NCBI GenBank assembly: GCA_027577595.1 | Contig: JANBRJ010000065.1 | Coordinates: 33,084 to 97,083, forward strand | Length of the DNA: 64,000 bases | Direction: 5' to 3' | DNA from: Coemansia sp. RSA 487 | Taxonomy: Eukaryota; Kickxellomycota; Kickxellomycetes; Kickxellales; Kickxellaceae | Shown here: positions 1-64,000 of the stretch, one piece after another | Layout: every line of letters starts with the position of its first letter | Numbering within the stretch: the stretch's first letter is position 1 | Notes under the pieces: generated by a model | Seen by the model: the letters and a program-made list of their open reading frames with translations, nothing else | Database searches by the model: none | What the model was told of the DNA's origin: nothing | Program-made: the position numbers and the translations under genes

Positions 1-3000
1 TCAACAGCCGAATATAGCGGCAGTGCCGGAGTAACAACAAGCGCTGGGGCAAGTGGCGGCGGTAGGACACTGCTGCAGAGCCATCAGCTATCGGTTTTAC
101 ATGAGGGCAATGACGGCTCGACGAGGGGCATTAGTGGCGACAATGGGCGCCTCAACCACACCCAACACAAGGCGCAGAATAGCACCGACCACACGCCGTG
201 CATTTCGTCACCATCTACTTCAGCAGTCTCGCTGACTGCTGCGTCGAGCTCTTTTTCCTTCAGAAACAGCACCCATCAGGCAAATTCTAGCTATCACCCA
301 GTCCAAAATCATTCCCAGAATCCCCCTAGACGACCACAGCAGCAGCAGCAGCAGCATAACGCAGGCGGAAGCACCAGCAGATACTCCACAGCAGCCTCCA
401 CAAACCGTGACAGCATGTTCCTGCGGTTAAAAGAGAAGATGAAGTCCTTCAAGCAGCGATCGCGGCCGCAAAGCGACAACCTCTCGGACAAGCGCATGGC
501 ATTGAGCTGTACGTCATCGCAAGGAATTGGAACCAGCTACCAGCAGCAGCAGGATGGGACCTCAGCATCGCAGTCCCACGGAAAGCCTGGAAACACAAAC
601 AGTAAGTACGCTTTTCCGTTCAGGAGAAACCTACTAATGTCAGAGCATCTCTTCTCTCATCTGTCAACGACTTCTACAGGGTGTGTTAGAGAGATGCGGT
701 TGTTCTTTCTTTAGTTTGCGTCTTTGCCACACTGCCACTACAAGGAGGTTTTTTCCCTCTCTTTCTATGTTCTGTCATTTTGTTGTCATTGTTTTTGTGG
801 TTGTTTTGTGGTTGTGGATATCGTTGTTGTGTTTGTTCCATCCACTTCTTGTGTCTCAGCCTCCTTTTCTTTTCTTGGGCATTGAATCATTGCTATCTTG
901 GGGAATACTTCTATTCATAAATGCTGCTTGCTTCCTTCCCGCCTTTCCGCAGCCTGGCGGAACTTGTGTTATACTTTGTCTATTTTTAAACATTGCGACA
1001 CTTGTCTTGAAAGTCCCACACATCCTTATTCGTTTTCTTTCCCACATGCTGGGTTTTGCAACAAACATGGCCTTGGCTGACTCATGTTCTATATTAATAT
1101 CCTTCCACACACACGATGGCAAGCAAAAAACCTTCTTGCTGAAATAGTAAGGCTTTCTTGCTGCTTCTAAATAAAGAACAGATGCACTAAAACCGCCTTC
1201 TTCCCCTTCCCCTGAACCTACCCAACCTAAGCAATCAATTGTACCGACTGCATCTGTCAATCCCAACACCCATGTAGGTTCCGGCTCCGAGTCGCCGTTG
1301 TTTGGAGTGCCATTGACGATTGCTGTGAGGCTGGCAGGTGTCCGCGTGGGCAGAGTGGCCGGAAGTGGGGAGCCATGCGTGGTTCCGACAGTTGTAGCCG
1401 TCTGCGGGTTGTATCTGTGGCAGAATGGCCGGAAGACACAGGGCATATTTCGGGTCAACGGCTCAATGAAGCGCGTACAGCGACTGCAGGACGAGTTCAA
1501 CACGCCGCCCTCGTACGGGCGACACATTGAATGGGTAGGATACACGCTGCATGATGCAGCAACTATTCTTCGCAGATACTTGATATCCTTACCCGAGTCG
1601 GTCATCTCTGTCGAGCACTATAGCGCGTTTCTGGAGAAGCTTGCAGAAGCCCTACCCGACGATGTCAAGGCCCGCGACTTTGGCACGATGATATCTGCGC
1701 TTATCCCCGAGGCACGCAACACGCTTCTCTACATCCTCGAGATGCTCTCCGTGTTTTCCCGGTCCGAAAACAGCGCGCGTACGCTGATGAACACGTCCAA
1801 CCTGGCGGCCGTTTTGCAGCCTTGCCTGCTTGTCCACCCGGGCCATGTCGCTGACCCGCAGGAGTACGGAAAGGCCAAGGATGTGGTCGAGTTCCTCATA
1901 GCCAACGCGCCAATGATATACCCGTCGCCAGATGCAGAGGCGACAGGCTCCGGCATGCACAAATCAGCCGACATCGGCGCTTTTGAACACAACAGCGATG
2001 GCCATGATGCTGCTGGCAACGAAGGGATAAGTAAGAGCATCCATGAGATCTCTAGCGATGGCATTGGCGCGGGCCTTATCTTGTTTGAAACTGAGGATAT
2101 ACAGAATGCCGAGGGTTACCGCAGCAAGTTTATGGCCAGCGACGACGGGACGACGCTTGCCACCGGTGGTGGAAACATGCATCCTAGCGCTCCAGTAACA
2201 TCGACAGGACAGCATGACCGCTGGTCGTCGCCACAGACGCGCGAAAGCGGGCTTACAGTCGTACATTCGAGCGAGTCGATGCAGAACTCACGCCAGAACA
2301 CCAGCACTCAAAGCGCGTCTGCGGATGTGCTTAACGGCAGTCTACCTGCCCCACCTCCCCGTGGCGACTCGTTGGCAGGAATGAATAGTATGGCGATGTC
2401 CACGCCTATTCTGGGCGCCACCGACTCCATTCGCGCCCAGCAGGCACGGTCGCTAGATTCCGTAACAGCGCGGTTATACGATCCGTCACAGTCGCAGCCG
2501 CAGCCACATCCGCCGGTAAGACCACTTGCACTCAGAGGAGCGGGATCTCCAGATATGGTTTCCGAAGACTCACCACTGACGGGCACATTCAGCGGCTGGC
2601 AATCGAACTCTGGCATCGCGCTTAATAGCATCCAATACCAGTACACGACGACTGGCAGTACTTACACCGCAGGCCAGAGCAAAGTGTCGCCGCGGCCACG
2701 GCGGTCCATATCGCTGGTCACCGCAACTGGGTTGCGCAATTTTGCACAGGAATTGCACGCAGAAGATATCCCGGAGCATGAAACGTCGGGGACCGTCGCA
2801 GAGCTAGACGCAGATGCAAAGAATATTATCGATCGGTCCGGCATGGCTGTACGTGCACGGAGGATTGCTGGTGATCGGCGCGTTGGCCAAGCCAATACGC
2901 AACCGTCCACCTCTGTTAATGACGAGCGGCCTGCAAGGCGCCCGTTACCACAGGTTCCTGTCAAATTCGAATCCAATAGAACGGATACGTCTGTCTCGGC

Positions 3001-5383
3001 GCCACTTGCGGCTGGCCATGGTCGGAGGACGTTTAGCGCGCAAAGCTCTTCTGAAAGGGTGTCGGTTTTGCTGGGAAAGGAAAAAGATAGCAATATCTAT
3101 AGCTTGTATCCACAACCGCATGGACCAAAGCCTGTCACTGCCTATTCGTCAGAGGCACCGCCGTCACAGCGCCATTCGCCAGCTGTGAGGGGACCGCGCC
3201 AGTTCCCTGGCTCCAGCGGAAGCGTAAAGCAAGATGTGGAGCAATACACACAACAGCAACAGCAGCAGAGTCAAGATCGGGACCAGAGAGGACCAGCTAA
3301 CGACTATGACCCTGCTATCCAGCAACCACAGGCGCAGATCCCCACTCGAGCACAACACGGTACGCCCGAGATAAGCTCTAGGCCTGTAATGTCGTGGTTA
3401 TCAGATGAAGATCCTGCAAACGAGTACGAGGTCATTGGAGGCAAGCCAAATAATGCATCAGGCTCGTACATATGCACGAGCGAGCTTGAGCAAGGTGCAG
3501 CAGCAGCAGAGGCAGCAGTAAGAGCGGCGGCAGCAATGAGACCCAGACCATCCAGACCTGCTGCAAGATCAGGAGGAAACCAGCAGCAACTTGGACTGAG
3601 CGAAAGCTCGCAGCAAAAGCTACGACCGATCGTCAACGCCGATCCTAAGCAGATCGAGCAGATGGCGGTAATGCTTCAAGAAAGGTTTACCTCTGCTGCA
3701 AGCAACGGTCAGATAGGAGTGCCGATGGAGCAGTACAAGCAGGGCAAGGCGCCGAAGAGCTCCGATTCAAAGGACAATAAGACTGGGATCTCGCGTCTGA
3801 AGACTATATTCCGAATTGGCCATGGAAACAGCAGCACACCCAACAGCACTCCTAGCAACATTAACAATATCTCTTTGCCCAAACCAACTGCTGCATCCAT
3901 GGCTAACGTTGGAAAGGGCGCGGGGAGAAAGGCTGCTCAAGTGCGCGGCGTGCACAGCTCACTGCCGTATGTAAGCGTCCAGCAGCGCGTGTCCGACCAG
4001 CGCGAATTGTCTGGCAGCACGGACAATGCTCCGAGGCAGGATTTCGAGCCACACCACATCCCTAGACCGCCCCGTCAGCCCAACACAGCCGAGTACGACC
4101 AGAAAAGCGCGTTTAGCAACAGCCCTCGCGTGTCTGTTCGCGGCACAGCATCAGAGACTGGGAGTCCACTAGGCCAGGTTGGGCGGCTTCAAGTCGCTGT
4201 GCCACCGGGACATCTCTCATTTGTATACCCAGACTCGCCAATGTCAAAGACAGACACATTGGGACGGTCCAGCGTTGATTCGCTTGCAAAAAAGCTTAGC
4301 GCAAGCGGAATTCGAAGCAGCGGGCGTGCATACCTGGTGGATCCAGACATGGAGGACGAAAACGACGATGAGGATAATGACGACGAAGGTGTCATGGGCG
4401 ATCGCGACTATGTGTCGCCATCATCGCATAAAATTGCCTCTGCTTCGCTACGGCAGCCAAATGCGCCGTACGGATCGCATTTACATGCCACGCCATCGAA
4501 TTCGACAACACTGCACTCGTTCAGTAACATGCAGCAGCTTCAGCAGCAGCTCCAACAGAAGCAGTACTACAAGCGGCGATCGGGGTTGTTTGATGGCCAA
4601 GGAGGCAATGTGGGCAACAACGTAAGTGCTAGATTCTACGAGAACAGTGGCCAGATCGGAGTGACCGCCCAGCAGCAGCAGCAGCAACATCAGCAACAGA
4701 GACTGGTAACTGAGTCTGCACAGCATGGATCTTGGGTTCCAGAGTCTCTGTCGCTGAGGGAACAGAGGAGCACAGACGACTCGGGCTACTCGCAGATGCG
4801 CTCAGTACAGACCGAAAGGCACGGATCGGAGAGTAACGTTGCAGACCAAGGGTATGGAAGTAGCAGCACGAGTGTTGGTGTTTCGGCAGCGTATTCCCGC
4901 CACCACCCCAAGCACCAGGACCAGCGCGGATACGTTGCTATGCACCGGGGTGGAACTCAAAGCAGCAGTGGCGGCGGCGATGCTGGCGGTACATATGTGC
5001 TTCCCAGTATCATCAGCAACAAGTCGCCATTGCTTGACGGGTACGAGTTTGATCCAAGAAGCTCTGGATACTACCAGCACAGCTACAGCAGCGTCCACGA
5101 CCAGCAGCAGCAATTAGTATACGACAAAATTCAGCAGCGTGGATCCAGCAGGCGGTCTACAATCATCGACGACCATGACCAGGACGATGAGCTGGTGGCA
5201 ACCGATATGAGCGGAGGAGTGTCCAGCGGCAACAGCCCACGTCGTTCGCGGTCGCTGAGGAACACAATCACATCATTGCGACGCAGACTTTCGCGATCCA
5301 GCAGAAACGGTGCTGCAAACAGTTCGCCGGATGTCACGCCTTCTGGAATGGACGAGACTGTTGCGGCAGCAAGCGTGCACTAA
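1..5383 (+). CDS. Sac7/Bag7-like RhoGAP protein, 5' end missing (exons 1..601 and 1278..5383)
   Basis: The frame is open from base 1, so the true start lies outside the window. Exon 1 (1-601) encodes a Ser/Gln/Asn-rich region ending in a basic stretch (LKEKMKSFKQRSR). A GTAAGT donor at 602 and a TAG acceptor ending at 1277 give matching phases (1 nt + 2 nt) and join directly into GSESPLFGVPL, the usual beginning of a RhoGAP domain. The domain runs to about base 1920. The arginine finger is in GIFRVNGS (Arg codon 1451-1453), and the later RhoGAP helices are recognisable (NTSNLAAVLQPCLL). The family stimulates GTP hydrolysis by Rho GTPases; the order and flanks look most like yeast Sac7/Bag7, which act on Rho1 in cell-wall and actin control. 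The remaining roughly 1,150 residues look disordered, with Gln runs, an acidic patch near 4348-4404 and a basic Ser/Arg tail. The 676-nt intron is long for this window and could hide a small exon. Confidence 0.85.
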
Positions 5384-5656
5384 AATCGTCAGATACACCT
5401 TTTCAAATCATTGCTGTGTTCTATATTTTTTTCTGGATTTGTATGATAGACACTTGCGTAGACAACCACACACATCTTTTCTAAGTGACAATCTTTAACG
5501 TATGGGGGGTTGTTCTTTGTGATAATTACTGGTAAATAAGATTGGATATTGAAATATAGCTAACTGAAGAAAACAACGAATCAACGCAAAGTATACTGCA
5601 TTCTTATAGAGTGAACTATTTATCTCAAATGACAGCAATAAAGGAAGGCGGTAAGC

Positions 5657-8600
5657 TCACTCGCCAAAATCGTTTGCTTTCACAAGCTCTGCAAAGTAGC
5701 CTTTCTTTTCAAGCAGCTCTTCGGGTCGGCCAATTTCTGCTACTCTTCCGCTGTCCATGACGATAATGCGGTCGCTGTTCATAATCGTCTCCAGGCGATG
5801 GGCAATGGTTAAAACTGTACAGCTCTTGAACTCGGAATGGATAAGTCTGTGCATGTTTTGGTTAGACTCTGGGTCAACGTTTGCTGTTGCCTCATCCAGC
5901 ACAATGATCTTGCGGTTGCGCATCAGCAGCCTGCAAAGCCCGACAAGCTGCTTCTGTCCGTTGCTAAAGGTGTCCTTCGCATATCTGTCCAAACCGTGTG
6001 GTCGTATACTTGGCACGCGTCTGTCATCCAGCGTAGGTTTTTTGACAAACAAATAAAGGAAGGTGCGCATCATCCAGCCAGATTCGCTCCATTTCTGGTT
6101 CCACCTTTCGATTTCCTTTAGCAGCTCATCATCACTGTCATCTTTGTCTACAATAATCTCACCACCTCCACTATCATCGCCATGGCCAAGCTTTGGCTGC
6201 ACAAGACCAACGATGCCACACTTGACAATCGCAGACCACATGTCCTCGACCGTGTACTTGACAAGGGGGTCCAAATTCTGTCTAAATGTGCCATTGAATA
6301 GGGTTGGTTCTTGCGGAATACTCCCGAGCTTTGCGCGCACATCTCCTATGTTCATCGATTGGATGTTGTGGCCATCGATCAATATAGACCCGCTGCATGT
6401 GCTGTTACCGACCAGTCGGAACAAGCAGCGAGCAAGGGATGTCTTTCCGGCACCTGTGCGGCCAACGATGCCTACCTTTTCTCCAGGCTTAATGGTCAGG
6501 TTGATTTCTTTCAAGGCATACTCCAGATCCTGACGATATTTCATACTGAAGTTGCTGAATTCGATTTTCCCGAAAGCTGGCCAGCCTTGTTCTGGGATTT
6601 CTGCATCATCAGTACAAAGCTTTTCACGCTCTAAATCGGCATAGTTCCTGAATTTGCTAATTATGCCTTCATATGGCAACACGATTCTTGGCAACTGCAC
6701 CACACGTCCAATACTATACACCAATTCCTTTATCAAGCCTGTAAACATTACAAATTCCGCTGATGATATATAATTTCCAAATATTTGGCTGTGTGCTATC
6801 AATGCCATGTTGCACATAGTATGAGAAGTTTCATCCAGGAAGCGAGGTATAGTGGCTGAAATATCATCAAATGAGGAACTTGGGATAAGAATGCGCTGTT
6901 TTGTGTCTCTCTCCTTAATATACTTGGATGTGAAATGGCTTTCCACATTGAAAATACGAATCATCTGCTGCCCATCTGCAATGACATCCTCTACCTTCTT
7001 TCCGTCGATACAGGCTTCATCTTTTATTGCTTCAAGCGATGAACTTGCCGGAATAGTAGTTGAATCCAGTTTGGTTTCTGCCCACACGAATAGTGGAACA
7101 AGTGCTAATAGCTGCGGTGCATTTGCTCCAACTCTATATAGCGAGAAACAGGCCTCGGAAAGTGAAGTCAGCTTATGAATCAAGTCAAGCGGTATGCTTT
7201 TGGAAATAGTTCTTGTACCATTATTATATGCATGGGAAAGTTGTTGCCTGGTTGTGCTGTCAAAGAACGACAAAGGCGCATGAATGACATTTTCAAGAAA
7301 TATGCTTTTGACTTTGGAGTTGAGATGCTTTCCCGAAATGATCATTCTTGAATATTCCTCTAGCTGTTGAGTTATATGCATTATTGCTTCACTAATAATA
7401 TTAATTAGTATGTAATTTAGTATTGCTTGCTTATTTTCCGTATCTGGGCTGGTGCCTTTTTTGAGAGCAGCCAATTTATACCCGTCAAATATGAATCTGA
7501 CTAATGAACTTGGCACTGCAGAAATTCCGATTAATGTTAAAGTCGGAAGCCCACATATCTTTAAAACATAGCACGCATTGTCCCAGTTGCTGTATTTTTT
7601 CTTTCCTGAGCTTGGCAAATCTTGCGTAGCACAGTCTTTTTTGTCATCCAGATTTTCGCCTAATGAGGACTTCGAGCTATCATTGTCCGATTCGGGGTTA
7701 TCTGTCTTGGTATCGGGTTGAGTGGATGTGTCTAAAAGTCTTGGTTGGTATTCGCATGCATCCTGCTGTAAAGTGGTTACACTTCCCTTGCTGTCAAGCT
7801 GTAGGATTTTGCCAAAGTATGGCAACAGCTTTTCTTCATGCGTAGCCATAATGCGAATCGTACCAGCAAGCAGCCCCGAATCCATTATTACGTGATCAAG
7901 AACGTGACGCTTAACATGAGCATCGACAGCCGACAGTGGATCATCCAAAACGTAGATTTCAGCTCTAGAGTACACAGCGCGTGCAAGTGCTAGTCGCGCC
8001 TTCTGACCTCCAGAGATGTTGATACCTCGTTCTCCAATCACCGTCTGATCGCCATTTTTCCAGTTAGAAATATCGTCAGAAAGCGCACAGGAGAATATGA
8101 CCTTGTTGTAGAACTCTTGATCATACTCACGTCCAAACAGAATGTTTTCACGCAAGGAGCCATTCATAATCCAAGGCGTTTGCTCAACAAGAGCAATGGA
8201 TCCGACAACAGAACCTGTTCCTTTAGTCATCTCGACCTCGCCACAAATGGATATCAAAAGCGATGACTTGCCGGATCCTGTTTTTCCAACGACAGCAACA
8301 AGATCACCTGGATTTGCCTCAAAGTTAATGTCTTTCAGGACTGCTTTGTCTTTTGTCCAAGAAAACTCGCCTTCGTTCACGCTGACAATAGGACCAGAGT
8401 GAACCTTCTCTTGGTCGGAGGTATCTGTATAATTTTTATCATTGGACAAATGATTATGCCGCAAGGTGTTTATATAATCACCTCTTAATGCTCGTTCAAT
8501 GATATAGTTGTTTTCAACAAAGGAGCGCAAGTTAAGGACCCGATGATACAGAGTGTCGAAATCTAACTGTACACTGCTTATAAGACCGCTAAGTTGGAAC

Positions 8601-9988
8601 ATACTTGCTGTTGATAGCACATATGTAGAGTTCGGGTTTAAATGAATATACGATAATGTCAGATACACAACGATTTGGTGAGATGTGAACCCAAAAATAT
8701 CAATTCCAATCCAGACAGCTTTGGCAAATGGTGCATACCAGACACCATATTTTTTTGCTTCAGCTGTTTCCCAATGTTTTAGAAGCTTTGGATCCGAATA
8801 CATTCTTTCCCAGCCAAACATTTTGATAGACTTTATGTTGTAGAACACCTCATCTACCTTGTCATCACGCTCATAATCCTTGCAATAAACATCCCACATA
8901 CGCTTTGAGCCAATAGCTTTGGAGACAGCACAGCCAAGCAAAATGTACATGCAGTGCATTACTAAAGGTATAAATGCCAGCCAGCCAATGCTAATATACA
9001 GTAGCATCAATGTAGACAAGAGACTGGTGAGTATTAAAAAAATGGAGAGCATGTCCTCAAAATCATATAGCAAGTTGTGGGTAGCAGCGTGTGCCTTGTG
9101 TATGCAATGGTTATTTTGAAGCCCATTGTTCATAAGTGGCAGGCGGAACAGCGTTAGCTTTAATGCTTCAATAACTCGTGTTGATTCCATACGTACAAAG
9201 GATTCGACGCGAAACAGCTGTTTTGAGAGAACTGACAAGACGAATGCACTTACAATGCTGAAATAGGGAATATGCCAGCCGTATTCCAATGGCGCATCAA
9301 AAAAATAGAGCACACGGCTTTCAGCAACTGATACCATGGTATGCAGAACATTTAGAAAAAGAGCCAGCATCACTAGTGGAGCCAATGGTCGCCATGCCAT
9401 CCTGAATATGGCTCTTAGCAGAAACAGTGGCTCGTCCACATTATACTTGAATTCTTCAAGCACCGATCTCAACTGCATACGCTTGGGAAGCGCTTCAATA
9501 TCATCCAGCACAATATCGCGAATCTTTTGGATGCCAATTAAGCGACGCGTTTGTGTGTAGAGAAGCATTTCCTTGATGTCCTTCAGCGTTTGTTGGCTAT
9601 TTTTGCCGAGGCTGGATAATAGAAGATACCCGCGGATTACAGCACATGACAAATTGTACCAAGTTAAACCATCGTTACTACTGATGCTTATAGCTCTGCA
9701 GACACCGAAAATGTTGGCTAGTTGGAATGGACGACGCCCTTCGACATATAGGCTGAGTAGCGGCAAAGCAGTAACTGACAGTGGATAGTGAATATCCGAC
9801 CAGCTCATACATGCTTGAGAAGCGAGCGCCCCCAGTGCTGCATAGCAAAATAAAGCAAGCGTATCTCCTGGTGGTCGATTCCTTGTTCTTTTACTTCTAC
9901 CAGCAATGAATATCGTATATAGTATCAACGAAACATCGCATATAGAATGCATGTTGGAATACCCGATAGCCAGAATATCCATAAACAT
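5657..9988 (-). CDS. ABC transporter, ABCC/MRP (Yor1/Ycf1-like) subfamily, 1443 aa
   Basis: A full-size exporter in TMD1-NBD1-TMD2-NBD2 order, preceded by a partial TMD0-like membrane region. NBD1 has Walker A GKTGSGKSS near residue 568, signature ISGGQKARLALARAV near 660 and Walker B YVLDDPLSAVDAH, with Asp rather than Glu after Walker B, as is usual for ABCC NBD1. NBD2 has Walker A GRTGAGKTS near 1174, an acidic insertion (DDSGGGEIIVDKDDSDDE), a variant signature FSNGQKQL near 1341 and IIVLDEATANVD with the catalytic Glu. Relatives export organic anions, glutathione conjugates or drugs at the plasma or vacuolar membrane; the substrate here is not predictable. Length is close to Yor1 and Ycf1. 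The chosen start is the first ATG of the open frame. A branch-like gctaac and a ttttttag acceptor lie directly upstream on this strand, so a short upstream exon is possible. The gene is convergent with the RhoGAP gene. Confidence 0.88.
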   Translation of the reverse strand: MFMDILAIGYSNMHSICDVSLILYTIFIAGRSKRTRNRPPGDTLALFCYAALGALASQACMSWSDIHYPLSVTALPLLSLYVEGRRPFQLANIFGVCRAISISSNDGLTWYNLSCAVIRGYLLLSSLGKNSQQTLKDIKEMLLYTQTRRLIGIQKIRDIVLDDIEALPKRMQLRSVLEEFKYNVDEPLFLLRAIFRMAWRPLAPLVMLALFLNVLHTMVSVAESRVLYFFDAPLEYGWHIPYFSIVSAFVLSVLSKQLFRVESFVRMESTRVIEALKLTLFRLPLMNNGLQNNHCIHKAHAATHNLLYDFEDMLSIFLILTSLLSTLMLLYISIGWLAFIPLVMHCMYILLGCAVSKAIGSKRMWDVYCKDYERDDKVDEVFYNIKSIKMFGWERMYSDPKLLKHWETAEAKKYGVWYAPFAKAVWIGIDIFGFTSHQIVVYLTLSYIHLNPNSTYVLSTASMFQLSGLISSVQLDFDTLYHRVLNLRSFVENNYIIERALRGDYINTLRHNHLSNDKNYTDTSDQEKVHSGPIVSVNEGEFSWTKDKAVLKDINFEANPGDLVAVVGKTGSGKSSLLISICGEVEMTKGTGSVVGSIALVEQTPWIMNGSLRENILFGREYDQEFYNKVIFSCALSDDISNWKNGDQTVIGERGINISGGQKARLALARAVYSRAEIYVLDDPLSAVDAHVKRHVLDHVIMDSGLLAGTIRIMATHEEKLLPYFGKILQLDSKGSVTTLQQDACEYQPRLLDTSTQPDTKTDNPESDNDSSKSSLGENLDDKKDCATQDLPSSGKKKYSNWDNACYVLKICGLPTLTLIGISAVPSSLVRFIFDGYKLAALKKGTSPDTENKQAILNYILINIISEAIMHITQQLEEYSRMIISGKHLNSKVKSIFLENVIHAPLSFFDSTTRQQLSHAYNNGTRTISKSIPLDLIHKLTSLSEACFSLYRVGANAPQLLALVPLFVWAETKLDSTTIPASSSLEAIKDEACIDGKKVEDVIADGQQMIRIFNVESHFTSKYIKERDTKQRILIPSSSFDDISATIPRFLDETSHTMCNMALIAHSQIFGNYISSAEFVMFTGLIKELVYSIGRVVQLPRIVLPYEGIISKFRNYADLEREKLCTDDAEIPEQGWPAFGKIEFSNFSMKYRQDLEYALKEINLTIKPGEKVGIVGRTGAGKTSLARCLFRLVGNSTCSGSILIDGHNIQSMNIGDVRAKLGSIPQEPTLFNGTFRQNLDPLVKYTVEDMWSAIVKCGIVGLVQPKLGHGDDSGGGEIIVDKDDSDDELLKEIERWNQKWSESGWMMRTFLYLFVKKPTLDDRRVPSIRPHGLDRYAKDTFSNGQKQLVGLCRLLMRNRKIIVLDEATANVDPESNQNMHRLIHSEFKSCTVLTIAHRLETIMNSDRIIVMDSGRVAEIGRPEELLEKKGYFAELVKANDFGE

Positions 9989-10499
9989 TTTTCAAACCTA
10001 AAAAATTCGAGGTTAGCGATTAGTGCTGACAAGGATATGCAAAAGTAAAGCGGAGTGTTTCCTTAAAGCAAAGGAAGGGATGAGTAAGGCTTTATTTAAA
10101 ATGTAGACAAAGGGAAAATCGAGTTGATAGAAAATTGCTGAATTTTAATTTCAACTTTAAATTTGGCTTTCTATTTTGAATCCAGAAACTCTAATACAAA
10201 CCATATATAAATGGAAATTCTGGTGCATTGGGATTAAAAATTGAAAAGCATATCGCAGTTACTATTTTTGGTATCTGTGATTTCTGAAACCATTAGTTGT
10301 GATGTCAGCCGTCACCATCTGAGGTCTGGTCTGTTGTATCGGATGCAGATATTGGTGCTAGAAGGAGCTGACACCCTTCCAGCAAAGAATAACAGTGTTA
10401 TAAAAAAGGCTTTTGCTCGTGCTGCTGAACTATTCCAATGCAATCTATATCACCACCAACAACATCAGCAAATAGCAAAAAGTATTGAGAATAGCAACG
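9989..10499. promoter_or_regulatory. divergent intergenic region between the ABC transporter and the secreted protein gene
   Basis: About 510 nt, AT-rich, between two divergently read genes, so it should hold both promoters. On the minus strand, 9996-10020 carries gctaac followed by a T-rich stretch and AG, which looks like the 3' end of an intron in the transporter leader. On the plus strand there is a TATA box at 10399. No other coding sequence is convincing. Confidence 0.5.
10399..10407 (+). promoter_or_regulatory. TATA box of the small secreted protein gene
   Basis: TATAAAAAA lies 101 nt upstream of the ATG at 10500, a normal spacing for a strongly expressed fungal gene. Confidence 0.55.
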
Positions 10500-10850
10500 A
10501 TGTTCAGCTACACTTCTGCCATCGCTTTTACTCTTCTTGCACTCTCTGCCGCTCTACTTGCAGCACAGATTGCTGACGCTTCTGCCGAGCCAGTTCCAGC
10601 TGCTGCTGGTATTGCTGCTCCTGCTAACATGCATGTCGCCAAGCGCTGCGGCGGGTGCGGTGGATGGGGCGGTTTCGGTGGTGGCTTTGGCGGCTTTGGC
10701 TTCCCGTTTGCTTCCAGCTTCACCAACGCGCTGAACACCAACAACAACGCTGCGCACTTCAACGACGACACGCTCTTCGTCAACAACAGGGATGGCAATG
10801 CAGTCAACAGCAATTTTAACGCCTTCGCCAACAACAACGTTGTTGTCTAG
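10500..10850 (+). CDS. small secreted Gly/Asn-rich protein, 116 aa
   Basis: The start is the ATG at 10500; the frame also opens five codons earlier at a TTG, which is unlikely to be used. The N-terminus is a clear signal peptide (MFSYTSAIAFTLLALSAALL, then an Ala-rich stretch to about residue 28). A Lys-Arg dibasic site (AKRC), the kind cut by Kex2-type proteases, precedes CGGCGGWGGFGGGFGGFGF, followed by an Asn/Phe-rich tail ending NNNVVV. There are only two cysteines, both in the CGGC element. I recognise no family. Processing at KR would release a peptide of about 70 residues beginning CGGC. The composition suggests a structural or surface-active secreted peptide, but that is inference. 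The 3' flank holds a strikingly self-complementary segment (10868-10964). Confidence 0.75.
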   Translation: MFSYTSAIAFTLLALSAALLAAQIADASAEPVPAAAGIAAPANMHVAKRCGGCGGWGGFGGGFGGFGFPFASSFTNALNTNNNAAHFNDDTLFVNNRDGNAVNSNFNAFANNNVVV

Positions 10851-11561
10851 AGAGCTACAACATTATTGCTTTCATAGATTAATGTCGAGTATATAGCATG
10901 TCGTTGCCTACAGCTAATCTATAGACCTCATTTTCGACACTTTTGAAAGCATGAGCAACGACATATGAATAAAGATATATAGACCCCAAGCGAACCGCCT
11001 CTCCCGTATCATTGTTAACCCCACATCACTGGGCTCTACACTACATAGCGGAATTTGAGTCTACTCTTTTTTGCTGGATTCAATGTTGGATTCTTGCGCT
11101 TAAAGTAAAAAAAAAAATTGCAAAAATGTAAACAAACGCGTTATCACACTCTTACGTTTTCTAACTCTTGAAAGAGCCGTAAAACAGAACAAGCTCCTTT
11201 GTCGCGTCTCTTTTCCATTTTCTTCGTTGATTGGTTCCCCACTCCCCAAAACTGCTTTCCCTTTATAAAGATGCTGACAGAAAGCGCGTGCTATTTTTTT
11301 TTCACCTGTGCTGGTGGAATGTGATTTGTGGGAAACGAAACAGCGAAAATATAAAAGATGCTCGATTTTGTATAAAAAGAGTCAGTCCAAAACCTCACAC
11401 ATGAGATTATTTTTCTGGTGGGGGTGAAAATACAGGGTTAGCATCTTCCTTTTTCGCATTTCTTCCTCTCTTTTTAATTTTTCTGATCATCCATTTTTAA
11501 TCTCGTAATATCCGTTTATTTATATTTAATCACGATTAAGCGCTAAGCGAAAACAATAATA
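10851..11561. other. intergenic region: 3' flank of secreted protein gene and MOT1 upstream region
   Basis: About 710 nt without a gene. 10868-10964 contains nested complementary segments. The rest is AT-rich, with a poly-A run near 11107-11118 and pyrimidine-rich stretches before the MOT1 ATG. No RNA gene was recognised. Confidence 0.5.
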
Positions 11562-14500
11562 ATGGCGTCACGGCTGGATAGACTGGTGGCGTTGCTAGAT
11601 AGCGGAGCCACGCCTTTGGTGCGGGCGACAGCGGCACGGCAGATCGGGGGGATACAGAAGCAGCACCCGGAGGAGCTATTCCGGCTGTTAGCACGCGTAT
11701 ACGAGTATGTGGGGAGCAAGAGCTGGGACACGCGTGTGGCAGCGTCGCAGGCCGTTGAAGCGATAATCAAGGAGGTCAGCGACTGGGACCCTAATGGCGA
11801 TGAGCAAGATGCAGCTGGCAATGGAAACATCGTCGTTGTCAAAAAGGAAGAGGATATTTCAATGGACGACGACAGCGACATGCTGACGTTTGCACAGTTC
11901 AATGTGGACTCAGTGATAAAGCATGGAAGGCTGCTGCTTGGATCTGCAGGTCGCGAGTATGACGACGACGAAGCGATGGCCGGACTGGATCCACAGCAGC
12001 GGATAGCCGCACAGCGTGCGCAGATGCGGAAGCGGCTGGGAATAGGAGCACAGTTTTTGGACGAGGATCTCCTGGACGACGTCGACCTAGGTGCTGATGA
12101 TTTGGCGGCCGTTGGCAGCAATAGGAGCAACAAGCTACGTGGACGGAAACGCAAATCTGATCCGTCATCTCCACAGCTGCAGCCATCTCCACCATGCAAA
12201 CGCGAGGCGCCGTCACCAGTGGAGGAAAGCAGTGGAGCACCTGATATCGATATGAGCAAGCTGAGCGCACGCGAGCGGAATCGGCTGAAGCGCAAGGCGC
12301 GGATCGGGGGCAAGAAGAAAGCCAAGGTCGACCTGGGACCAAAGAAAAGCAACGGTAATGGCAATAGTACAGCACAGTCGTCCGATCCAGAGACTCCTCC
12401 GGGTCCGATCCTCAGCAAGTCGGGGGCAGTAGATGTGACGGAGCAACCCGGCGGCGATTCAATCGTCGTCGAGTCGAAGCGGGCGGACACGCGCGAGGCC
12501 CTGTTTGCCATCAGTGAGGGCACGTGGGCGTTCGAGAGCCTTGTCGAGGTCTTGTGCATCGACCTGTTTGACCCGTCATGGGAGGTGCGGCACGGCGCTG
12601 GCATGGCATTGCGCGAGATATTCAAGCACCACGGGCATTGCGCAGGCCGCGTGGCCGGCACATCGGTGGTTGAAAACAGTAGGCGCAACCAGCGGTTCCT
12701 TGAGGATGTGTGTGTGCGCCTTATGTGTGTGTTCACGCTGGATCGGTTCGGTGACTTTGTGTCGGACCATGTGGTTGCACCGGTGCGCGAAACGTGTGCA
12801 CAGACGATGGGCGTTGTTAGTCAGTTCCTGACGCAGCCGCTATTGGTGGCCACGCAGCAGGCGCTGTTACAGCTGATTGCGCGCGGGGCAGGCAGCACCA
12901 GTTCTGCCGAAGAAGAAGGAGGAGCCACGGTATCGCCGATCTGGGAGGCACGGCACTCGGGATTGTCGGGACTACGGTATATCGTGGCGGTGCGGCGGGA
13001 CATGGCGCCTCTTCTGGTGATGGGGACGCTCGATGCTGCACTTGCCGGGCTTCGGGACCACGACGACGACGTGCGGTCTGTATCGGCCGAGGCATTGCTT
13101 CCTTTGGTCGATACGATGGTGACGTGCCAGCCCACACGGATTCTTGACGTTATCAACGGAGTGTGGGCAGCGCTGACCGATCTGGGCGACGATCTGACTG
13201 CATCGGTCGCTAGCATCATGGAGCTTCTGGCGCGCCTGTTTTCGCACCCACAGGTCCGTGCCGCGGTCATTGAGGCTGGCAGACATGCACCCGAGCGCTA
13301 TGCATTTCCCGTTCTTATACCGCAGCTGTACCCGTTCTTTCGTCACACAATAGCCAGCGTGCGCAAGGCCACAGTGCAGTCACTTTTGACATTTGCCTCG
13401 ATGCAGGAAGCTACAAGGACTGGCGAGGGAGAAAACGAAGCTAGTGCGCTTGTGCCATCGCCGTCGCTATTACAGAACACCACCACCAACACCACCATCA
13501 CCAACGGCCAGTCTGGTGATACAGTGCTGTCAGCTTCGTCAGCGGAAGCGGTTCCATGGGCAGACACTGCCTGCTTGCGCCTAGTATTCCAGAATCTAGT
13601 GCTTGAGACAAACACCGAGATCCTCGAGCTTTCTGCGAAACTTTGGGAGGCGCTTCTCCGACAATGCTGCTCCGCAGAAGGCAAAGAGAATGACAAAGAA
13701 GGAGGCTGCGTGCAAAAGTTGTTACCACCGAATGTGATCAGCGCAATGTTCCGACTGGCATCGACGCCGATTGGCGTGCCTCTACCTCAGCGGCTTCTCT
13801 ACGACTCACGATGCACCAGCACAAGCGCGGCAGAAACGACGACGATACCGATATCAGCAGCTGGGACCCTGGTGTCATCCAGATACAATGTGGATAAGCC
13901 AATGATCCAGCAGGACCGTGGGCTGATTAGCCGCGAGACCATTATGCGGTGTCGCGTGCAAGCAGCAGCGGCGCTTGGGCTGCTGGCTGCAGCATGGCCA
14001 ATATCATCCCGTGCTGAAACACTGGACAGTATCCTGACTGATGCGCTGCGGTCCGGCTGGTCGCTGCAGTGCCAGCTGGCTAGCGTTGTGATTGAGGAGA
14101 TGGTGATGGCCGAGCGCACGGGTCTTTTTGCTGGATCAGCCTTGTGTGAAGCGAACAACAGTGGTTATCCAATGAACACTGGCACTGCCACTCAGCTGGA
14201 ATCATCCGAATTTGTTGACCACTTGCGCGACACGGTAACCGGCGTGCTCAACGGCACTGGGGAGCTTTTACCGCGTTCGATGGTGAAACGCGGCATAGCA
14301 TACTACGATATGCAGCGGTCGTTGGCGCACATTCACGCTAACTGTCAAGTGCTCTATGACACATTCAGAAACGACGCCAAGATCCCTGATGCTGCAATTC
14401 CCATTCTTCCGCCCCTTGATTCAACAATGTCTAGCCAAAATGCTGGTAGCGTAGAAGAGATATTTACATTGGTAACGGCCGAACACCTTTGCAGCGACGA

Positions 14501-14976
14501 CGAATTTAACCGTCTCTTGGGGCAGGTCAGTGCGCGGGTGCTTACTGCACGCGTGCGGTCGACACTGCTGGAACGGCGACAGCGAGTGCGCGCATCAATC
14601 GAGTACTACCAGCAATTGCAGCAGCAGCTGGATGTGTCGACCAATGCGGCGCTGGCTGGCGCACTGGTGGGTATCGGGAAACTACCAGCTAAGCTCAACG
14701 CAGTACTGCGTGCAATCATGGCGGCCATCAAGCTGGAGCCGTCGGAACTGCTACAAACACGCGCGGCTCAGGCAGTGGCGCGGCTGGCAGCGCTATGCTA
14801 TTGTGCGGAGGAGAACACCACGCCAAGGAAGGGCCCTGCAGACAAGATGGTCCGCAATTTGGCTACGTTTGTGTGTTCGGACCCATGGACGACGCCTGTG
14901 TTTGCGCAGCGTGCGAGCCAGGAAGAATCTATCCTGATGCTGGAGATGGTACAACGTGAGCAGGCGATGCGCGAGA

Positions 14977-15014
<38 letters not shown>

Positions 15015-17945
15015 CAGCAACAGCAGCAAGGTGGAAAAGGTGCCAACGGGTCTGCACAGACTGGCGACACCAGCAATGCGCTGATGGCAGCGGCAGCGAC
15101 AGCAAGCGCACAGGCCAGCCAGCGAAAGAAACGGCGCGGCAAGGCCGCTGCAGCTGCGGGTTCCGAGTCCGATCAAGTGCCCTCGCAGGGAGACTGCGAG
15201 ATCCCACTGGTGCAAGCCTCTGCGTTGGCCGCAGATGAGCACGAGAAGGAGCAGGCGGCGCGACTAATTGTACGAGGTGCCGAGAGCGCAGTGACGGCCA
15301 TAGCACGGCTGTTCGGCGCTGGTGTCATGCGCCATGTACCGAAGCTGTGGGAATGCGTGTCCGCACCATTAACCGCCGTCTATGGCCCGGCTGTAGATGC
15401 CTCCATTGGCGGCGGCGGTATGTGCAGCGCCGAGGTACTAGCAGCCGCCGATGCAGCATTTGCCAGCAACAACAACGACAACAGCAGCGCACAATCGGTA
15501 ATCGATGCGCTACGTGTGCTACTGGCGCTGTCGCCGGCGCTGGACGCATCGCTGCATCCGTATCTAGTGGGTGCACTGCCGTGGGCAATGAGCGCGCTGG
15601 CAAGTCGGTTCTCAGCGGTGCGGCACATGGCGGCGCGCACATTGGCTGAGATGTGCTTTGTGGTGCGTGCCGAGGCAATGCAAGCGTTTGTGCAAAGCGT
15701 ACTGCCGTCTCTGGGCGACACAACGCAGACGCACCGCAGGCAAGGCGTGGCAGAGGCTATCTACTACATAGTGCAGCGGCTGGGGACGGGCGTGCTTGCG
15801 TACGTGCCGTTTCTGATGGTGCCAGTGCTGGGGCGTATGAGCGATGGCAACGAGCAGACGCGGCTGGTGTGCACGAACTGCTTTGCGCAGTTGCTGAAGC
15901 TGGTGCCGCTGGAGGCCGACATCCCGGATCCCGATGGACTGACAGCCGAGCTGGTAGAGCGGCGCGAGCATGAGCGCAAGTTCTTGGCTCAGCTGATGGA
16001 CCCGACCAAGCTGGAGTCGTTCCGGATCCCCGTAAAGATCAACGCAACGTTGCGCAAGTACCAGCAGGAGGGTGTGGACTGGCTGGCGTTCCTCAACAAG
16101 TACGAGCTTCACGGAATACTATGCGACGACATGGGGCTGGGCAAGACACTGCAGACTATTTGCGCCGTCGCGTCAGACCACTTTTTGCGCGCGCAGAAGT
16201 TTCATGCGGCGCCCGAGGGAGCAGCCGCTGACTGCCGGCCGCTTCCCAGCCTGGTGGTGTGTCCGCCAACGCTTATCAGCCACTGGGAGCAGGAGATCTG
16301 TCGGTTTTCCGAAAATCTGCGGCCGCTGTGCTATGCAGGGACGCCGGCCGAGCGGCGGCCGCTGGTAGCGAATATTGCGGCTAACGAAGCCGACGTGGTA
16401 ATCATGTCGTACGATGTGGTGCGCAACGACATTGACCTTCTGGCAGCGCAGCATTGGAACTACTGCATCCTGGACGAGGGCCACTGCATCAAGAACGGGC
16501 GGACCAAGCTGACGCAGGCTGTGAAGCGCGTGCGTGCGCGGCGCCGCCTGATCCTGTCGGGGACTCCAGTGCAGAACAACGTCATCGAGCTGTGGTCGCT
16601 GTTTGATTTCCTGATGCCCGGCTTCTTGGGCTCCGAGCGCCAGTTCAACGAAATGTACTCGAAGCCCATCTTGGCGTCGCGTGATGCAAAGCAGATGTCG
16701 CATGCGCAGGTTGCTGGCGACGTTGCGCTCAAGGCGCTGCACAAGCAGGTTCTTCCGTTCCTGCTGCGTCGCATGAAAGAAGACGTGCTCAAGGATCTGC
16801 CGCCCAAGATAATCCAGGACTACTACTGCGAGCTGTCCCCGCTGCAGCGCTTCCTGTACACGGAGTTTGCAAAGTCCGCGGTCACTGGGAATCTGCGCAA
16901 ATCACTTGGCGTCGAAGGAGGCGATGCAGACCACCAGGAGGAGAAGACACAAGCTGGCGGCGATAGCAATGGTGGAAAGAAGCAGGTGACACATGTGTTC
17001 CAGGCGCTCCAGTACCTGCGCAAGCTGTGCAACCACCCGGCTCTGGTGCTGTCGCCCAAGCACCCACTGTACGCACAAGTGACCAGCGATCTCGGTGCCC
17101 GTGGCGCGGATCTGCACTCGCTGGACATTGCACCCAAGATGCAGGCGCTGCGGGACCTGCTGCACCAGTGCGGCATTGGCGTGCAGCGGTCCGTGCTGGC
17201 GGAGACCGGCAAAGCCAACGCCACGGATATCCTTGACGCCGACGCGGCGACCGACGCGGTCAGTGCCACGCACCGGGTTCTGATCTTCTGCCAGCACAAG
17301 GAGATGATCGCGCGGATCGAGCAGGATCTGTTTGCGCGCAACATGCCGTCGGTCACCTATATGCGCGTGGACGGCACTGTCGAGGCGCGCAGGCGACAGG
17401 AGATCGTCACGCGGTTCAACTCGGACCCTAGCATCGACTGCCTCCTGCTGACAACGCATGTGGGCGGCCTGGGGCTCAATCTGACGGGAGCCGACACGGT
17501 CATTTTCGTCGAGCACGACTATAACCCGGCCATGGATCTCCAGGCCATGGACCGTGCGCACCGGCTGGGCCAGACCCGCGTCGTCAACGTGTACCGGCTC
17601 ATCACGCGCAACACGCTGGAGGAGAAGATCATGGGACTCCAAGCCTTCAAGCTCCACATGGCCAACACAATCGTTAACCAGCAGAACTCGGGTCTCTCGT
17701 CCATGAACACTGACCAGCTGCTTGATCTGTTCAACGTATCGCCGCCTTCTGGTGCCCGCAGCTCTTCGGCATCGGCGCAGCAACCAGGCGGTGCTTCTGC
17801 TGCTGCTTCTGGGAAATCAAACGACGCGGGAGGCTCTTCAAAGTCCATCTCCAAGGCTATCGAGGGCCTCGAGGAGCTCTGGGATGCCAGCCAGTACGAG
17901 GACGAGTACAATCTGGACACCTTTATCTCGTCGCTCCAGCAATAG
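11562..17945 (+). CDS. MOT1: MOT1/BTAF1, TBP-associated Swi2/Snf2 ATPase, 2127 aa
   Basis: Mot1 uses ATP to strip TATA-binding protein from DNA, redistributing TBP between promoters in the nucleus. The protein starts with the family's N-terminal motif (SRLDRLVALLDSGATPLVR), followed by HEAT repeats over roughly residues 1-1450 that grip TBP. The C-terminal Swi2/Snf2 motor has Walker A in CDDMGLGKTLQT near residue 1522, the DEGH box in ILDEGHCIKN near 1635, SGTPVQNN, and the helicase C-lobe with HVGGLGLNLTGAD and AMDRAHRLGQT near 1965-2010. Length is slightly above yeast Mot1 (1867 aa). The excess includes a 17-Gln run (14979-15029) followed by a Lys-rich linker. It is one uninterrupted exon with a strong family match at both ends. 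Confidence 0.97.
14979..15029 (+). repeat. CAG/CAA microsatellite in MOT1 (17 Gln)
   Basis: Seventeen consecutive Gln codons, the first part pure CAG and the second part mixed with CAA. It lies in a linker of the HEAT region, so it should tolerate length changes. Confidence 0.9.
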
Positions 17946-18325
17946 CCTTTTGTGTTTTCAGTTTTAATATTTCAAATAGATTGCCACTGCTGCTTCCACG
18001 GACAATCCGAGGCATGCCATTGTTGTTGGATTATTCGGAAAAGTGGAAAAGGGAAGCTGGCAGATCCTTCAATTTGATTTGTCTGATAGGACAAGACTGC
18101 CTTTTTTTTTACATGGGCTGTGTAAACAGAAAGCTTGTTTATTTTCAGGTGTATCACTCACATTTCTCTTTTTTTTTCTTGCTTGGTCAAGTATAAGAAA
18201 CCATCGTCCCTCCTCTCGCTGTCTCTTTCGAACCTTCTCTTTTTTCTTTCTTTTTTCAAATCTTTTCAATATAAGAACGTTTTCCTCCTTTTTCCCCCCC
18301 TTCAATAGCCAAGGAAACACTGAAA
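17946..18325. promoter_or_regulatory. MOT1 3' flank and ERG6 promoter region
   Basis: 380 nt. The last 200 nt before the ERG6 ATG are strongly pyrimidine-rich on the plus strand (CTTTTTT, CCTCTCGCTGTCTCTTTC). An ATCACTCAC element at 18153-18161 weakly resembles a sterol regulatory element but does not match the core well. No gene. Confidence 0.4.
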
Positions 18326-19450
18326 ATGTCTAGCTCTACCAGCAACAAAATTCTCGAACCAACGCCCGAGCTATCGCAAGCGCTTCATGAAAAGGTAGTG
18401 GACGACCAGTCCTCTGCCTCGCTTGTTACCAGGCTCCGTGGAAAGAACAAGGAGCTTCAAACGCAATCAGTCAACACGTACCAGCAGTTCTGGAAGGACT
18501 CTGACAACAACAACGAGGACTCGCGTACGACGATGTACAAGACGCTGACCAACACGTACTACAACTTGGCCACCGACTTCTACGAGTACGGGTGGGGCGA
18601 GAGCTTCCATTTTGCACGTAAAAGCGTAGGCGAGACGCTGCGCGAAAGCATCCGTCGTCACGAACACCATTTGTTTAGCGCTGCCCGTATTACTGCTGAT
18701 ATGAAGGTGCTTGACGTCGGGTGTGGTGTCGGTGGCCCCGCTCGCGAGTGCATTAGGTATACTGGTGCCCATGTCACGGGACTCAACAACAACGACTATC
18801 AGATCCAGCGCGCTCGCATTTACGCTGACAAGTACAAGCAGCAAAAGTTCTCAGAGTTCGTTAAGGGCGATTTCATGCATATGCCGTTCAGCGACGCATC
18901 GTTTGATGCAGTCTACGCTATCGAGGCCACTTGCCATGCCCCGGTCCTCAAGGGCGTGTACGCTGAAATGTACCGTGTGCTGAAGCCGGGAGGCTACTTT
19001 GCTATCTACGAATGGTGCTTGACCGACAAGTTCGACGAGAACAACGACCTCCACAGGAAACTGGCCCTCGATATCGAGCATGGCGATGGAATTGCCAAGC
19101 TCTTCAACACCCGCGTGGCGCTGCAGGCTGCAAAGGAAGCTGGCTTCGAAATCCAAGTTGCGTCGGACCTAGCTCATGAAACCCAGGTTGGTAATGAGAT
19201 CCCATGGTACGCGGATCTGGACGTTGGCCTCGTCAACTTCAGCGGGCTCCAGGGCTTTGCGCGCTCGCAGGTGGGTCGCGTCTTCACCACCAACGCTGTC
19301 AAGCTCCTCGAGAAGGTCGGCATTGCCCCCGCTGGCACCGTCCAAGTCCAGGAGGTCCTTTCCACCGCCGCCGACGGCCTTGTTGCGGGCGCAAAGAAGG
19401 AAATTTTCACCCCCATGTACTTGATTGTTGGCCGCAAGCCCCTCAACTAA
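18326..19450 (+). CDS. ERG6: ERG6, sterol 24-C-methyltransferase, 374 aa
   Basis: Transfers a methyl group from S-adenosylmethionine to C-24 of zymosterol to give fecosterol in ergosterol synthesis, at the ER or lipid droplets. The sterol-binding signature YEYGWGESFHFA is near residue 87-98. The SAM-binding glycine motif VLDVGCGVGGPAREC is near 127-141, followed by GLNNNDYQI and FEWC-type downstream motifs (AIYEWCLTDKF). The C-terminal sterol methyltransferase domain ends in TPMYLIVGRKP. Length is typical (yeast Erg6 is 383 aa). Single exon, ATG in AAAATGTC context. It is convergent with the FMP27 homologue, with about 200 nt between the stops, including AATAAAA near 19541. Confidence 0.97.
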   Translation: MSSSTSNKILEPTPELSQALHEKVVDDQSSASLVTRLRGKNKELQTQSVNTYQQFWKDSDNNNEDSRTTMYKTLTNTYYNLATDFYEYGWGESFHFARKSVGETLRESIRRHEHHLFSAARITADMKVLDVGCGVGGPARECIRYTGAHVTGLNNNDYQIQRARIYADKYKQQKFSEFVKGDFMHMPFSDASFDAVYAIEATCHAPVLKGVYAEMYRVLKPGGYFAIYEWCLTDKFDENNDLHRKLALDIEHGDGIAKLFNTRVALQAAKEAGFEIQVASDLAHETQVGNEIPWYADLDVGLVNFSGLQGFARSQVGRVFTTNAVKLLEKVGIAPAGTVQVQEVLSTAADGLVAGAKKEIFTPMYLIVGRKPLN

Positions 19451-19651
19451 AAAGTGTCTGTTTTACGTCTTCTCCCCCTATCTCCCTTCTTTTAATTGGT
19501 AACAAGCTGTTTCAACAGTCGGTTTAAACAAAATCACCTATAATAAAAATTTCAACAATTTCGAAAACACTGCCTATATTTCAGGACAAAAGCACGCCGC
19601 AGCCAGAAAAAAACTGAGAATCAAGAAAAAAGAGCAAACTCTACAACTATA

Positions 19652-22600
19652 CTATCGCCTGTTGTTGTCCTGCGACATCCCTGCATCTGGATCAGCAGTT
19701 GACGCGCCCGTTGCGCTTCTAACCACAATCGGAGGAACATCGAGGGTGCTGCTTTTCTCTTCTTTTTCTGCTGCTGCTGCTTGTATAGCTCCAGAGGATG
19801 ATGACGACGACAGTGTCGTGCTCGTAAGCCGACGAGGCAGCAGCGATGGCGGCTCGCTTTCGCGATCGGGCACATTGGTGCCATAAGAGGTGCTCGCTGG
19901 CATCATGTGCATGTGCATCGCAGAGTACAGCGGTCTGCCCGCCGGCGATCCGCTTGGCCCTGCTAGCTCGTCTCCCCGTCTGATGCCTGGGCCTTCCGAG
20001 ACGCTCCGCTCCTGCGACTCGACAGGTCGCTGTCTCCACAGCGAAGCCACGGAGCTGCTTGAATCGGCCAAAGGCGAGTTTCGCGGAAGTACGTTGGGAA
20101 GCCGCATCCCCATGAGCTTCCTCGGATCCAGAATCATGTACTTGGACATCTGTGCCTTGCTTTTGGTTGAATGGATCGATGCCGCATCGTCTGTCTCGCT
20201 CATGTACGTCTGCTGCTGCTGTTGCGGTGTTTGCTGCCGCACAAAGCTGGTAGATGCCTGGCTGTTGGATCTCGACCGCGATCCTCCAGGAGCCGAGTCT
20301 TCACCATGCTCCCGTTCAGCAATACTCGGCCGAACCACGCCGCCGCTTACTATAGGGCCGCTCTCAACCTCCAAAGCTCGAATCGGGATAGAGTTCCCCG
20401 AGGAATACAATTCGCGATCCGAAGCCATGCTTCCGCTGCCAGCCAAACTGGCCGCCATTTCCTCCTCCACGCGCCGATCCATCTCGATCAGAAGCTTGCG
20501 TGCCTCCCAGTCCGGCCCAAACGACGACTTACTCCACGCCTTGCGGTTATGCAGCTGCCTAAACTTCTCCTTCACCAGTGCTCCGGTGTGGTGCACAACA
20601 ACCGACATGTACTCCTTCTTGACTTGCATCAGCAGCTCATAGTACGACTCGACCTGGTTTCGCAGCTCCAGCGTCGGAGCATGGAACTCAAAGTCGCGTA
20701 GATCCGTTATGTTGCTTGCACGCCGCCCCTGATACGAGATGCACAGCGTGCTTCCGCCAATCTTGATGTTGAGGAACGTCTTGTTGTTACTTGCACGCTT
20801 CTTCATCTGGTCCACTTGGTTTCGGTTCTCGCCGCCCCTGGACATGTTGATCATCGCGTTGCTTTCCGAAAACAGCGACATTGGTGTGCTGCGTCCAGAA
20901 TACGGCGACAATACAGTAGAGCCCTGCAAAGGAGAGTTCAGCGGCGCCTGTTGTGCTGCGCGGGCTTCAGACTCGGGGCCTGGTGTTGCAGACAACGATA
21001 GTGAAGGCCCCGGCGTGCTGCGCATGCTGCTGCTCGGCGTTGCTCTGTTCTGGTCGTCGAGGTTCCTGCGCAGCCGCGAAGTAAACAGCGATTTGGAGCC
21101 GCCCACAGCGCTGCTGGCGTTGTGGACAGACCCGATGGAACCAGGGGCTGTGGAAGATACTGGCGACTGGATCGCGCTTGCAGAGCCGGCTCCGCTTTCA
21201 CCATCAGGGCCAGAAGCGGCGGTCTTGTACGCTGAGCCGGCTGTGTCGCCGTGCAATCCCGCGCCTTGTCCGCTATCGTTTCCGCCATTGCCGCTGTTGT
21301 TGTCCTGAGGCGGGTAAAGGTAGTTTATGAGCTTTTGAGCGATATCGTGTGACAGCTGCAGACGAATGGGGAACAGGTTGACCTCGAAGCGCTCAACAAT
21401 GCTGATTCCGCCAACAGGCGCCAGCTCGGACCACCGCACACGAATCATCTTTTCCACGCAGAAGTCGGGCTTCGGCTGCTTCGGCTGGATATACGGACCG
21501 ACAAGATCAGTAAACATCGGGTCGGGCAGGCGGTTCACTATGTAAAGCAGATGCACTTCACTGAGCAAGTGCGTTGCCTGGTCCGACGTGGTCACTGCCT
21601 TGAGCGATGCCCATCGCAGCGTCATGTCGCACAGAGGCTGCTCGTCGTTCTCCAGCATGTGCCATGTTGCCTTGCTGATGAACAGATGGATCGTTCTTGC
21701 AATTGCGCCATGGGTCTCGCCACCCGCACGTCTTCCTGTGGAGCGCGAAGACAAGAATGATGTCGACGACGACGACAGCCCAGATACAAGGCCATCTTTT
21801 CCACGGCTAGTCGAAGCATCTGCTTTGCTGCTGCTGCCACCACCAGTAGTAGTAGCAGTGGTGGTGGTGGTGGTGTTTTTGCGGCTAGGGCGACCAGAAA
21901 CAGATGCGCGGTCGCTGCCATGTTCACCAGTGGTCAGCGAGCTCATCGCTGGTTGTCTGGACCGCTTGATGCCACTACTGCTCGTCTTGGACAACTTTTC
22001 GAGCTTCCTCTGTTGCTTTATTTGCTTCTGGGCTGCTCCAAAGACATCCATCGCAGTGCGCAACTGCTGCTCAAGGGCTCGCCGATGCCTATCAAGCGTA
22101 AGCAGCGAGTTGGCCTGAAAGCGCTGGCGCGAGATGTCGAACCCACGCTCCAGCAGCATATTTGCTCCGCTGGATACGGCCCGCCAGGACTCGCGGAACA
22201 GAATAACATTGCTGTGCTGCACCGTGTACCAGTCGTGGATGATCGGTATCCGCTCTCGCAGCGCCTCCTGTGTGACCTGGATGATCGAGAGCAGGCCGCT
22301 CAGATCGCTCATGTCCATTCCAAGCAGAATTGTGTTGAGGTGGTCCATGTATGCCGCCTTCTCCGGGTCGCTAAACACAAGCAGATCAGTGACGGTCTCG
22401 TACATAGCGATGTACTGCTCAGCCGTGCACGCAAGGTTAAGCTCGGGCAAAAACACTGAAAAGTGATTAGCACGATGGGAAAGACCCTGGCTGCTGCCTG
22501 TTGCCTCGGCATCGTCAATCGAATCTATAAACGACGAAGTGCTGAGGTTGTCGGGGACATCGTCGTGATCGACGCTGCCTTTGGAACCAGAGCGGCCACG

Positions 22601-25600
22601 GGTTTCATCGTGTTCCTTTGTGTGCGGTGCTGCAGACATGCCATCGGCCTTTGAGCCGTCAATATGGTCATCTGCAGCAGAAGCATCAGCATCAGCATCA
22701 GCTCCAGCATCAGCATCAGCTCCAGCATCAGCATCAGCTCCAGCATCTTTACCAGTACCAACAGCATCCTCCTCGGTAGCCATGCTCGGCCGCTCGCTAG
22801 TGTCACCCTGAATCCGATACGGGTTTGCCTTATCGTAGACTACCAGGCCATTGTTGCGGTCCATAAGGCGCTTGTACTTGCTTAAATCCTCGAGCCACCA
22901 TGCCTTTCTGCGCTGGCTGTTCTTGCGCCGTGCCTTCTTTGTGCTCTTCGTGCGAGACGGCGGGCGGCCGCTCTGATCTGTTGCCGGCTCTGCATCAGCT
23001 TCTCTACTGAAAGCAATCTCCTCGTCATTGTCACTATAGGAGCTGCTGCTACGGTTATCGTCATCGCGGCTCTGGCTAGCTATGCCGCTATTCTCTTCAA
23101 GGTCTTCAAAGATACCACGCACCTTGTGTTTTGACTGGCTCAGGAGAAGCTCGATCGGGATCCACGCCGGCCAGATGGTACTGAGCCTCGACGAATTGCC
23201 TTCATTCCTCGAGCCATACGTGCAGTCCACAAAGTAGGCAGGCAGGTTTTCAAAATCACCGCGTTTGGCCGTAAAGACCTGGACGTTTTCAAGCTCAATC
23301 AGACTGCGCGTCTTGATAATCGACTCGTCATCGGGAGGGGTGACATGGAGGCTGCCTGATCCGTCTGATACAACGTTGTCAATGATATCGCTCTCGTTGC
23401 ACAGTAGAATCCGATGCAGCTGCACCCGCTCCGCAACAGCAATTGCAGATGTCGTGCTGTCATTCTCGTCGACACGCATTGACACTTGCGAGTTCAGGAA
23501 CTCTACCAAGATCGAGTAATAAGGGCGGTAGTGCAGAAAGTCGTCCCACACGCTCTTCAGCCCTCGCTCAAACTTGTTGTCCACAAGCTTCGTCTTGGAC
23601 GGCCTATATCCCTCCTTTCTGCGCTCCTTGGGCTTCTGCTTAGTCTCTGTCGAACCGTGCCTGTGCTCATGCTTGTTCTTGTGCTCACGCTCATCCTTGT
23701 GGTGGCTATGCGGCCGTCCTGACTTTGGCTTGCCAAACACAGCCATCTTTGACTTCCAGGTGGATCCTTTGGATGAATCCTTTGCTGCACTGCGCTCAGA
23801 AAGGCGGTCGTTGCTTCGCAGGCGCCGCAGAAGCCCAGGCAATTGGATTGAGCGGTTGGACGACGCAGACGCAACGCTGTTCTGGCTGGTGGACGACCTG
23901 CGCCTACGAGCTTCCGGCAAACCGTTTTCCGCATGCGGAGCCAGGAACTGCTGCGGTGCGTCGGCTGGTCTGCCTTCAGGCTGCCGTGAGCTTTGGCGAT
24001 GCCGGGAAGGAGGATGTGCCTGGCTTCTGCCGCCGACTGACGAAGATGATGCCTTTTTAGCTGAGGGCTTCGGCGCTACGGGGATAGAAGCCCCGCGGTC
24101 AGCACCATCCTGCCCCTTGGGCGAAGCGCCTTTGCGCACCACCTTTGTTGCTGTTTCTGACATGTAGTACGAGATCGCTGTCAGGCAGTCTTGGATATAC
24201 AAAAAGCGCATCAGCTTGTCCCGTACTTGCGTGGTCCAGATCAGGTATCCAGAATAGATCAGGCAGCGGTGGCGATAGAGCGATGCAAGTACCTTTTCGA
24301 CCTGCTGGGTGTCGTGATCCAGCTCCCCGTCGTCGTTGTCGTTGAAGTCAAGCGGCCCGGCTGGCTGCGCCGAAGAAGACACGTTTGGATCAACGCCGAG
24401 GAAACGCAAACAGCGGTTTATAAGCTTCCGCCTGGCAACAAGCTCGTAGATATGCTCGGCTTTGCGGATCATCTCTCTGCGGTATTGCTCGTTGTGCCGG
24501 CTAGAGGCATGCTCAAACTCGTAACTAAGCACATCCAGCTCCGCTTGCTCGTGCGTAATAGCAGTGCCCAGCATCTCCTTGCGCTTGCACAGCAGCATTG
24601 CCTGCGTGGATCGCGAGTCGCGCATTATTACCTTGGGGTCTGGTCCAGTTGGCATCATCCGCGACATCTGGCTGTTTGTCGACAGCGTCTGCTCGGCAGG
24701 AATGCTCGGCTGGCGCCGGAGCTCTGCTGCAGCTGAGTCGCCGTCCAGTTCGCGCGGGTATTGCGATGGAGGCGACACAGCATTTATCGACTGCCGCGAG
24801 TTGCTTGTGGTAAGCCGTCTCTGGCGCGATCTCGCCAGCTCCAGCAAGTGGAATGACGACTTGTACTGCATCGCAGAATGGGGGCTTTTGCCATCCGCTG
24901 CCGGATCAGCTCCACCCCCTGGCTGCATATCAGAGGAGTATGGCGAGGAGCTGAATGTCGCTGGAGCAGGCGGAAGCTGGGGCGGAGGCGTCGAAGCCTT
25001 CTGCAGCTGTTGCCCTGTAGGGAATATGGTGCCCAAAAACCCAAAGTACGACTGCGTCGTTGTCGGCTGTGAAGAGATCGAAAGCGACACAGGTACCTGT
25101 GACGTGCTGCTGCTCTGGGGTCCAGCCACATCACCCTCAGAGGGCAAATTCTTGCTTGAGATCCAAGGCATCGACGTGTTACGGCGGTGTACAGCTGCGT
25201 CGATTCCTCCGCCGCTAACGCCCATAGAGGGGACACCAGCGCCGCTTGTAAATGGCCGAGAAGGGCGGCCGGCCTGCCTCAGGTCGCTAAGAGCACGGGA
25301 TCGGTGGGCACTAAGGCTGCGCTGAAGCAGTGAATGCTCGCCTGAATCGCTGTGATCCCCAAACGCACCTGCAATGGTCGAGGTCAGCGAAGCAAGGCCA
25401 TCAGGACCATACAGCACCTCCGGTTGCTGAGCAAGATGCTGTGGGACGCCAAACAGATCCACGCTGGCAGAGGGAAGTTTGGATGAAGCGACTTCGGGCC
25501 CCGCGCCTGACTTGGGCGATGGCGCACTGGCTGGTGGAGCATTGGAGTCAAGGATCTCGTCAAGAGCATCATCAAAACGCGTCCACTCGGGTCGCTGAGT

Positions 25601-28600
25601 AAAATACACCATCCGTGGTGACCACAGCACACACACGACGCTTGGGTTACTGAATATAGCCTCGCTGATGTTTAGCTCTTTCAGATCGCGAATGCTCGAA
25701 TTGGATATCCAGCTCCGCTCAAACTCGGATAGCGCGCCGAGCGAGCCGTCATCAAACCACAGCCCGTTATACCGTGTGCACGTCTTGAAGATGTCAGCAG
25801 ACAGTGGGTTGAAGAACACTGGCATAATGAACGACATCTGTGTCAAGCGCACATCCAAGTAGTCGATCTCCAGACTGGCGTCGCCGACACCCCAGCGCAA
25901 GACGTTTGTTTCTGTTGCCTTGGTGCGTGGTGCCCTTACCCCAGATTCAGTGCGCGGCATGGTTGACAGACGGTTGCTGCTTCCTGCCTTTCTCCTTGGT
26001 CGACTCGCTGGCGCCTGATCGATAGAGAACGAGGTGGATCGCGATTTTCTGTCGGCGGAGTTGGTGCTCGGAGACTTTGCAGATCCGCCATCCAGAGCCT
26101 CAGTGTCAGTGGCAGCAGTAGCAAATGCTACATTGCCTTGCGGTACTGCAGGTGAATTGGAGGAATCGGTGCCAACCTGAAGCTTGACCGACGCTTGTTC
26201 AAGCAGAAGATTGAAAGAGAAGGACTCGACACGGGCCTTCAACTCGCGCATGGTGCCCTCGGCCTTGGCGCCCAGCCTGCTCTGGCTACTGCCCTCGCCA
26301 ATGCCATCGGACGGCGTTGGCGAAAGCCCAATGTCCTTGGTCGGATCGCCGTATCCTAGAGCAGCCATCTCTTTTGTCTCTAGCTCCTTGATCTCAAAGT
26401 CGCGCTGCGAATAGGCAAGCTCGACGTTCTTTAGATCAAGAACAAGCCGCATGCTGCGCAGACATTTGCCGAGCTTATTGTCTGACGTCTCAGTAAACGG
26501 GTAAAGCGAACCCTTGCGCACTGGCAGCATCATTCGGGCAACAAACAGCGGCAAAAAGTTAGTCACGCCTTCAACTATAGCCGCCGATGCGTGGATCTGG
26601 CACTGCGGTTTGGCAACGGACCGCTCCTTTGCGTACTCGGCGTTGCGCCTATCAGTGAAGGATGCGGGGCCTGTGTCCTGACTCAGCCCACCACTGCTGC
26701 CAAGATACGAGAATGGGGCAAAAAACAGATCGTGTGCGTTAAGCGGGCCGTTGCTAGAGTCACTCAGCGCACCGACGCTTCCAAGCTCGCCGGTAAACAG
26801 AGAATGCATTGGCGACACCAGCGCATCCGTGTCGTAAACACTCCACTGCTTGGGCTGCTTCTCAAGGATCGATTTGTCTGGCATTCGAAGATGAAGCATT
26901 CCGGGAGGATGCTTCTCTGTATCTGAACAAAGGCAAGAGCCGCGGTCCAGGTACAGATCAGTAAACGACCTCTGTAGCTTTTGCGTCGCCTTTTCGGTGA
27001 AGGGGCAGAGAAGGCTCACACTGGTATGCAGCTTTGAGCTTCGGCAGCCGACATACGCATCCTTTACGCCTCTGGACGCCAGCACTGCAGCGTGCTCGGG
27101 GGCGATCGGCTGAACCTCCCAGTGGTTGTGCCGGAGCCCAAACCTGTCCGGTGGTATATACGACGAGATCCCGATGCTTAGCCTCACGCCTCCGGAAAGG
27201 TGCAGCATGACCTTATGATACATCTGGTGGACATGCTGCGTCACAAAGGTATAGCGAGCACTGTTTGCTCTGCTTATGCTGCGCAAAAGGTCGCTATATG
27301 ACTTTTTCCATGACTGCACGTCCGGCCGTGGAAGCGCGCTTTCGACGTTCAGATCCTCCAACTCGGGAGTAGATTCCTCAGCAGCCTCGCTGCCAACGCC
27401 AAACAGAGGATCAATCGACTTGAGGAGCATCGACTGCCTGTCCACAATGATAGGGACACCCATCAAAAACTCTTTGCACCGCAGGCGCAGGAATTCGCCC
27501 AATGTAGCCGCCGGCGGAACAGCCTCCTCAGTCGGCACCGAATAGATGCCACGTCCAGAGATCTTGTCCCAAAGCTCGCTCCCTGGAATACCTTCGTTTA
27601 TGCACACGCGCACGCCGCCGCGCATTGTGAACAGGTAGCTCCCAGGCTTCTGCGTAACCTGGTATGGATCACGCCCGTCAAGCGCCAGGAAGAACATCTG
27701 GCCTCTTTCATTGGCAGAATCCAGGCCTAGGCTGCTGTCGCTGGCCTCTGTTTTTCGTCGCTGACTCTGCTCCTTGTCGGCCGAACAGCTAGGGATGCTG
27801 ATGCCAAGCTCATCTGCATTAGGGCATGTGCTCGCTGTGGGCTGCTCAGAGATCGGTGGTGCATCAATGACAGCCATCCGACACCTAATATGGTTGCGCA
27901 AGCGCTGCTTGTCCCACCATGGGAGGTTGGGACTGACATCTGCGGTCTTGGACGTTGCAGCTTCGATCCGCTGCATAAAAGCAGAGATCACAGGCTGATA
28001 GCTTGCACCCCATGTGGACATGATTGGTAGCGGCGGAAGGCGGGATTGCAAGTACTTGTGTTGGAAGGAAAGCATCTCCCCATTTCTGGCTATAGACGGC
28101 GCCGAAAACATCATTATCGACAGCGAACTAAAGATGCGCGGGAATTGCAGCGACTTGGAAAAGTACCAGCCGACCTGTGCGAGCCCAATATCCGACTCCT
28201 TGGAGCGAGGACCAACTGGGATGTACACCGATCGCAGCGAGTGTTCGTTGGCCGAGCGCTCAGCAATAACAAAGCTGCCACTGATTTCAATACCACCGTA
28301 AAAGCTGTCATAGCTCTTCACTGACTCCAGAGCTGTGTCCTCGGTCTCTGAGCGGTACGGATCGGGCACCTTGAACAGCGGGAATGGAAAGTCACGTAGC
28401 TGCATCTTTATCCCACCGCACTTTATGCGCAGCCTGGTTGGAACCAGCGTCGACCATTTGAGATCGTGCGGCGTTGTAGGATCCAGGTAGCGCAAGTAGT
28501 TTTCAACCTGGCCAAACTCGAGAAGAGAAAGCGGCGTGTCTAGGGATATCCAGACAGGAGACATAAACAGGTGGCCTAGGGGCACGGATGGATGGGTCCA

Positions 28601-28910
28601 CGAAGCAGCAGCGTAGCTATAAGGAGGGCGAGCATTTGGAGATCCACACTGCTGCTCCGTATGACTTATCGATGTTGCGCTCGGCATATCAAAGATCTCG
28701 CCAAAGTCCATTCCATCGTTAATCTGGTTCTCTGCCTCGTCAACGGCCTGAGGCGGCATCATCTTCTTGCGGATCGCCTTGACCCATTCGCGCGATTCAA
28801 CCGTCAGGAGCCGCTGGCGTGCTGCCTCAATCTCTGCATTGACCGAGTCGACCATCTGCTTATGGCTTTCAGAGCTGACATCCTCGCCAACAACATCCTC
28901 GTAGTTCCGA

Positions 28911-28956
<46 letters not shown>

Positions 28957-31900
28957 CAGGCTCGTCGACATGAGCCAAGCCATCCTCATCAGCATTAGCA
29001 GACGCCCTGCCTTCGCTCGAAAGCGAAACAAATGACCCATGGGCTGTTTCTGCTGCAGCGCTGTTTGTGCGATGGCGATGTTTTGTGTTGGCACCTGGTG
29101 CAGTCAACGACAGATCCTGCATGCTCATAGAGGCAACGCCGTTCATTCCAATGTGGTGGGCATACGCACTGTTGCCACGGGAAGAGCCAGCATTGTCACT
29201 ACGAATGTCATGCGTGTTTACGGATGTGAATGTGCTCGAATGGGTCATCGTTGGCCGCATATTACTCCCCGCCCTCGGCCCAGCGTGTTCGGTGCTTGAA
29301 AACGTGGCTGCGCCTTTCAGAGCACGTCTGCTCTTGAGCGGTCTGCTACTGGACCGCTTAGAATGACGGTGGCCACGCGAGCTCTTCCCATGCTTCTCTG
29401 TCCCACCAGATTCGCGCAGCTCTCGGCTGCTTTTATTTACGGCATGCCTGCGCTGCGAATACTCTTGCTCGCGCTTGGTACGCAGCTCCTCCGCTTTTGC
29501 GTTAAAGCTCTCCAGACGGTTTAGCCGCTCGCGCTGTTCGTGCAGCCCGACCTGATAGATCCGCGAGAGCGCAGTCTCAAGCGGGTCGTCGTGGATCATG
29601 AGGCTAAACTCTGGTCCGTGGAAATCAATGGACGGAATGTCGTCTGGCTCGGATAGCACGGGCGGTGGTGGAGGCGAAGTGTTGCTCAGCGAACGCAGCG
29701 GTGGAGGCATCATGGTACGCGGGTTGCCCAGGGCAGAAAGAACCATCTTTGCCGTGCAGCGCCGATCGAGAGCCTCCTCTGGGAAAGGCAGCGGCGGAAA
29801 GCAAGAAGAGGTAGACTTGCGTGAAATACGCTTACATCCCTTTTGCAGCAACATGTATCCGTCGATAGTCTCTGCCATATTGTATCGGTGACCGATAGCC
29901 ATTGCAGCGCGCTCAAACTCAATGTCGATATGGCTGTACGTGCTATTTCCGCGCACTCCGTCGTCGGCGCCAAGCTGTGCTCGCTTTGCCTTGCGTGGGA
30001 ACTTGAACGACATTTTGCATTCCTTGAGCGACATCAGCGGCTGCATGTTGCATCGAGTTTTCTGACCTCTTGGTGTCGATGATCCGTAGAGCGTTGCAAT
30101 CGGGCTGCAGATGGCAAAGGTAAGATCGCTATCCGTTGTATCCTTGGTCTTTTCGATGCTGAAGCGAACATGTGGCATCTTCAGCTTCATCTCGGGATTT
30201 TGCTTGCTCAGTGCAATCCTGTTGTACTCTGCCTCAAAAGACTTTGCAAGCCCGGCATCAAGATCAAAGAAGAGCGGCGAAACCAGGCTACCGTTCAGAT
30301 CAAGCAGCTCGCTGTTTATGGACACCAAGATATCGTCTGGGGGAGAAGGCGCAGCATGCTGCGTTGCCATGCGCCGTGCAAGTTTCTTTCTGCGCGACCA
30401 GTACTTTAAGTGGTGCATAAACACTGACCAACGATATACCGACGTGACACATGTTGTGCCCGAAAAGCTAACCGTGTTAAGATCAATGATGAGGCATGCT
30501 CTGTGTGGCTCAAGCTTACGTTTGCTGTAGTTGAACCGGGGACGGAGCAGCACAATATGCTGGTTTACAGTGTCCGGGAGATATCCGCAGAGATCCGCGA
30601 CAGAAAAGTCGCTATATAGGCTACTGTCTTGCTGCAAAACCTCCGGACGCGCCAAGGATCTGGGCATAGCGGAAAGAAGGAACATTGTCGCCTTCTGGCA
30701 CTCGATGTTCAGCGTCGTTCTTGCAGCGTCGGGACGGAATCCAAAAGAGTGCGGCGACTCAAGAGACCCGCCGTTAGCCCTCAGATCAACAAACCCACGG
30801 CTCAGACATATTTGGGTTCCATGCTCAATCCCACTCTGCACATCTTCGTCGTTGTCGCATGCCATGATGGTCAGGCGCATGCTTTCGAAAAGAATGCGCA
30901 GTGTTGCAGTCAAGTCCTTGCGCCGCTCCTGAACCGGAAGCAGATCAACAACCTCGTTCTCTTGCTTGTCGACATCAGAAGCAGTAGGAGCTGGCGGGGG
31001 GGTCGACAAAGTCGGCTCCTTCCCTCTGTGGTCCAGCTCGGCAACGCGCATAAGCTCCGTAACCAGCCACAGTGGCTGCATCGATAGCCAGTTCCGGAAA
31101 TCGTAGTCGCGTATCATTCCAGCCGCCTCGCCCACTTCTGCGCTGATGTTGGCGTTAATCCGCGGTATAGAGCTTGTCTCTGCCGTCTGCCCAAGACACA
31201 GCTTGGCTGTTCCGTGAGAGCGGATGCCATGCTTGATCTGAAGAAGCGTCCTCGGCGCTTGGCTGTTGTTTTCGCGCTCTGCTGCTCCAAACGACTGCTC
31301 CCAGCGAGCGGATATAGGACTGGTGGTGAGTCGGAACCGTACGCTTGGAGTAAGCGCATCTCGATCCACGGAGATGTCAAATGCGGACTTTATGCCCTTG
31401 TCCGCCATGTCTGGCGTTTGGTACAATGAGCCGTGGCCAGTTGAGCTACCGCCGGCACCAGAGCTCTTGTCGCTGTCAGATCCAGCCGCATTCTCCAGAA
31501 CATCAAGAAGACTCCACGAAACATGGCACTCGACATGGCGTATGCGCGCTGCGATATACTTCCCCTGATCTTCAGCTGCGCTGTTTCTGCGTCCCGAGCT
31601 CTGCAAAGGCACCTGCGGCAGCACAGCATACATTGCGCGCTCGACAGTCACGTGAGCCTTCACATCTGCAAATATAAGGCAAATAATTGCTCGCGCATGG
31701 TGGCTCAGGCCTTTCTGTGAGGCATTCGCGTGCTGGGGTGCGTCCTTTGGCGATATAGACCTCAGCACACGATGCAGCACGCGAAAGCGATGGCCAATGT
31801 GCGTCACCCATCTTTTGGCTTCCTCAACAGCAAGCTGTATTTGCAGGTCCAGCAGCAGCTCTGGACGACCAACCTCCAAAGTAAAAATAGGCTGCGGGCA

Positions 31901-34426
31901 CGGGTGCTGGCTCAGGTCCTCCGACAAAAATGCCGACATCTCGCCGTACAGCGTGCAGTTGTGGAGCTTGAATCCGGGAGATCTAGGGACAAGCTCTTCG
32001 GCACGGGTATCTGGTGTCATCGAGGGAGTCTTCAGCGCAATCATTTGCACTTGGCCGACAGAGACGCGGATAAATGCTGTCGAATCCTTGGATCGCCGCT
32101 GATACTCGCCCTCAAAGCCTTGCGCAAACATGTCTCTTGTGGTCTCGGACCATGCATAATCCGCGCTCTCGTCCTTGCAAATTCCTTCGTCTTCAGAGCC
32201 TCCAGTTTTGGCACTCGATTTGGCGGGCTCCGCTGAATCGTCCTGGTGGTCTGCTTGCAGCCTCGCGGTGCTGACTCGGGATCCAATGCCACTGCTAATC
32301 GAATTCCACATGTATCCGTATTCGACCTCAATGTTCCTCTGTCGCCATCTCAGCATTGCAGGCGTCCTGACAATAAGGTCCTTTTTGTCTGGAGTTAGTG
32401 GCAGATCAAACACAAGCTCTGTCGCGCGTAAAGCAATGCCGACATGCTCCATGCGCAGCTTGCTAAGAACCTCGTGCAGCTGGAACAGCATGCGGTTAAC
32501 CTGGTCGCGCGCATAAGCTGCATCGGGGCTAGAATTGCTCGGTTGGCTGGTGGTGCTAGCTGCAGCTGGCGGGTCTCTCGCTGAGGAGCTGTTTGGATCC
32601 TGGTTGCTGGGCGAGACGTCTCGATCATACTGCTGCAAAATGCTGGCCAGCTGGCTGTTCAGCGCCCGAAGGCCACGTATGGAAAACCCCGATGCACGCA
32701 CAGCAGAAGTGACACACATAACGGCGACCTCGTCCAGCAGAGACTCTAGGATGCCGGCACGCACATGTGTCTGCCCAAACTCTATGTTCTGGTCAACCTT
32801 TTTCGGCAGCCCCCAGAACGATGTGATCACCTCGTTCCTAACAGTGCACCGCTGGCAGTTGATTACAGGCCCGCGATGGTGGGGCTTGTCGCCATCGACA
32901 GAGGGGGCCTTTGAGGGTAGCATATCCTGCATTACAAGCATCTTCACCAGCTCCCACCGCGAGTTCGGGTGCTGCTGAGCGCCCTGGATACCAGGGAAAA
33001 CGCGAATACCGCTCATCTCAAACGCCAACGTAGAAAGATACTTTTGGCTACGATCTCGCATGCCTGGGCGGGACGACAGTCTGTGCAGACGCTCACGAAG
33101 CCGCTTTCTGCTAATAACGTTGCTGGCCATACTGTGCGTATCGGATTCAGACGCATCGGGGCACATGGCTTGCTCGTCAAGCGGTCTTGCACGCCGGATT
33201 TTGGTGACACGCAGCAGCCAGCCAAATATCTCACGCAGGGAGCTCATAATATCGATCTGACTCCACCCCTTGTTTCCGCTGCCTGAGGCGCCTCCAGAGC
33301 GACTGTCGCGAGCAGATTCAGCCCATAGCAAAACATTCGACATGTAAAGTGTGACGCCATGGCCGGCACGCGCCATCTCGTTGCTGCGAACAGTCTTTAT
33401 GCTAATATCGGATACCGATATATCCACCCAGCGCGCAAACAACGAGGCAAAGTACGTGTACGTACGCAGTGTAGTGGATATTTTCTTTGCCAAGTTCGCT
33501 GCAAACTGCTGCGCTTCGTTGTCCAGAACGTGTTTGGTCCGCTGCGAGTCGGTATTGGGATTTTTGGCGTCAGCATCGGAGCTATCGCTAGCTTTAGCGG
33601 AATCGGCCGTGAAGCCCTGTGTTTCTTCTGATGTTGTTGTTGTTGTTGTTGCTGCTGCTGCTGCTGCTGCTGTTTCTGGGAGATCGCTGTCTTCATCTTT
33701 GGTATCAAGACCAAACCACACGGAGTCGTCGGAATCGTCGCTGCTGCTTTCCGGTTTTTGTCCTGGCATCACAAACACCTGAAGATGCACACCACGCGCA
33801 TATAGCTGGAGCCGCTTTGATAAAGCCCCACCGCTGCCGCCGGGACTGACCGATCCGAGCTTCTCGACGTCGGGACTTTGGGCTTCAGCAGGCGGGACAA
33901 AACCCAAGCTGTCGCGTGGCGTCTGGGGTGGCTGTGGTATAGAGCTCGCAACCTTCCCCTCCGATTCGGATCTGTCCACAGACGGCAAGCTAGAATGCTG
34001 GGATTGGAAGTACCTCTTTAGCTGAGTCCATCGTGCGCGCAGCCTGATACGCAGCCGACGCATTGTCCGGACATCAAACCCAACCTCATCGATGCGAAGG
34101 ACAAGCTCCATTTTGTTCTTTAGTCGAAAAGACAAAACGAGACCAGATATGCTTGTTCCTCTGAAGCTACGCACGTCCAGTCCAAAGCCAGAAAGGAACA
34201 TACGGACCGGGATACTCAGCAGCAAGTGCACAATACGTAGCGTTATCAGGTGAATTAGCGGTGTGACGCAAGAAGGGTGCAGAACCAGATGCAGTACACT
34301 TTTGGGTATCCATAGCGCCTTGAGCGTGTCGTATATCGTTGAACCATTATCTAGATATTGTCGTGGCAACGGCAAAAGCACAGATAGTACAAATACTCCC
34401 AGTAGGACTAGGAATGTCAATCGCAT
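19652..34426 (-). CDS. FMP27: FMP27/BLTP2 (Hobbit)-type bridge-like lipid transfer protein, 4924 aa
   Basis: This family forms long hydrophobic grooves that move phospholipids between the ER and the plasma membrane. Residues 1-20 form the expected ER-anchoring membrane helix (RLTFLVLLGVFVLSVLLPLP). Family blocks appear in order: the SW-type region near residue 1600 (HGPEFSLMIHDDPLE) and near 2000 (MQLRDFPFPLFKVPDPY); the GFWDK-type region near 2270-2475 (LSGGVRLSIGISS, KDAYVGCRSSKLHTSVSL); a WPPW-like motif near 3752 that reads WPAW; and C-terminal blocks near 4329 (APVGGISIVERFEVNLFPI) and 4545. Yeast Fmp27 is about 2600 aa and human BLTP2 about 2200, so this copy is nearly doubled by Ser-, Asp/Asn- and Gln-rich insertions. 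Some of these come from DNA repeats at 22684-22748 and 28913-28954. No intron is needed across 14.8 kb. Confidence 0.92.
22684..22748 (-). repeat. 18-bp tandem repeat coding for Gly-Ala-Asp-Ala repeats in FMP27
   Basis: The plus strand repeats (agcatcagcatcagctcc) about 3.5 times. On the coding strand it gives the GADADA repeats of the FMP27 homologue. It lies in a predicted disordered insertion. Confidence 0.85.
28913..28954 (-). repeat. 6-bp tandem repeat (gttgtc)7 coding for Asn-Asp repeats in FMP27
   Basis: Seven perfect copies of gttgtc on the plus strand encode alternating Asp-Asn on the minus strand. The repeat lies in an insertion between the two SW-type blocks. Confidence 0.9.
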
Positions 34427-34819
34427 CGTATTCGTTTTCTATGTGAGAGATTTTCTGTGAATTATCTTCCTCTCCGTAATCGCTCGTCGACTGCTCTGAA
34501 TGAAAGAAAATAAAGAAAAGGTAATTGAGGATACAAAAGAAGAGCAGAATGAAAGAATGTAATTTCCGCAAACAAAAACAAATTTGAAGAAAATTGCGAT
34601 ACTGTTTTTATTATTGAAAAGGGGGTGCAACGTCAGCGTCACTGTTTCACATAAAATTACCACGGTTTACCAAAGAATTCGCTCAAGCATAAAAAGGGAG
34701 GAAAAGTCTCGGTTGATTTGGCACTGGCACCAAAACAGCACCAGTTTCAGACATATTCAGCCCATACAAATATTACTCACATCAAAGAAGTTGAATAAGA
34801 CTGCTTCAAAGCTAGGAAT
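34427..34819. promoter_or_regulatory. FMP27 upstream region and left edge of the accessory island
   Basis: About 390 nt, AT-rich, containing the promoter of the minus-strand FMP27 homologue and then the junction with a truncated LINE. I see no gene or clear target-site duplication. Confidence 0.4.
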
Positions 34820-34846
34820 CTTCAACAAATTTCTGGGAGGCCAGGA

Positions 34847-35515
34847 TTGCTGATCAAGCGAATTGAACGTGCTGTGGTGGATGAGCAATTACTGGCACAG
34901 GTGTGGGTTGCGAATCCGCAGGAACAGATCGAGAAGGAGGATGTGAAGGACACGATGGCAGCGAGCATCTGGTTCTCAGTCAGCAATGGAAAGTTCCACG
35001 CGATGAACTCGTTCAGGAAGCCCACGGAAAGGGACACTTCGGAACGCTCCCTGGGATACAAACTCCTGTTGGGAAACATCCCAGTAATGAAGCCCGAGGC
35101 AGCTTGGTATCTGCAAGCATATCCAAAGCCAGAAATGCAACACTGCTCAAGAGACCATACCGACGAGGCTTCAGAGAAGACGAGAGAACACTTTCTCGAG
35201 TGTACGATAGGAGCCCCGAAGCTGCCAGCACCGCAGATGGGAAGCGCACTAGCTGCGTGGACCAACAAGTACGTCCGTAAGTGGGCCTCTATAGTGGGTA
35301 TAATGCAAACAGATAGGAGGAACGCCCTCAAGGCCCTACGACAGGATATGCATCCACGCCAGCGGATGGCGCGAGACCCGACGGCCACCATGGTAAGATC
35401 GGTACTACAGTTGGGATACAGGAAACGACTGGCGTATGTGAGAGATAGATGGCTAGCGAGGAACGAGAGACAGATAGACAAAGAAGAGAGTTCGAACATC
35501 CACCCAGGACGATGA
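34847..35515 (+). pseudogene. LINE ORF2 C-terminal fragment (zinc-knuckle-like end)
   Basis: An open frame of 222 codons beginning at a TTG, with no ATG start, so it is the tail of a longer protein. It contains SLGYKLLLG, a Cys, then REHFLECTIG, which resembles the Cys-His-Cys zinc-knuckle region found after the reverse transcriptase domain of many non-LTR elements. The same order of motifs occurs in the copy at 53881-54561. The reverse transcriptase and endonuclease domains are absent. The first Cys of a canonical CCHC knuckle is not obvious, so the domain name is inference from layout and the shared 3' tail. Confidence 0.5.
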
Positions 35516-35806
35516 CGACAGCTGATGAAGAAGAAGCAAATAAGGACACGCGGAGCCACCGACGAGGTGCCCAGATGGCCGTGCACAGAGATTGATGTAG
35601 AGCTCAGAAAACATGGCACATCGGTGCTTCAAAAGACAACGGGTTTACGAGCTTCGTAAAATATCTATCATGATTCAGTTCATATAGCTGTGAGGTTAGC
35701 ACTGCTACCCTTTAACTGGTTTATCTAACACGGGAACGCCCAATAATTTGGACATCCCGGAACTTTTAATACTGGAGTTTACCCAAAACTTTTGCTGCAT
35801 CCACGT

Positions 35807-35862
35807 GGATAATAAATTCAGTATATCATCATCTGGATAATAAAGTCGGTATATCATCATAT
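35807..35862 (+). repeat. two 28-nt tandem units at LINE 3' terminus
   Basis: Units ggataataaattcagtata... and ggataataaagtcggtata... lie head to tail and end the element. The second LINE copy has one unit only. Confidence 0.7.
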
Positions 35863-35934
35863 TTTTGACTTGATTGTCGCTTCAACACATTATCCTCCTA
35901 GAAATTGTGTATCGAAGAATGGACGAACCAGTGT

Positions 35935-36474
35935 ATGAACTCGACAGGGGAGATTATTCAGTATCCCTCATTCGAGTACCAGATGCTAATATACCACGAA
36001 TCTGACTTTCAATTCGTTACGCAGGATATGTATCCTCCATCTTTTCGAGGTACTCCTTTAATGGCACAGCTTGTCACTATGGACAGCGTGGAAAATATAA
36101 ACGACATTGTCCAAGACTACGTACAGAACAGGAAAGATCTCAACTATTCTAGTTTTGTTGTGCTGCATGACAATATTTGTGATGTTTATGTTCTCGGACA
36201 ACACTTCATGGATCACTACGGTATTGAGCCGATTGAGGAGGGCGATGCAATCTACATGGACTTTTGGATAGCGAGATACAGATACCACAAAAACATGATT
36301 GTATACGCGATAATGCGTTTTGCGACAGAGAGCTACCACAACATGATAGAAATCATGTCCACCCCACTGGACATTCCAACAGAAGTCGTTGGAAGAGTCG
36401 ATGGTGGATCCATTGTAGGTAGTTCGGACTGGAAATGTAGTGATTGTGACTGCAAGGATTGCCACAGACATTAA
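35935..36474 (+). CDS. unknown 185-aa family, copy 1, with a 2-nt deletion near its start
   Basis: One of three paralogues here (others at 44622 and 45491). The family is about 185 aa, has no signal peptide or membrane segment, carries a conserved core (QYPS.E.Q.LIYHESDF, DIVQDY.QNRKD, VLHDNICDVY, MDFWIARYRYHKNMIVYAIM) and ends in a Cys/His motif (WKCSDCDCKDCHRH). I do not recognise it. The ancestral ATG is at 35919. A 2-nt deletion around 35937-35942 (CTCTCG in copy 3 reads CTCG here) puts that start out of frame with the rest. Translation from the in-frame ATG at 35935 would still give about 179 residues that miss only the first few, so the copy may work or may be a young pseudogene. Upstream sequence from 35863 matches that of copy 3. 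Confidence 0.55.
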   Translation: MNSTGEIIQYPSFEYQMLIYHESDFQFVTQDMYPPSFRGTPLMAQLVTMDSVENINDIVQDYVQNRKDLNYSSFVVLHDNICDVYVLGQHFMDHYGIEPIEEGDAIYMDFWIARYRYHKNMIVYAIMRFATESYHNMIEIMSTPLDIPTEVVGRVDGGSIVGSSDWKCSDCDCKDCHRH

Positions 36475-36556
36475 ACATTTACTCCTTTTAAAATGCATTT
36501 ACGCTAATCAATAGGCATTCTTATTTAATTAGGCCACCAACAATGGTAAATGTAAC

Positions 36557-39500
36557 CTAAAAGCGATCTTGAAATTCATTAGTGACAAGAACTGCTGGAT
36601 CATTTGCCTTTACTCGGTATCTGAATGGCGTCACAGTTGTATCCATACGTGGAGGATTCTCAAAACCAGGAACTCTATATGTCTGTTGATTTTGGAAGCA
36701 CACATCGTTAAAACTCCCCCCGATCAGCGCCTGTACAATAAAGTATGACCTATCCGTTTCTGACCGAGCGAACGTTATTGGCCCTCGTTCTGGAGATTCA
36801 TCATCATTCGGATCGCATTTGTTGTAGGGGGGCCTGGCATCCAGGAATTGCCTCCAGTACACCAACCCATCAGCCATATTCTCGTACCAGGGGATGCACA
36901 AAATAGAGGTGTCGTAGGTGTGGATGACTGTTCCCGTATCGAGTCTTTCCTTTCGATATCCCTCGTACATGGCATTCATCGGAAATTCATCCCTCCCGTC
37001 TCTTTGAAGGGAGTTAACAGTGTTGTAATACGGATTGCCTATGCGTCCAGACACTCGGACATCATGCTCCAAGGGACAGCCATTATGCATTTGAAGCTGG
37101 AAGCGTTTAGGTTTTCTGTCTGAATTTGTTGAAGGCAATCCCCTGCTGTATATGAAGGCCCTCCTGTTAAACATGTACTTGTACGCATTACACGCGACTC
37201 CAAGAGAATGACCTTCCCTGTTTATGTAGTAAACTGGCAAGACGCACCGCTTGTTTCCATCATCGTCCTCTTCCCATGACCTTGTGACTGTCCTATAATT
37301 CCCAGTGATGGCAGAATGTACTTGCGTCTGTGTCAAAATTGCTGTGTTTGGACAGGTATTCGTGGCGAGAGGAGAGATGATAATGGTTGATGTTCTTTGG
37401 GTCGGTCCTGGGTCGTTGGCAGCATCTTCGACTTCTAAATCCAATTTGTCAGCAATTACTTCTTTGATGATTTCGGCCTCGCTTACATAGTCATCCAGCT
37501 CGTCTTCCAGCGTTGTGCCTTTGTTAAAAAACCACACGTACTGCTTATTCCATCTTTGCAGTGCCTCGAAAGATATATAAATAAGCGCACTCCCGGCAAA
37601 GGAAATGCCTCCAATCGTTGGTGCTGCAAGTGTTGCTACGGCAATGGCGACAAGTACTTGATTTTTTCGAAGATGCAGCTTGGCCATATCAGCAAGGACA
37701 AGACTTTCAATAGTACGTGCCGCTTGCGATGGGTCAGCAACGATGCTGTACAGGTTGTTCTTAACCAAGCCTGCGTAGTTTGCAGCGTTTTCGGTTATTG
37801 CCTGAGCACCACCGGCTATATCTAACGATATGTCTCTTTTCGTGACACTGGTTTGACTGAGGAAGGTTGCCTTGATATCTAGCAGCTGCTCTATTCTCTG
37901 TGAGGGGTTGAGTTGAAGTCTGATGAGAGTGGCATTGTCAAGAGATCGCAGATCTTGCACCACTTCGTCTATCCACGATATCAGCGCTGGCCCTTTGTTT
38001 GGACAGGAGCTCTCAATAAACTCATCGTGAGTAAGAGATTTGACATCGCAAGGATCCGCTGCAAGCCCACCATTATCATCACTGATGTCTATTGCCCACA
38101 TAACTGTACCTCCAAGATTCATGTTAATCGCAAGCTGCTCTCGCTTGTCCAACTGTTCGGGCGTGTTGAACGCAACCCACTGGTCGGTATCGTAGAGCAT
38201 GATCTGCGAGTCGGCGTCGACATACTCGTCACGCATGCGGTTGGTCCCGCGGATGCGGTTGATCTCGGCAAGCGCGAGGTATCCAGCAGTGCCTGTGCAC
38301 GGACCAGGCGTTGCCTTCGACAAGCTGGTAGTCCCAGTAAACGTGCAATTTGGTCCAGAGCACGAGGGATCGCTTTGCTGGAACGAGCGACCATATGCAG
38401 CCAGCCCAAGTAGAACCTTGTTGCCAGGCACTCCGGCATGAGTAATCAGATTAAGCATGCTCGTCGTCTCCGTCCAGTTGACATGCGACATCAGATACGG
38501 CCCAGTATACTGGTTGTCGTGGTCCCACTGGCCGTGCAAATCGTATGTCATAAAGACAATGTAGTCGACTACTGCGCTCATCTCCGCAATTGGGAAAGAC
38601 TTGAGATACCAATATGACGCAGGAGCCGCCATTGACAGGGTCTTTCCTTGGGGTAGTCTATTACGAACCTCTTTCAAAAACGCGAGATAATTGGCGCCGT
38701 CATCGGGCTGGCCCGCCGGAATGCCAGGAATATCCGGTGCACCGGGATATTCCCAATCAATGTCAATCCCGTCCAAGCCGTTGCTGGTCATAAAGTTCAC
38801 CAGGTTCTGTGCGGCCGTGGCGCGGTTTGCAGGCTGCACCATATTACGTAGATTTACGTATGTGGAAGGATCGGTACTGATGCCCCATCCGCCAAAGCTC
38901 ACGATCTTTCGTTTGCTGATCTTCTTGAAGCGGCTCCATTGAGCTGTCGCAAAGGTATCAAGGGTCGGTTGCAAGGAAGCATCGATATCGGCAAACGAGA
39001 AATGCACATGCGTATACTTGTCAAGATTGAGCTCGTCCACGTTGCTCTTCAGACACGGCCAGCCCTGGTTCCACGACTCGTAGTACCCAACGCTGATAAA
39101 CTGGCTGGGCGGGCCCGACTTGACAAACTCGATGTCGCAATTGCTGAGGCATCCCGTGGTGCCTGGTGCACCGGTCGTGCTGTCTTTCTTAGCACAGAAC
39201 TCGGAAGTCAGCCCACAGTATCCAAATTGACTGCAGCATGCCTTGAGAGGACACTCGCTGTTGTACTTGTCTCCAGGAGCCAAAGGACCGCATTCGGCAT
39301 CTGGGTCGGGCGTAGGGCGTGGTGGAGTTCCGGGACTCACGCAGACCTTCATTCCTTGGCCTAGAAACGCGCACCCTTTCCACCCAAAGGTACCGGCATT
39401 CCATTCTTCGATGTTGTCGTTGGTGATGCCATACATGCCGGCAATGTCGCTACAGTACTGGGATCCGCTCTGGGTGTGCACATGACAGGTGCCGTCTGCG

Positions 39501-39727
39501 TTTGCGGTGAAGGACGGTTTTGTACAGCATACAAGCTGCCCAACCTGGATGCTTGGGCACGAAGGGTTGTACTGATTGAACGTGTTCTCGGAGATATTGC
39601 ACGTCTGCGCAAGCTTAGCACAACCGTCCCCGCTTTGGACAAACATTCCCGTACATGGGTAGTCGTCAGCAGCTCCAAGTGCAGCGGTCGCTGAAATAAG
39701 CACCAGTGCTCTAAGATTGAATATCAT
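36557..39727 (-). CDS. secreted LysM-LysM-CBM18-GH18 chitinase (killer-toxin alpha/beta-like group), 1056 aa
   Basis: A chitin-degrading glycoside hydrolase family 18 enzyme with chitin-binding modules. The ATG at 39727 begins a signal peptide (MIFNLRALVLISATAALGAA); the frame also opens at a TTG six codons earlier. Order: LysM 1 near 25-68, LysM 2 near 82-130, a CBM18 hevein-like module near 145-177 (CCSQFGYCG), and GH18 from about 205 to 550 with the catalytic motif DGIDIDWEYPG (Glu codon 38750-38752, residue 326) intact. A hydrophobic segment near 690-725 and a C-terminal module follow. The C-terminal module (CDPNDDESPERGP... near 1000) resembles the end of the LysM protein at 41191-43311. 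The architecture is that of fungal subgroup C chitinases, which act on cell walls. The enzyme should be active; its target is unknown. Confidence 0.9.
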   Translation of the reverse strand: MIFNLRALVLISATAALGAADDYPCTGMFVQSGDGCAKLAQTCNISENTFNQYNPSCPSIQVGQLVCCTKPSFTANADGTCHVHTQSGSQYCSDIAGMYGITNDNIEEWNAGTFGWKGCAFLGQGMKVCVSPGTPPRPTPDPDAECGPLAPGDKYNSECPLKACCSQFGYCGLTSEFCAKKDSTTGAPGTTGCLSNCDIEFVKSGPPSQFISVGYYESWNQGWPCLKSNVDELNLDKYTHVHFSFADIDASLQPTLDTFATAQWSRFKKISKRKIVSFGGWGISTDPSTYVNLRNMVQPANRATAAQNLVNFMTSNGLDGIDIDWEYPGAPDIPGIPAGQPDDGANYLAFLKEVRNRLPQGKTLSMAAPASYWYLKSFPIAEMSAVVDYIVFMTYDLHGQWDHDNQYTGPYLMSHVNWTETTSMLNLITHAGVPGNKVLLGLAAYGRSFQQSDPSCSGPNCTFTGTTSLSKATPGPCTGTAGYLALAEINRIRGTNRMRDEYVDADSQIMLYDTDQWVAFNTPEQLDKREQLAINMNLGGTVMWAIDISDDNGGLAADPCDVKSLTHDEFIESSCPNKGPALISWIDEVVQDLRSLDNATLIRLQLNPSQRIEQLLDIKATFLSQTSVTKRDISLDIAGGAQAITENAANYAGLVKNNLYSIVADPSQAARTIESLVLADMAKLHLRKNQVLVAIAVATLAAPTIGGISFAGSALIYISFEALQRWNKQYVWFFNKGTTLEDELDDYVSEAEIIKEVIADKLDLEVEDAANDPGPTQRTSTIIISPLATNTCPNTAILTQTQVHSAITGNYRTVTRSWEEDDDGNKRCVLPVYYINREGHSLGVACNAYKYMFNRRAFIYSRGLPSTNSDRKPKRFQLQMHNGCPLEHDVRVSGRIGNPYYNTVNSLQRDGRDEFPMNAMYEGYRKERLDTGTVIHTYDTSILCIPWYENMADGLVYWRQFLDARPPYNKCDPNDDESPERGPITFARSETDRSYFIVQALIGGSFNDVCFQNQQTYRVPGFENPPRMDTTVTPFRYRVKANDPAVLVTNEFQDRF

Positions 39728-39973
39728 CTTAAAGCTAGATCTCAAAGATACTCGGTAGTCTAGTTTTCAATGCTAAAATCCAAATAAAAATGTTTATCAA
39801 GACCAAGTATTAGAGTAACAGAGGGAATAAACGAAAAAAAACACCAAGAAACTAGAAAATTCACGCTTTAACATGTTGCAGACTGCGACATTTAGAACGA
39901 TTGACATATGTATCTGGCAATTTAGTGGGAATCGCTCTTCCTAAAGCTCAGCACAACGATCCAAAATATGTTT

Positions 39974-40234
39974 TTACTTGCAAGATAAGCGACACTGCTC
40001 AGCATTGGCTTTGCAGCTGTCGATAGCAGAATTGACAATTCCTTCGCACTGCTCTGTGCAATTCGTTCCTCCGTTCTCTGCACATCTGTAGTGGCAAACA
40101 CCCATGCCCTGCCTGTTGAGAGCCACACACCGCGCTTCATTTTGGGTGCAATTCGGGACGCAGCCGGTGACAAGCGATGCGTTGACCGGAAACAGGATCG
40201 CGAAGGCGACAAAGGCTAGAAAGTAAAGCTTCAT
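39974..40234 (-). CDS. small secreted cysteine-rich protein (CX3C pairs), 86 aa
   Basis: The ATG at 40234 starts a signal peptide (MKLYFLAFVAFAILFPVNA). The mature part of about 67 residues contains ten cysteines, eight of them as CX3C pairs: CVPNC, CHYRC, CTEQC and CRLSC. Paired CX3C motifs usually form two disulfide-linked antiparallel helices (helical hairpin). I do not recognise the gene. The open frame extends upstream to 40372, but that extension would bury the signal sequence and is unlikely. It lies between the GH18 chitinase and the LysM protein on the same strand, so a role with these secreted proteins is possible. Two further CX3C proteins lie at 58307 and 59184. Confidence 0.7.
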   Translation of the reverse strand: MKLYFLAFVAFAILFPVNASLVTGCVPNCTQNEARCVALNRQGMGVCHYRCAENGGTNCTEQCEGIVNSAIDSCKANAEQCRLSCK

Positions 40235-41190
40235 TTTGTTGGTGCGCGCTATGAAAATTTTCGACAAAATCTTAAGAAAAGCGGAAATAAAGATGGGCCA
40301 ACTTCGGATGTGCAAACAGAAGCTTTTTGAGGATATTTTCTGCACAACATCTCGTAAACCCCGAAGATTCACAATTCCATCTAAATAATATGCACCTGTT
40401 AATTAGACTCTGAATCATTGTTGTCAAAATTTCAGTGCAATAATTGCCTCACCGCAGCCAAACCGCTTGCAGCAAACTGGCTGGATCTCTATTTTTCGGG
40501 ATTGTTATGATTTTTTATTTACGGATGTCATGCTTATTTTGCTGAGAGGTGTATGCAAATTATATGCAGTGAAATGGAAACCCTATTAGGATTGTCAGCA
40601 TGCAAAATATCAAGCTATTGAATGAGGTAAATCAATCAAATTTGACAATGCCCCAAAGATTTTGACGATAAATTACAAATAACCTGCAAATGCAAAAATG
40701 TAATGTCACGAACGAGCCATGCGGACCGCTGATCTAAACAATTTACGGAATTGGCACGTATCTGTGCAGTTGTTTTAAGACCGTGTGGAAACTGCTTCAG
40801 AAGCATCCTGGTGTCGAAGAGGGATGCATTGAGAAAACTATGCCTTCCGATAGGTATTGCTGGGCATAATTATTGCCATCGAAATTCCGAGAAATGCTTT
40901 CAAGTAAACAAAAAAACGGGGACAATCCAAATATATTGCGCCGATCTAAAAAATACAGGAAATTGCATGAATTCCTAGAAGAAAATTACCCAAATTATTG
41001 ATGCATTATTATTACTTTTGCAAATCTTGGAAATCTTGTGCTTCGATAGCGAAAGAAAGATAAAAGAAAAGCAAGCGTAAGTCTCTGGTCGCTATATACG
41101 TCAAATGGAAGACCAACACAAATGGAAATGCAAAGATATCTGAACTGTGCGGCACTTCGCCATGAATACGATAGAATTTATTGCTCGAAT
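40235..41190. other. intergenic region, no gene seen
   Basis: About 950 nt, AT-rich. It should contain the promoter of the minus-strand cysteine-rich gene and the 3' flank of the LysM gene. A 75-codon frame at 40751 lacks an ATG start and any recognisable feature. No RNA or repeat was recognised. Confidence 0.5.
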
Positions 41191-43311
41191 TCATGCGCGT
41201 GTGTACTCGATGCTGCAATTGCCAAATCCAAGAGTTGGATACTCAATCAGCACGATGTACTGCTGGTTTGCAACCAGGGGTCCAGTGCGTTTCGGCGAGT
41301 TGGGATTCATTGGATCACATCTTGACCAGTCCAGCGTTTTGTATCTGTCGGCCACGCCACTAGATTTTTCTGCAGCTTCAGCATTAGCAAAGCGCTGGAA
41401 GCTTCTGCCCTCAATCCAAATATCTGACGCGTCAACGCATTGGGATGTGCCTGTGGTTCCATACGGGAATGTAGCCTGCTGCCAGCTAGCACGTTGTTCC
41501 AGAATTGGTATCCCGCTGACTCTAGGACTCGCTTGCTTCGCACATGCAGCCTGGCTTGTCATCAAAGAGCTGCCACCGTACGTAAACACATTGCTTCTAG
41601 TACCCGATATGTGCGCATACGCAGTGCACGCCATCCCAGGCGACTGATATCCAGCGTTGACCACAAATATCGGTATGGTGCAGGATTTGACGATGAGGTC
41701 AGTGGTCATATCATCCATTGCTTCCAGTTCCTCGATTTCATTTCCAGGAGCGTCAGCAATAACATTCCCGCCGTCATACACCCACTGCTGTTGTTTAACA
41801 TAAGCTGCCACTTCATCGTCGACTGGCCCGTGTACAGCCTTACTCAAAACGCTGTTAAGAGGAAAAGCAGGATGCTTTGCAATATCAAGCTGCACGTTTG
41901 GGATTCCCACTTTGCCTGCTGCAATGGTTGAGTAAAACTTGTCAACAGTTGCATCACTGGATTTTGTATGGGCAAAAACGTACGGGGCCATCAGCCAGCT
42001 GCTGTACGTGCTTGGAGACATTGCTACGTCGGCATATTCTGCGGCTCCGCTCTTGCTAGTTGGGAGCTTGTAAATTGGACCAGCAATAAGCGCTGGGCGG
42101 ATAGATCCCTTGCTGTAGCGCCGTCCTTCTTGCCACGCCTGCATTGCCTCTTCCGCTTGAGAAGAATCAGTTGTCACTATTACACCAAATGTCATTGCAG
42201 GATCATTCTCATTGGCATGTTGGAGGATCTTTGCAGTGCCAAAGCGGGCAATTGTGGAAACAAAGTAATCAAATGCACCAGCTAAATTGCTGTTGTCGAT
42301 CCACGCCCCTGACCACATTGCCAGATAGACAGTATCTATCTGTAGTGTGTAGTTTGTCAAAGACGCAGATGAAAGCTGGAGCTTTGCTTCAGTTAACGCT
42401 TCTTGGCAGTAGTATAGCTCGGTGCTGTATGCAGACTCGTAATCGTCCATCCACGACGCTATCTCGAACAAATAGTTGTATGACAGCTTGCGTGGCCAGC
42501 CCCCGCTAACAGATACAATCTGGCCAGGGACAATAGCATCGCAGCCATACCATCCGTACGTGACGCTGTTGAAGTAGTCGAGGTCTCTAGCCATTGCAAA
42601 ATCCGAAATTATTGAAGCGCAGGTGTCGCCAGATTTTATCTCATACGTTGAAGAAATGGAGTTGTAGGGGGCGGGTGTAACACTTCCTTGGGCGCTTGTC
42701 TTTGCGGTTGTTGCATAGAACTGTAGAGCCTGGCCGGACCAGGTAGTGCTTACATCGGCCGACTGCGCAACGCACCCACCACTGGACCATGAGCTGACCG
42801 TTTGCTTGATGCCGGCAATGTTGCTGGTAGTATCGATGGCGATTCCCATTCTGTACCCTGCCTTGTTGCTTTCGGTACCGCAGTACTCGACAGACTTCCT
42901 GTTGGCGACGCCATTCTGCGACGCTTCCTTGATAAGCGCGGATACAAGGCTGTACGCGCCTTGCGGATGAATCCAATCTCCAAACCATGCGCCGACAATG
43001 GCACCGTCCGTGTAAACATAGAATTGCTTGCGGTTGCAGTCCTGGAGGACTAGATCTTGCAGCTGGTAGAGAGCGTCGAGGATCTGAGATTGCTTGACGC
43101 TCCCACTACCCCATGACCCAACTTTGATGTCGACCTGTGCACTTACAGCGGCATTGCATGCTCCGTTGCTAGAAGCAGTATCGATGGAAAAAGTCGTAAT
43201 ACCACTATTTGGCGGCACAGTAAAAGCGCTGTCTGGAAGGACAGTGTAATCGGTGGATGTAGTTGCGCCCCACGCAACACAAGAAAGGAGCAATATTTGT
43301 AAGAGAGCCAT
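41191..43311 (-). CDS. secreted LysM-domain protein with duplicated flanking domain, 706 aa
   Basis: The ATG at 43311 begins a signal peptide (MALLQILLLSCVAWG); the frame opens earlier only at a TTG. One LysM domain lies near residues 225-272 (YEIKSGDTCASII ... VPGQIVSVS), very like the LysM of the neighbouring chitinase, so the protein probably binds chitin. On both sides of it lies what looks like the same domain twice: AWFGDWIHPQGAYSLVSALI ... MGIAIDTTSN before, and MWSGAWIDNSNLAGAFDYFV ... FGVIVTTDSS after. The last 150 residues (CDPMNPNSPKRTGP...) resemble the C-terminus of the chitinase. There is no GH18 catalytic motif, so it is not an active chitinase of that type. It may be a partner of the chitinase or a chitin-masking protein; that is inference. 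Confidence 0.75.
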   Translation of the reverse strand: MALLQILLLSCVAWGATTSTDYTVLPDSAFTVPPNSGITTFSIDTASSNGACNAAVSAQVDIKVGSWGSGSVKQSQILDALYQLQDLVLQDCNRKQFYVYTDGAIVGAWFGDWIHPQGAYSLVSALIKEASQNGVANRKSVEYCGTESNKAGYRMGIAIDTTSNIAGIKQTVSSWSSGGCVAQSADVSTTWSGQALQFYATTAKTSAQGSVTPAPYNSISSTYEIKSGDTCASIISDFAMARDLDYFNSVTYGWYGCDAIVPGQIVSVSGGWPRKLSYNYLFEIASWMDDYESAYSTELYYCQEALTEAKLQLSSASLTNYTLQIDTVYLAMWSGAWIDNSNLAGAFDYFVSTIARFGTAKILQHANENDPAMTFGVIVTTDSSQAEEAMQAWQEGRRYSKGSIRPALIAGPIYKLPTSKSGAAEYADVAMSPSTYSSWLMAPYVFAHTKSSDATVDKFYSTIAAGKVGIPNVQLDIAKHPAFPLNSVLSKAVHGPVDDEVAAYVKQQQWVYDGGNVIADAPGNEIEELEAMDDMTTDLIVKSCTIPIFVVNAGYQSPGMACTAYAHISGTRSNVFTYGGSSLMTSQAACAKQASPRVSGIPILEQRASWQQATFPYGTTGTSQCVDASDIWIEGRSFQRFANAEAAEKSSGVADRYKTLDWSRCDPMNPNSPKRTGPLVANQQYIVLIEYPTLGFGNCSIEYTRA

Positions 43312-43641
43312 TGCACTAGCAGTCTGGTTTATATTGAAGGCGTCAGAAACTGTAAACAAAATTATGCAGAGGAACTAAATAAGACGAAAAGCTACAAGGA
43401 AAATGGCAAATAGGAAAAGAATATTATTGGGAATTACCTGCTTCTTTTGTGTTTAAGAGCTGTTTTTCTTCCAGAAATGTGTAAAAATAAAAGACTAGTG
43501 GTCTGAGCCAAGAGGGGTAGATAGCAATCCTGTTGAGACATTCAAAAACTCTTCCCAATAAAAAAGGCATAGAAAGCTATCATCAGATGCTCCATCCTGA
43601 CGACCATTGTATCTTCTCGACCACGCTGGATGTTTAGATGT
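43312..43641. other. intergenic region, no gene seen
   Basis: 330 nt between the LysM protein and the 167-aa secreted protein, both on the minus strand. It must contain the LysM gene promoter. AT-rich; nothing else recognised. Confidence 0.45.
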
Positions 43642-44145
43642 TTAAAGCTCGTCGTGTACTCGTTTGCCGCAATGTTGAGTTCCTGCTAGAGTATCGTTCC
43701 CGTATGAAATGTTTGTGCACCATTCTCTGCACAACTTCATTGCCGCGGCGTTTATTTCGCCGCTTACAAATACGTCGTAAAAGATACCGTTCTCGTTAAC
43801 ACTCACATCTCCACAGTTGGCGTCCGGGTCGACATCTATATTTCCATATGCGCCACCAGGAAGGTTTATTGACAAAGATTTGACCAAGGATTTGTCGTGG
43901 CCAACATGTAAGCCTTTCTTCTTACGATACACTTCAGCATGATATCCATTCTGGTCGTGGCCATCGCTATGGTCACCGTCCCAATAATCGCAGTAGTCGA
44001 ACATCACCGTATTTCCTTTATGGACCAAACAAACACCTGACATGTAAACAAAGGTTCCATCTGGGACCCAGTTGCACAGGCCAGCATAGATATCCTCACC
44101 ACGGACAAGATGGACTAGAAAGGCTAGAAACAGAAACCCCATCAT
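43642..44145 (-). CDS. secreted protein of unknown family, 167 aa
   Basis: Two consecutive ATGs at 44145 and 44142 begin a short signal peptide (MMGFLFLAFLVHLVRGE). The mature part has about seven cysteines (CNW, GVC, DYC, NCGD, LCREWC, HCGK), an Asp/His-rich stretch (DYWDGDHSDGHDQNG) and an Asn-glycosylation-like site (NIS). I do not recognise the family. The open frame continues upstream to 44601, but that extension is basic, unlike a secreted protein, and would put the signal sequence in the middle. The start at 44145 is therefore preferred. It is part of the minus-strand group of secreted proteins with the chitinase and the LysM protein. Confidence 0.65.
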   Translation of the reverse strand: MMGFLFLAFLVHLVRGEDIYAGLCNWVPDGTFVYMSGVCLVHKGNTVMFDYCDYWDGDHSDGHDQNGYHAEVYRKKKGLHVGHDKSLVKSLSINLPGGAYGNIDVDPDANCGDVSVNENGIFYDVFVSGEINAAAMKLCREWCTNISYGNDTLAGTQHCGKRVHDEL

Positions 44146-44621
44146 TCTAATTGAGTAGCTACAATAAATAGATACCCTGGCAAGTGATGTTAATAAAAAA
44201 TTGTGAACCGAAGAGACTTTCAAAGCAGCATGCAACCAAGGTCCAACATTTCTCTTGTTCGCCGTGGTCACCATTTTATAAGAAATGTTTTTGGGCTGTT
44301 GTCCATCATTTGCTGAATTACGCAAATCCTGGGATTTCCGTGTGGTCACAGAAATCTGCTGGTGTGTCTGATAATTCGCAAGGCGGATTTTTTTGCAAAC
44401 AATCCAGAAACGCTTAAACCTCAATTCTCTGCTTTCTTTCCTGGTTTTATTTGGTCCATTTCTTTCTATTAACATACTTAATATCTTCTTTATTTTATGT
44501 AGTATTTTGAGCTGCCTACCATTTACGCTATAGTTACCTAACATTATATAGAGAGAAAGTAAACATCTGCTATATAACTTTACTTTCAGACGCAATACCA
44601 CTAGAAAAGGCCTATCGAATA
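44146..44621. promoter_or_regulatory. divergent promoter region between secreted protein and family copy 2
   Basis: About 475 nt between divergently read genes. TATATAA-like sequence at about 44571 lies 50 nt before the ATG of copy 2. The minus-strand gene has TATTTATTGTAG about 15-25 nt upstream of its ATG. No other gene seen. Confidence 0.4.
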
Positions 44622-45179
44622 ATGGACAAACCAGTTTATGACCTCTTCACAGGAGAGATTGTCCAGTACCCCTCATTAGAGTTCCAGCTGTTAATTTATC
44701 ACGAATCAGACTTTCAGCTTTTTACCAAAGACATGTATCCTCAGTATTTTGAAGATGCACCTTTAATGGCACAGCTTATCAAGATGGACAGTGTGGAAAA
44801 CATAAACGACATTGTCCAAGACTACCTACAGAACAGGAAGGACCGCGAGTACCCTAGCTTCATTGTCCTGCATGACAATATATGTGATGTTTATATTCTT
44901 GGACAACACTTTATGGATCGTTGCGGTATAGTGCCTATTGAGGAGGGCGATACAATCCACATGGACTTTTGGATAGCGAGATACAGATACCACAAAAACA
45001 TGATTGTATATGCGATAATGGACTGGGCGATGGAGGACTACATCAATATGATAGAAGCCATGTCTAGCCGAGAGGATATTCCAACTGAGGTTGTTGGAAG
45101 AGTCGATGATGGGTCTATTGTCGGAAGCATGGATTGGAAATGTAGCGATTATGACTGCAAAGATTGCCACAGACATTAA
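44622..45179 (+). CDS. unknown 185-aa family, copy 2 (intact)
   Basis: This is the only undamaged member of the three paralogues in the window, with ATG, 185 codons and stop. It begins MDKPVYDLFTGEIVQYPS, keeps the core LIYHESDFQLFTKDMYP, DSVENINDIVQDYLQNRKD, VLHDNICDVYILGQHFM and MDFWIARYRYHKNMIVYAIM, and ends MDWKCSDYDCKDCHRH. The end carries three Cys and two His in a short span, a possible metal site. It has no signal peptide or transmembrane segment, so it should be intracellular. It is more diverged from copies 1 and 3 than those two are from each other. No function can be assigned. Conservation of reading frame while two relatives decay suggests selection on this copy. Confidence 0.65.
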   Translation: MDKPVYDLFTGEIVQYPSLEFQLLIYHESDFQLFTKDMYPQYFEDAPLMAQLIKMDSVENINDIVQDYLQNRKDREYPSFIVLHDNICDVYILGQHFMDRCGIVPIEEGDTIHMDFWIARYRYHKNMIVYAIMDWAMEDYINMIEAMSSREDIPTEVVGRVDDGSIVGSMDWKCSDYDCKDCHRH

Positions 45180-45490
45180 ACATTTGCACCTTTTAAAAAT
45201 GAAGTGTTGAAATAAAATGATAATATAAATTGCTTTGTTATTGAGTGCTAACCATTATAATGAGATGATAATTGTTACCATACAAGATATTTACCCGTTT
45301 GCCTGAAGCAGACATTGTTCTGGTGATTTGCTAAACCTATTAACGTCAGCACGCAAAGCGAATGTATATTGTGGATTGACATTGCACATCACCAATTTCC
45401 ATTATTTGTCTAGCAATTTTCATTATTAATATTTTTTTGACTTGATTGTCGCTTCAACACATTATCCTCCTAGAAATTGCTTATCGAAGA
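45180..45490. other. intergenic region between family copies 2 and 3
   Basis: About 310 nt, AT-rich. The last 60 nt (from about 45431) match the sequence upstream of copy 1, so the duplicated unit includes its leader. No gene. Confidence 0.5.
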
Positions 45491-46048
45491 ATGGACAAAC
45501 CAGTGTATGAACTCTCGACAGGAAAGATTATTCAGTATCCCTCATTCGAGTACCAGATGCTAATATACCACGAATTTAACTTTCAATTCGTTACACAGGA
45601 TATGTATCCTCCGTCTTTTCGAGATACTCCTTTAATGGCACAGCTTATCAAGATGGACAGCGTAGAAAGTATAAACGACATTGTCCAAGACTACGTGCAG
45701 AACAGGAAGGAGCTTAACTATTCTAGTTTTGTTGTGCTGCACGACAATATTTGTGTTGTTTATGTTCTCGGACAACGCTTCATGGATCACCACGGTATCG
45801 AGCCTATCGAGGAGGGCAATACAATCTACATGGACTTTTGGATAGCGAGATACAGATAGCACAAAAACATGATTGTATACGCGATAATGCATTTTGTGAC
45901 AGAGAGCTACCATAACATGATAGAAATCATGTCCACCCTACTGGACATTCCAACAGAAGTCGTTGGAAGAGTCGGTGGTGGCTCCATTGTAGGTAGTTCG
46001 GACTGGAAATGTAGTGGTTATGATTGCGCCGATTGTCATAGACGTTAG
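45491..46048 (+). pseudogene. unknown 185-aa family, copy 3, broken by an internal stop
   Basis: The ATG at 45491 opens a frame that keeps the family N-terminus (MDKPVYELSTGKIIQYPS) but stops at TAG 45857-45859. At this place copies 1 and 2 have the Tyr codon TAC inside ARYRYHKN. The frame continues after the stop, with the family C-terminus and a stop at 46046-46048 exactly 185 codons from the start, so the single base change is the only break seen. The product would be 122 aa and lack the Cys/His end. It is very close to copy 1 in sequence, including its leader, which shows a recent duplication. Confidence 0.7.
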
Positions 46049-46292
46049 ATTTTTTAGTTCTCAGTTTTTGTCAATTAATATCCTCAATTTTGCCAAAAAC
46101 ATCTATAAACCAACGAATTGGCAAGATGGCCACTGAAGGATTATGTTGCGATAACAGCTATAATGACAATTTCCCATATGTTGCGTATCATTTTAATATA
46201 TTTCGAAAGTGTATATATTGGATCTGGCCACTAACCCCGCTCGCTTTTTCACACCAAAACCATTACGTTCTTTATTTGCTTGTTGACATTTA

Positions 46293-46703
46293 ATGAACAT
46301 ACAATTTCCAAAAGTTATTTACGTGACAATGAATGCGACACAAACAAAATTCGGAATCCATCATATTCGGCTAGATCTGCGCTCCTACACCACAAATAGC
46401 AAACCGTCAATGTCGTTTCAGCAGTTTATCCAACGCGGCAAGGTTCTGACAATGTACCGCAAGTACATGCGGCTGCTCAACCGGATCCCAGAAAAGTCAA
46501 CACGCAAGGAGATGCGCGAGTGGATCCGTGCCGACTTTGACAGATACAAAGGCGAGGCTGATCCGCAACGCATCGATATTTTGCTAGCTCAGGCCAGCCG
46601 ACAGTTCAAGGAAATGCAATCGTCTATATGGAACGCCCAGAGCAAACGATCCGTTATAACACGTATAGTTGGTGGCGGTAGTGGTGGTATTGGCCGAGGA
46701 TAG
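46293..46703 (+). CDS. LYRM2: LYRM2-like mitochondrial LYR-motif protein
   Basis: A small complex 1 LYR-family protein. Such proteins bind the mitochondrial acyl carrier protein and help assemble respiratory complexes; LYRM2 has been linked to complex I. The LYR-type motif is LTMYRKYMRLLNRIP, followed by the family pattern EMREWIRADFDRYK, DPQRIDILLAQASRQFKEMQ. Two starts are possible: ATG 46293 (136 aa) or ATG 46329 (124 aa). The second gives a better presequence (MNATQTKFGIHHIRLDLRSYTTNS: basic, no acidic residues before the Asp), so the shorter form is favoured. The C-terminus is Gly-rich. This is a conserved gene inside an otherwise accessory stretch. Confidence 0.82.
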   Translation: MNIQFPKVIYVTMNATQTKFGIHHIRLDLRSYTTNSKPSMSFQQFIQRGKVLTMYRKYMRLLNRIPEKSTRKEMREWIRADFDRYKGEADPQRIDILLAQASRQFKEMQSSIWNAQSKRSVITRIVGGGSGGIGRG

Positions 46704-46967
46704 AAAAAGAGAAAACACAAGCAATTAATAAAAAGTTCAAACAACGCAAACGCAAACACAGGCAAGGAAATATTTCTTTCCCTTCCCCCCATCATAATAT
46801 TTATGTGTTCGCAGCTTTTTTCACAGCCAAAAAAGACATGCATTACAAAACATAAAACATCACAAAACACACAAAAACGCATGGCAAAACATGAGAAACT
46901 TGCCTGCCAAGGACCTCCGATGACCACTAACATGTGGCAACCAAAGCCTTGTATTTGGAATTAATTT

Positions 46968-46990
46968 CTGCCCAGAACCGTTCTGGGCAG
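46968..46990. repeat. 23-nt near-perfect palindrome 39 nt beyond the Fanzor stop
   Basis: Arms ctgcccagaac and gttctgggcag are exactly complementary over 11 bp with one central base. As RNA from the minus strand it would follow the Fanzor coding region directly. Hairpins next to the 3' end of TnpB/Fanzor genes are typical of transposon ends and of the guide RNA scaffold; that role here is inference. Confidence 0.75.
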
Positions 46991-47029
46991 TTGGAGTGCA
47001 ATAGCACCCAGAGAAAAACATGGCTGATG

Positions 47030-49283
47030 TTAAGACTGCTGCTGCGATGTCACTGAACGGAGCTTCATTCTGGGCTGCGCTTTTGCTGAACGAGGCTTCT
47101 TTTTGGGCTGTGTAGAGACACTGACAGATCTCTTGGCGCCTCTCGCGGGTTTCTTGGGTTTCCTTGCCGGCGGAAGAGTGGTACCACGCCTAAACCGCTC
47201 AGGCCGCTCATGTGTTTGGCGCAGACTATAGAGGATATGCCTGAAATTCAATACAGCAGCAAGATCTCTGTTCCAAAACCGAGCAGCAGGCTCTTTCCCG
47301 AGATGCTTAGCAGGCTCCATGCTATCTGTCACGTACTCCCATTTTTTGTTTTGACACATTAGGAGTCCATGGCAAGTAACATACTCACGCCTATCCTCTT
47401 TTGGGTAGGGCCTTGGGTTTGGAACCAGTTCTTCAGGATGCACAAGCCTGTCTTCGCAACAACCAGGGCAGAAAGTCGAGGTGCGGAATTCGTCCAACAG
47501 GTACACTTTGAACCTATGCTTTCGCAGCATCCTACGCATACCTACACCTCGGATGCGCTCGTGGTACTTGCACATACCAGCAAACCAGTTTCCAAGAACC
47601 AGAACAGGATCAGGACCAAACTGTTCACGGATAAGGTTGGCAAGGACATGGTCTGCCCTTTGGCTGCTAAGATAGGCAGCCAAACGCAGCTGCCAATAGA
47701 GAGGTTTCTTGTTCGTTGTGCTGTTTGTCTGAGTGCAGGAATAGAACTTGCTCAAAAGGGGCCACACCTCAGCCTGGACCTCAATGAACCTCTTGAACTG
47801 ATCAAGGTCAACAGTGGTGCATGGAACCTCAGCCAGGCGCTGCTCTGCCTCAATGATGGCATTGTCAGGGTACATCTTCTTGGCTGCTTCGAGGATCCTG
47901 CGGAACTTGGTAGAGCGAGTCAGCTTGGCCTTGTGATTGCGCGTAAACCGGAATAGCCATGGATTCCCAACGGAGCCATACTCATGCATGCAGAACAGGA
48001 GGCCCCGCCTGCCTGGGTCGATCAGCATACAGTTGCCCTCCATTGCACACAGCTTGTCTTGGCCGATTGATTCAATGTACTCAAACTCAAATCCATCTTC
48101 ATCCTTGCCCTTCTTGGTCTTTGGCGTCTTGGTCGTAGCAGTACTGGCAGAGCCAGGTGTCTTGATGTCGCTGGTCTGGTCTGTGCTGTTGGTGTTTTTC
48201 TTCTTGGCCTTGCACTTCTTGAAAATAGAGATCGACACACCATCTGTCTGAACTGAGCCTTCAAAAACCTTGCCACTCTGTTTGCTCTTGACTACCCGGC
48301 AGTTTATGTCAAGGACCTCACCCCAAAGGTCATTTGTAAGCTTCTGTTCCTTCTTGATGCCGCCAAGGAACCACTGACAAAGGATAGCCTTGTCAATGTG
48401 GACATGGCATGGGATCCACTGTGTGCGAAGTGGCATGCACTGGAAGCTGCGGGGCTTGTTTTGCTGGAAGAACCGAGCCAGGAGAAAGAAGGCTTTGACA
48501 TGCTTGATAGGGTCGCACTTGATGTCATAGTAGAGACCCTTTTCGCTGAGCGCATCGTTTTCGTAGATGTCGAATGCTGATTGAAGATCCTTGACCCGTT
48601 CATAAATGTGTGCATCCAGCTCAGCTTCGACGATATTGCCTCGCTTAACACATTCCTTGGCCTTGTCTACTGGCCCCCACACCTCAGCTCTTAGGGTATC
48701 TCGGATAGTATCAGCTGATGCGCCAGCAGCCTTGAGCTCAATCCTCTTTGCAAGTGCTTCGATCTTTGACCTACAGAGCATGTTGACAGCTCTGCGTAGG
48801 CAGTTTCCGAGGTTATTCTTTACTGATACAAGGAACGCAGTGTGTATCTTCTGGGCCTCATACCCAGCTATCTGGGCCATGTACGGCTGCTTTTGCTGCT
48901 TGATACGCGACAACTTGACATACACATCCCAGTGCTTGGCTATCAGGGTGCGAAACTCTAGTATCTGGCTGGTCGTTTTCCGTTTCCGATTTGGCTTTGG
49001 ATTTCTTTGTCTTTTTCCTTGCTTTACCAACAGCCTTGGCTTTTCTACCATTGATCTTCAAGATCACTTCCTTAAAAAAGGAAACACAGACATACCGGTC
49101 GAGCTTGAAATTGATGTCCTCATGAAGCTCGTGTATGAATATCCAGCGAGAAAAGTTATAAGAATGGCGAGTGTTGTAGTTTGCTGTTTTTATAAGCTTC
49201 CGAAGTGGTGCCCTGTACTTGCGGCGCCAACTGATGGCCTGCAAGGGCACCTTGACAACACACACCTCGTCGTTGCAAGCCAT
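47030..49283 (-). CDS. Fanzor (eukaryotic TnpB-like RNA-guided nuclease), with a frame change near its N-terminus
   Basis: Fanzors are eukaryotic relatives of TnpB and Cas12, RNA-guided DNA nucleases spread by transposons. The main frame (49051 to 47030, 673 codons) has RuvC-I CMLIDPGRRGLL (Asp codon 48017-48019), RuvC-II-like VLVLGNWFAG without the usual Glu, then DEFRTSTFCPGC (Glu codon 47489-47491), and RuvC-III WNRDLAAVLNF (Asp codon 47264-47266). Zinc-binding Cys pairs CPGC and CHGLLMC lie between. A Glu shifted into the DEFRTS position is the rearranged catalytic site known in Fanzors, so the nuclease core looks intact. The N-terminus (MACNDEVCVVKVPLQ from ATG 49283; FKEVILKING) is in another frame, with the switch in a Lys-rich stretch at about 48990-49060. 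This is either a 1-nt indel or a short intron. A basic C-terminal tail resembles a nuclear localisation signal. Confidence 0.85.
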
Positions 49284-49592
49284 GAGGTGTGCGTGCAAAA
49301 AAAAAAACAAAGAGCTGAAACGTTAGATTTTAGGTTTTTTTGTATTTATAGGAATAAAAATGAAAGTATACGGCAAAAGAGAGGGATATACGCGGAAAAG
49401 GGCATTGTTCCCCATTCTTTGTAATTTTTTTCTGCAAGTGGTTTTTTGGGCATTCTGGCTATAAAACAGCTGCGAACAGGAGTTTTTTTTCTTTTCCGGT
49501 TCTTATTTTTGAAATTGCAATAGTATTGATTACAAGACATATCGAGCTAAACAACAGCAACCAGACGGCCACCAACCAGAGCGAACTTCCTC
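49284..49592. promoter_or_regulatory. divergent region between Fanzor and the LINE ORF1-like fragment
   Basis: About 310 nt, T-rich and A-rich, with a TATAAAA at 49460-49466 on the plus strand, 127 nt before the ATG at 49593. A run of 11 A lies at 49297-49307, just upstream of the Fanzor ATG. No transposon end was recognised on this side. Confidence 0.4.
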
Positions 49593-50567
49593 ATGATTAC
49601 AGAGGAAGAATCAACGCTGCAGGCAATGCCTCCAGGAGAGGTTGGGCCACCTGAGCCCAGGGCGGGTCTAAGAAAAGACCTATCTGAAAACGAGGAAGTG
49701 ATAGAGTCAGGATCGGAGTGTTCAGGATATGAGGACGAAAGAGCAGCGATGCTGAAGGAAAGGACTCGTCGCCTTAAAATGGAGACAGAAAAGGTTATCA
49801 ATGAAGAAAATGACCTAGATCTTCTAACGGACAAAGAGAACGAGAAGGTGCTGTATGAGCTAACAGACTTTTGTGTGCCTGGGTCACAGCAGCGCAGCAA
49901 ACAAGACCTGGAAAAGGAGACCAAAGCCAAAGCATTCCAGGAGATAGTAGACAAGAGACAGGCAATGATGGCAGAAAAGGAGACGAAGCATAAGAAAAAG
50001 CTTGAGCTGGAGACCCAGCTGTCAGAAAGATACAAGGATATCTTAGCACTGGACAACAACCTTAGGACGATCATGACGGAGGAGGTAGCAGCAGAAGCAG
50101 AGCTCTGGAAGTGCATCCAAGGGGAGGATATGATAAAGAAGCTGGAAGATGCCCAGAAGAGCAGAAAGGTGGCAACGCAAACAGTAAACCCACTGGCCAT
50201 GGTAGGGAGCTCGTACGCGGGAGTGGCAAGCAGATCAGGAGCAGTGCTGAGAAACCAGTACCCACCGCCACTGCCAAATGCCCAGCAATAGTACTATGGA
50301 GGCAAGAAGAGCGTCATAAGGAAAGTGGCACTTCTAAGTACAGAGCAATACGAGGAAGCAGAAAAGGAATACATGCTCTTAGAGTGGGTGGCAAAGGATG
50401 ACACCCATGCAGTCCTGACTGTGGGAGGCATCTACGGAGGCTATAGCCGCCCAGAGTTCAAGATGAAACACCTCCTGCAAAGCAATGTTGGCCCAGAGAT
50501 CCGGGTGGAATGGGTAGAGGGAGCCTCTGCATCTATGATAGAACTGGCAGTTCCAGTAGGAGAATAG
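49593..50567 (+). pseudogene. LINE ORF1-like coiled-coil protein broken by an in-frame stop
   Basis: The ATG at 49593 opens 232 codons with long Glu/Lys-rich helices typical of a coiled coil (roughly residues 45-200), then a Pro-rich linker and TAG at 50289-50291. The same frame continues to 50567 with a compact segment (ALLSTEQYEEAEKEY..., VGGIYGGYSRPEFKMKHLLQ, PEIRVEW). Two halves in one frame separated by a single stop point to a nonsense mutation or, less likely, readthrough. The layout and the mobile surroundings suggest ORF1 of a non-LTR element, but there is no Cys-knuckle or clear RNA-binding domain, so the family is uncertain. An ORF2 does not follow. Confidence 0.45.
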
Positions 50568-51472
50568 GCACTGACATGCAGTTACCTGTCATTAAATGGG
50601 ACCAAGATCTGCCCAAGGCTAATGCCAAAAGATCCCAGGCCTGGGGGCAGCAGGACAGGTATCATGCTAGAACACGATCATGGAATAACAACTGGCAGTA
50701 TATTACTGCTTGCGCGTTGTCCGCCAGGTTATGGGACATTCGCGCAGTGAGATTCGAATAAGCCACGATCATATATGTGAGGCTTTGAAATTCACCCACT
50801 CTGATGACTAATATCAGGGATACGTGGATGAGAGTTACATAAAATACTTCTTGATACCACATCCATTAGAGATCGACATCTCTTTTTGGGTATTGACCAG
50901 CTTTGGCTATTGAATAGATATATTTATTAACATTTGAAAAGGATCTAAACAGCACGATCCGTCCCAGCCTGCTTGCAGTTGTATCATTACATTGTATAAT
51001 TGAAAGAGCTGCTTTTCTTGAAGCTAGGCTCAATTATATTTACTTTGAATTCCATTGAATCAATGTTCAGGGGTTAATCCATACATACTTTCTTTAAAAT
51101 CGATTATATTTGTTGGTCTCGAGTATATTCATTTCTCCTGAAAAGTTTCATGCAGTTTTACGAAATACGTTTTGACTTTGCTTGTATGATTATTTTCAAG
51201 CCAGTTTCAAGTAGTTATATTTTTTAATTAAATTAAAGCAGCCACAATCACCAGAGGGTATAATGGCATATTTACCTTTTTAAAAGGTAAATAAAACAAC
51301 TAATGGAATGGCAATTGTATCCAAGAAAAGCTGGACATAAAATTTTCATCCCCTCTTCCTTAAACACACCTTTCTTAGTTCTTTCTTTTACATACTTTTG
51401 TTTTGGTATTGCCAATAGTTATTCTAAACGCCTTTCAAATGCCACTTGCTATATTGTTTATTCGTATTCAAA
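50568..51472. other. AT-rich stretch with no gene seen
   Basis: About 900 nt. The first 190 nt have fairly balanced composition and may be the continuation of the mobile fragment (a short frame encoding KWDQDLPKANAKRSQAWGQQ). From 50762 the sequence is strongly AT-rich without coding potential. Around 51276-51293 is a small perfect palindrome (ttaccttttt / aaaaggtaa). Confidence 0.4.
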
Positions 51473-51814
51473 ATGACTAGTAGCAACGAAAACACAAAAC
51501 ACCCGTCTCCGAAAAACACGTCAGAGACAAGCTCATCCACCATAAATAAGCTACTTGTTGCAATGCTTGAGAAGCAGTCGGCGGCACTTGAAAATTTCAT
51601 GAACTCGTAACAAGAAGCAACAAGGGAGCAAAATGCAGCTATACGCGACCTTACAAGGACACTGGAAAGCAGCTTTTCGCGCCTTGGCATCGGTTCAGCT
51701 CAGCATTCAGTGAATAACCCTATTATCAATTTTCCATTGGTAGGTAGAGTTAAGGATACTCCGTTACATATTGCAAACTGTACGCCCCAAACTTCAACTA
51801 CTTTAAACAGTTGA
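51473..51814 (+). pseudogene. possible retroelement gag N-terminus remnant
   Basis: From ATG 51473 the frame reads MTSSNENTKHPSPKNTSETS, then a helix (INKLLVAMLEKQSAALENF), a TAA where CAA would fit (51608-51610), and EATREQNAAIRDLTRTLESSFSRLG before the next stop. A Ser/Thr-rich start followed by a coiled helix with Gln/Glu is common at the N-terminus of LTR-retroelement Gag proteins. There is no capsid or zinc-knuckle domain, so this is weak. Confidence 0.25.
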
Positions 51815-51889
51815 GTACTAATATTGTTATCTTCATTAGTTTTAATAAACCTACATTTGCTTACTCTAATAGCCTGATTATATGCTGGG

Positions 51890-53813
51890 TACTCCGACGA
51901 GAACAAGCCAAAAAGGCGCTCAAACTCGTCTATCCAGCCTATGCAATCAACGCCTATGAGCTACATCCAAGAGTCAAAAAACAACGCCACTGGATACGTA
52001 AAGTTAGCGGACTCTTATAGCCGTGACATTTTCCCGGTTTCTCTTAAAGTTCTTGTTAGCCATATAGGCCACGAATGATCTGGAGCGTTTGTATCTGCGA
52101 AGGATAGCCTGTCTTACGCCAGTGATATCAAGTCGATTTTTGAGAACTTTAGCCTCGCAAGCCCGGGCGCAGGGGATGTACTCGACAAGAATAAAGAGGA
52201 GATATACCAAGACAAACTGACTATGCTGATGGAGATAATCGACGAGCATGTGCGAAGCAAATCGAACGGAACGGTTGGGCTTCAATGGAAAAATACCCAC
52301 AGCGAAGTTATGTCAAACAAGCGCAAACCGTATGGTGTCCTCCATGTCTGCGAGACAGGTATCACCAAAGAGTGGGCAGACATAACAGTGTCATTTGAAG
52401 CGAAAAGCGACAGTTTCAACTCGAGCTCGAAAGAGCTCCAAGGACAGATTTTGGCAAAGTTCCGGAACATGGCGCATGATCAGCTATGTCGTTATTCGAT
52501 TAGCTTTGGTATTTCCAAAGGAGGTGAACTGTACGTGTATCTTCGCAAAATAAGCGAGGTCTACTACACACGGCTTGGTCACATCCCTTGTCTCAGTGCA
52601 TCGGAGAACGAGGTCGATAGTGCCATCATGTTCTTGCTGTTACTTTATAGGCAACTTCCCAAAGATCATCACGGGTTTCTTGTACCCAAGAACTGTAGAA
52701 TCTTCGAGCCTTTTTGTGCCAGCGACATTTAGCGGAAGACGCCGCAAGATTGTTGGCTCGCGCTCGTGGCTATACTCTACGATCACTGGTGTTGACACCA
52801 AGGCCAACCGTGAACAATGTATGCTTAAATTGCATTGGTGCTTGCGCGACCTGTCCGAAGCACGGATCCACAAGAGAGTAATGGGACTGGATGTGCCGCA
52901 TACACCGCAACTTATCGATTCTGCGACTATACAAATCGACGCTACAAATGCTTATATCGGCGAGATCCTTTTGATTGAAGATAGCGGTATTGAAATAAAC
53001 CGGTTCCTCATCAACCTTGACTCAAGTAGTGTCCACAGAGTTGTGGGTGTTTTTGCTGGCTATTTGCACACACTTCTGGTGGCGGCTACTGGCGATAAGT
53101 GTGAATACATCCTCCACAGAGATATGTCCGCCGGAAATCTGCTTGTAAAGGGCTCTAAGCCCTATGTGATTGAGTGGGGCTGTGGGCTTGTTGCGAAAAA
53201 GAACGAGTCTCGAACCCCATCAACCATTTCAGCGGTAGGAACAGCACCCTTCATGGGTATTCGCATCCTTAATAAGTCAAACTGCCGCTCGCTTCTGGAA
53301 GATTTAGAATCACTGTTCCTTGTCCTTTCGTATTGCCTGTAGAAAAAGTACGGGGATGGTAGTAACACTGCACGAAAGGACGATTTTGCGAGGATGTGGA
53401 ATAGCGCTCTAGATTCAGATGACATGATCGACACACGTAACAAATGGCTGGCCAAGAATGACAAGTATTGGGGGACGATGAACATTCAAAAATGCCCGAA
53501 TTTTCTCAAGGCGCTTGCCATTGGTATGTACGACCTACTGTTTTCTGGCTATGGCGCTCTTATCAGCGATCTTGCTGGCATGCCGATAGATCCACGTCTC
53601 GCCGAATTTAAGGCAGGACAGTGGGCAAAGGTATTCAGGGACGCCGCAAATTTGGCCAAAGAGGAAGAGTGTTCCGGATTTGTACACATGGATTTGCTTT
53701 GCAAGTACGTGCACAGCAATCTAGACTGCGGACAGTGCGAGTTAGCTCAGCTAGCGCCATTGGAAATGGAAACATCTAATATAGGTGGCCTAAAAAGGGA
53801 CTCAAGTTACTAG
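51890..53813 (+). pseudogene. FunK1-type fungal protein kinase, decayed
   Basis: The region translates as one kinase of the FunK1 group only if several breaks are ignored. The N-terminal part (Pro/Ser-rich, then DSYSRDIFPVSLKVLVSHIG) is interrupted by TGA 52076-52078. The frame continues through ENFSLASPGAGDVLDKN and WADITVSFEAKS to about 52700-52735, where the reading shifts by one base into VPATFSGRRRKIVGSRSWL. The catalytic lobe then has LHRDMSAGNLL (HRD-type loop) and VIEWGCGL in the place of DFG, the GT.PFM element and LEDLESLFLVLSY. A TAG at 53340-53342 cuts this frame, which resumes as ARMWNSALDSDDMIDTRNKW and ends at 53813. FunK1 kinases are expanded in some fungi; this copy has at least three lesions and should not be functional. 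Confidence 0.7.
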
Positions 53814-53879
53814 GACTCAGATCAGGAATCCAAGTCACGTAAATTAAGCTCATAAATAGTTTATCCTAGTTTACAAGAT

Positions 53880-54915
53880 AGCAATTATGAATTTCGCATA
53901 CAATGGTTTAAAAGAAACATCATACCCAGGCTCACTGATCAAAAAAATCGAGCGGTCAGTGGTAGCAGAACGCCTCTTGGTGCCAGTGCGAGTGGCGCAT
54001 TCGTAGGAGCAGGTCGAAGAGGAGGATATCCAGGATGTATTGGCGGCTGGCGGTTGGTTCTCGTTTGGAGACGGCAGATACCAGGCAAATAATTCATTCA
54101 GCAAAACATCAGAACGTGACTCCACGGAGCGATCCCTGGGGTACAAGTTGCTGTTTGGCAGTGTCTCGGCGATGGTGCGACAGACAACATGTTACCTGCA
54201 AGCGTATCTGGAGCCAGAAATGAGGGGCTGTCTGCGGGACGACTCTGACGAGGCACCAGTAGAAACGCTGGCACACTTCCTGGAGTGCACAATAGGAGAC
54301 CCAGAACAGCGTACACAGCCGCCGGGCCTGGCAGAGACAACATGGATGGACGAGTTTGTCGGGCAAAGGACCATTATGGCCAGCATAACACAAAAGAGTA
54401 GAAGGGAGATTACCGCCGCCCTACAGCAGGACTTGCGCCAGTTCCAGCAGACGGCACAAGAACCAATGGCCGCCATAGTGAGATCTCTACTACAACGGGC
54501 GTATAGGCAGCGACTGGCATACGTGAGAGAGGTGGATAATGAGAAACGAGAGACAAGTTGACAGAGAAGAAAACTCGAGCATGCGGCCGGACCGACGACA
54601 ACAGCTGATGAAGGAGAAGTAGTTAAGGACACGCAGAGCCACCGACGGGGTGCCCAGGTGGCGGCGTACAAAGATTGGTGATGTATAGTTCAAAAAACAT
54701 GCCACATCGGTGTTTCAAAAGACAACGGGTTTACAAGCTTCGTAAAATATCTACCATGATTCAATTCATATAGCTGTGAGGTTAGCGCTGCTACCCTTTA
54801 ACTGGTTTTTTTAGCACGGGACCGTCCAAACTATTTGGGTATCTTGGATCTTTTAATACTGGAGTTTGCCCAAAACTTTTACTGCACCCACGTGGATAAT
54901 AAATTCAGTACATCA
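53880..54915 (+). mobile_element. 5'-truncated non-LTR (LINE) element, 3' end, copy 2
   Basis: Diverged relative of the element at 34820-35862 in the same orientation. The coding end matches at protein level (LIKKIERSVV, SLGYKLLFG, AHFLECTIG). The 3' tail (about 54690-54910) is about 90% identical by eye: cacatcggtg.ttcaaaag, ttcgtaaaatatct, agctgtgaggttagc, tactggagttt, cacgtggataataaattcag. It ends with one ggataataaattcag unit near 54892. The segment lies immediately after the decayed kinase. No target-site duplication could be seen. Confidence 0.6.
53881..54561 (+). pseudogene. LINE ORF2 C-terminal fragment with in-frame stop
   Basis: The frame carries the same tail protein as copy 1. 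A TAG at 54004-54006 stands where copy 1 has CAG (Gln in NPQEQIE). After it the frame stays open to 54561 and contains ERSLGYKLLFG, MRGC, and LAHFLECTIGDPE, the Cys...His...Cys part of a zinc-knuckle-like end. Dead remnant. Confidence 0.5.
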
Positions 54916-55282
54916 TTGTGATTGATCATGATCAAGTACAAGTTGATCTCTGATCAACAGCCATCACAAGTATCACACATTTCGCAAGCCATGATATTTT
55001 TGATTGTAGAAATTAGGGGTTTCCACTGCTCCGCAAAAGCATCAATTTCAGAGGAAAATGAAAAGTCCAACTTGTTTTTCTTTTTTTTTTCTCTTTTCGT
55101 TTTATTTATTGCTTTAACTTTTTTGCACTCTTCTCTGTCTGGTTTTATTTAACAGTCCTCCTATTGACGCTGTTATGCTTGTTTTCTATATATTCTGCAG
55201 TTTAGTTGGATGCACAAAAAAAATCAATCAAATCATTTAGAGACGAAGGAAATTTGTAAGAAATGGCTTTTTAAAAAACATT
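54916..55282. other. intergenic region at the right edge of the accessory island
   Basis: About 370 nt with T-rich runs (55075-55100) between the LINE end and the stop of the minus-strand zinc transporter. No gene recognised. Confidence 0.45.
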
Positions 55283-57376
55283 CTAATCATTGCCATCATT
55301 GTCTCGAGGGGAGTCGTCATTGTTTCCTGGTGCTGCTACTTTGATCGGCGTCTCACCAGGGCAGCACGAGCTGGGCAAGCATCCTCTGCTGTTGTTGCAC
55401 ACGAGAAGACACGGTCCGATGGTTGCCGAGCTATCGTTGGCACGGTCCTCTGGCTCTGTGCTATCGGGAACAATGGCTACTCTGCTGAAAATAGAACCCT
55501 CGCGTCCGGCATGTGCATGGCCCTCGTCTTCGGCATTGGTAGACTCGTCGGTGTGAGCGTTTGGAGAGTCAGCAGCGGTAACAGTCTCGGTAGACGTAGC
55601 GTCGGATGCTGTGCGCTTCTTGGTGGCAACGCTGACAGGCTGGCCAACAACAAACTCGGGCTGGATTGTAGTCGAGTGGATTCCATAGCCATGCATAACT
55701 TGCTTGACTTGGAGCGCAACATCCATGTACAGGCAGTCCATATCTACAGCGCCTGGATGGTGCAAGGAAGTAGGCCGTCCGTTCCGCGAAACAAGACGTG
55801 TAGCCCGCGTGCTTACCTGCGGTATCTGATGCTCGCCGTTATCGATGGCACTATGTGCATGTGTCGACAGATTGGCATCGCTTGACGCGTTACTGTTGTG
55901 TATACATTGGTGCGATGGCGGACGGTCGATAAGAACATGGACGGAGGCAACGTTCTTTGTATCCGACAGCTGCCATACATGAAGGTCGTGGATATTCAGG
56001 ACATTGGGTATTGCGCGGAGATCTCTGCGCAGGTCGTTCAGGTCCACGTTGCTAGGGACACCATTGAGCAGAATAAATGACGCACTCTTGACCAGCGGAA
56101 CAGTTATCCACACAATAAGCGTGTTGATAAGAACGGAGATGGCCGGGTCGAAATAGTAGCGCCAGTGTCCCTCTGCCTTCCAAATGACCAGTCCGCTGAT
56201 TATAACGGCAATGTTTGTTATACAGTCTCCAAAGATATGCAGCCACACGCCTTGCATGTTCAGATGACCGCTCGTTCCGTGACCGTGCTTCTTCTTCTTC
56301 TTACTTTTGTTCTTCTGATGCTGGTGGCTGTGGCGGTGCTTTGGCGTTGAGGAGATGGCATCTCCATGCATTTGTTGTTGGTGGTTATGGCTAGCGTACG
56401 AGCTGTTGTATCCCTGCGAAACCACTCTTGGCGATGATTGGATGCTGGCTTCGGCGGAAGACACAGCGGCCGAGTCATCCTCGCCCGCTGTTCCATCCTG
56501 CATCTGCTGTGCAGACTTGATGATTGCTTGGTGCGTGTACACCGGATGAGGCACGCCGATGATGGATCTGTTGTCGACGGCGCTTGAGTTCTGCTGCAGG
56601 TAGGCGGCATGCGACGAAGAGGCGGAGGCGGCGCTCGGAGGCATCTCGATCGTGGCGTAGCCTGTCTGGGCATTGGCGGCAGCGTCTCTGGCACTGATCA
56701 GCGCATCCTCCTCATCAGCAATAGACTCCTCCTCGTCATGGCTGTGGCTGTGGCTGTGGCTATGGGCGTGGCTGTGACCGTGTGCGTGCTCGTGGAAGAG
56801 CAGCAGCCCCATCAGATTGAAGGCTAGGCCGACGCACCCAACAATAGTCACTAGCATTGGCGTCTTGACCTCCTTGATGCTAATGAAGCGCTCGATTGCG
56901 TCTATGTAAATCGTCAGGCACAGGCCAAGCAGCAGCACGCCGTTTGTAAGCGCCCCCAGAATCTCTGCACGCTGCCATCCGTACGTGTTGTTTGGAACCT
57001 CCTTGTCCGAGCCCGCCATCTACATTCCAAGCCACATGCAGATATAACGTAAGAAAAAATAGAGCACATGCGGTGTATAGTAACTGCTAATGTAAAACAT
57101 GCAAGGGTTATGTGGGCTTTTCTTCTCTTCCCATGAAGGAAAAGATGAAGGGGTTTTTTTTAAAAAGCAGAGCAGTAACGGAACGGCCTCTTTCTCGTTT
57201 CTTACCTTTATTGCCCACAGCGCAATGACCATGCCGAGCACGTCGTTGAGCATGTGGAACGAGTCTGCGACAAGCGTGATTGACCCGGCGACGATACCGA
57301 CCACCAGTTCAGCAAAGAACATTGTTGCGCTCAACGCGAGCATTATGCTCACCTTGGCAGAGCGTGACAGTCTCAT
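55283..57376 (-). CDS. ZRC1: ZRC1/COT1-like vacuolar zinc transporter, CDF family (exons 57376..57206 and 57019..55283)
   Basis: A cation diffusion facilitator that exchanges H+ for Zn2+ (and often Co2+) to store metal in the vacuole. Exon 1 encodes TM1-TM2 with the metal-site motif SFHMLNDVLGM. A GTAAGA donor at 57205 and an acceptor tgtag ending at 57020 remove 186 nt and join ALWAIK to MAGSDKEVPNNTYGWQRAEILGAL in phase 0, the expected order for Zrc1. The spliced product is 635 aa, longer than yeast Zrc1 (442 aa). The second metal-site motif is HIFGDCITN. A His-rich loop (HEHAHGHSHAHSHSHSHSHDEE) lies between TM segments, with a second Gln/His/Lys-rich insertion (HRHSHQHQKNKSKKKKKHGHG). The cytoplasmic C-domain ends in a Cys-rich tail (LVCNNSRGCLPSSCC). 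The ATG at 57019 is inside exon 2 and is not the true start. Confidence 0.9.
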
Positions 57377-58037
57377 CCTTTCGCTCTAGCTGTGTGTGTT
57401 TTGAATTCAGAGAAAAAGGAAACTAAAGAGTAATAAAAAGTAAAAAAAATTGAAAACTAGGGTGGAAAAAGGAAAGAAAGACTTCAAGTAAAACCTCAGA
57501 AGCTGGAAAGACTTGTGGGAACACAAAAGCGGCTTTGTGTTTTTCTGCTTGATTGCAAAAAACATCATCGGATTCTCCGAAGAGTGGGTTTCTCTTTTCT
57601 CTCACTCTGTTTGGTCACTTATTTGGAGACTTCTTATTCGCATATTCCGGTTGCTATTTAAGCTCTGATGTATTGTGTTTTAAATGGCTCACACTTTATA
57701 CAATTCCCCACTTAATAATGGATTAGAGATTACAAAGCAGCTTTGATTTTTTTGCCAAGCATTGGTTGCTATATGGCAGTGTTTCAAATGGTTTCTGGCC
57801 TGTTAACTCTCCAAAAAAAACGTCATCAGTATATGCCATCGTTCTATTTAGAACACATGTTTTTATGTAATTGTTTTAAATGCACAACGGTGGCCAGTTG
57901 GTAAATACGAACAAAAGAGTCTGTTCATATTTATTCAATTTTCTGTAGTTTCTTTTGTGTAAGGCTGTTGAAAGAAGTGGGTAGTATTAATAATTTTTCG
58001 CGATTGGCTAGGTCTTTGTGGCCTGGTTTCCGCCAGT
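57377..58037. other. intergenic region between the zinc transporter and tRNA-Gln
   Basis: About 660 nt, AT-rich, holding the transporter promoter. I see no conserved frame and no further RNA gene. Confidence 0.45.
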
Positions 58038-58110
58038 GGTTCTGTGATGTAGCCGGTTATCATTCGGGATTTTGATTCCCGCCACCCGAGTTCGAATCTC
58101 GGCAGGACCT
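58038..58110 (+). tRNA. tRNA-Gln (anticodon UUG)
   Basis: 73 nt folding as a full cloverleaf without intron. The acceptor stem is GGTTCTG/CAGGACC (one G-U pair), the D arm has GG in the loop, and the anticodon stem is CGGGA/TCCCG around loop TTTTGAT with anticodon TTG. The T stem is CCGAG/CTCGG with loop TTCGAAT, and the discriminator base is T. It resembles yeast tRNA-Gln(UUG), which reads CAA. Confidence 0.95.
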
Positions 58111-58116
58111 TTTTTT
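58111..58116 (+). terminator. RNA polymerase III T-run terminator
   Basis: Six T directly after the discriminator base of tRNA-Gln, the normal pol III stop. Confidence 0.85.
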
Positions 58117-58306
58117 CTATTTTTTTTAAAATTTTTTCTGAGTAAACTATATATATTAACGCCATATGGCTGTGATTTTAGCCATGTCCTTTATTTTTAT
58201 TTTTCTACGATAGCTATAACATTCAAAGCACCCTTCTCTGTATTGCTTTTCTTCCTATCGCTAAAACAACTTTTTATTATTTTTACAGCTTTGTAAGCAG
58301 ACTATA

Positions 58307-58786
58307 ATGAGAACATCTACTCCGTTTATGATCCTTGCTACAATACTAGCAACATGTGTTTTTGCATCCGCAGGCAGCGCGGCGCTCAAGGACGAGGATG
58401 GGGACATCAAGGGGCTTTTAGGGATGCGGCCAGACCTTGCAGACGAACTTGATCCGACCGACGAGGACGGTAATACTCATCTTGCAGAAGATAAGCCCAT
58501 TGGCAAAGTTGGTCCCGATCCAGTAGCAGCAAACAATGCAGCTGCAAAAAAACAGAACGAAGAAATAGGATGTATCAGCGAATGTAAGGATTCCGACCAA
58601 AGCTGCCGTGCTAGATGTCTGGGCGTGCCTGGCGTTGCATCGCGAAAGTTTCCCAGAAAACAAGACATTAACGGGAACCTTCCTTTGAATTGGCGCACAC
58701 ACAATAGTTCCTGCGCACATAGCTTTACTCCCCACTATTTTATAGTTACCGGCCCCATGTTGTTTGTTCTTGCATGGCTGGTTTAA
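58307..58786 (+). CDS. small secreted CX3C protein, probably GPI-anchored, 159 aa
   Basis: The ATG at 58307 begins a signal peptide (MRTSTPFMILATILATCVFA SAGSA). An acidic segment follows (DEDGDIKG, DELDPTDEDGN), then a single helical-hairpin-like motif GCISECKDSDQSCRARCLG, that is C-x3-C-x6-C-x3-C, and a basic KFPRKQD stretch. The C-terminus is a hydrophobic tail (YFIVTGPMLFVLAWLV) after a small-residue region (HNSSCAHS), the pattern expected for GPI attachment. I do not recognise a named family, though fungal cell-surface proteins with this four-Cys hairpin are common. T-rich sequence ending in ACAG just upstream of the ATG could be an acceptor of a leader intron. Confidence 0.68.
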   Translation: MRTSTPFMILATILATCVFASAGSAALKDEDGDIKGLLGMRPDLADELDPTDEDGNTHLAEDKPIGKVGPDPVAANNAAAKKQNEEIGCISECKDSDQSCRARCLGVPGVASRKFPRKQDINGNLPLNWRTHNSSCAHSFTPHYFIVTGPMLFVLAWLV

Positions 58787-59183
58787 CTTACGAAAGTGTG
58801 AAAATAAGGATAAAGCGGGGAGGAGAGAAAAAAAATTAAAACAAGAGGGAGAGTGGCTTCTGTAAACATCCCTTCCCCCTTCTCCTTCCCAAGTAGGCTT
58901 GGTTTCATAACCCTACTTTGCTAGCTCTTTCTTTTTCGATCGTGTACTCGTGGCTGTTGGTTTTATGCCATTTCCTTTTAAAGATGCCAGGCTGGTAATG
59001 TTTCAGAAATTTTGGCAATACACATGATAAGAATGTAATAGAATGGATGAAAGTTACATCATGGATCGTGTGCGGGTATGCTCTTGTTTGTTTTCCGTTT
59101 AATTTTTTTACAATTATGCTTTTAATATCCAGAATCAATATCTACAAACCAACTAAATCTTGCATACACAGGCATAAAATACT
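58787..59183. other. intergenic region between the two CX3C genes
   Basis: About 400 nt with purine-rich and then AT-rich sequence. Holds the promoter of the second gene; no TATA of note and no other gene. Confidence 0.4.
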
Positions 59184-60017
59184 ATGTGTTTACGGAGCAG
59201 AGCGTGGACGCGAATATTGGTTGCTGCGGTTGTGTTTCGGCTGGCAGCTACAGACCAAACATCGACAAGAGCACCGGTTAATGTAACAGCCATCACAACG
59301 ACACAATCAGCATCCGCGACACCAACGGGTTTAACATCAAAAACATATTTATCGACAGTATTTGCAACTAGGACACTAACGACATTAACAAGTTCTACAA
59401 TATCGACTAAACCAACGGAATCTTCCATCACCAGCCAGCAAACAAGCACAAGCAAAGAACCTAAACGAGTAAGCGCCCTAAAGCTACATCGAGCCAATAG
59501 AAACAAGGGCAATGACATGCTGCGATGCTTGAACGGATGCTCAAGCTCGCGTTGCCGAGATTCGTGTCTTCGGCGAGAGATGAGCGACGAGGAGATTGTT
59601 GAGCGCACGCAACGATGCCACAACGATTGCAAGGATGAGCCGGAAGAGCTGATCCAAATGTGCATACAGAAATGCACTTACTATTTGATAAATCCTGTAG
59701 ATCATAGTCTGGAAGGCGATGGTGACGAGGACTCTAGCACAGATACGCACGGGCTACTGCCTGATTCCCCACACATCAGGACCCGGATTCGGCTGATCGG
59801 ACCGGACGGGCTCCCTATTATCAGCACGGTCGAGTACGATGAAACTCAGGCGTCAGAAATGAGCGATGCTGTCAGCACAGCTGCAGAATCCGCTAGCGAC
59901 ACATGGATGCCCGTGTACCGCGTGAGCATTGTCAATGAAGCGACCGGCATCAAATGGCTGGGTTGGTTGCAGGCGTGGTGCACTGTAGTTGCAATTTTCT
60001 TTGCGTTGTACGTTTAA
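59184..60017 (+). CDS. secreted Ser/Thr-rich CX3C protein, probably GPI-anchored, 277 aa
   Basis: The ATG at 59184 begins a basic and then hydrophobic leader (SRAWTRILVAAVVFRLAA). Residues 24-95 are Thr/Ser-rich and likely O-glycosylated. The central part has two paired CX3C motifs: CLNGCSSSRCRDSC (C-x3-C-x4-C-x3-C) and CHNDCKDEPEELIQMCIQKC (C-x3-C-x11-C-x3-C), each likely a disulfide-bound helical hairpin. An acidic region follows, then about 60 residues that look folded (RTRIRLIGPDGLPIIST, MPVYRVSIVNEATG) and a hydrophobic end (AWCTVVAIFFALYV) suitable as a GPI signal or membrane anchor. It is next to another CX3C protein on the same strand. No named family is recognised; a cell-surface role is inferred. 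Confidence 0.68.
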   Translation: MCLRSRAWTRILVAAVVFRLAATDQTSTRAPVNVTAITTTQSASATPTGLTSKTYLSTVFATRTLTTLTSSTISTKPTESSITSQQTSTSKEPKRVSALKLHRANRNKGNDMLRCLNGCSSSRCRDSCLRREMSDEEIVERTQRCHNDCKDEPEELIQMCIQKCTYYLINPVDHSLEGDGDEDSSTDTHGLLPDSPHIRTRIRLIGPDGLPIISTVEYDETQASEMSDAVSTAAESASDTWMPVYRVSIVNEATGIKWLGWLQAWCTVVAIFFALYV

Positions 60018-60395
60018 AAGCAGTAAACTTCCGCAGTTAGTTAGTTTGGGTATCGACAAATATCTTCTCTTTTTGTATGGCATCTCTTGGATCTTTCTGT
60101 TTTGAATAGACATCCAAAAATAGAATAAAGGAAATGGGAAGAGGCGGCAGAAACTCGCTCTTGGCAAACTTGCAATTCATGGGACAGATATCAATCCAGG
60201 TGCATCTTTCGTTTTTTGTCCACTTTGTAAGAGTATATAAAATCAAAGCTGGCTGAAAAGCCTTCAGTCTATTCTCGGGGTTCTCTCTTTCTTTCTAGCC
60301 CACTTTAAACTCTTCATTTTGAAATCCATATTCGTTCTTTTTGTGTGAATTTGTACTATACTTTTACAGATATTTTAACAAAAGGCGCAGCGACA
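60018..60395. promoter_or_regulatory. upstream region of the DHHC gene
   Basis: About 380 nt between tandem plus-strand genes. GAGTATATAAAATC at about 60231-60244 is a good TATA box, followed by pyrimidine-rich sequence (ctctctttctttct, 60283-60296) typical of fungal transcription start regions. Confidence 0.5.
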
Positions 60396-61604
60396 ATGGA
60401 ACGTATTTGCTGGTTTTCGTGGAATCGTCGCAAGGTGTATAAAGCGTTAGGCGTCATTCCCGTGCTAATTACACTTGCATTGCTTGGTTGGTCGCTCGCT
60501 GGGTACACGACGTCAATGCTCCCGCTAATTTACAAAGAAAGCATATGGCTTGGTAAGCATCGAATTTTTCATTCCCTATAATGACCGCGGCAAAAAGCAG
60601 CAAACTGGCATACTAAACTACACACACCTTTTCCTCCACTTGTTCTGCAAGTAGCTATATTCTTTGGGATACTGATATACGCATTGTGGATACTCACAAC
60701 GCTGAGCTACATGGGATGCGTGCTCATCCACCCAGGCAGCCCCACACTCACGGTTGGGCCGATGAGCGCGTCTGTATCCGTTGTCGAAAGCAGTAGCTCC
60801 AGCAGAAACGGTGCGTATGTGCGTGTCCCTTCCCACCCGCTTAACAGTACACGCACGCGCGCTGACTCAACTGTGCGGATGGCTGACGACCAGGAAAGCG
60901 TGGACTCGGCAGATAGTCCGCGCAACTCGTTTGACAACGATAACTGCAGCGACAACGATGACACGCCACTGAACGACGAGCAGATGCGCCGTTCAGAGTT
61001 CATGTATGCAATCACAGTAAAAGACAACGGCGAGCCGCGCTATTGCCTAAAGTGCAATCTTCCTAAACCTGACCGCGCGCACCACTGCAGCGTCTGCGGC
61101 GTGTGTGTTCTCAAAATGGACCACCATTGTCCGTGGGTCAACAACTGCGTTGGCTTTAACAACCAGAAACCGTTCTTGCTGTTTATTGCATATTCTATGC
61201 TGTATTGCCTCGACATTGGAGTGACGTCGCTGGTATTCTATCTCAGATTTATTTTCAACGCTCCTAGCACAGAGGAAATCAGCATCACACCTCTATTTCT
61301 GATCATTCTGTCGTTGGCTTTCTCTATGGCACTGGTTGGGTTTGTTGGGTTCCACACTTACTTGACGTTGAACAATCTCACCACAATCGAAAGCTATGAA
61401 CGCAACAACTTTAGACAAGAGAACGATAGACGTGGTAGCGGTAAAAAGTACATCAATTTGTTTGATCTTGGTGCAAAAAAGAACCTAAAGCAGATTTTCG
61501 GCTCTCGCTGGTTGATGTGGTTTATTCCTCTTCGTACGCAAACAGGCGATGGGATGCGCTTCCCTATCAGTTACGAGAATTACAACGAGCTCCGCCAGAA
61601 CTAG
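60396..61604 (+). CDS. DHHC palmitoyltransferase, PFA3/ZDHHC2-15-20 type (exons 60396..60552 and 60652..61604)
   Basis: Attaches palmitate to cysteines of target proteins at membranes. Exon 1 ([20 protein letters not shown]1) ends at a GTAAGC donor at 60553 in phase 1. The intron has a branch-like tactaaac at 60611. The acceptor reads caagtag, giving exon 2 from 60652 or 60655. The spliced protein is about 369 aa with four membrane segments. The cysteine-rich domain is [35 protein letters not shown], written here only in part as the conserved Cys/His frame, with the catalytic Cys in DHHC. After TM4 come the TTxE motif (LTTIES) and the [14 protein letters not shown]...W element shared by Pfa3 and ZDHHC15/20. 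A Ser-rich and acidic loop (about 100 aa) between TM2 and the DHHC domain is an expansion. Confidence 0.88.
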
Positions 61605-61883
61605 GTTATTTATTTTCAAGCCTTTTGCATTTACATGTACAGTATTAGATTCAGAATCCTATTTATTCCTATAGACTAGTCGCTGGTGTCGAAGAAAAGA
61701 AATAGTCTAATGCGGTGGTCTATGAGGAAATGCAATGGCCTTTATTTCACATAGAACAATTGTGGATAGTAGAAAAACGCAAGGCTTGTTAGTATTCATG
61801 GTTGCCACTGATAGTGCCGTCAAAACCCTAACCTACCAATGCCAATTTAGCTATTGCTTATGGCGATATTCCTTTTTAAATTG

Positions 61884-62751
61884 CAAACATGTTTGAATAC
61901 ATGAACAAGCAGCTAAATTTTATGGCTTTGTGTGTAATTAGAAATCGGGACTGAGGCTGCTTTTATATCTCAAAGTTATAATAATAGCATATAATTTTCA
62001 ATTGAATAAGACTAGGCACTACAGTTTAACGATATATCCCAAATAGGGAACTAATCATAGGCTCTAGCTGTTAAAAAACCAGTTGTAACATGTACAATAA
62101 AAGCTTCGAAATCGTATTTCTTTAAAGAAAGTGGTTACTATCATTGAGAAAAGCAGCTTGGCGTGGATTGTGACGAATCGAGCATGGACCTGGGATGGAT
62201 AACAAGGAGTATTCAGATGGTGTTTTATCTTTTATTTCCTTTCCATAAAAACCAATGAAATAAAAATAAATCCATGCCATTTCCTCAAAGGCAATGTCCA
62301 AGGAATGTTGCCCTTTTATATGTAACAGAGAGAGCCGTTACATATAGTGCACTATTACAATGTCCACAACCAGTGGTTGCCCCAACCCATCTGTATGGAA
62401 ATCAGCCCTGCATATGACAACACACTAGCGTGACATGGATTCTAGAGAACCAATGCGACCTTGCACTGGCTTAGTATAAAATGTGATGCTGTTAACAGTA
62501 GCACAATCATTGAAACTGTGTGTAAAAAGGCAACGATGGCTAAAGTAGCACTTATTTTCAAAGAAATATGTCTAATATTATAGCTTGCAGGTACTAATTT
62601 CAGAACTATTTATGGCTCCGTTTGTTTAAATAGTGAACGTATCTGAATACAAAAATAATTATCCACCTTTTACTGCAAATATTGCACACCACGATCCTTC
62701 TGCTAATGTGGAGTGGAAATAAACACTAATAATAGAGCTCATAGATCTATG
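61884..62751. repeat. series of perfect palindromes and inverted repeats
   Basis: Read directly: CAAACATGTTTG (61884-61895), TTCAATTGAA (61997-62006), TTTCTTTAAAGAAA (62117-62130), arms tatatgtaac/gttacatata with a 10-nt loop (62317-62346), ATAGTGCACTAT (62344-62355), CAACCA-G-TGGTTG (62367-62379), CTGTTAACAG (62489-62498) and CATAGATCTATG (62740-62751). Confidence 0.7.
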
Positions 62752-63613
62752 TAAACCTAAAAAAGAATGATCAATTTCCTATTCCAACAAGTGGCAGGGG
62801 TCCATTTCCAGACAATAAAAATTAAAAGTGAACACGCAAAGGAATGAAAGCCAAAATATAAATATCAGACTACTCCCACTTGATATCTCCATTTCCATTG
62901 TCTCATTTTGCAATATCTACTCACAGCTTCACCTAGCATTTTTTGAAATATACTCTCCAAAATACATATTAGTCTTTACTATATTAAATTTCCTCATAAT
63001 GTCCTCATCATACCCGAAAACCCCTGTGGCAACAACACAGACTGACACTAATAGTGCTAGCGCAACCAGAAAGCCAAGTCAATGGAACGCAAAGAAAATA
63101 ACAAAGAGGACAATTTTGATTGCTACTAAGCTTGAGGAGTACAAGAGAGATTGCTATGATGCAAATAAACGACACAATGGGCGCTAGGGCTGTTATGTAG
63201 GAATATCCAATATACTTTAAAAATAAAACCAAAAATAATATGACAAATATGGTATGAATGTCAGGTTATTTTATACCCATATAATCGAGAACTGTAATAA
63301 CTGTCATCCCAACATTGCATACAGCAACAAGACATACGACATAGGATATATGGCATATATGGCATAACAAAATTATAAGTGAAAAATTGTCTTTATCCAA
63401 CCAAAACAATGGAGTTTATGGTTGAAAGTTACTCATAATGATTGGAATTTGTTTATTGAAGACAGTTGTAAAATAAATATAATGAGGTACTATGCTTTAT
63501 AGTTAATTATTTTAAGTGAATGGAGATTAGGTTTAACCCAAAAACTTTACAAAAGATAATAAAATATATAGGAGGTTTCTTCTGCACTGAAACATCCCTT
63601 GGCATCTGCCCCA

Positions 63614-63850
63614 GCTTTTGGCAAGCACCACCAAAAGCAAGTCTTTAGCTCCCTTTGGCCACTGAAGATTGGTGCAGATCCCTTTTTAACTGCTTCAAAT
63701 ATGATAAATGTATTACAACTTCCAGTGATTGAAAAGCACTGGAAGTTAAAGTGAGGCAGACTTTGTGGGCCTAATCCTCCTCACTGGTGATAAATTATAT
63801 GGTTTAGGATATTGTGATAATGACAGTTTGTGACAACTTGCAAGTCACAA
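63614..63850. repeat. three perfect hairpins, each with a 9-nt loop
   Basis: gcttttgg/ccaaaagc (63614-63621, 63631-63638), aacttccagtg/cactggaagtt (63717-63727, 63737-63747) and ttgtgac/gtcacaa (63828-63834, 63844-63850). Stems are 8, 11 and 7 bp without mismatch; each loop is exactly 9 nt. Confidence 0.75.
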
Positions 63851-64000
63851 TATGATTTTTTGCAATGTTCGATTCAGCTATAAAAAACCATTGCTTTATT
63901 GAATAAACGAAAGGGGAACTTGGGTTTGTGGCCTTTTGCTAACTATTCAGTGTACTCCCTAACGTTCCACTTTGACCTTCAGGACTGTGCATGCGTTGCA

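Follow-up and report, generated by a model that had tools for sequence, protein, structure and literature searches.

Does the Fanzor gene in a 64,000-nucleotide stretch of the Coemansia sp. RSA 487 genome (the window; positions 33,084 to 97,083 of contig JANBRJ010000065.1) still encode a working nuclease, and to what kind of element does it belong? A sequence-only reading had described, at positions 47030 to 49283, a Fanzor with an intact, rearranged RuvC site that could be active and that lay in a fungal retroelement island. Fanzors are eukaryotic relatives of the RNA-guided DNA cutters of the CRISPR type. The analysis reported here points, very probably, to a Fanzor1 mobile element with many copies, of which this one is in decay, while intact sister copies would be RNA-guided with an omegaRNA behind the stop codon.

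The gene lies on the reverse strand and is split over two reading frames. The main frame (47030..49057, 675 aa) encodes most of the protein, the RuvC and zinc-finger regions included, while the N-terminal coding part (48961..49283) is read in another frame, which spans 48858-49283 with its ATG at 49283. A HMMER search of the PDB sequences matched the main frame to PpFz1 (E 1.5e-86, in two stretches covering query residues 31-449 and 456-624) and SpuFz1 (E 4e-37), with only a chance match (E 0.2) besides these up to E 1; searched separately, the N-terminal frame matched the N-terminus of PpFz1 (E 3.6e-10). The AlphaFold model of the window protein is of low confidence (mean pLDDT 54.5) and was used only for a fold search, in which, poor as the model is, the best six Foldseek matches in the PDB were chains of PpFz and SpuFz, with E values of 2.4e-28 to 4.3e-16 and TM-scores of about 0.4, followed by Cas12j (E 1.5e-3). 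The Fanzor identity proposed earlier was therefore borne out by alignment and by structure prediction, PpFz1 and SpuFz1 being nearest in both. Judged by these nearest solved structures the gene is a Fanzor1, an assignment resting on PDB sequence and fold matches rather than on a tree with Fanzor2.

The closest solved relative by sequence and fold is PpFz1, the Parasitella parasitica Fanzor 1 (PDB 9cf0-9cf3), which has the DPGRR, VLGNW, DEFRTS and WNRD motifs in common with the window protein. Residues 991-1098 of PpFz1 (about 106 chain residues) face only 6 in the window protein, and this surplus may correspond to the published FRI insertion. Unlike PpFz1, the window copy has its N-terminus out of frame and lacks the last zinc cysteine. 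Pfam names no family for either Fanzor frame; PF26935 was given for relatives in the protein search. P0001, a 646-aa protein predicted in Coemansia sp. RSA 1843, agrees with the main frame residue for residue over 95% of its length. A large protein search, in which scoring was confined to the 7995 candidates with most words in common, listed 17 homologues, each under the name Coemansia or Rhizopus; one scan of viral contigs confirmed no viral relatives. Could the match instead reflect an unrelated transposase domain, or the TnpB of a bacterial contaminant? No evidence was found in favour of this. Fanzor1 proteins top both the sequence and the fold matches, the homologues listed come from the two fungal names above, and of 19 other ORFs of the window submitted to Pfam, nine match a family above its cut-off (LYR, SNF2, sterol methyltransferase, DHHC, RhoGAP and a fungal kinase are examples), so the probability left for such an origin is practically negligible.

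All four motifs named in the sequence-only reading (IDPG, VLGNW, DEFRTS and WNRDLAAVLN) were found in the main frame. The RuvC-I aspartate is D347 of IDPG (48017..48019), the rearranged RuvC-II glutamate is E523 of DEFRTS (47489..47491), its canonical place being occupied by VLGNW, and the RuvC-III aspartate is D598 of WNRD (47264..47266), all on the reverse strand; the numbering starts at the first codon of the main frame, and the 345, 521 and 596 of the earlier reading result from starting at the first Met instead. HMMER aligned the three acid motifs to LMDPGRR, DEFRTS and WNRD of PpFz1 and to IDPNKR, DEYKTS and WNRD of SpuFz1. Exactly six residues separate E523 from C530 of the first zinc CxxC, which is the spacing described in PMC10711439, where a DPG motif and a RuvC-II glutamate six residues before the zinc CxxC are given as the Fanzor hallmark. 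The three catalytic acids are thus present and the relocated glutamate follows the known Fanzor arrangement; none of the acids fell outside its catalytic position and no unrelated transposase matched. The rearranged site is real, and since it is the Fanzor rule as published (PMC10711439), it is no novelty of this gene. The aspartate following RuvC-I is replaced (DPGRRD to DPGRRG) in the window copy alone of the seven copies compared; P0006 likewise has glycine.

The integrity of the rest of the protein is another matter. The change of frame near the N-terminus, which the earlier reading had noted as a possible intron, is real and was placed near 48,960 (site 48955..48965, reverse strand), where a DNA alignment with 10 paralogs gave a two-column gap out of frame and no intron-sized insert. 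An intron at this place was rejected, the window being shorter there than all ten aligned paralogs. That the gene is intact and spliced is extremely unlikely for further reasons: six close paralogs read through the place in one frame, and splicing would leave the zinc-finger damage described below untouched. The deposited model P0001 does start, with MS, just before ILEFRT and so unlike the open frame there, and for this protein the annotation program may have spliced.

The zinc finger is damaged as well. Of the two cysteine pairs named in the earlier reading, the first (CPGC, 47459..47470, reverse strand) is intact, but the second (47339..47356, reverse strand) has lost its last cysteine: the window has LLMCQNKKW against LLMCQNKKC in the paralogs (CQNKKC in all six aligned), so that the fourth zinc ligand is missing and the complete C4 zinc finger present in the six paralogs is absent from the window copy. 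A CCCC zinc finger conserved in SpuFz1 and TnpB is given in an Extended Data legend of PMC10432273. PpFz1 and SpuFz1 also have the last cysteine, as do eight of the nine other rows of alignment A3 with the HGLLxC motif (five further rows stop or diverge short of it). The exception, P0014, parallels the loss in the window copy, and the loss of this cysteine may therefore be tolerated.

Because the N-terminus is out of frame and a zinc-finger ligand is lost, it is unlikely, to judge from the coding sequence, that the window copy makes a working nuclease. The RuvC nuclease cannot be called intact, given the frame change, the missing zinc ligand and the DPGRRG replacement, and the suggestion that this copy could be active is likewise not supported; its intact sister copies are the likelier enzymes. 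We read the window copy as a pseudogene that was probably inactivated recently. Its private changes (19 nonsynonymous and 12 synonymous) give a ratio of 1.58, the highest of the seven copies (others 0.47-1.38), against a ratio of about 3 that we estimate from the numbers of sites for a neutral copy, and its pairwise dN/dS to the six paralogs is 0.19-0.28. As both sets of ratios are still constrained, the decay would be recent or incomplete.

The same observations bear on two further explanations. The frame change could conceivably stem from a mistake in base calling or assembly, and if the N-terminus were whole the protein might perhaps be active with an altered zinc finger. The remaining frame, open over 675 codons, and the low dN/dS to the six paralogs are in keeping with this. 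The zinc cysteine loss and the Asp-to-Gly change at RuvC-I are independent of the frame change, though, and the agreement with P0001 offers no independent check, as that protein may share the same assembly; an intact and active gene hidden by an error is thus improbable. It is very unlikely that a truncated or frame-changed product has been kept for another role, for instance as an RNA-binding regulator of the intact copies. Such a role would fit the 675 open codons and the partly constrained ratios, but no selection specific to the window copy was seen and its private ratio is the highest of the seven. Recent inactivation of one copy in a family still under constraint remains the preferred reading.

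This family is large. The search for further copies, a protein search of the 17.8-Mb genome (184 contigs, the window being C65:33084-97083), returned at least 75 matches at approximately 56 loci or more, where matches closer than 3 kb were merged into one locus and both counts are lower bounds, 66 of the 197 candidates having been scored. Such a multicopy presence in a eukaryote (at least 75 matches, about 56 loci) is what one expects of a mobile Fanzor1. Seven near full-length paralogs share 83-87% protein identity with the window protein. Six of them have an open frame of 763-816 codons without stops, the one on contig C41 carrying an internal stop, and a conserved start Met is in frame in five of these six, the exception being L022 on C54. 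Some more distant copies (34-50% identity; two on C57 and one on C60) likewise remain open over about 750 codons. For seven copies, dN/dS is 0.15-0.28 in each of the 21 pairs, which we read as purifying selection on the Fanzor family. Other copies, several of them intact-looking, are therefore plausible as active enzymes on the evidence of their sequences, rather than the window copy, which is a broken member of a rich and partly intact Fanzor1 family. In the 39% families a shared 3' end was looked for: L016, L019 and L020 share the non-coding sequence after the match, and L015, L017 and L018 do not align there. Contigs C81, C41, C54, C144, C151 and C38 start inside Fanzor sequence of distant groups, where the assembly was probably broken by repeats.

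Directly after the stop codon of the window gene lies a conserved, non-coding stretch of 125 nt (46905..47029, reverse strand) ending in TTGGCA, a candidate omegaRNA scaffold. A DNA search of the genome found it conserved at 17 places including the window, and 19 copies (these 17 with L023 and L037) align at a mean column identity of 86%. At the TTGGCA border mean pairwise identity drops sharply: it is 0.64-0.94 over the 40 nt within and 0.22-0.33 over the 30 nt beyond, as counted over 13 copies (L037 and five copies with the repeat X described below being omitted) with the border placed one base earlier, at TTGGC. For SpuFz1, a 75-nt scaffold with a variable guide of 14-15 nt downstream of the gene, as well as ghost loci lacking the ORF, are described in PMC10432273, and the border in identity observed here may be that expected between scaffold and guide, by analogy with SpuFz1. 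The would-be guide position of the window copy (46885..46904, reverse strand) has nearly the same sequence in L027, L030 and L039.

Folding the window scaffold together with 15 nt of flanking sequence gives -51.8 kcal/mol (z -4.62). The 19 copies have a mean z of -2.95 (range 0.29 to -4.81), whereas 18 ORF tiles average 0.14, the lowest of them reaching -2.89, and four downstream tiles lie between -0.78 and 1.56. Two of the 19 (L033 and L037) fold no better than shuffles, and L031 and L041 are only weakly better. Covariation gave no support for the omegaRNA fold, as in pair counts shuffled columns equalled real ones on every measure and RNAalifold found no two-sided change in the scaffold alignment. 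Pairing holds in 92.1% of cells for the named structure and in 33-47% for slid versions, but that structure was derived from one of the sequences. Rfam held no match for the stretch. A covariance model run on 38 sources (including the more distant Fanzor loci L015-L020 and L028) gave 26 matches, namely the 19 training copies and seven short ones, the latter being the other strand of a palindromic hairpin. What is new here is this 125-nt conserved, strongly folding stretch behind the stop, from which we infer a transcribed omegaRNA that may be used with a guide.

The scaffold stretch also occurs without a usable Fanzor ORF. L039 and L042 are clear ORF-less copies; in L041 no more than the final part of the ORF remains, and L040 runs into the end of its contig. 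In L042 (C6:25500-26800) a 5' repeat is joined directly to the omegaRNA-like stretch with no Fanzor gene between them, giving an internally deleted, ghost-like copy.

A possible mechanism can be put together as follows. The intact sister ORFs (about 740-750 aa) would yield an RNA-guided nuclease of the PpFz1/SpuFz1 kind, and the transcript behind the stop would carry the omegaRNA. Its scaffold would be at most 125 nt long, with TTGGCA as its last bases, and the guide after it would come from whichever DNA flanks the insertion. With a guide of that origin, the nuclease would cut the allele in which its insertion site is still uninterrupted, and repair could then copy the element back in; the window copy may still supply omegaRNA for intact copies elsewhere. 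What the analysis shows is the homology, the alignment of the catalytic acids, the damage, the number of copies, the selection on the family, and a conserved 3' stretch with a sharp border; transcription of that stretch as an omegaRNA, the use of a guide, cutting and the copying cycle are inferred.

The family resembles SPu-1, the element of SpuFz1 in Spizellomyces punctatus, which as described (PMC10432273; PMC3627910) is a single-ORF element present in dozens of copies, with a conserved non-coding stretch from the stop to the 3' end, variable sequence thereafter and ORF-less relatives. Protein identity is also comparable, at about 82% among SPu-1 copies (PMC10432273) versus the 83-87% given above. 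The differences from the SPu-1 of these accounts are that no terminal inverted repeats were found in the window family, that its conserved stretch is about 125 nt rather than 75, and that only two clear ORF-less copies (L039 and L042) stand against 134 SPu-1 ghosts. According to PMC10432273, no transposase was found between the repeats of the S. punctatus elements, and three other characterised loci show no clear association with a transposase. What Fanzors do for their own elements is an open question of the field. A 17.8-Mb genome with about 56 Fanzor loci, several of them intact, with a readable border between presumed scaffold and guide in many copies and with ORF-less relatives, adds another fungal system suited to comparing guides, empty sites and copying, even if the window copy itself matters little. 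A literature search of open-licence papers found none treating Fanzor together with Coemansia.

The 5' end and terminal inverted repeats of the window family were looked for and not found, and no long inverted arms around the gene were seen in L021, L023, L026, L027 and L030. Several copies have inverted repeats of the type TACAGTGGT-AGCCAATG on their 5' side. In near relatives, what lies between repeats of the TACAGTGG type is no more than some 210 bp of upstream sequence and not the gene; beside the window copy this type is absent, the one match, at 14157, being of a kind that occurs in 14 of 100 shuffles. Inverted arms of 31 nt were seen in the distant L028 (a 50% relative); they are 77% complementary and have TA at the ends. 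The TACAGTGGT-AGCCAATG repeats and the L028 arms recall the Fanzor1 borne by Tc/Mariner elements as described in PMC3627910; unlike in those, the TACAGTGG repeats span the upstream 210 bp and not the gene, and no transposase was noticed in the sequences examined. The Tc/Mariner arrangement, terminal inverted repeats with TA duplications around the Fanzor gene, is matched by the distant L028 alone, and there only in form.

These TACAGTGG inverted repeats are part of a repeat of about 370 bp on the 5' side of several Fanzor copies. The corresponding stretch of L021 (about -3333 to -2962 from the 3' end of the element) was found at about 30 other places among the 40 of 105 candidates scored. Contigs with this repeat include C62, C66, C8, C9, C92, C95 and C119. 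Six of seven solo copies share a longer, different non-coding repeat beyond it. As to whether the 370-bp repeat is a mobile element of its own, no transposon ORF was recognisable by eye at two neighbourhoods.

On the other side of the gene, the scaffold end of the window copy is abutted by a different repeat (repeat X, 46702..46904, reverse strand), present at seven places in the genome including the window. In the window its similarity stops at the stop codon of a LYR-motif gene, and its length is about 300 bp as judged by L043, where it stands without a Fanzor, and L028, where it abuts the 5' side of a different Fanzor element (about 50% identity). In the window, L027, L030 and L039 the left end of X comes immediately after the scaffold end, and in these four copies the would-be guide is the start of X rather than a unique flank; in L036 the left end is partly deleted. 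A 15-nt pattern for this left end in the window, L027, L030 and L039 occurs nowhere else in the genome (one match for the backward control). A Fanzor DNA tree rejected the copies with X as one clade, both for the window, L027, L030 and L036 (p-AU 0.0003) and for the window, L027 and L030 only (p-AU 0.0007); L039 could not be placed and was left out, and no branch was well supported in the 13-row tree and two in the 10-row tree. Given this rejection, the left end of X may be a site of repeated Fanzor homing with the guide inherited from copy to copy. If true, this would mean guide-directed spread of Fanzors into another repeat, but the idea is tentative and at present unlikely; recombination between copies could give the same tree result, and a single gain of X with later losses is also conceivable.

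The retroelement island proposed for the surroundings of the gene was not apparent, as Pfam names no reverse transcriptase in 17 ORFs (two of which are the Fanzor frames). Upstream of the Fanzor another repeat (49483..53900) has long matches on C5, C26, C175 and C43. It is more than 4 kb long, its far end lying beyond the search since the query ended at 53900. It begins at about 49,483, approximately where similarity to the 5' region of the paralogs fades, and is not part of the Fanzor element. Inside this repeat, which is found also on C5, C26 and C175, the stretch 52079-53813 holds a fungal protein kinase fragment, with its PF17667 match in 52554-53342. Elsewhere in the window, three ORF stretches (35902-36474, 44511-45179 and 45446-46048) look alike by eye (PVYELSTGEIIQYPSFEYQMLIYHE...) and have a Cys-rich tail, with 44601-45178 and 45470-46047 being 80% identical as DNA. 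A 1069-aa chitinase-like protein with LysM, chitin-binding and glycosyl hydrolase 18 domains is encoded at 36557-39766.
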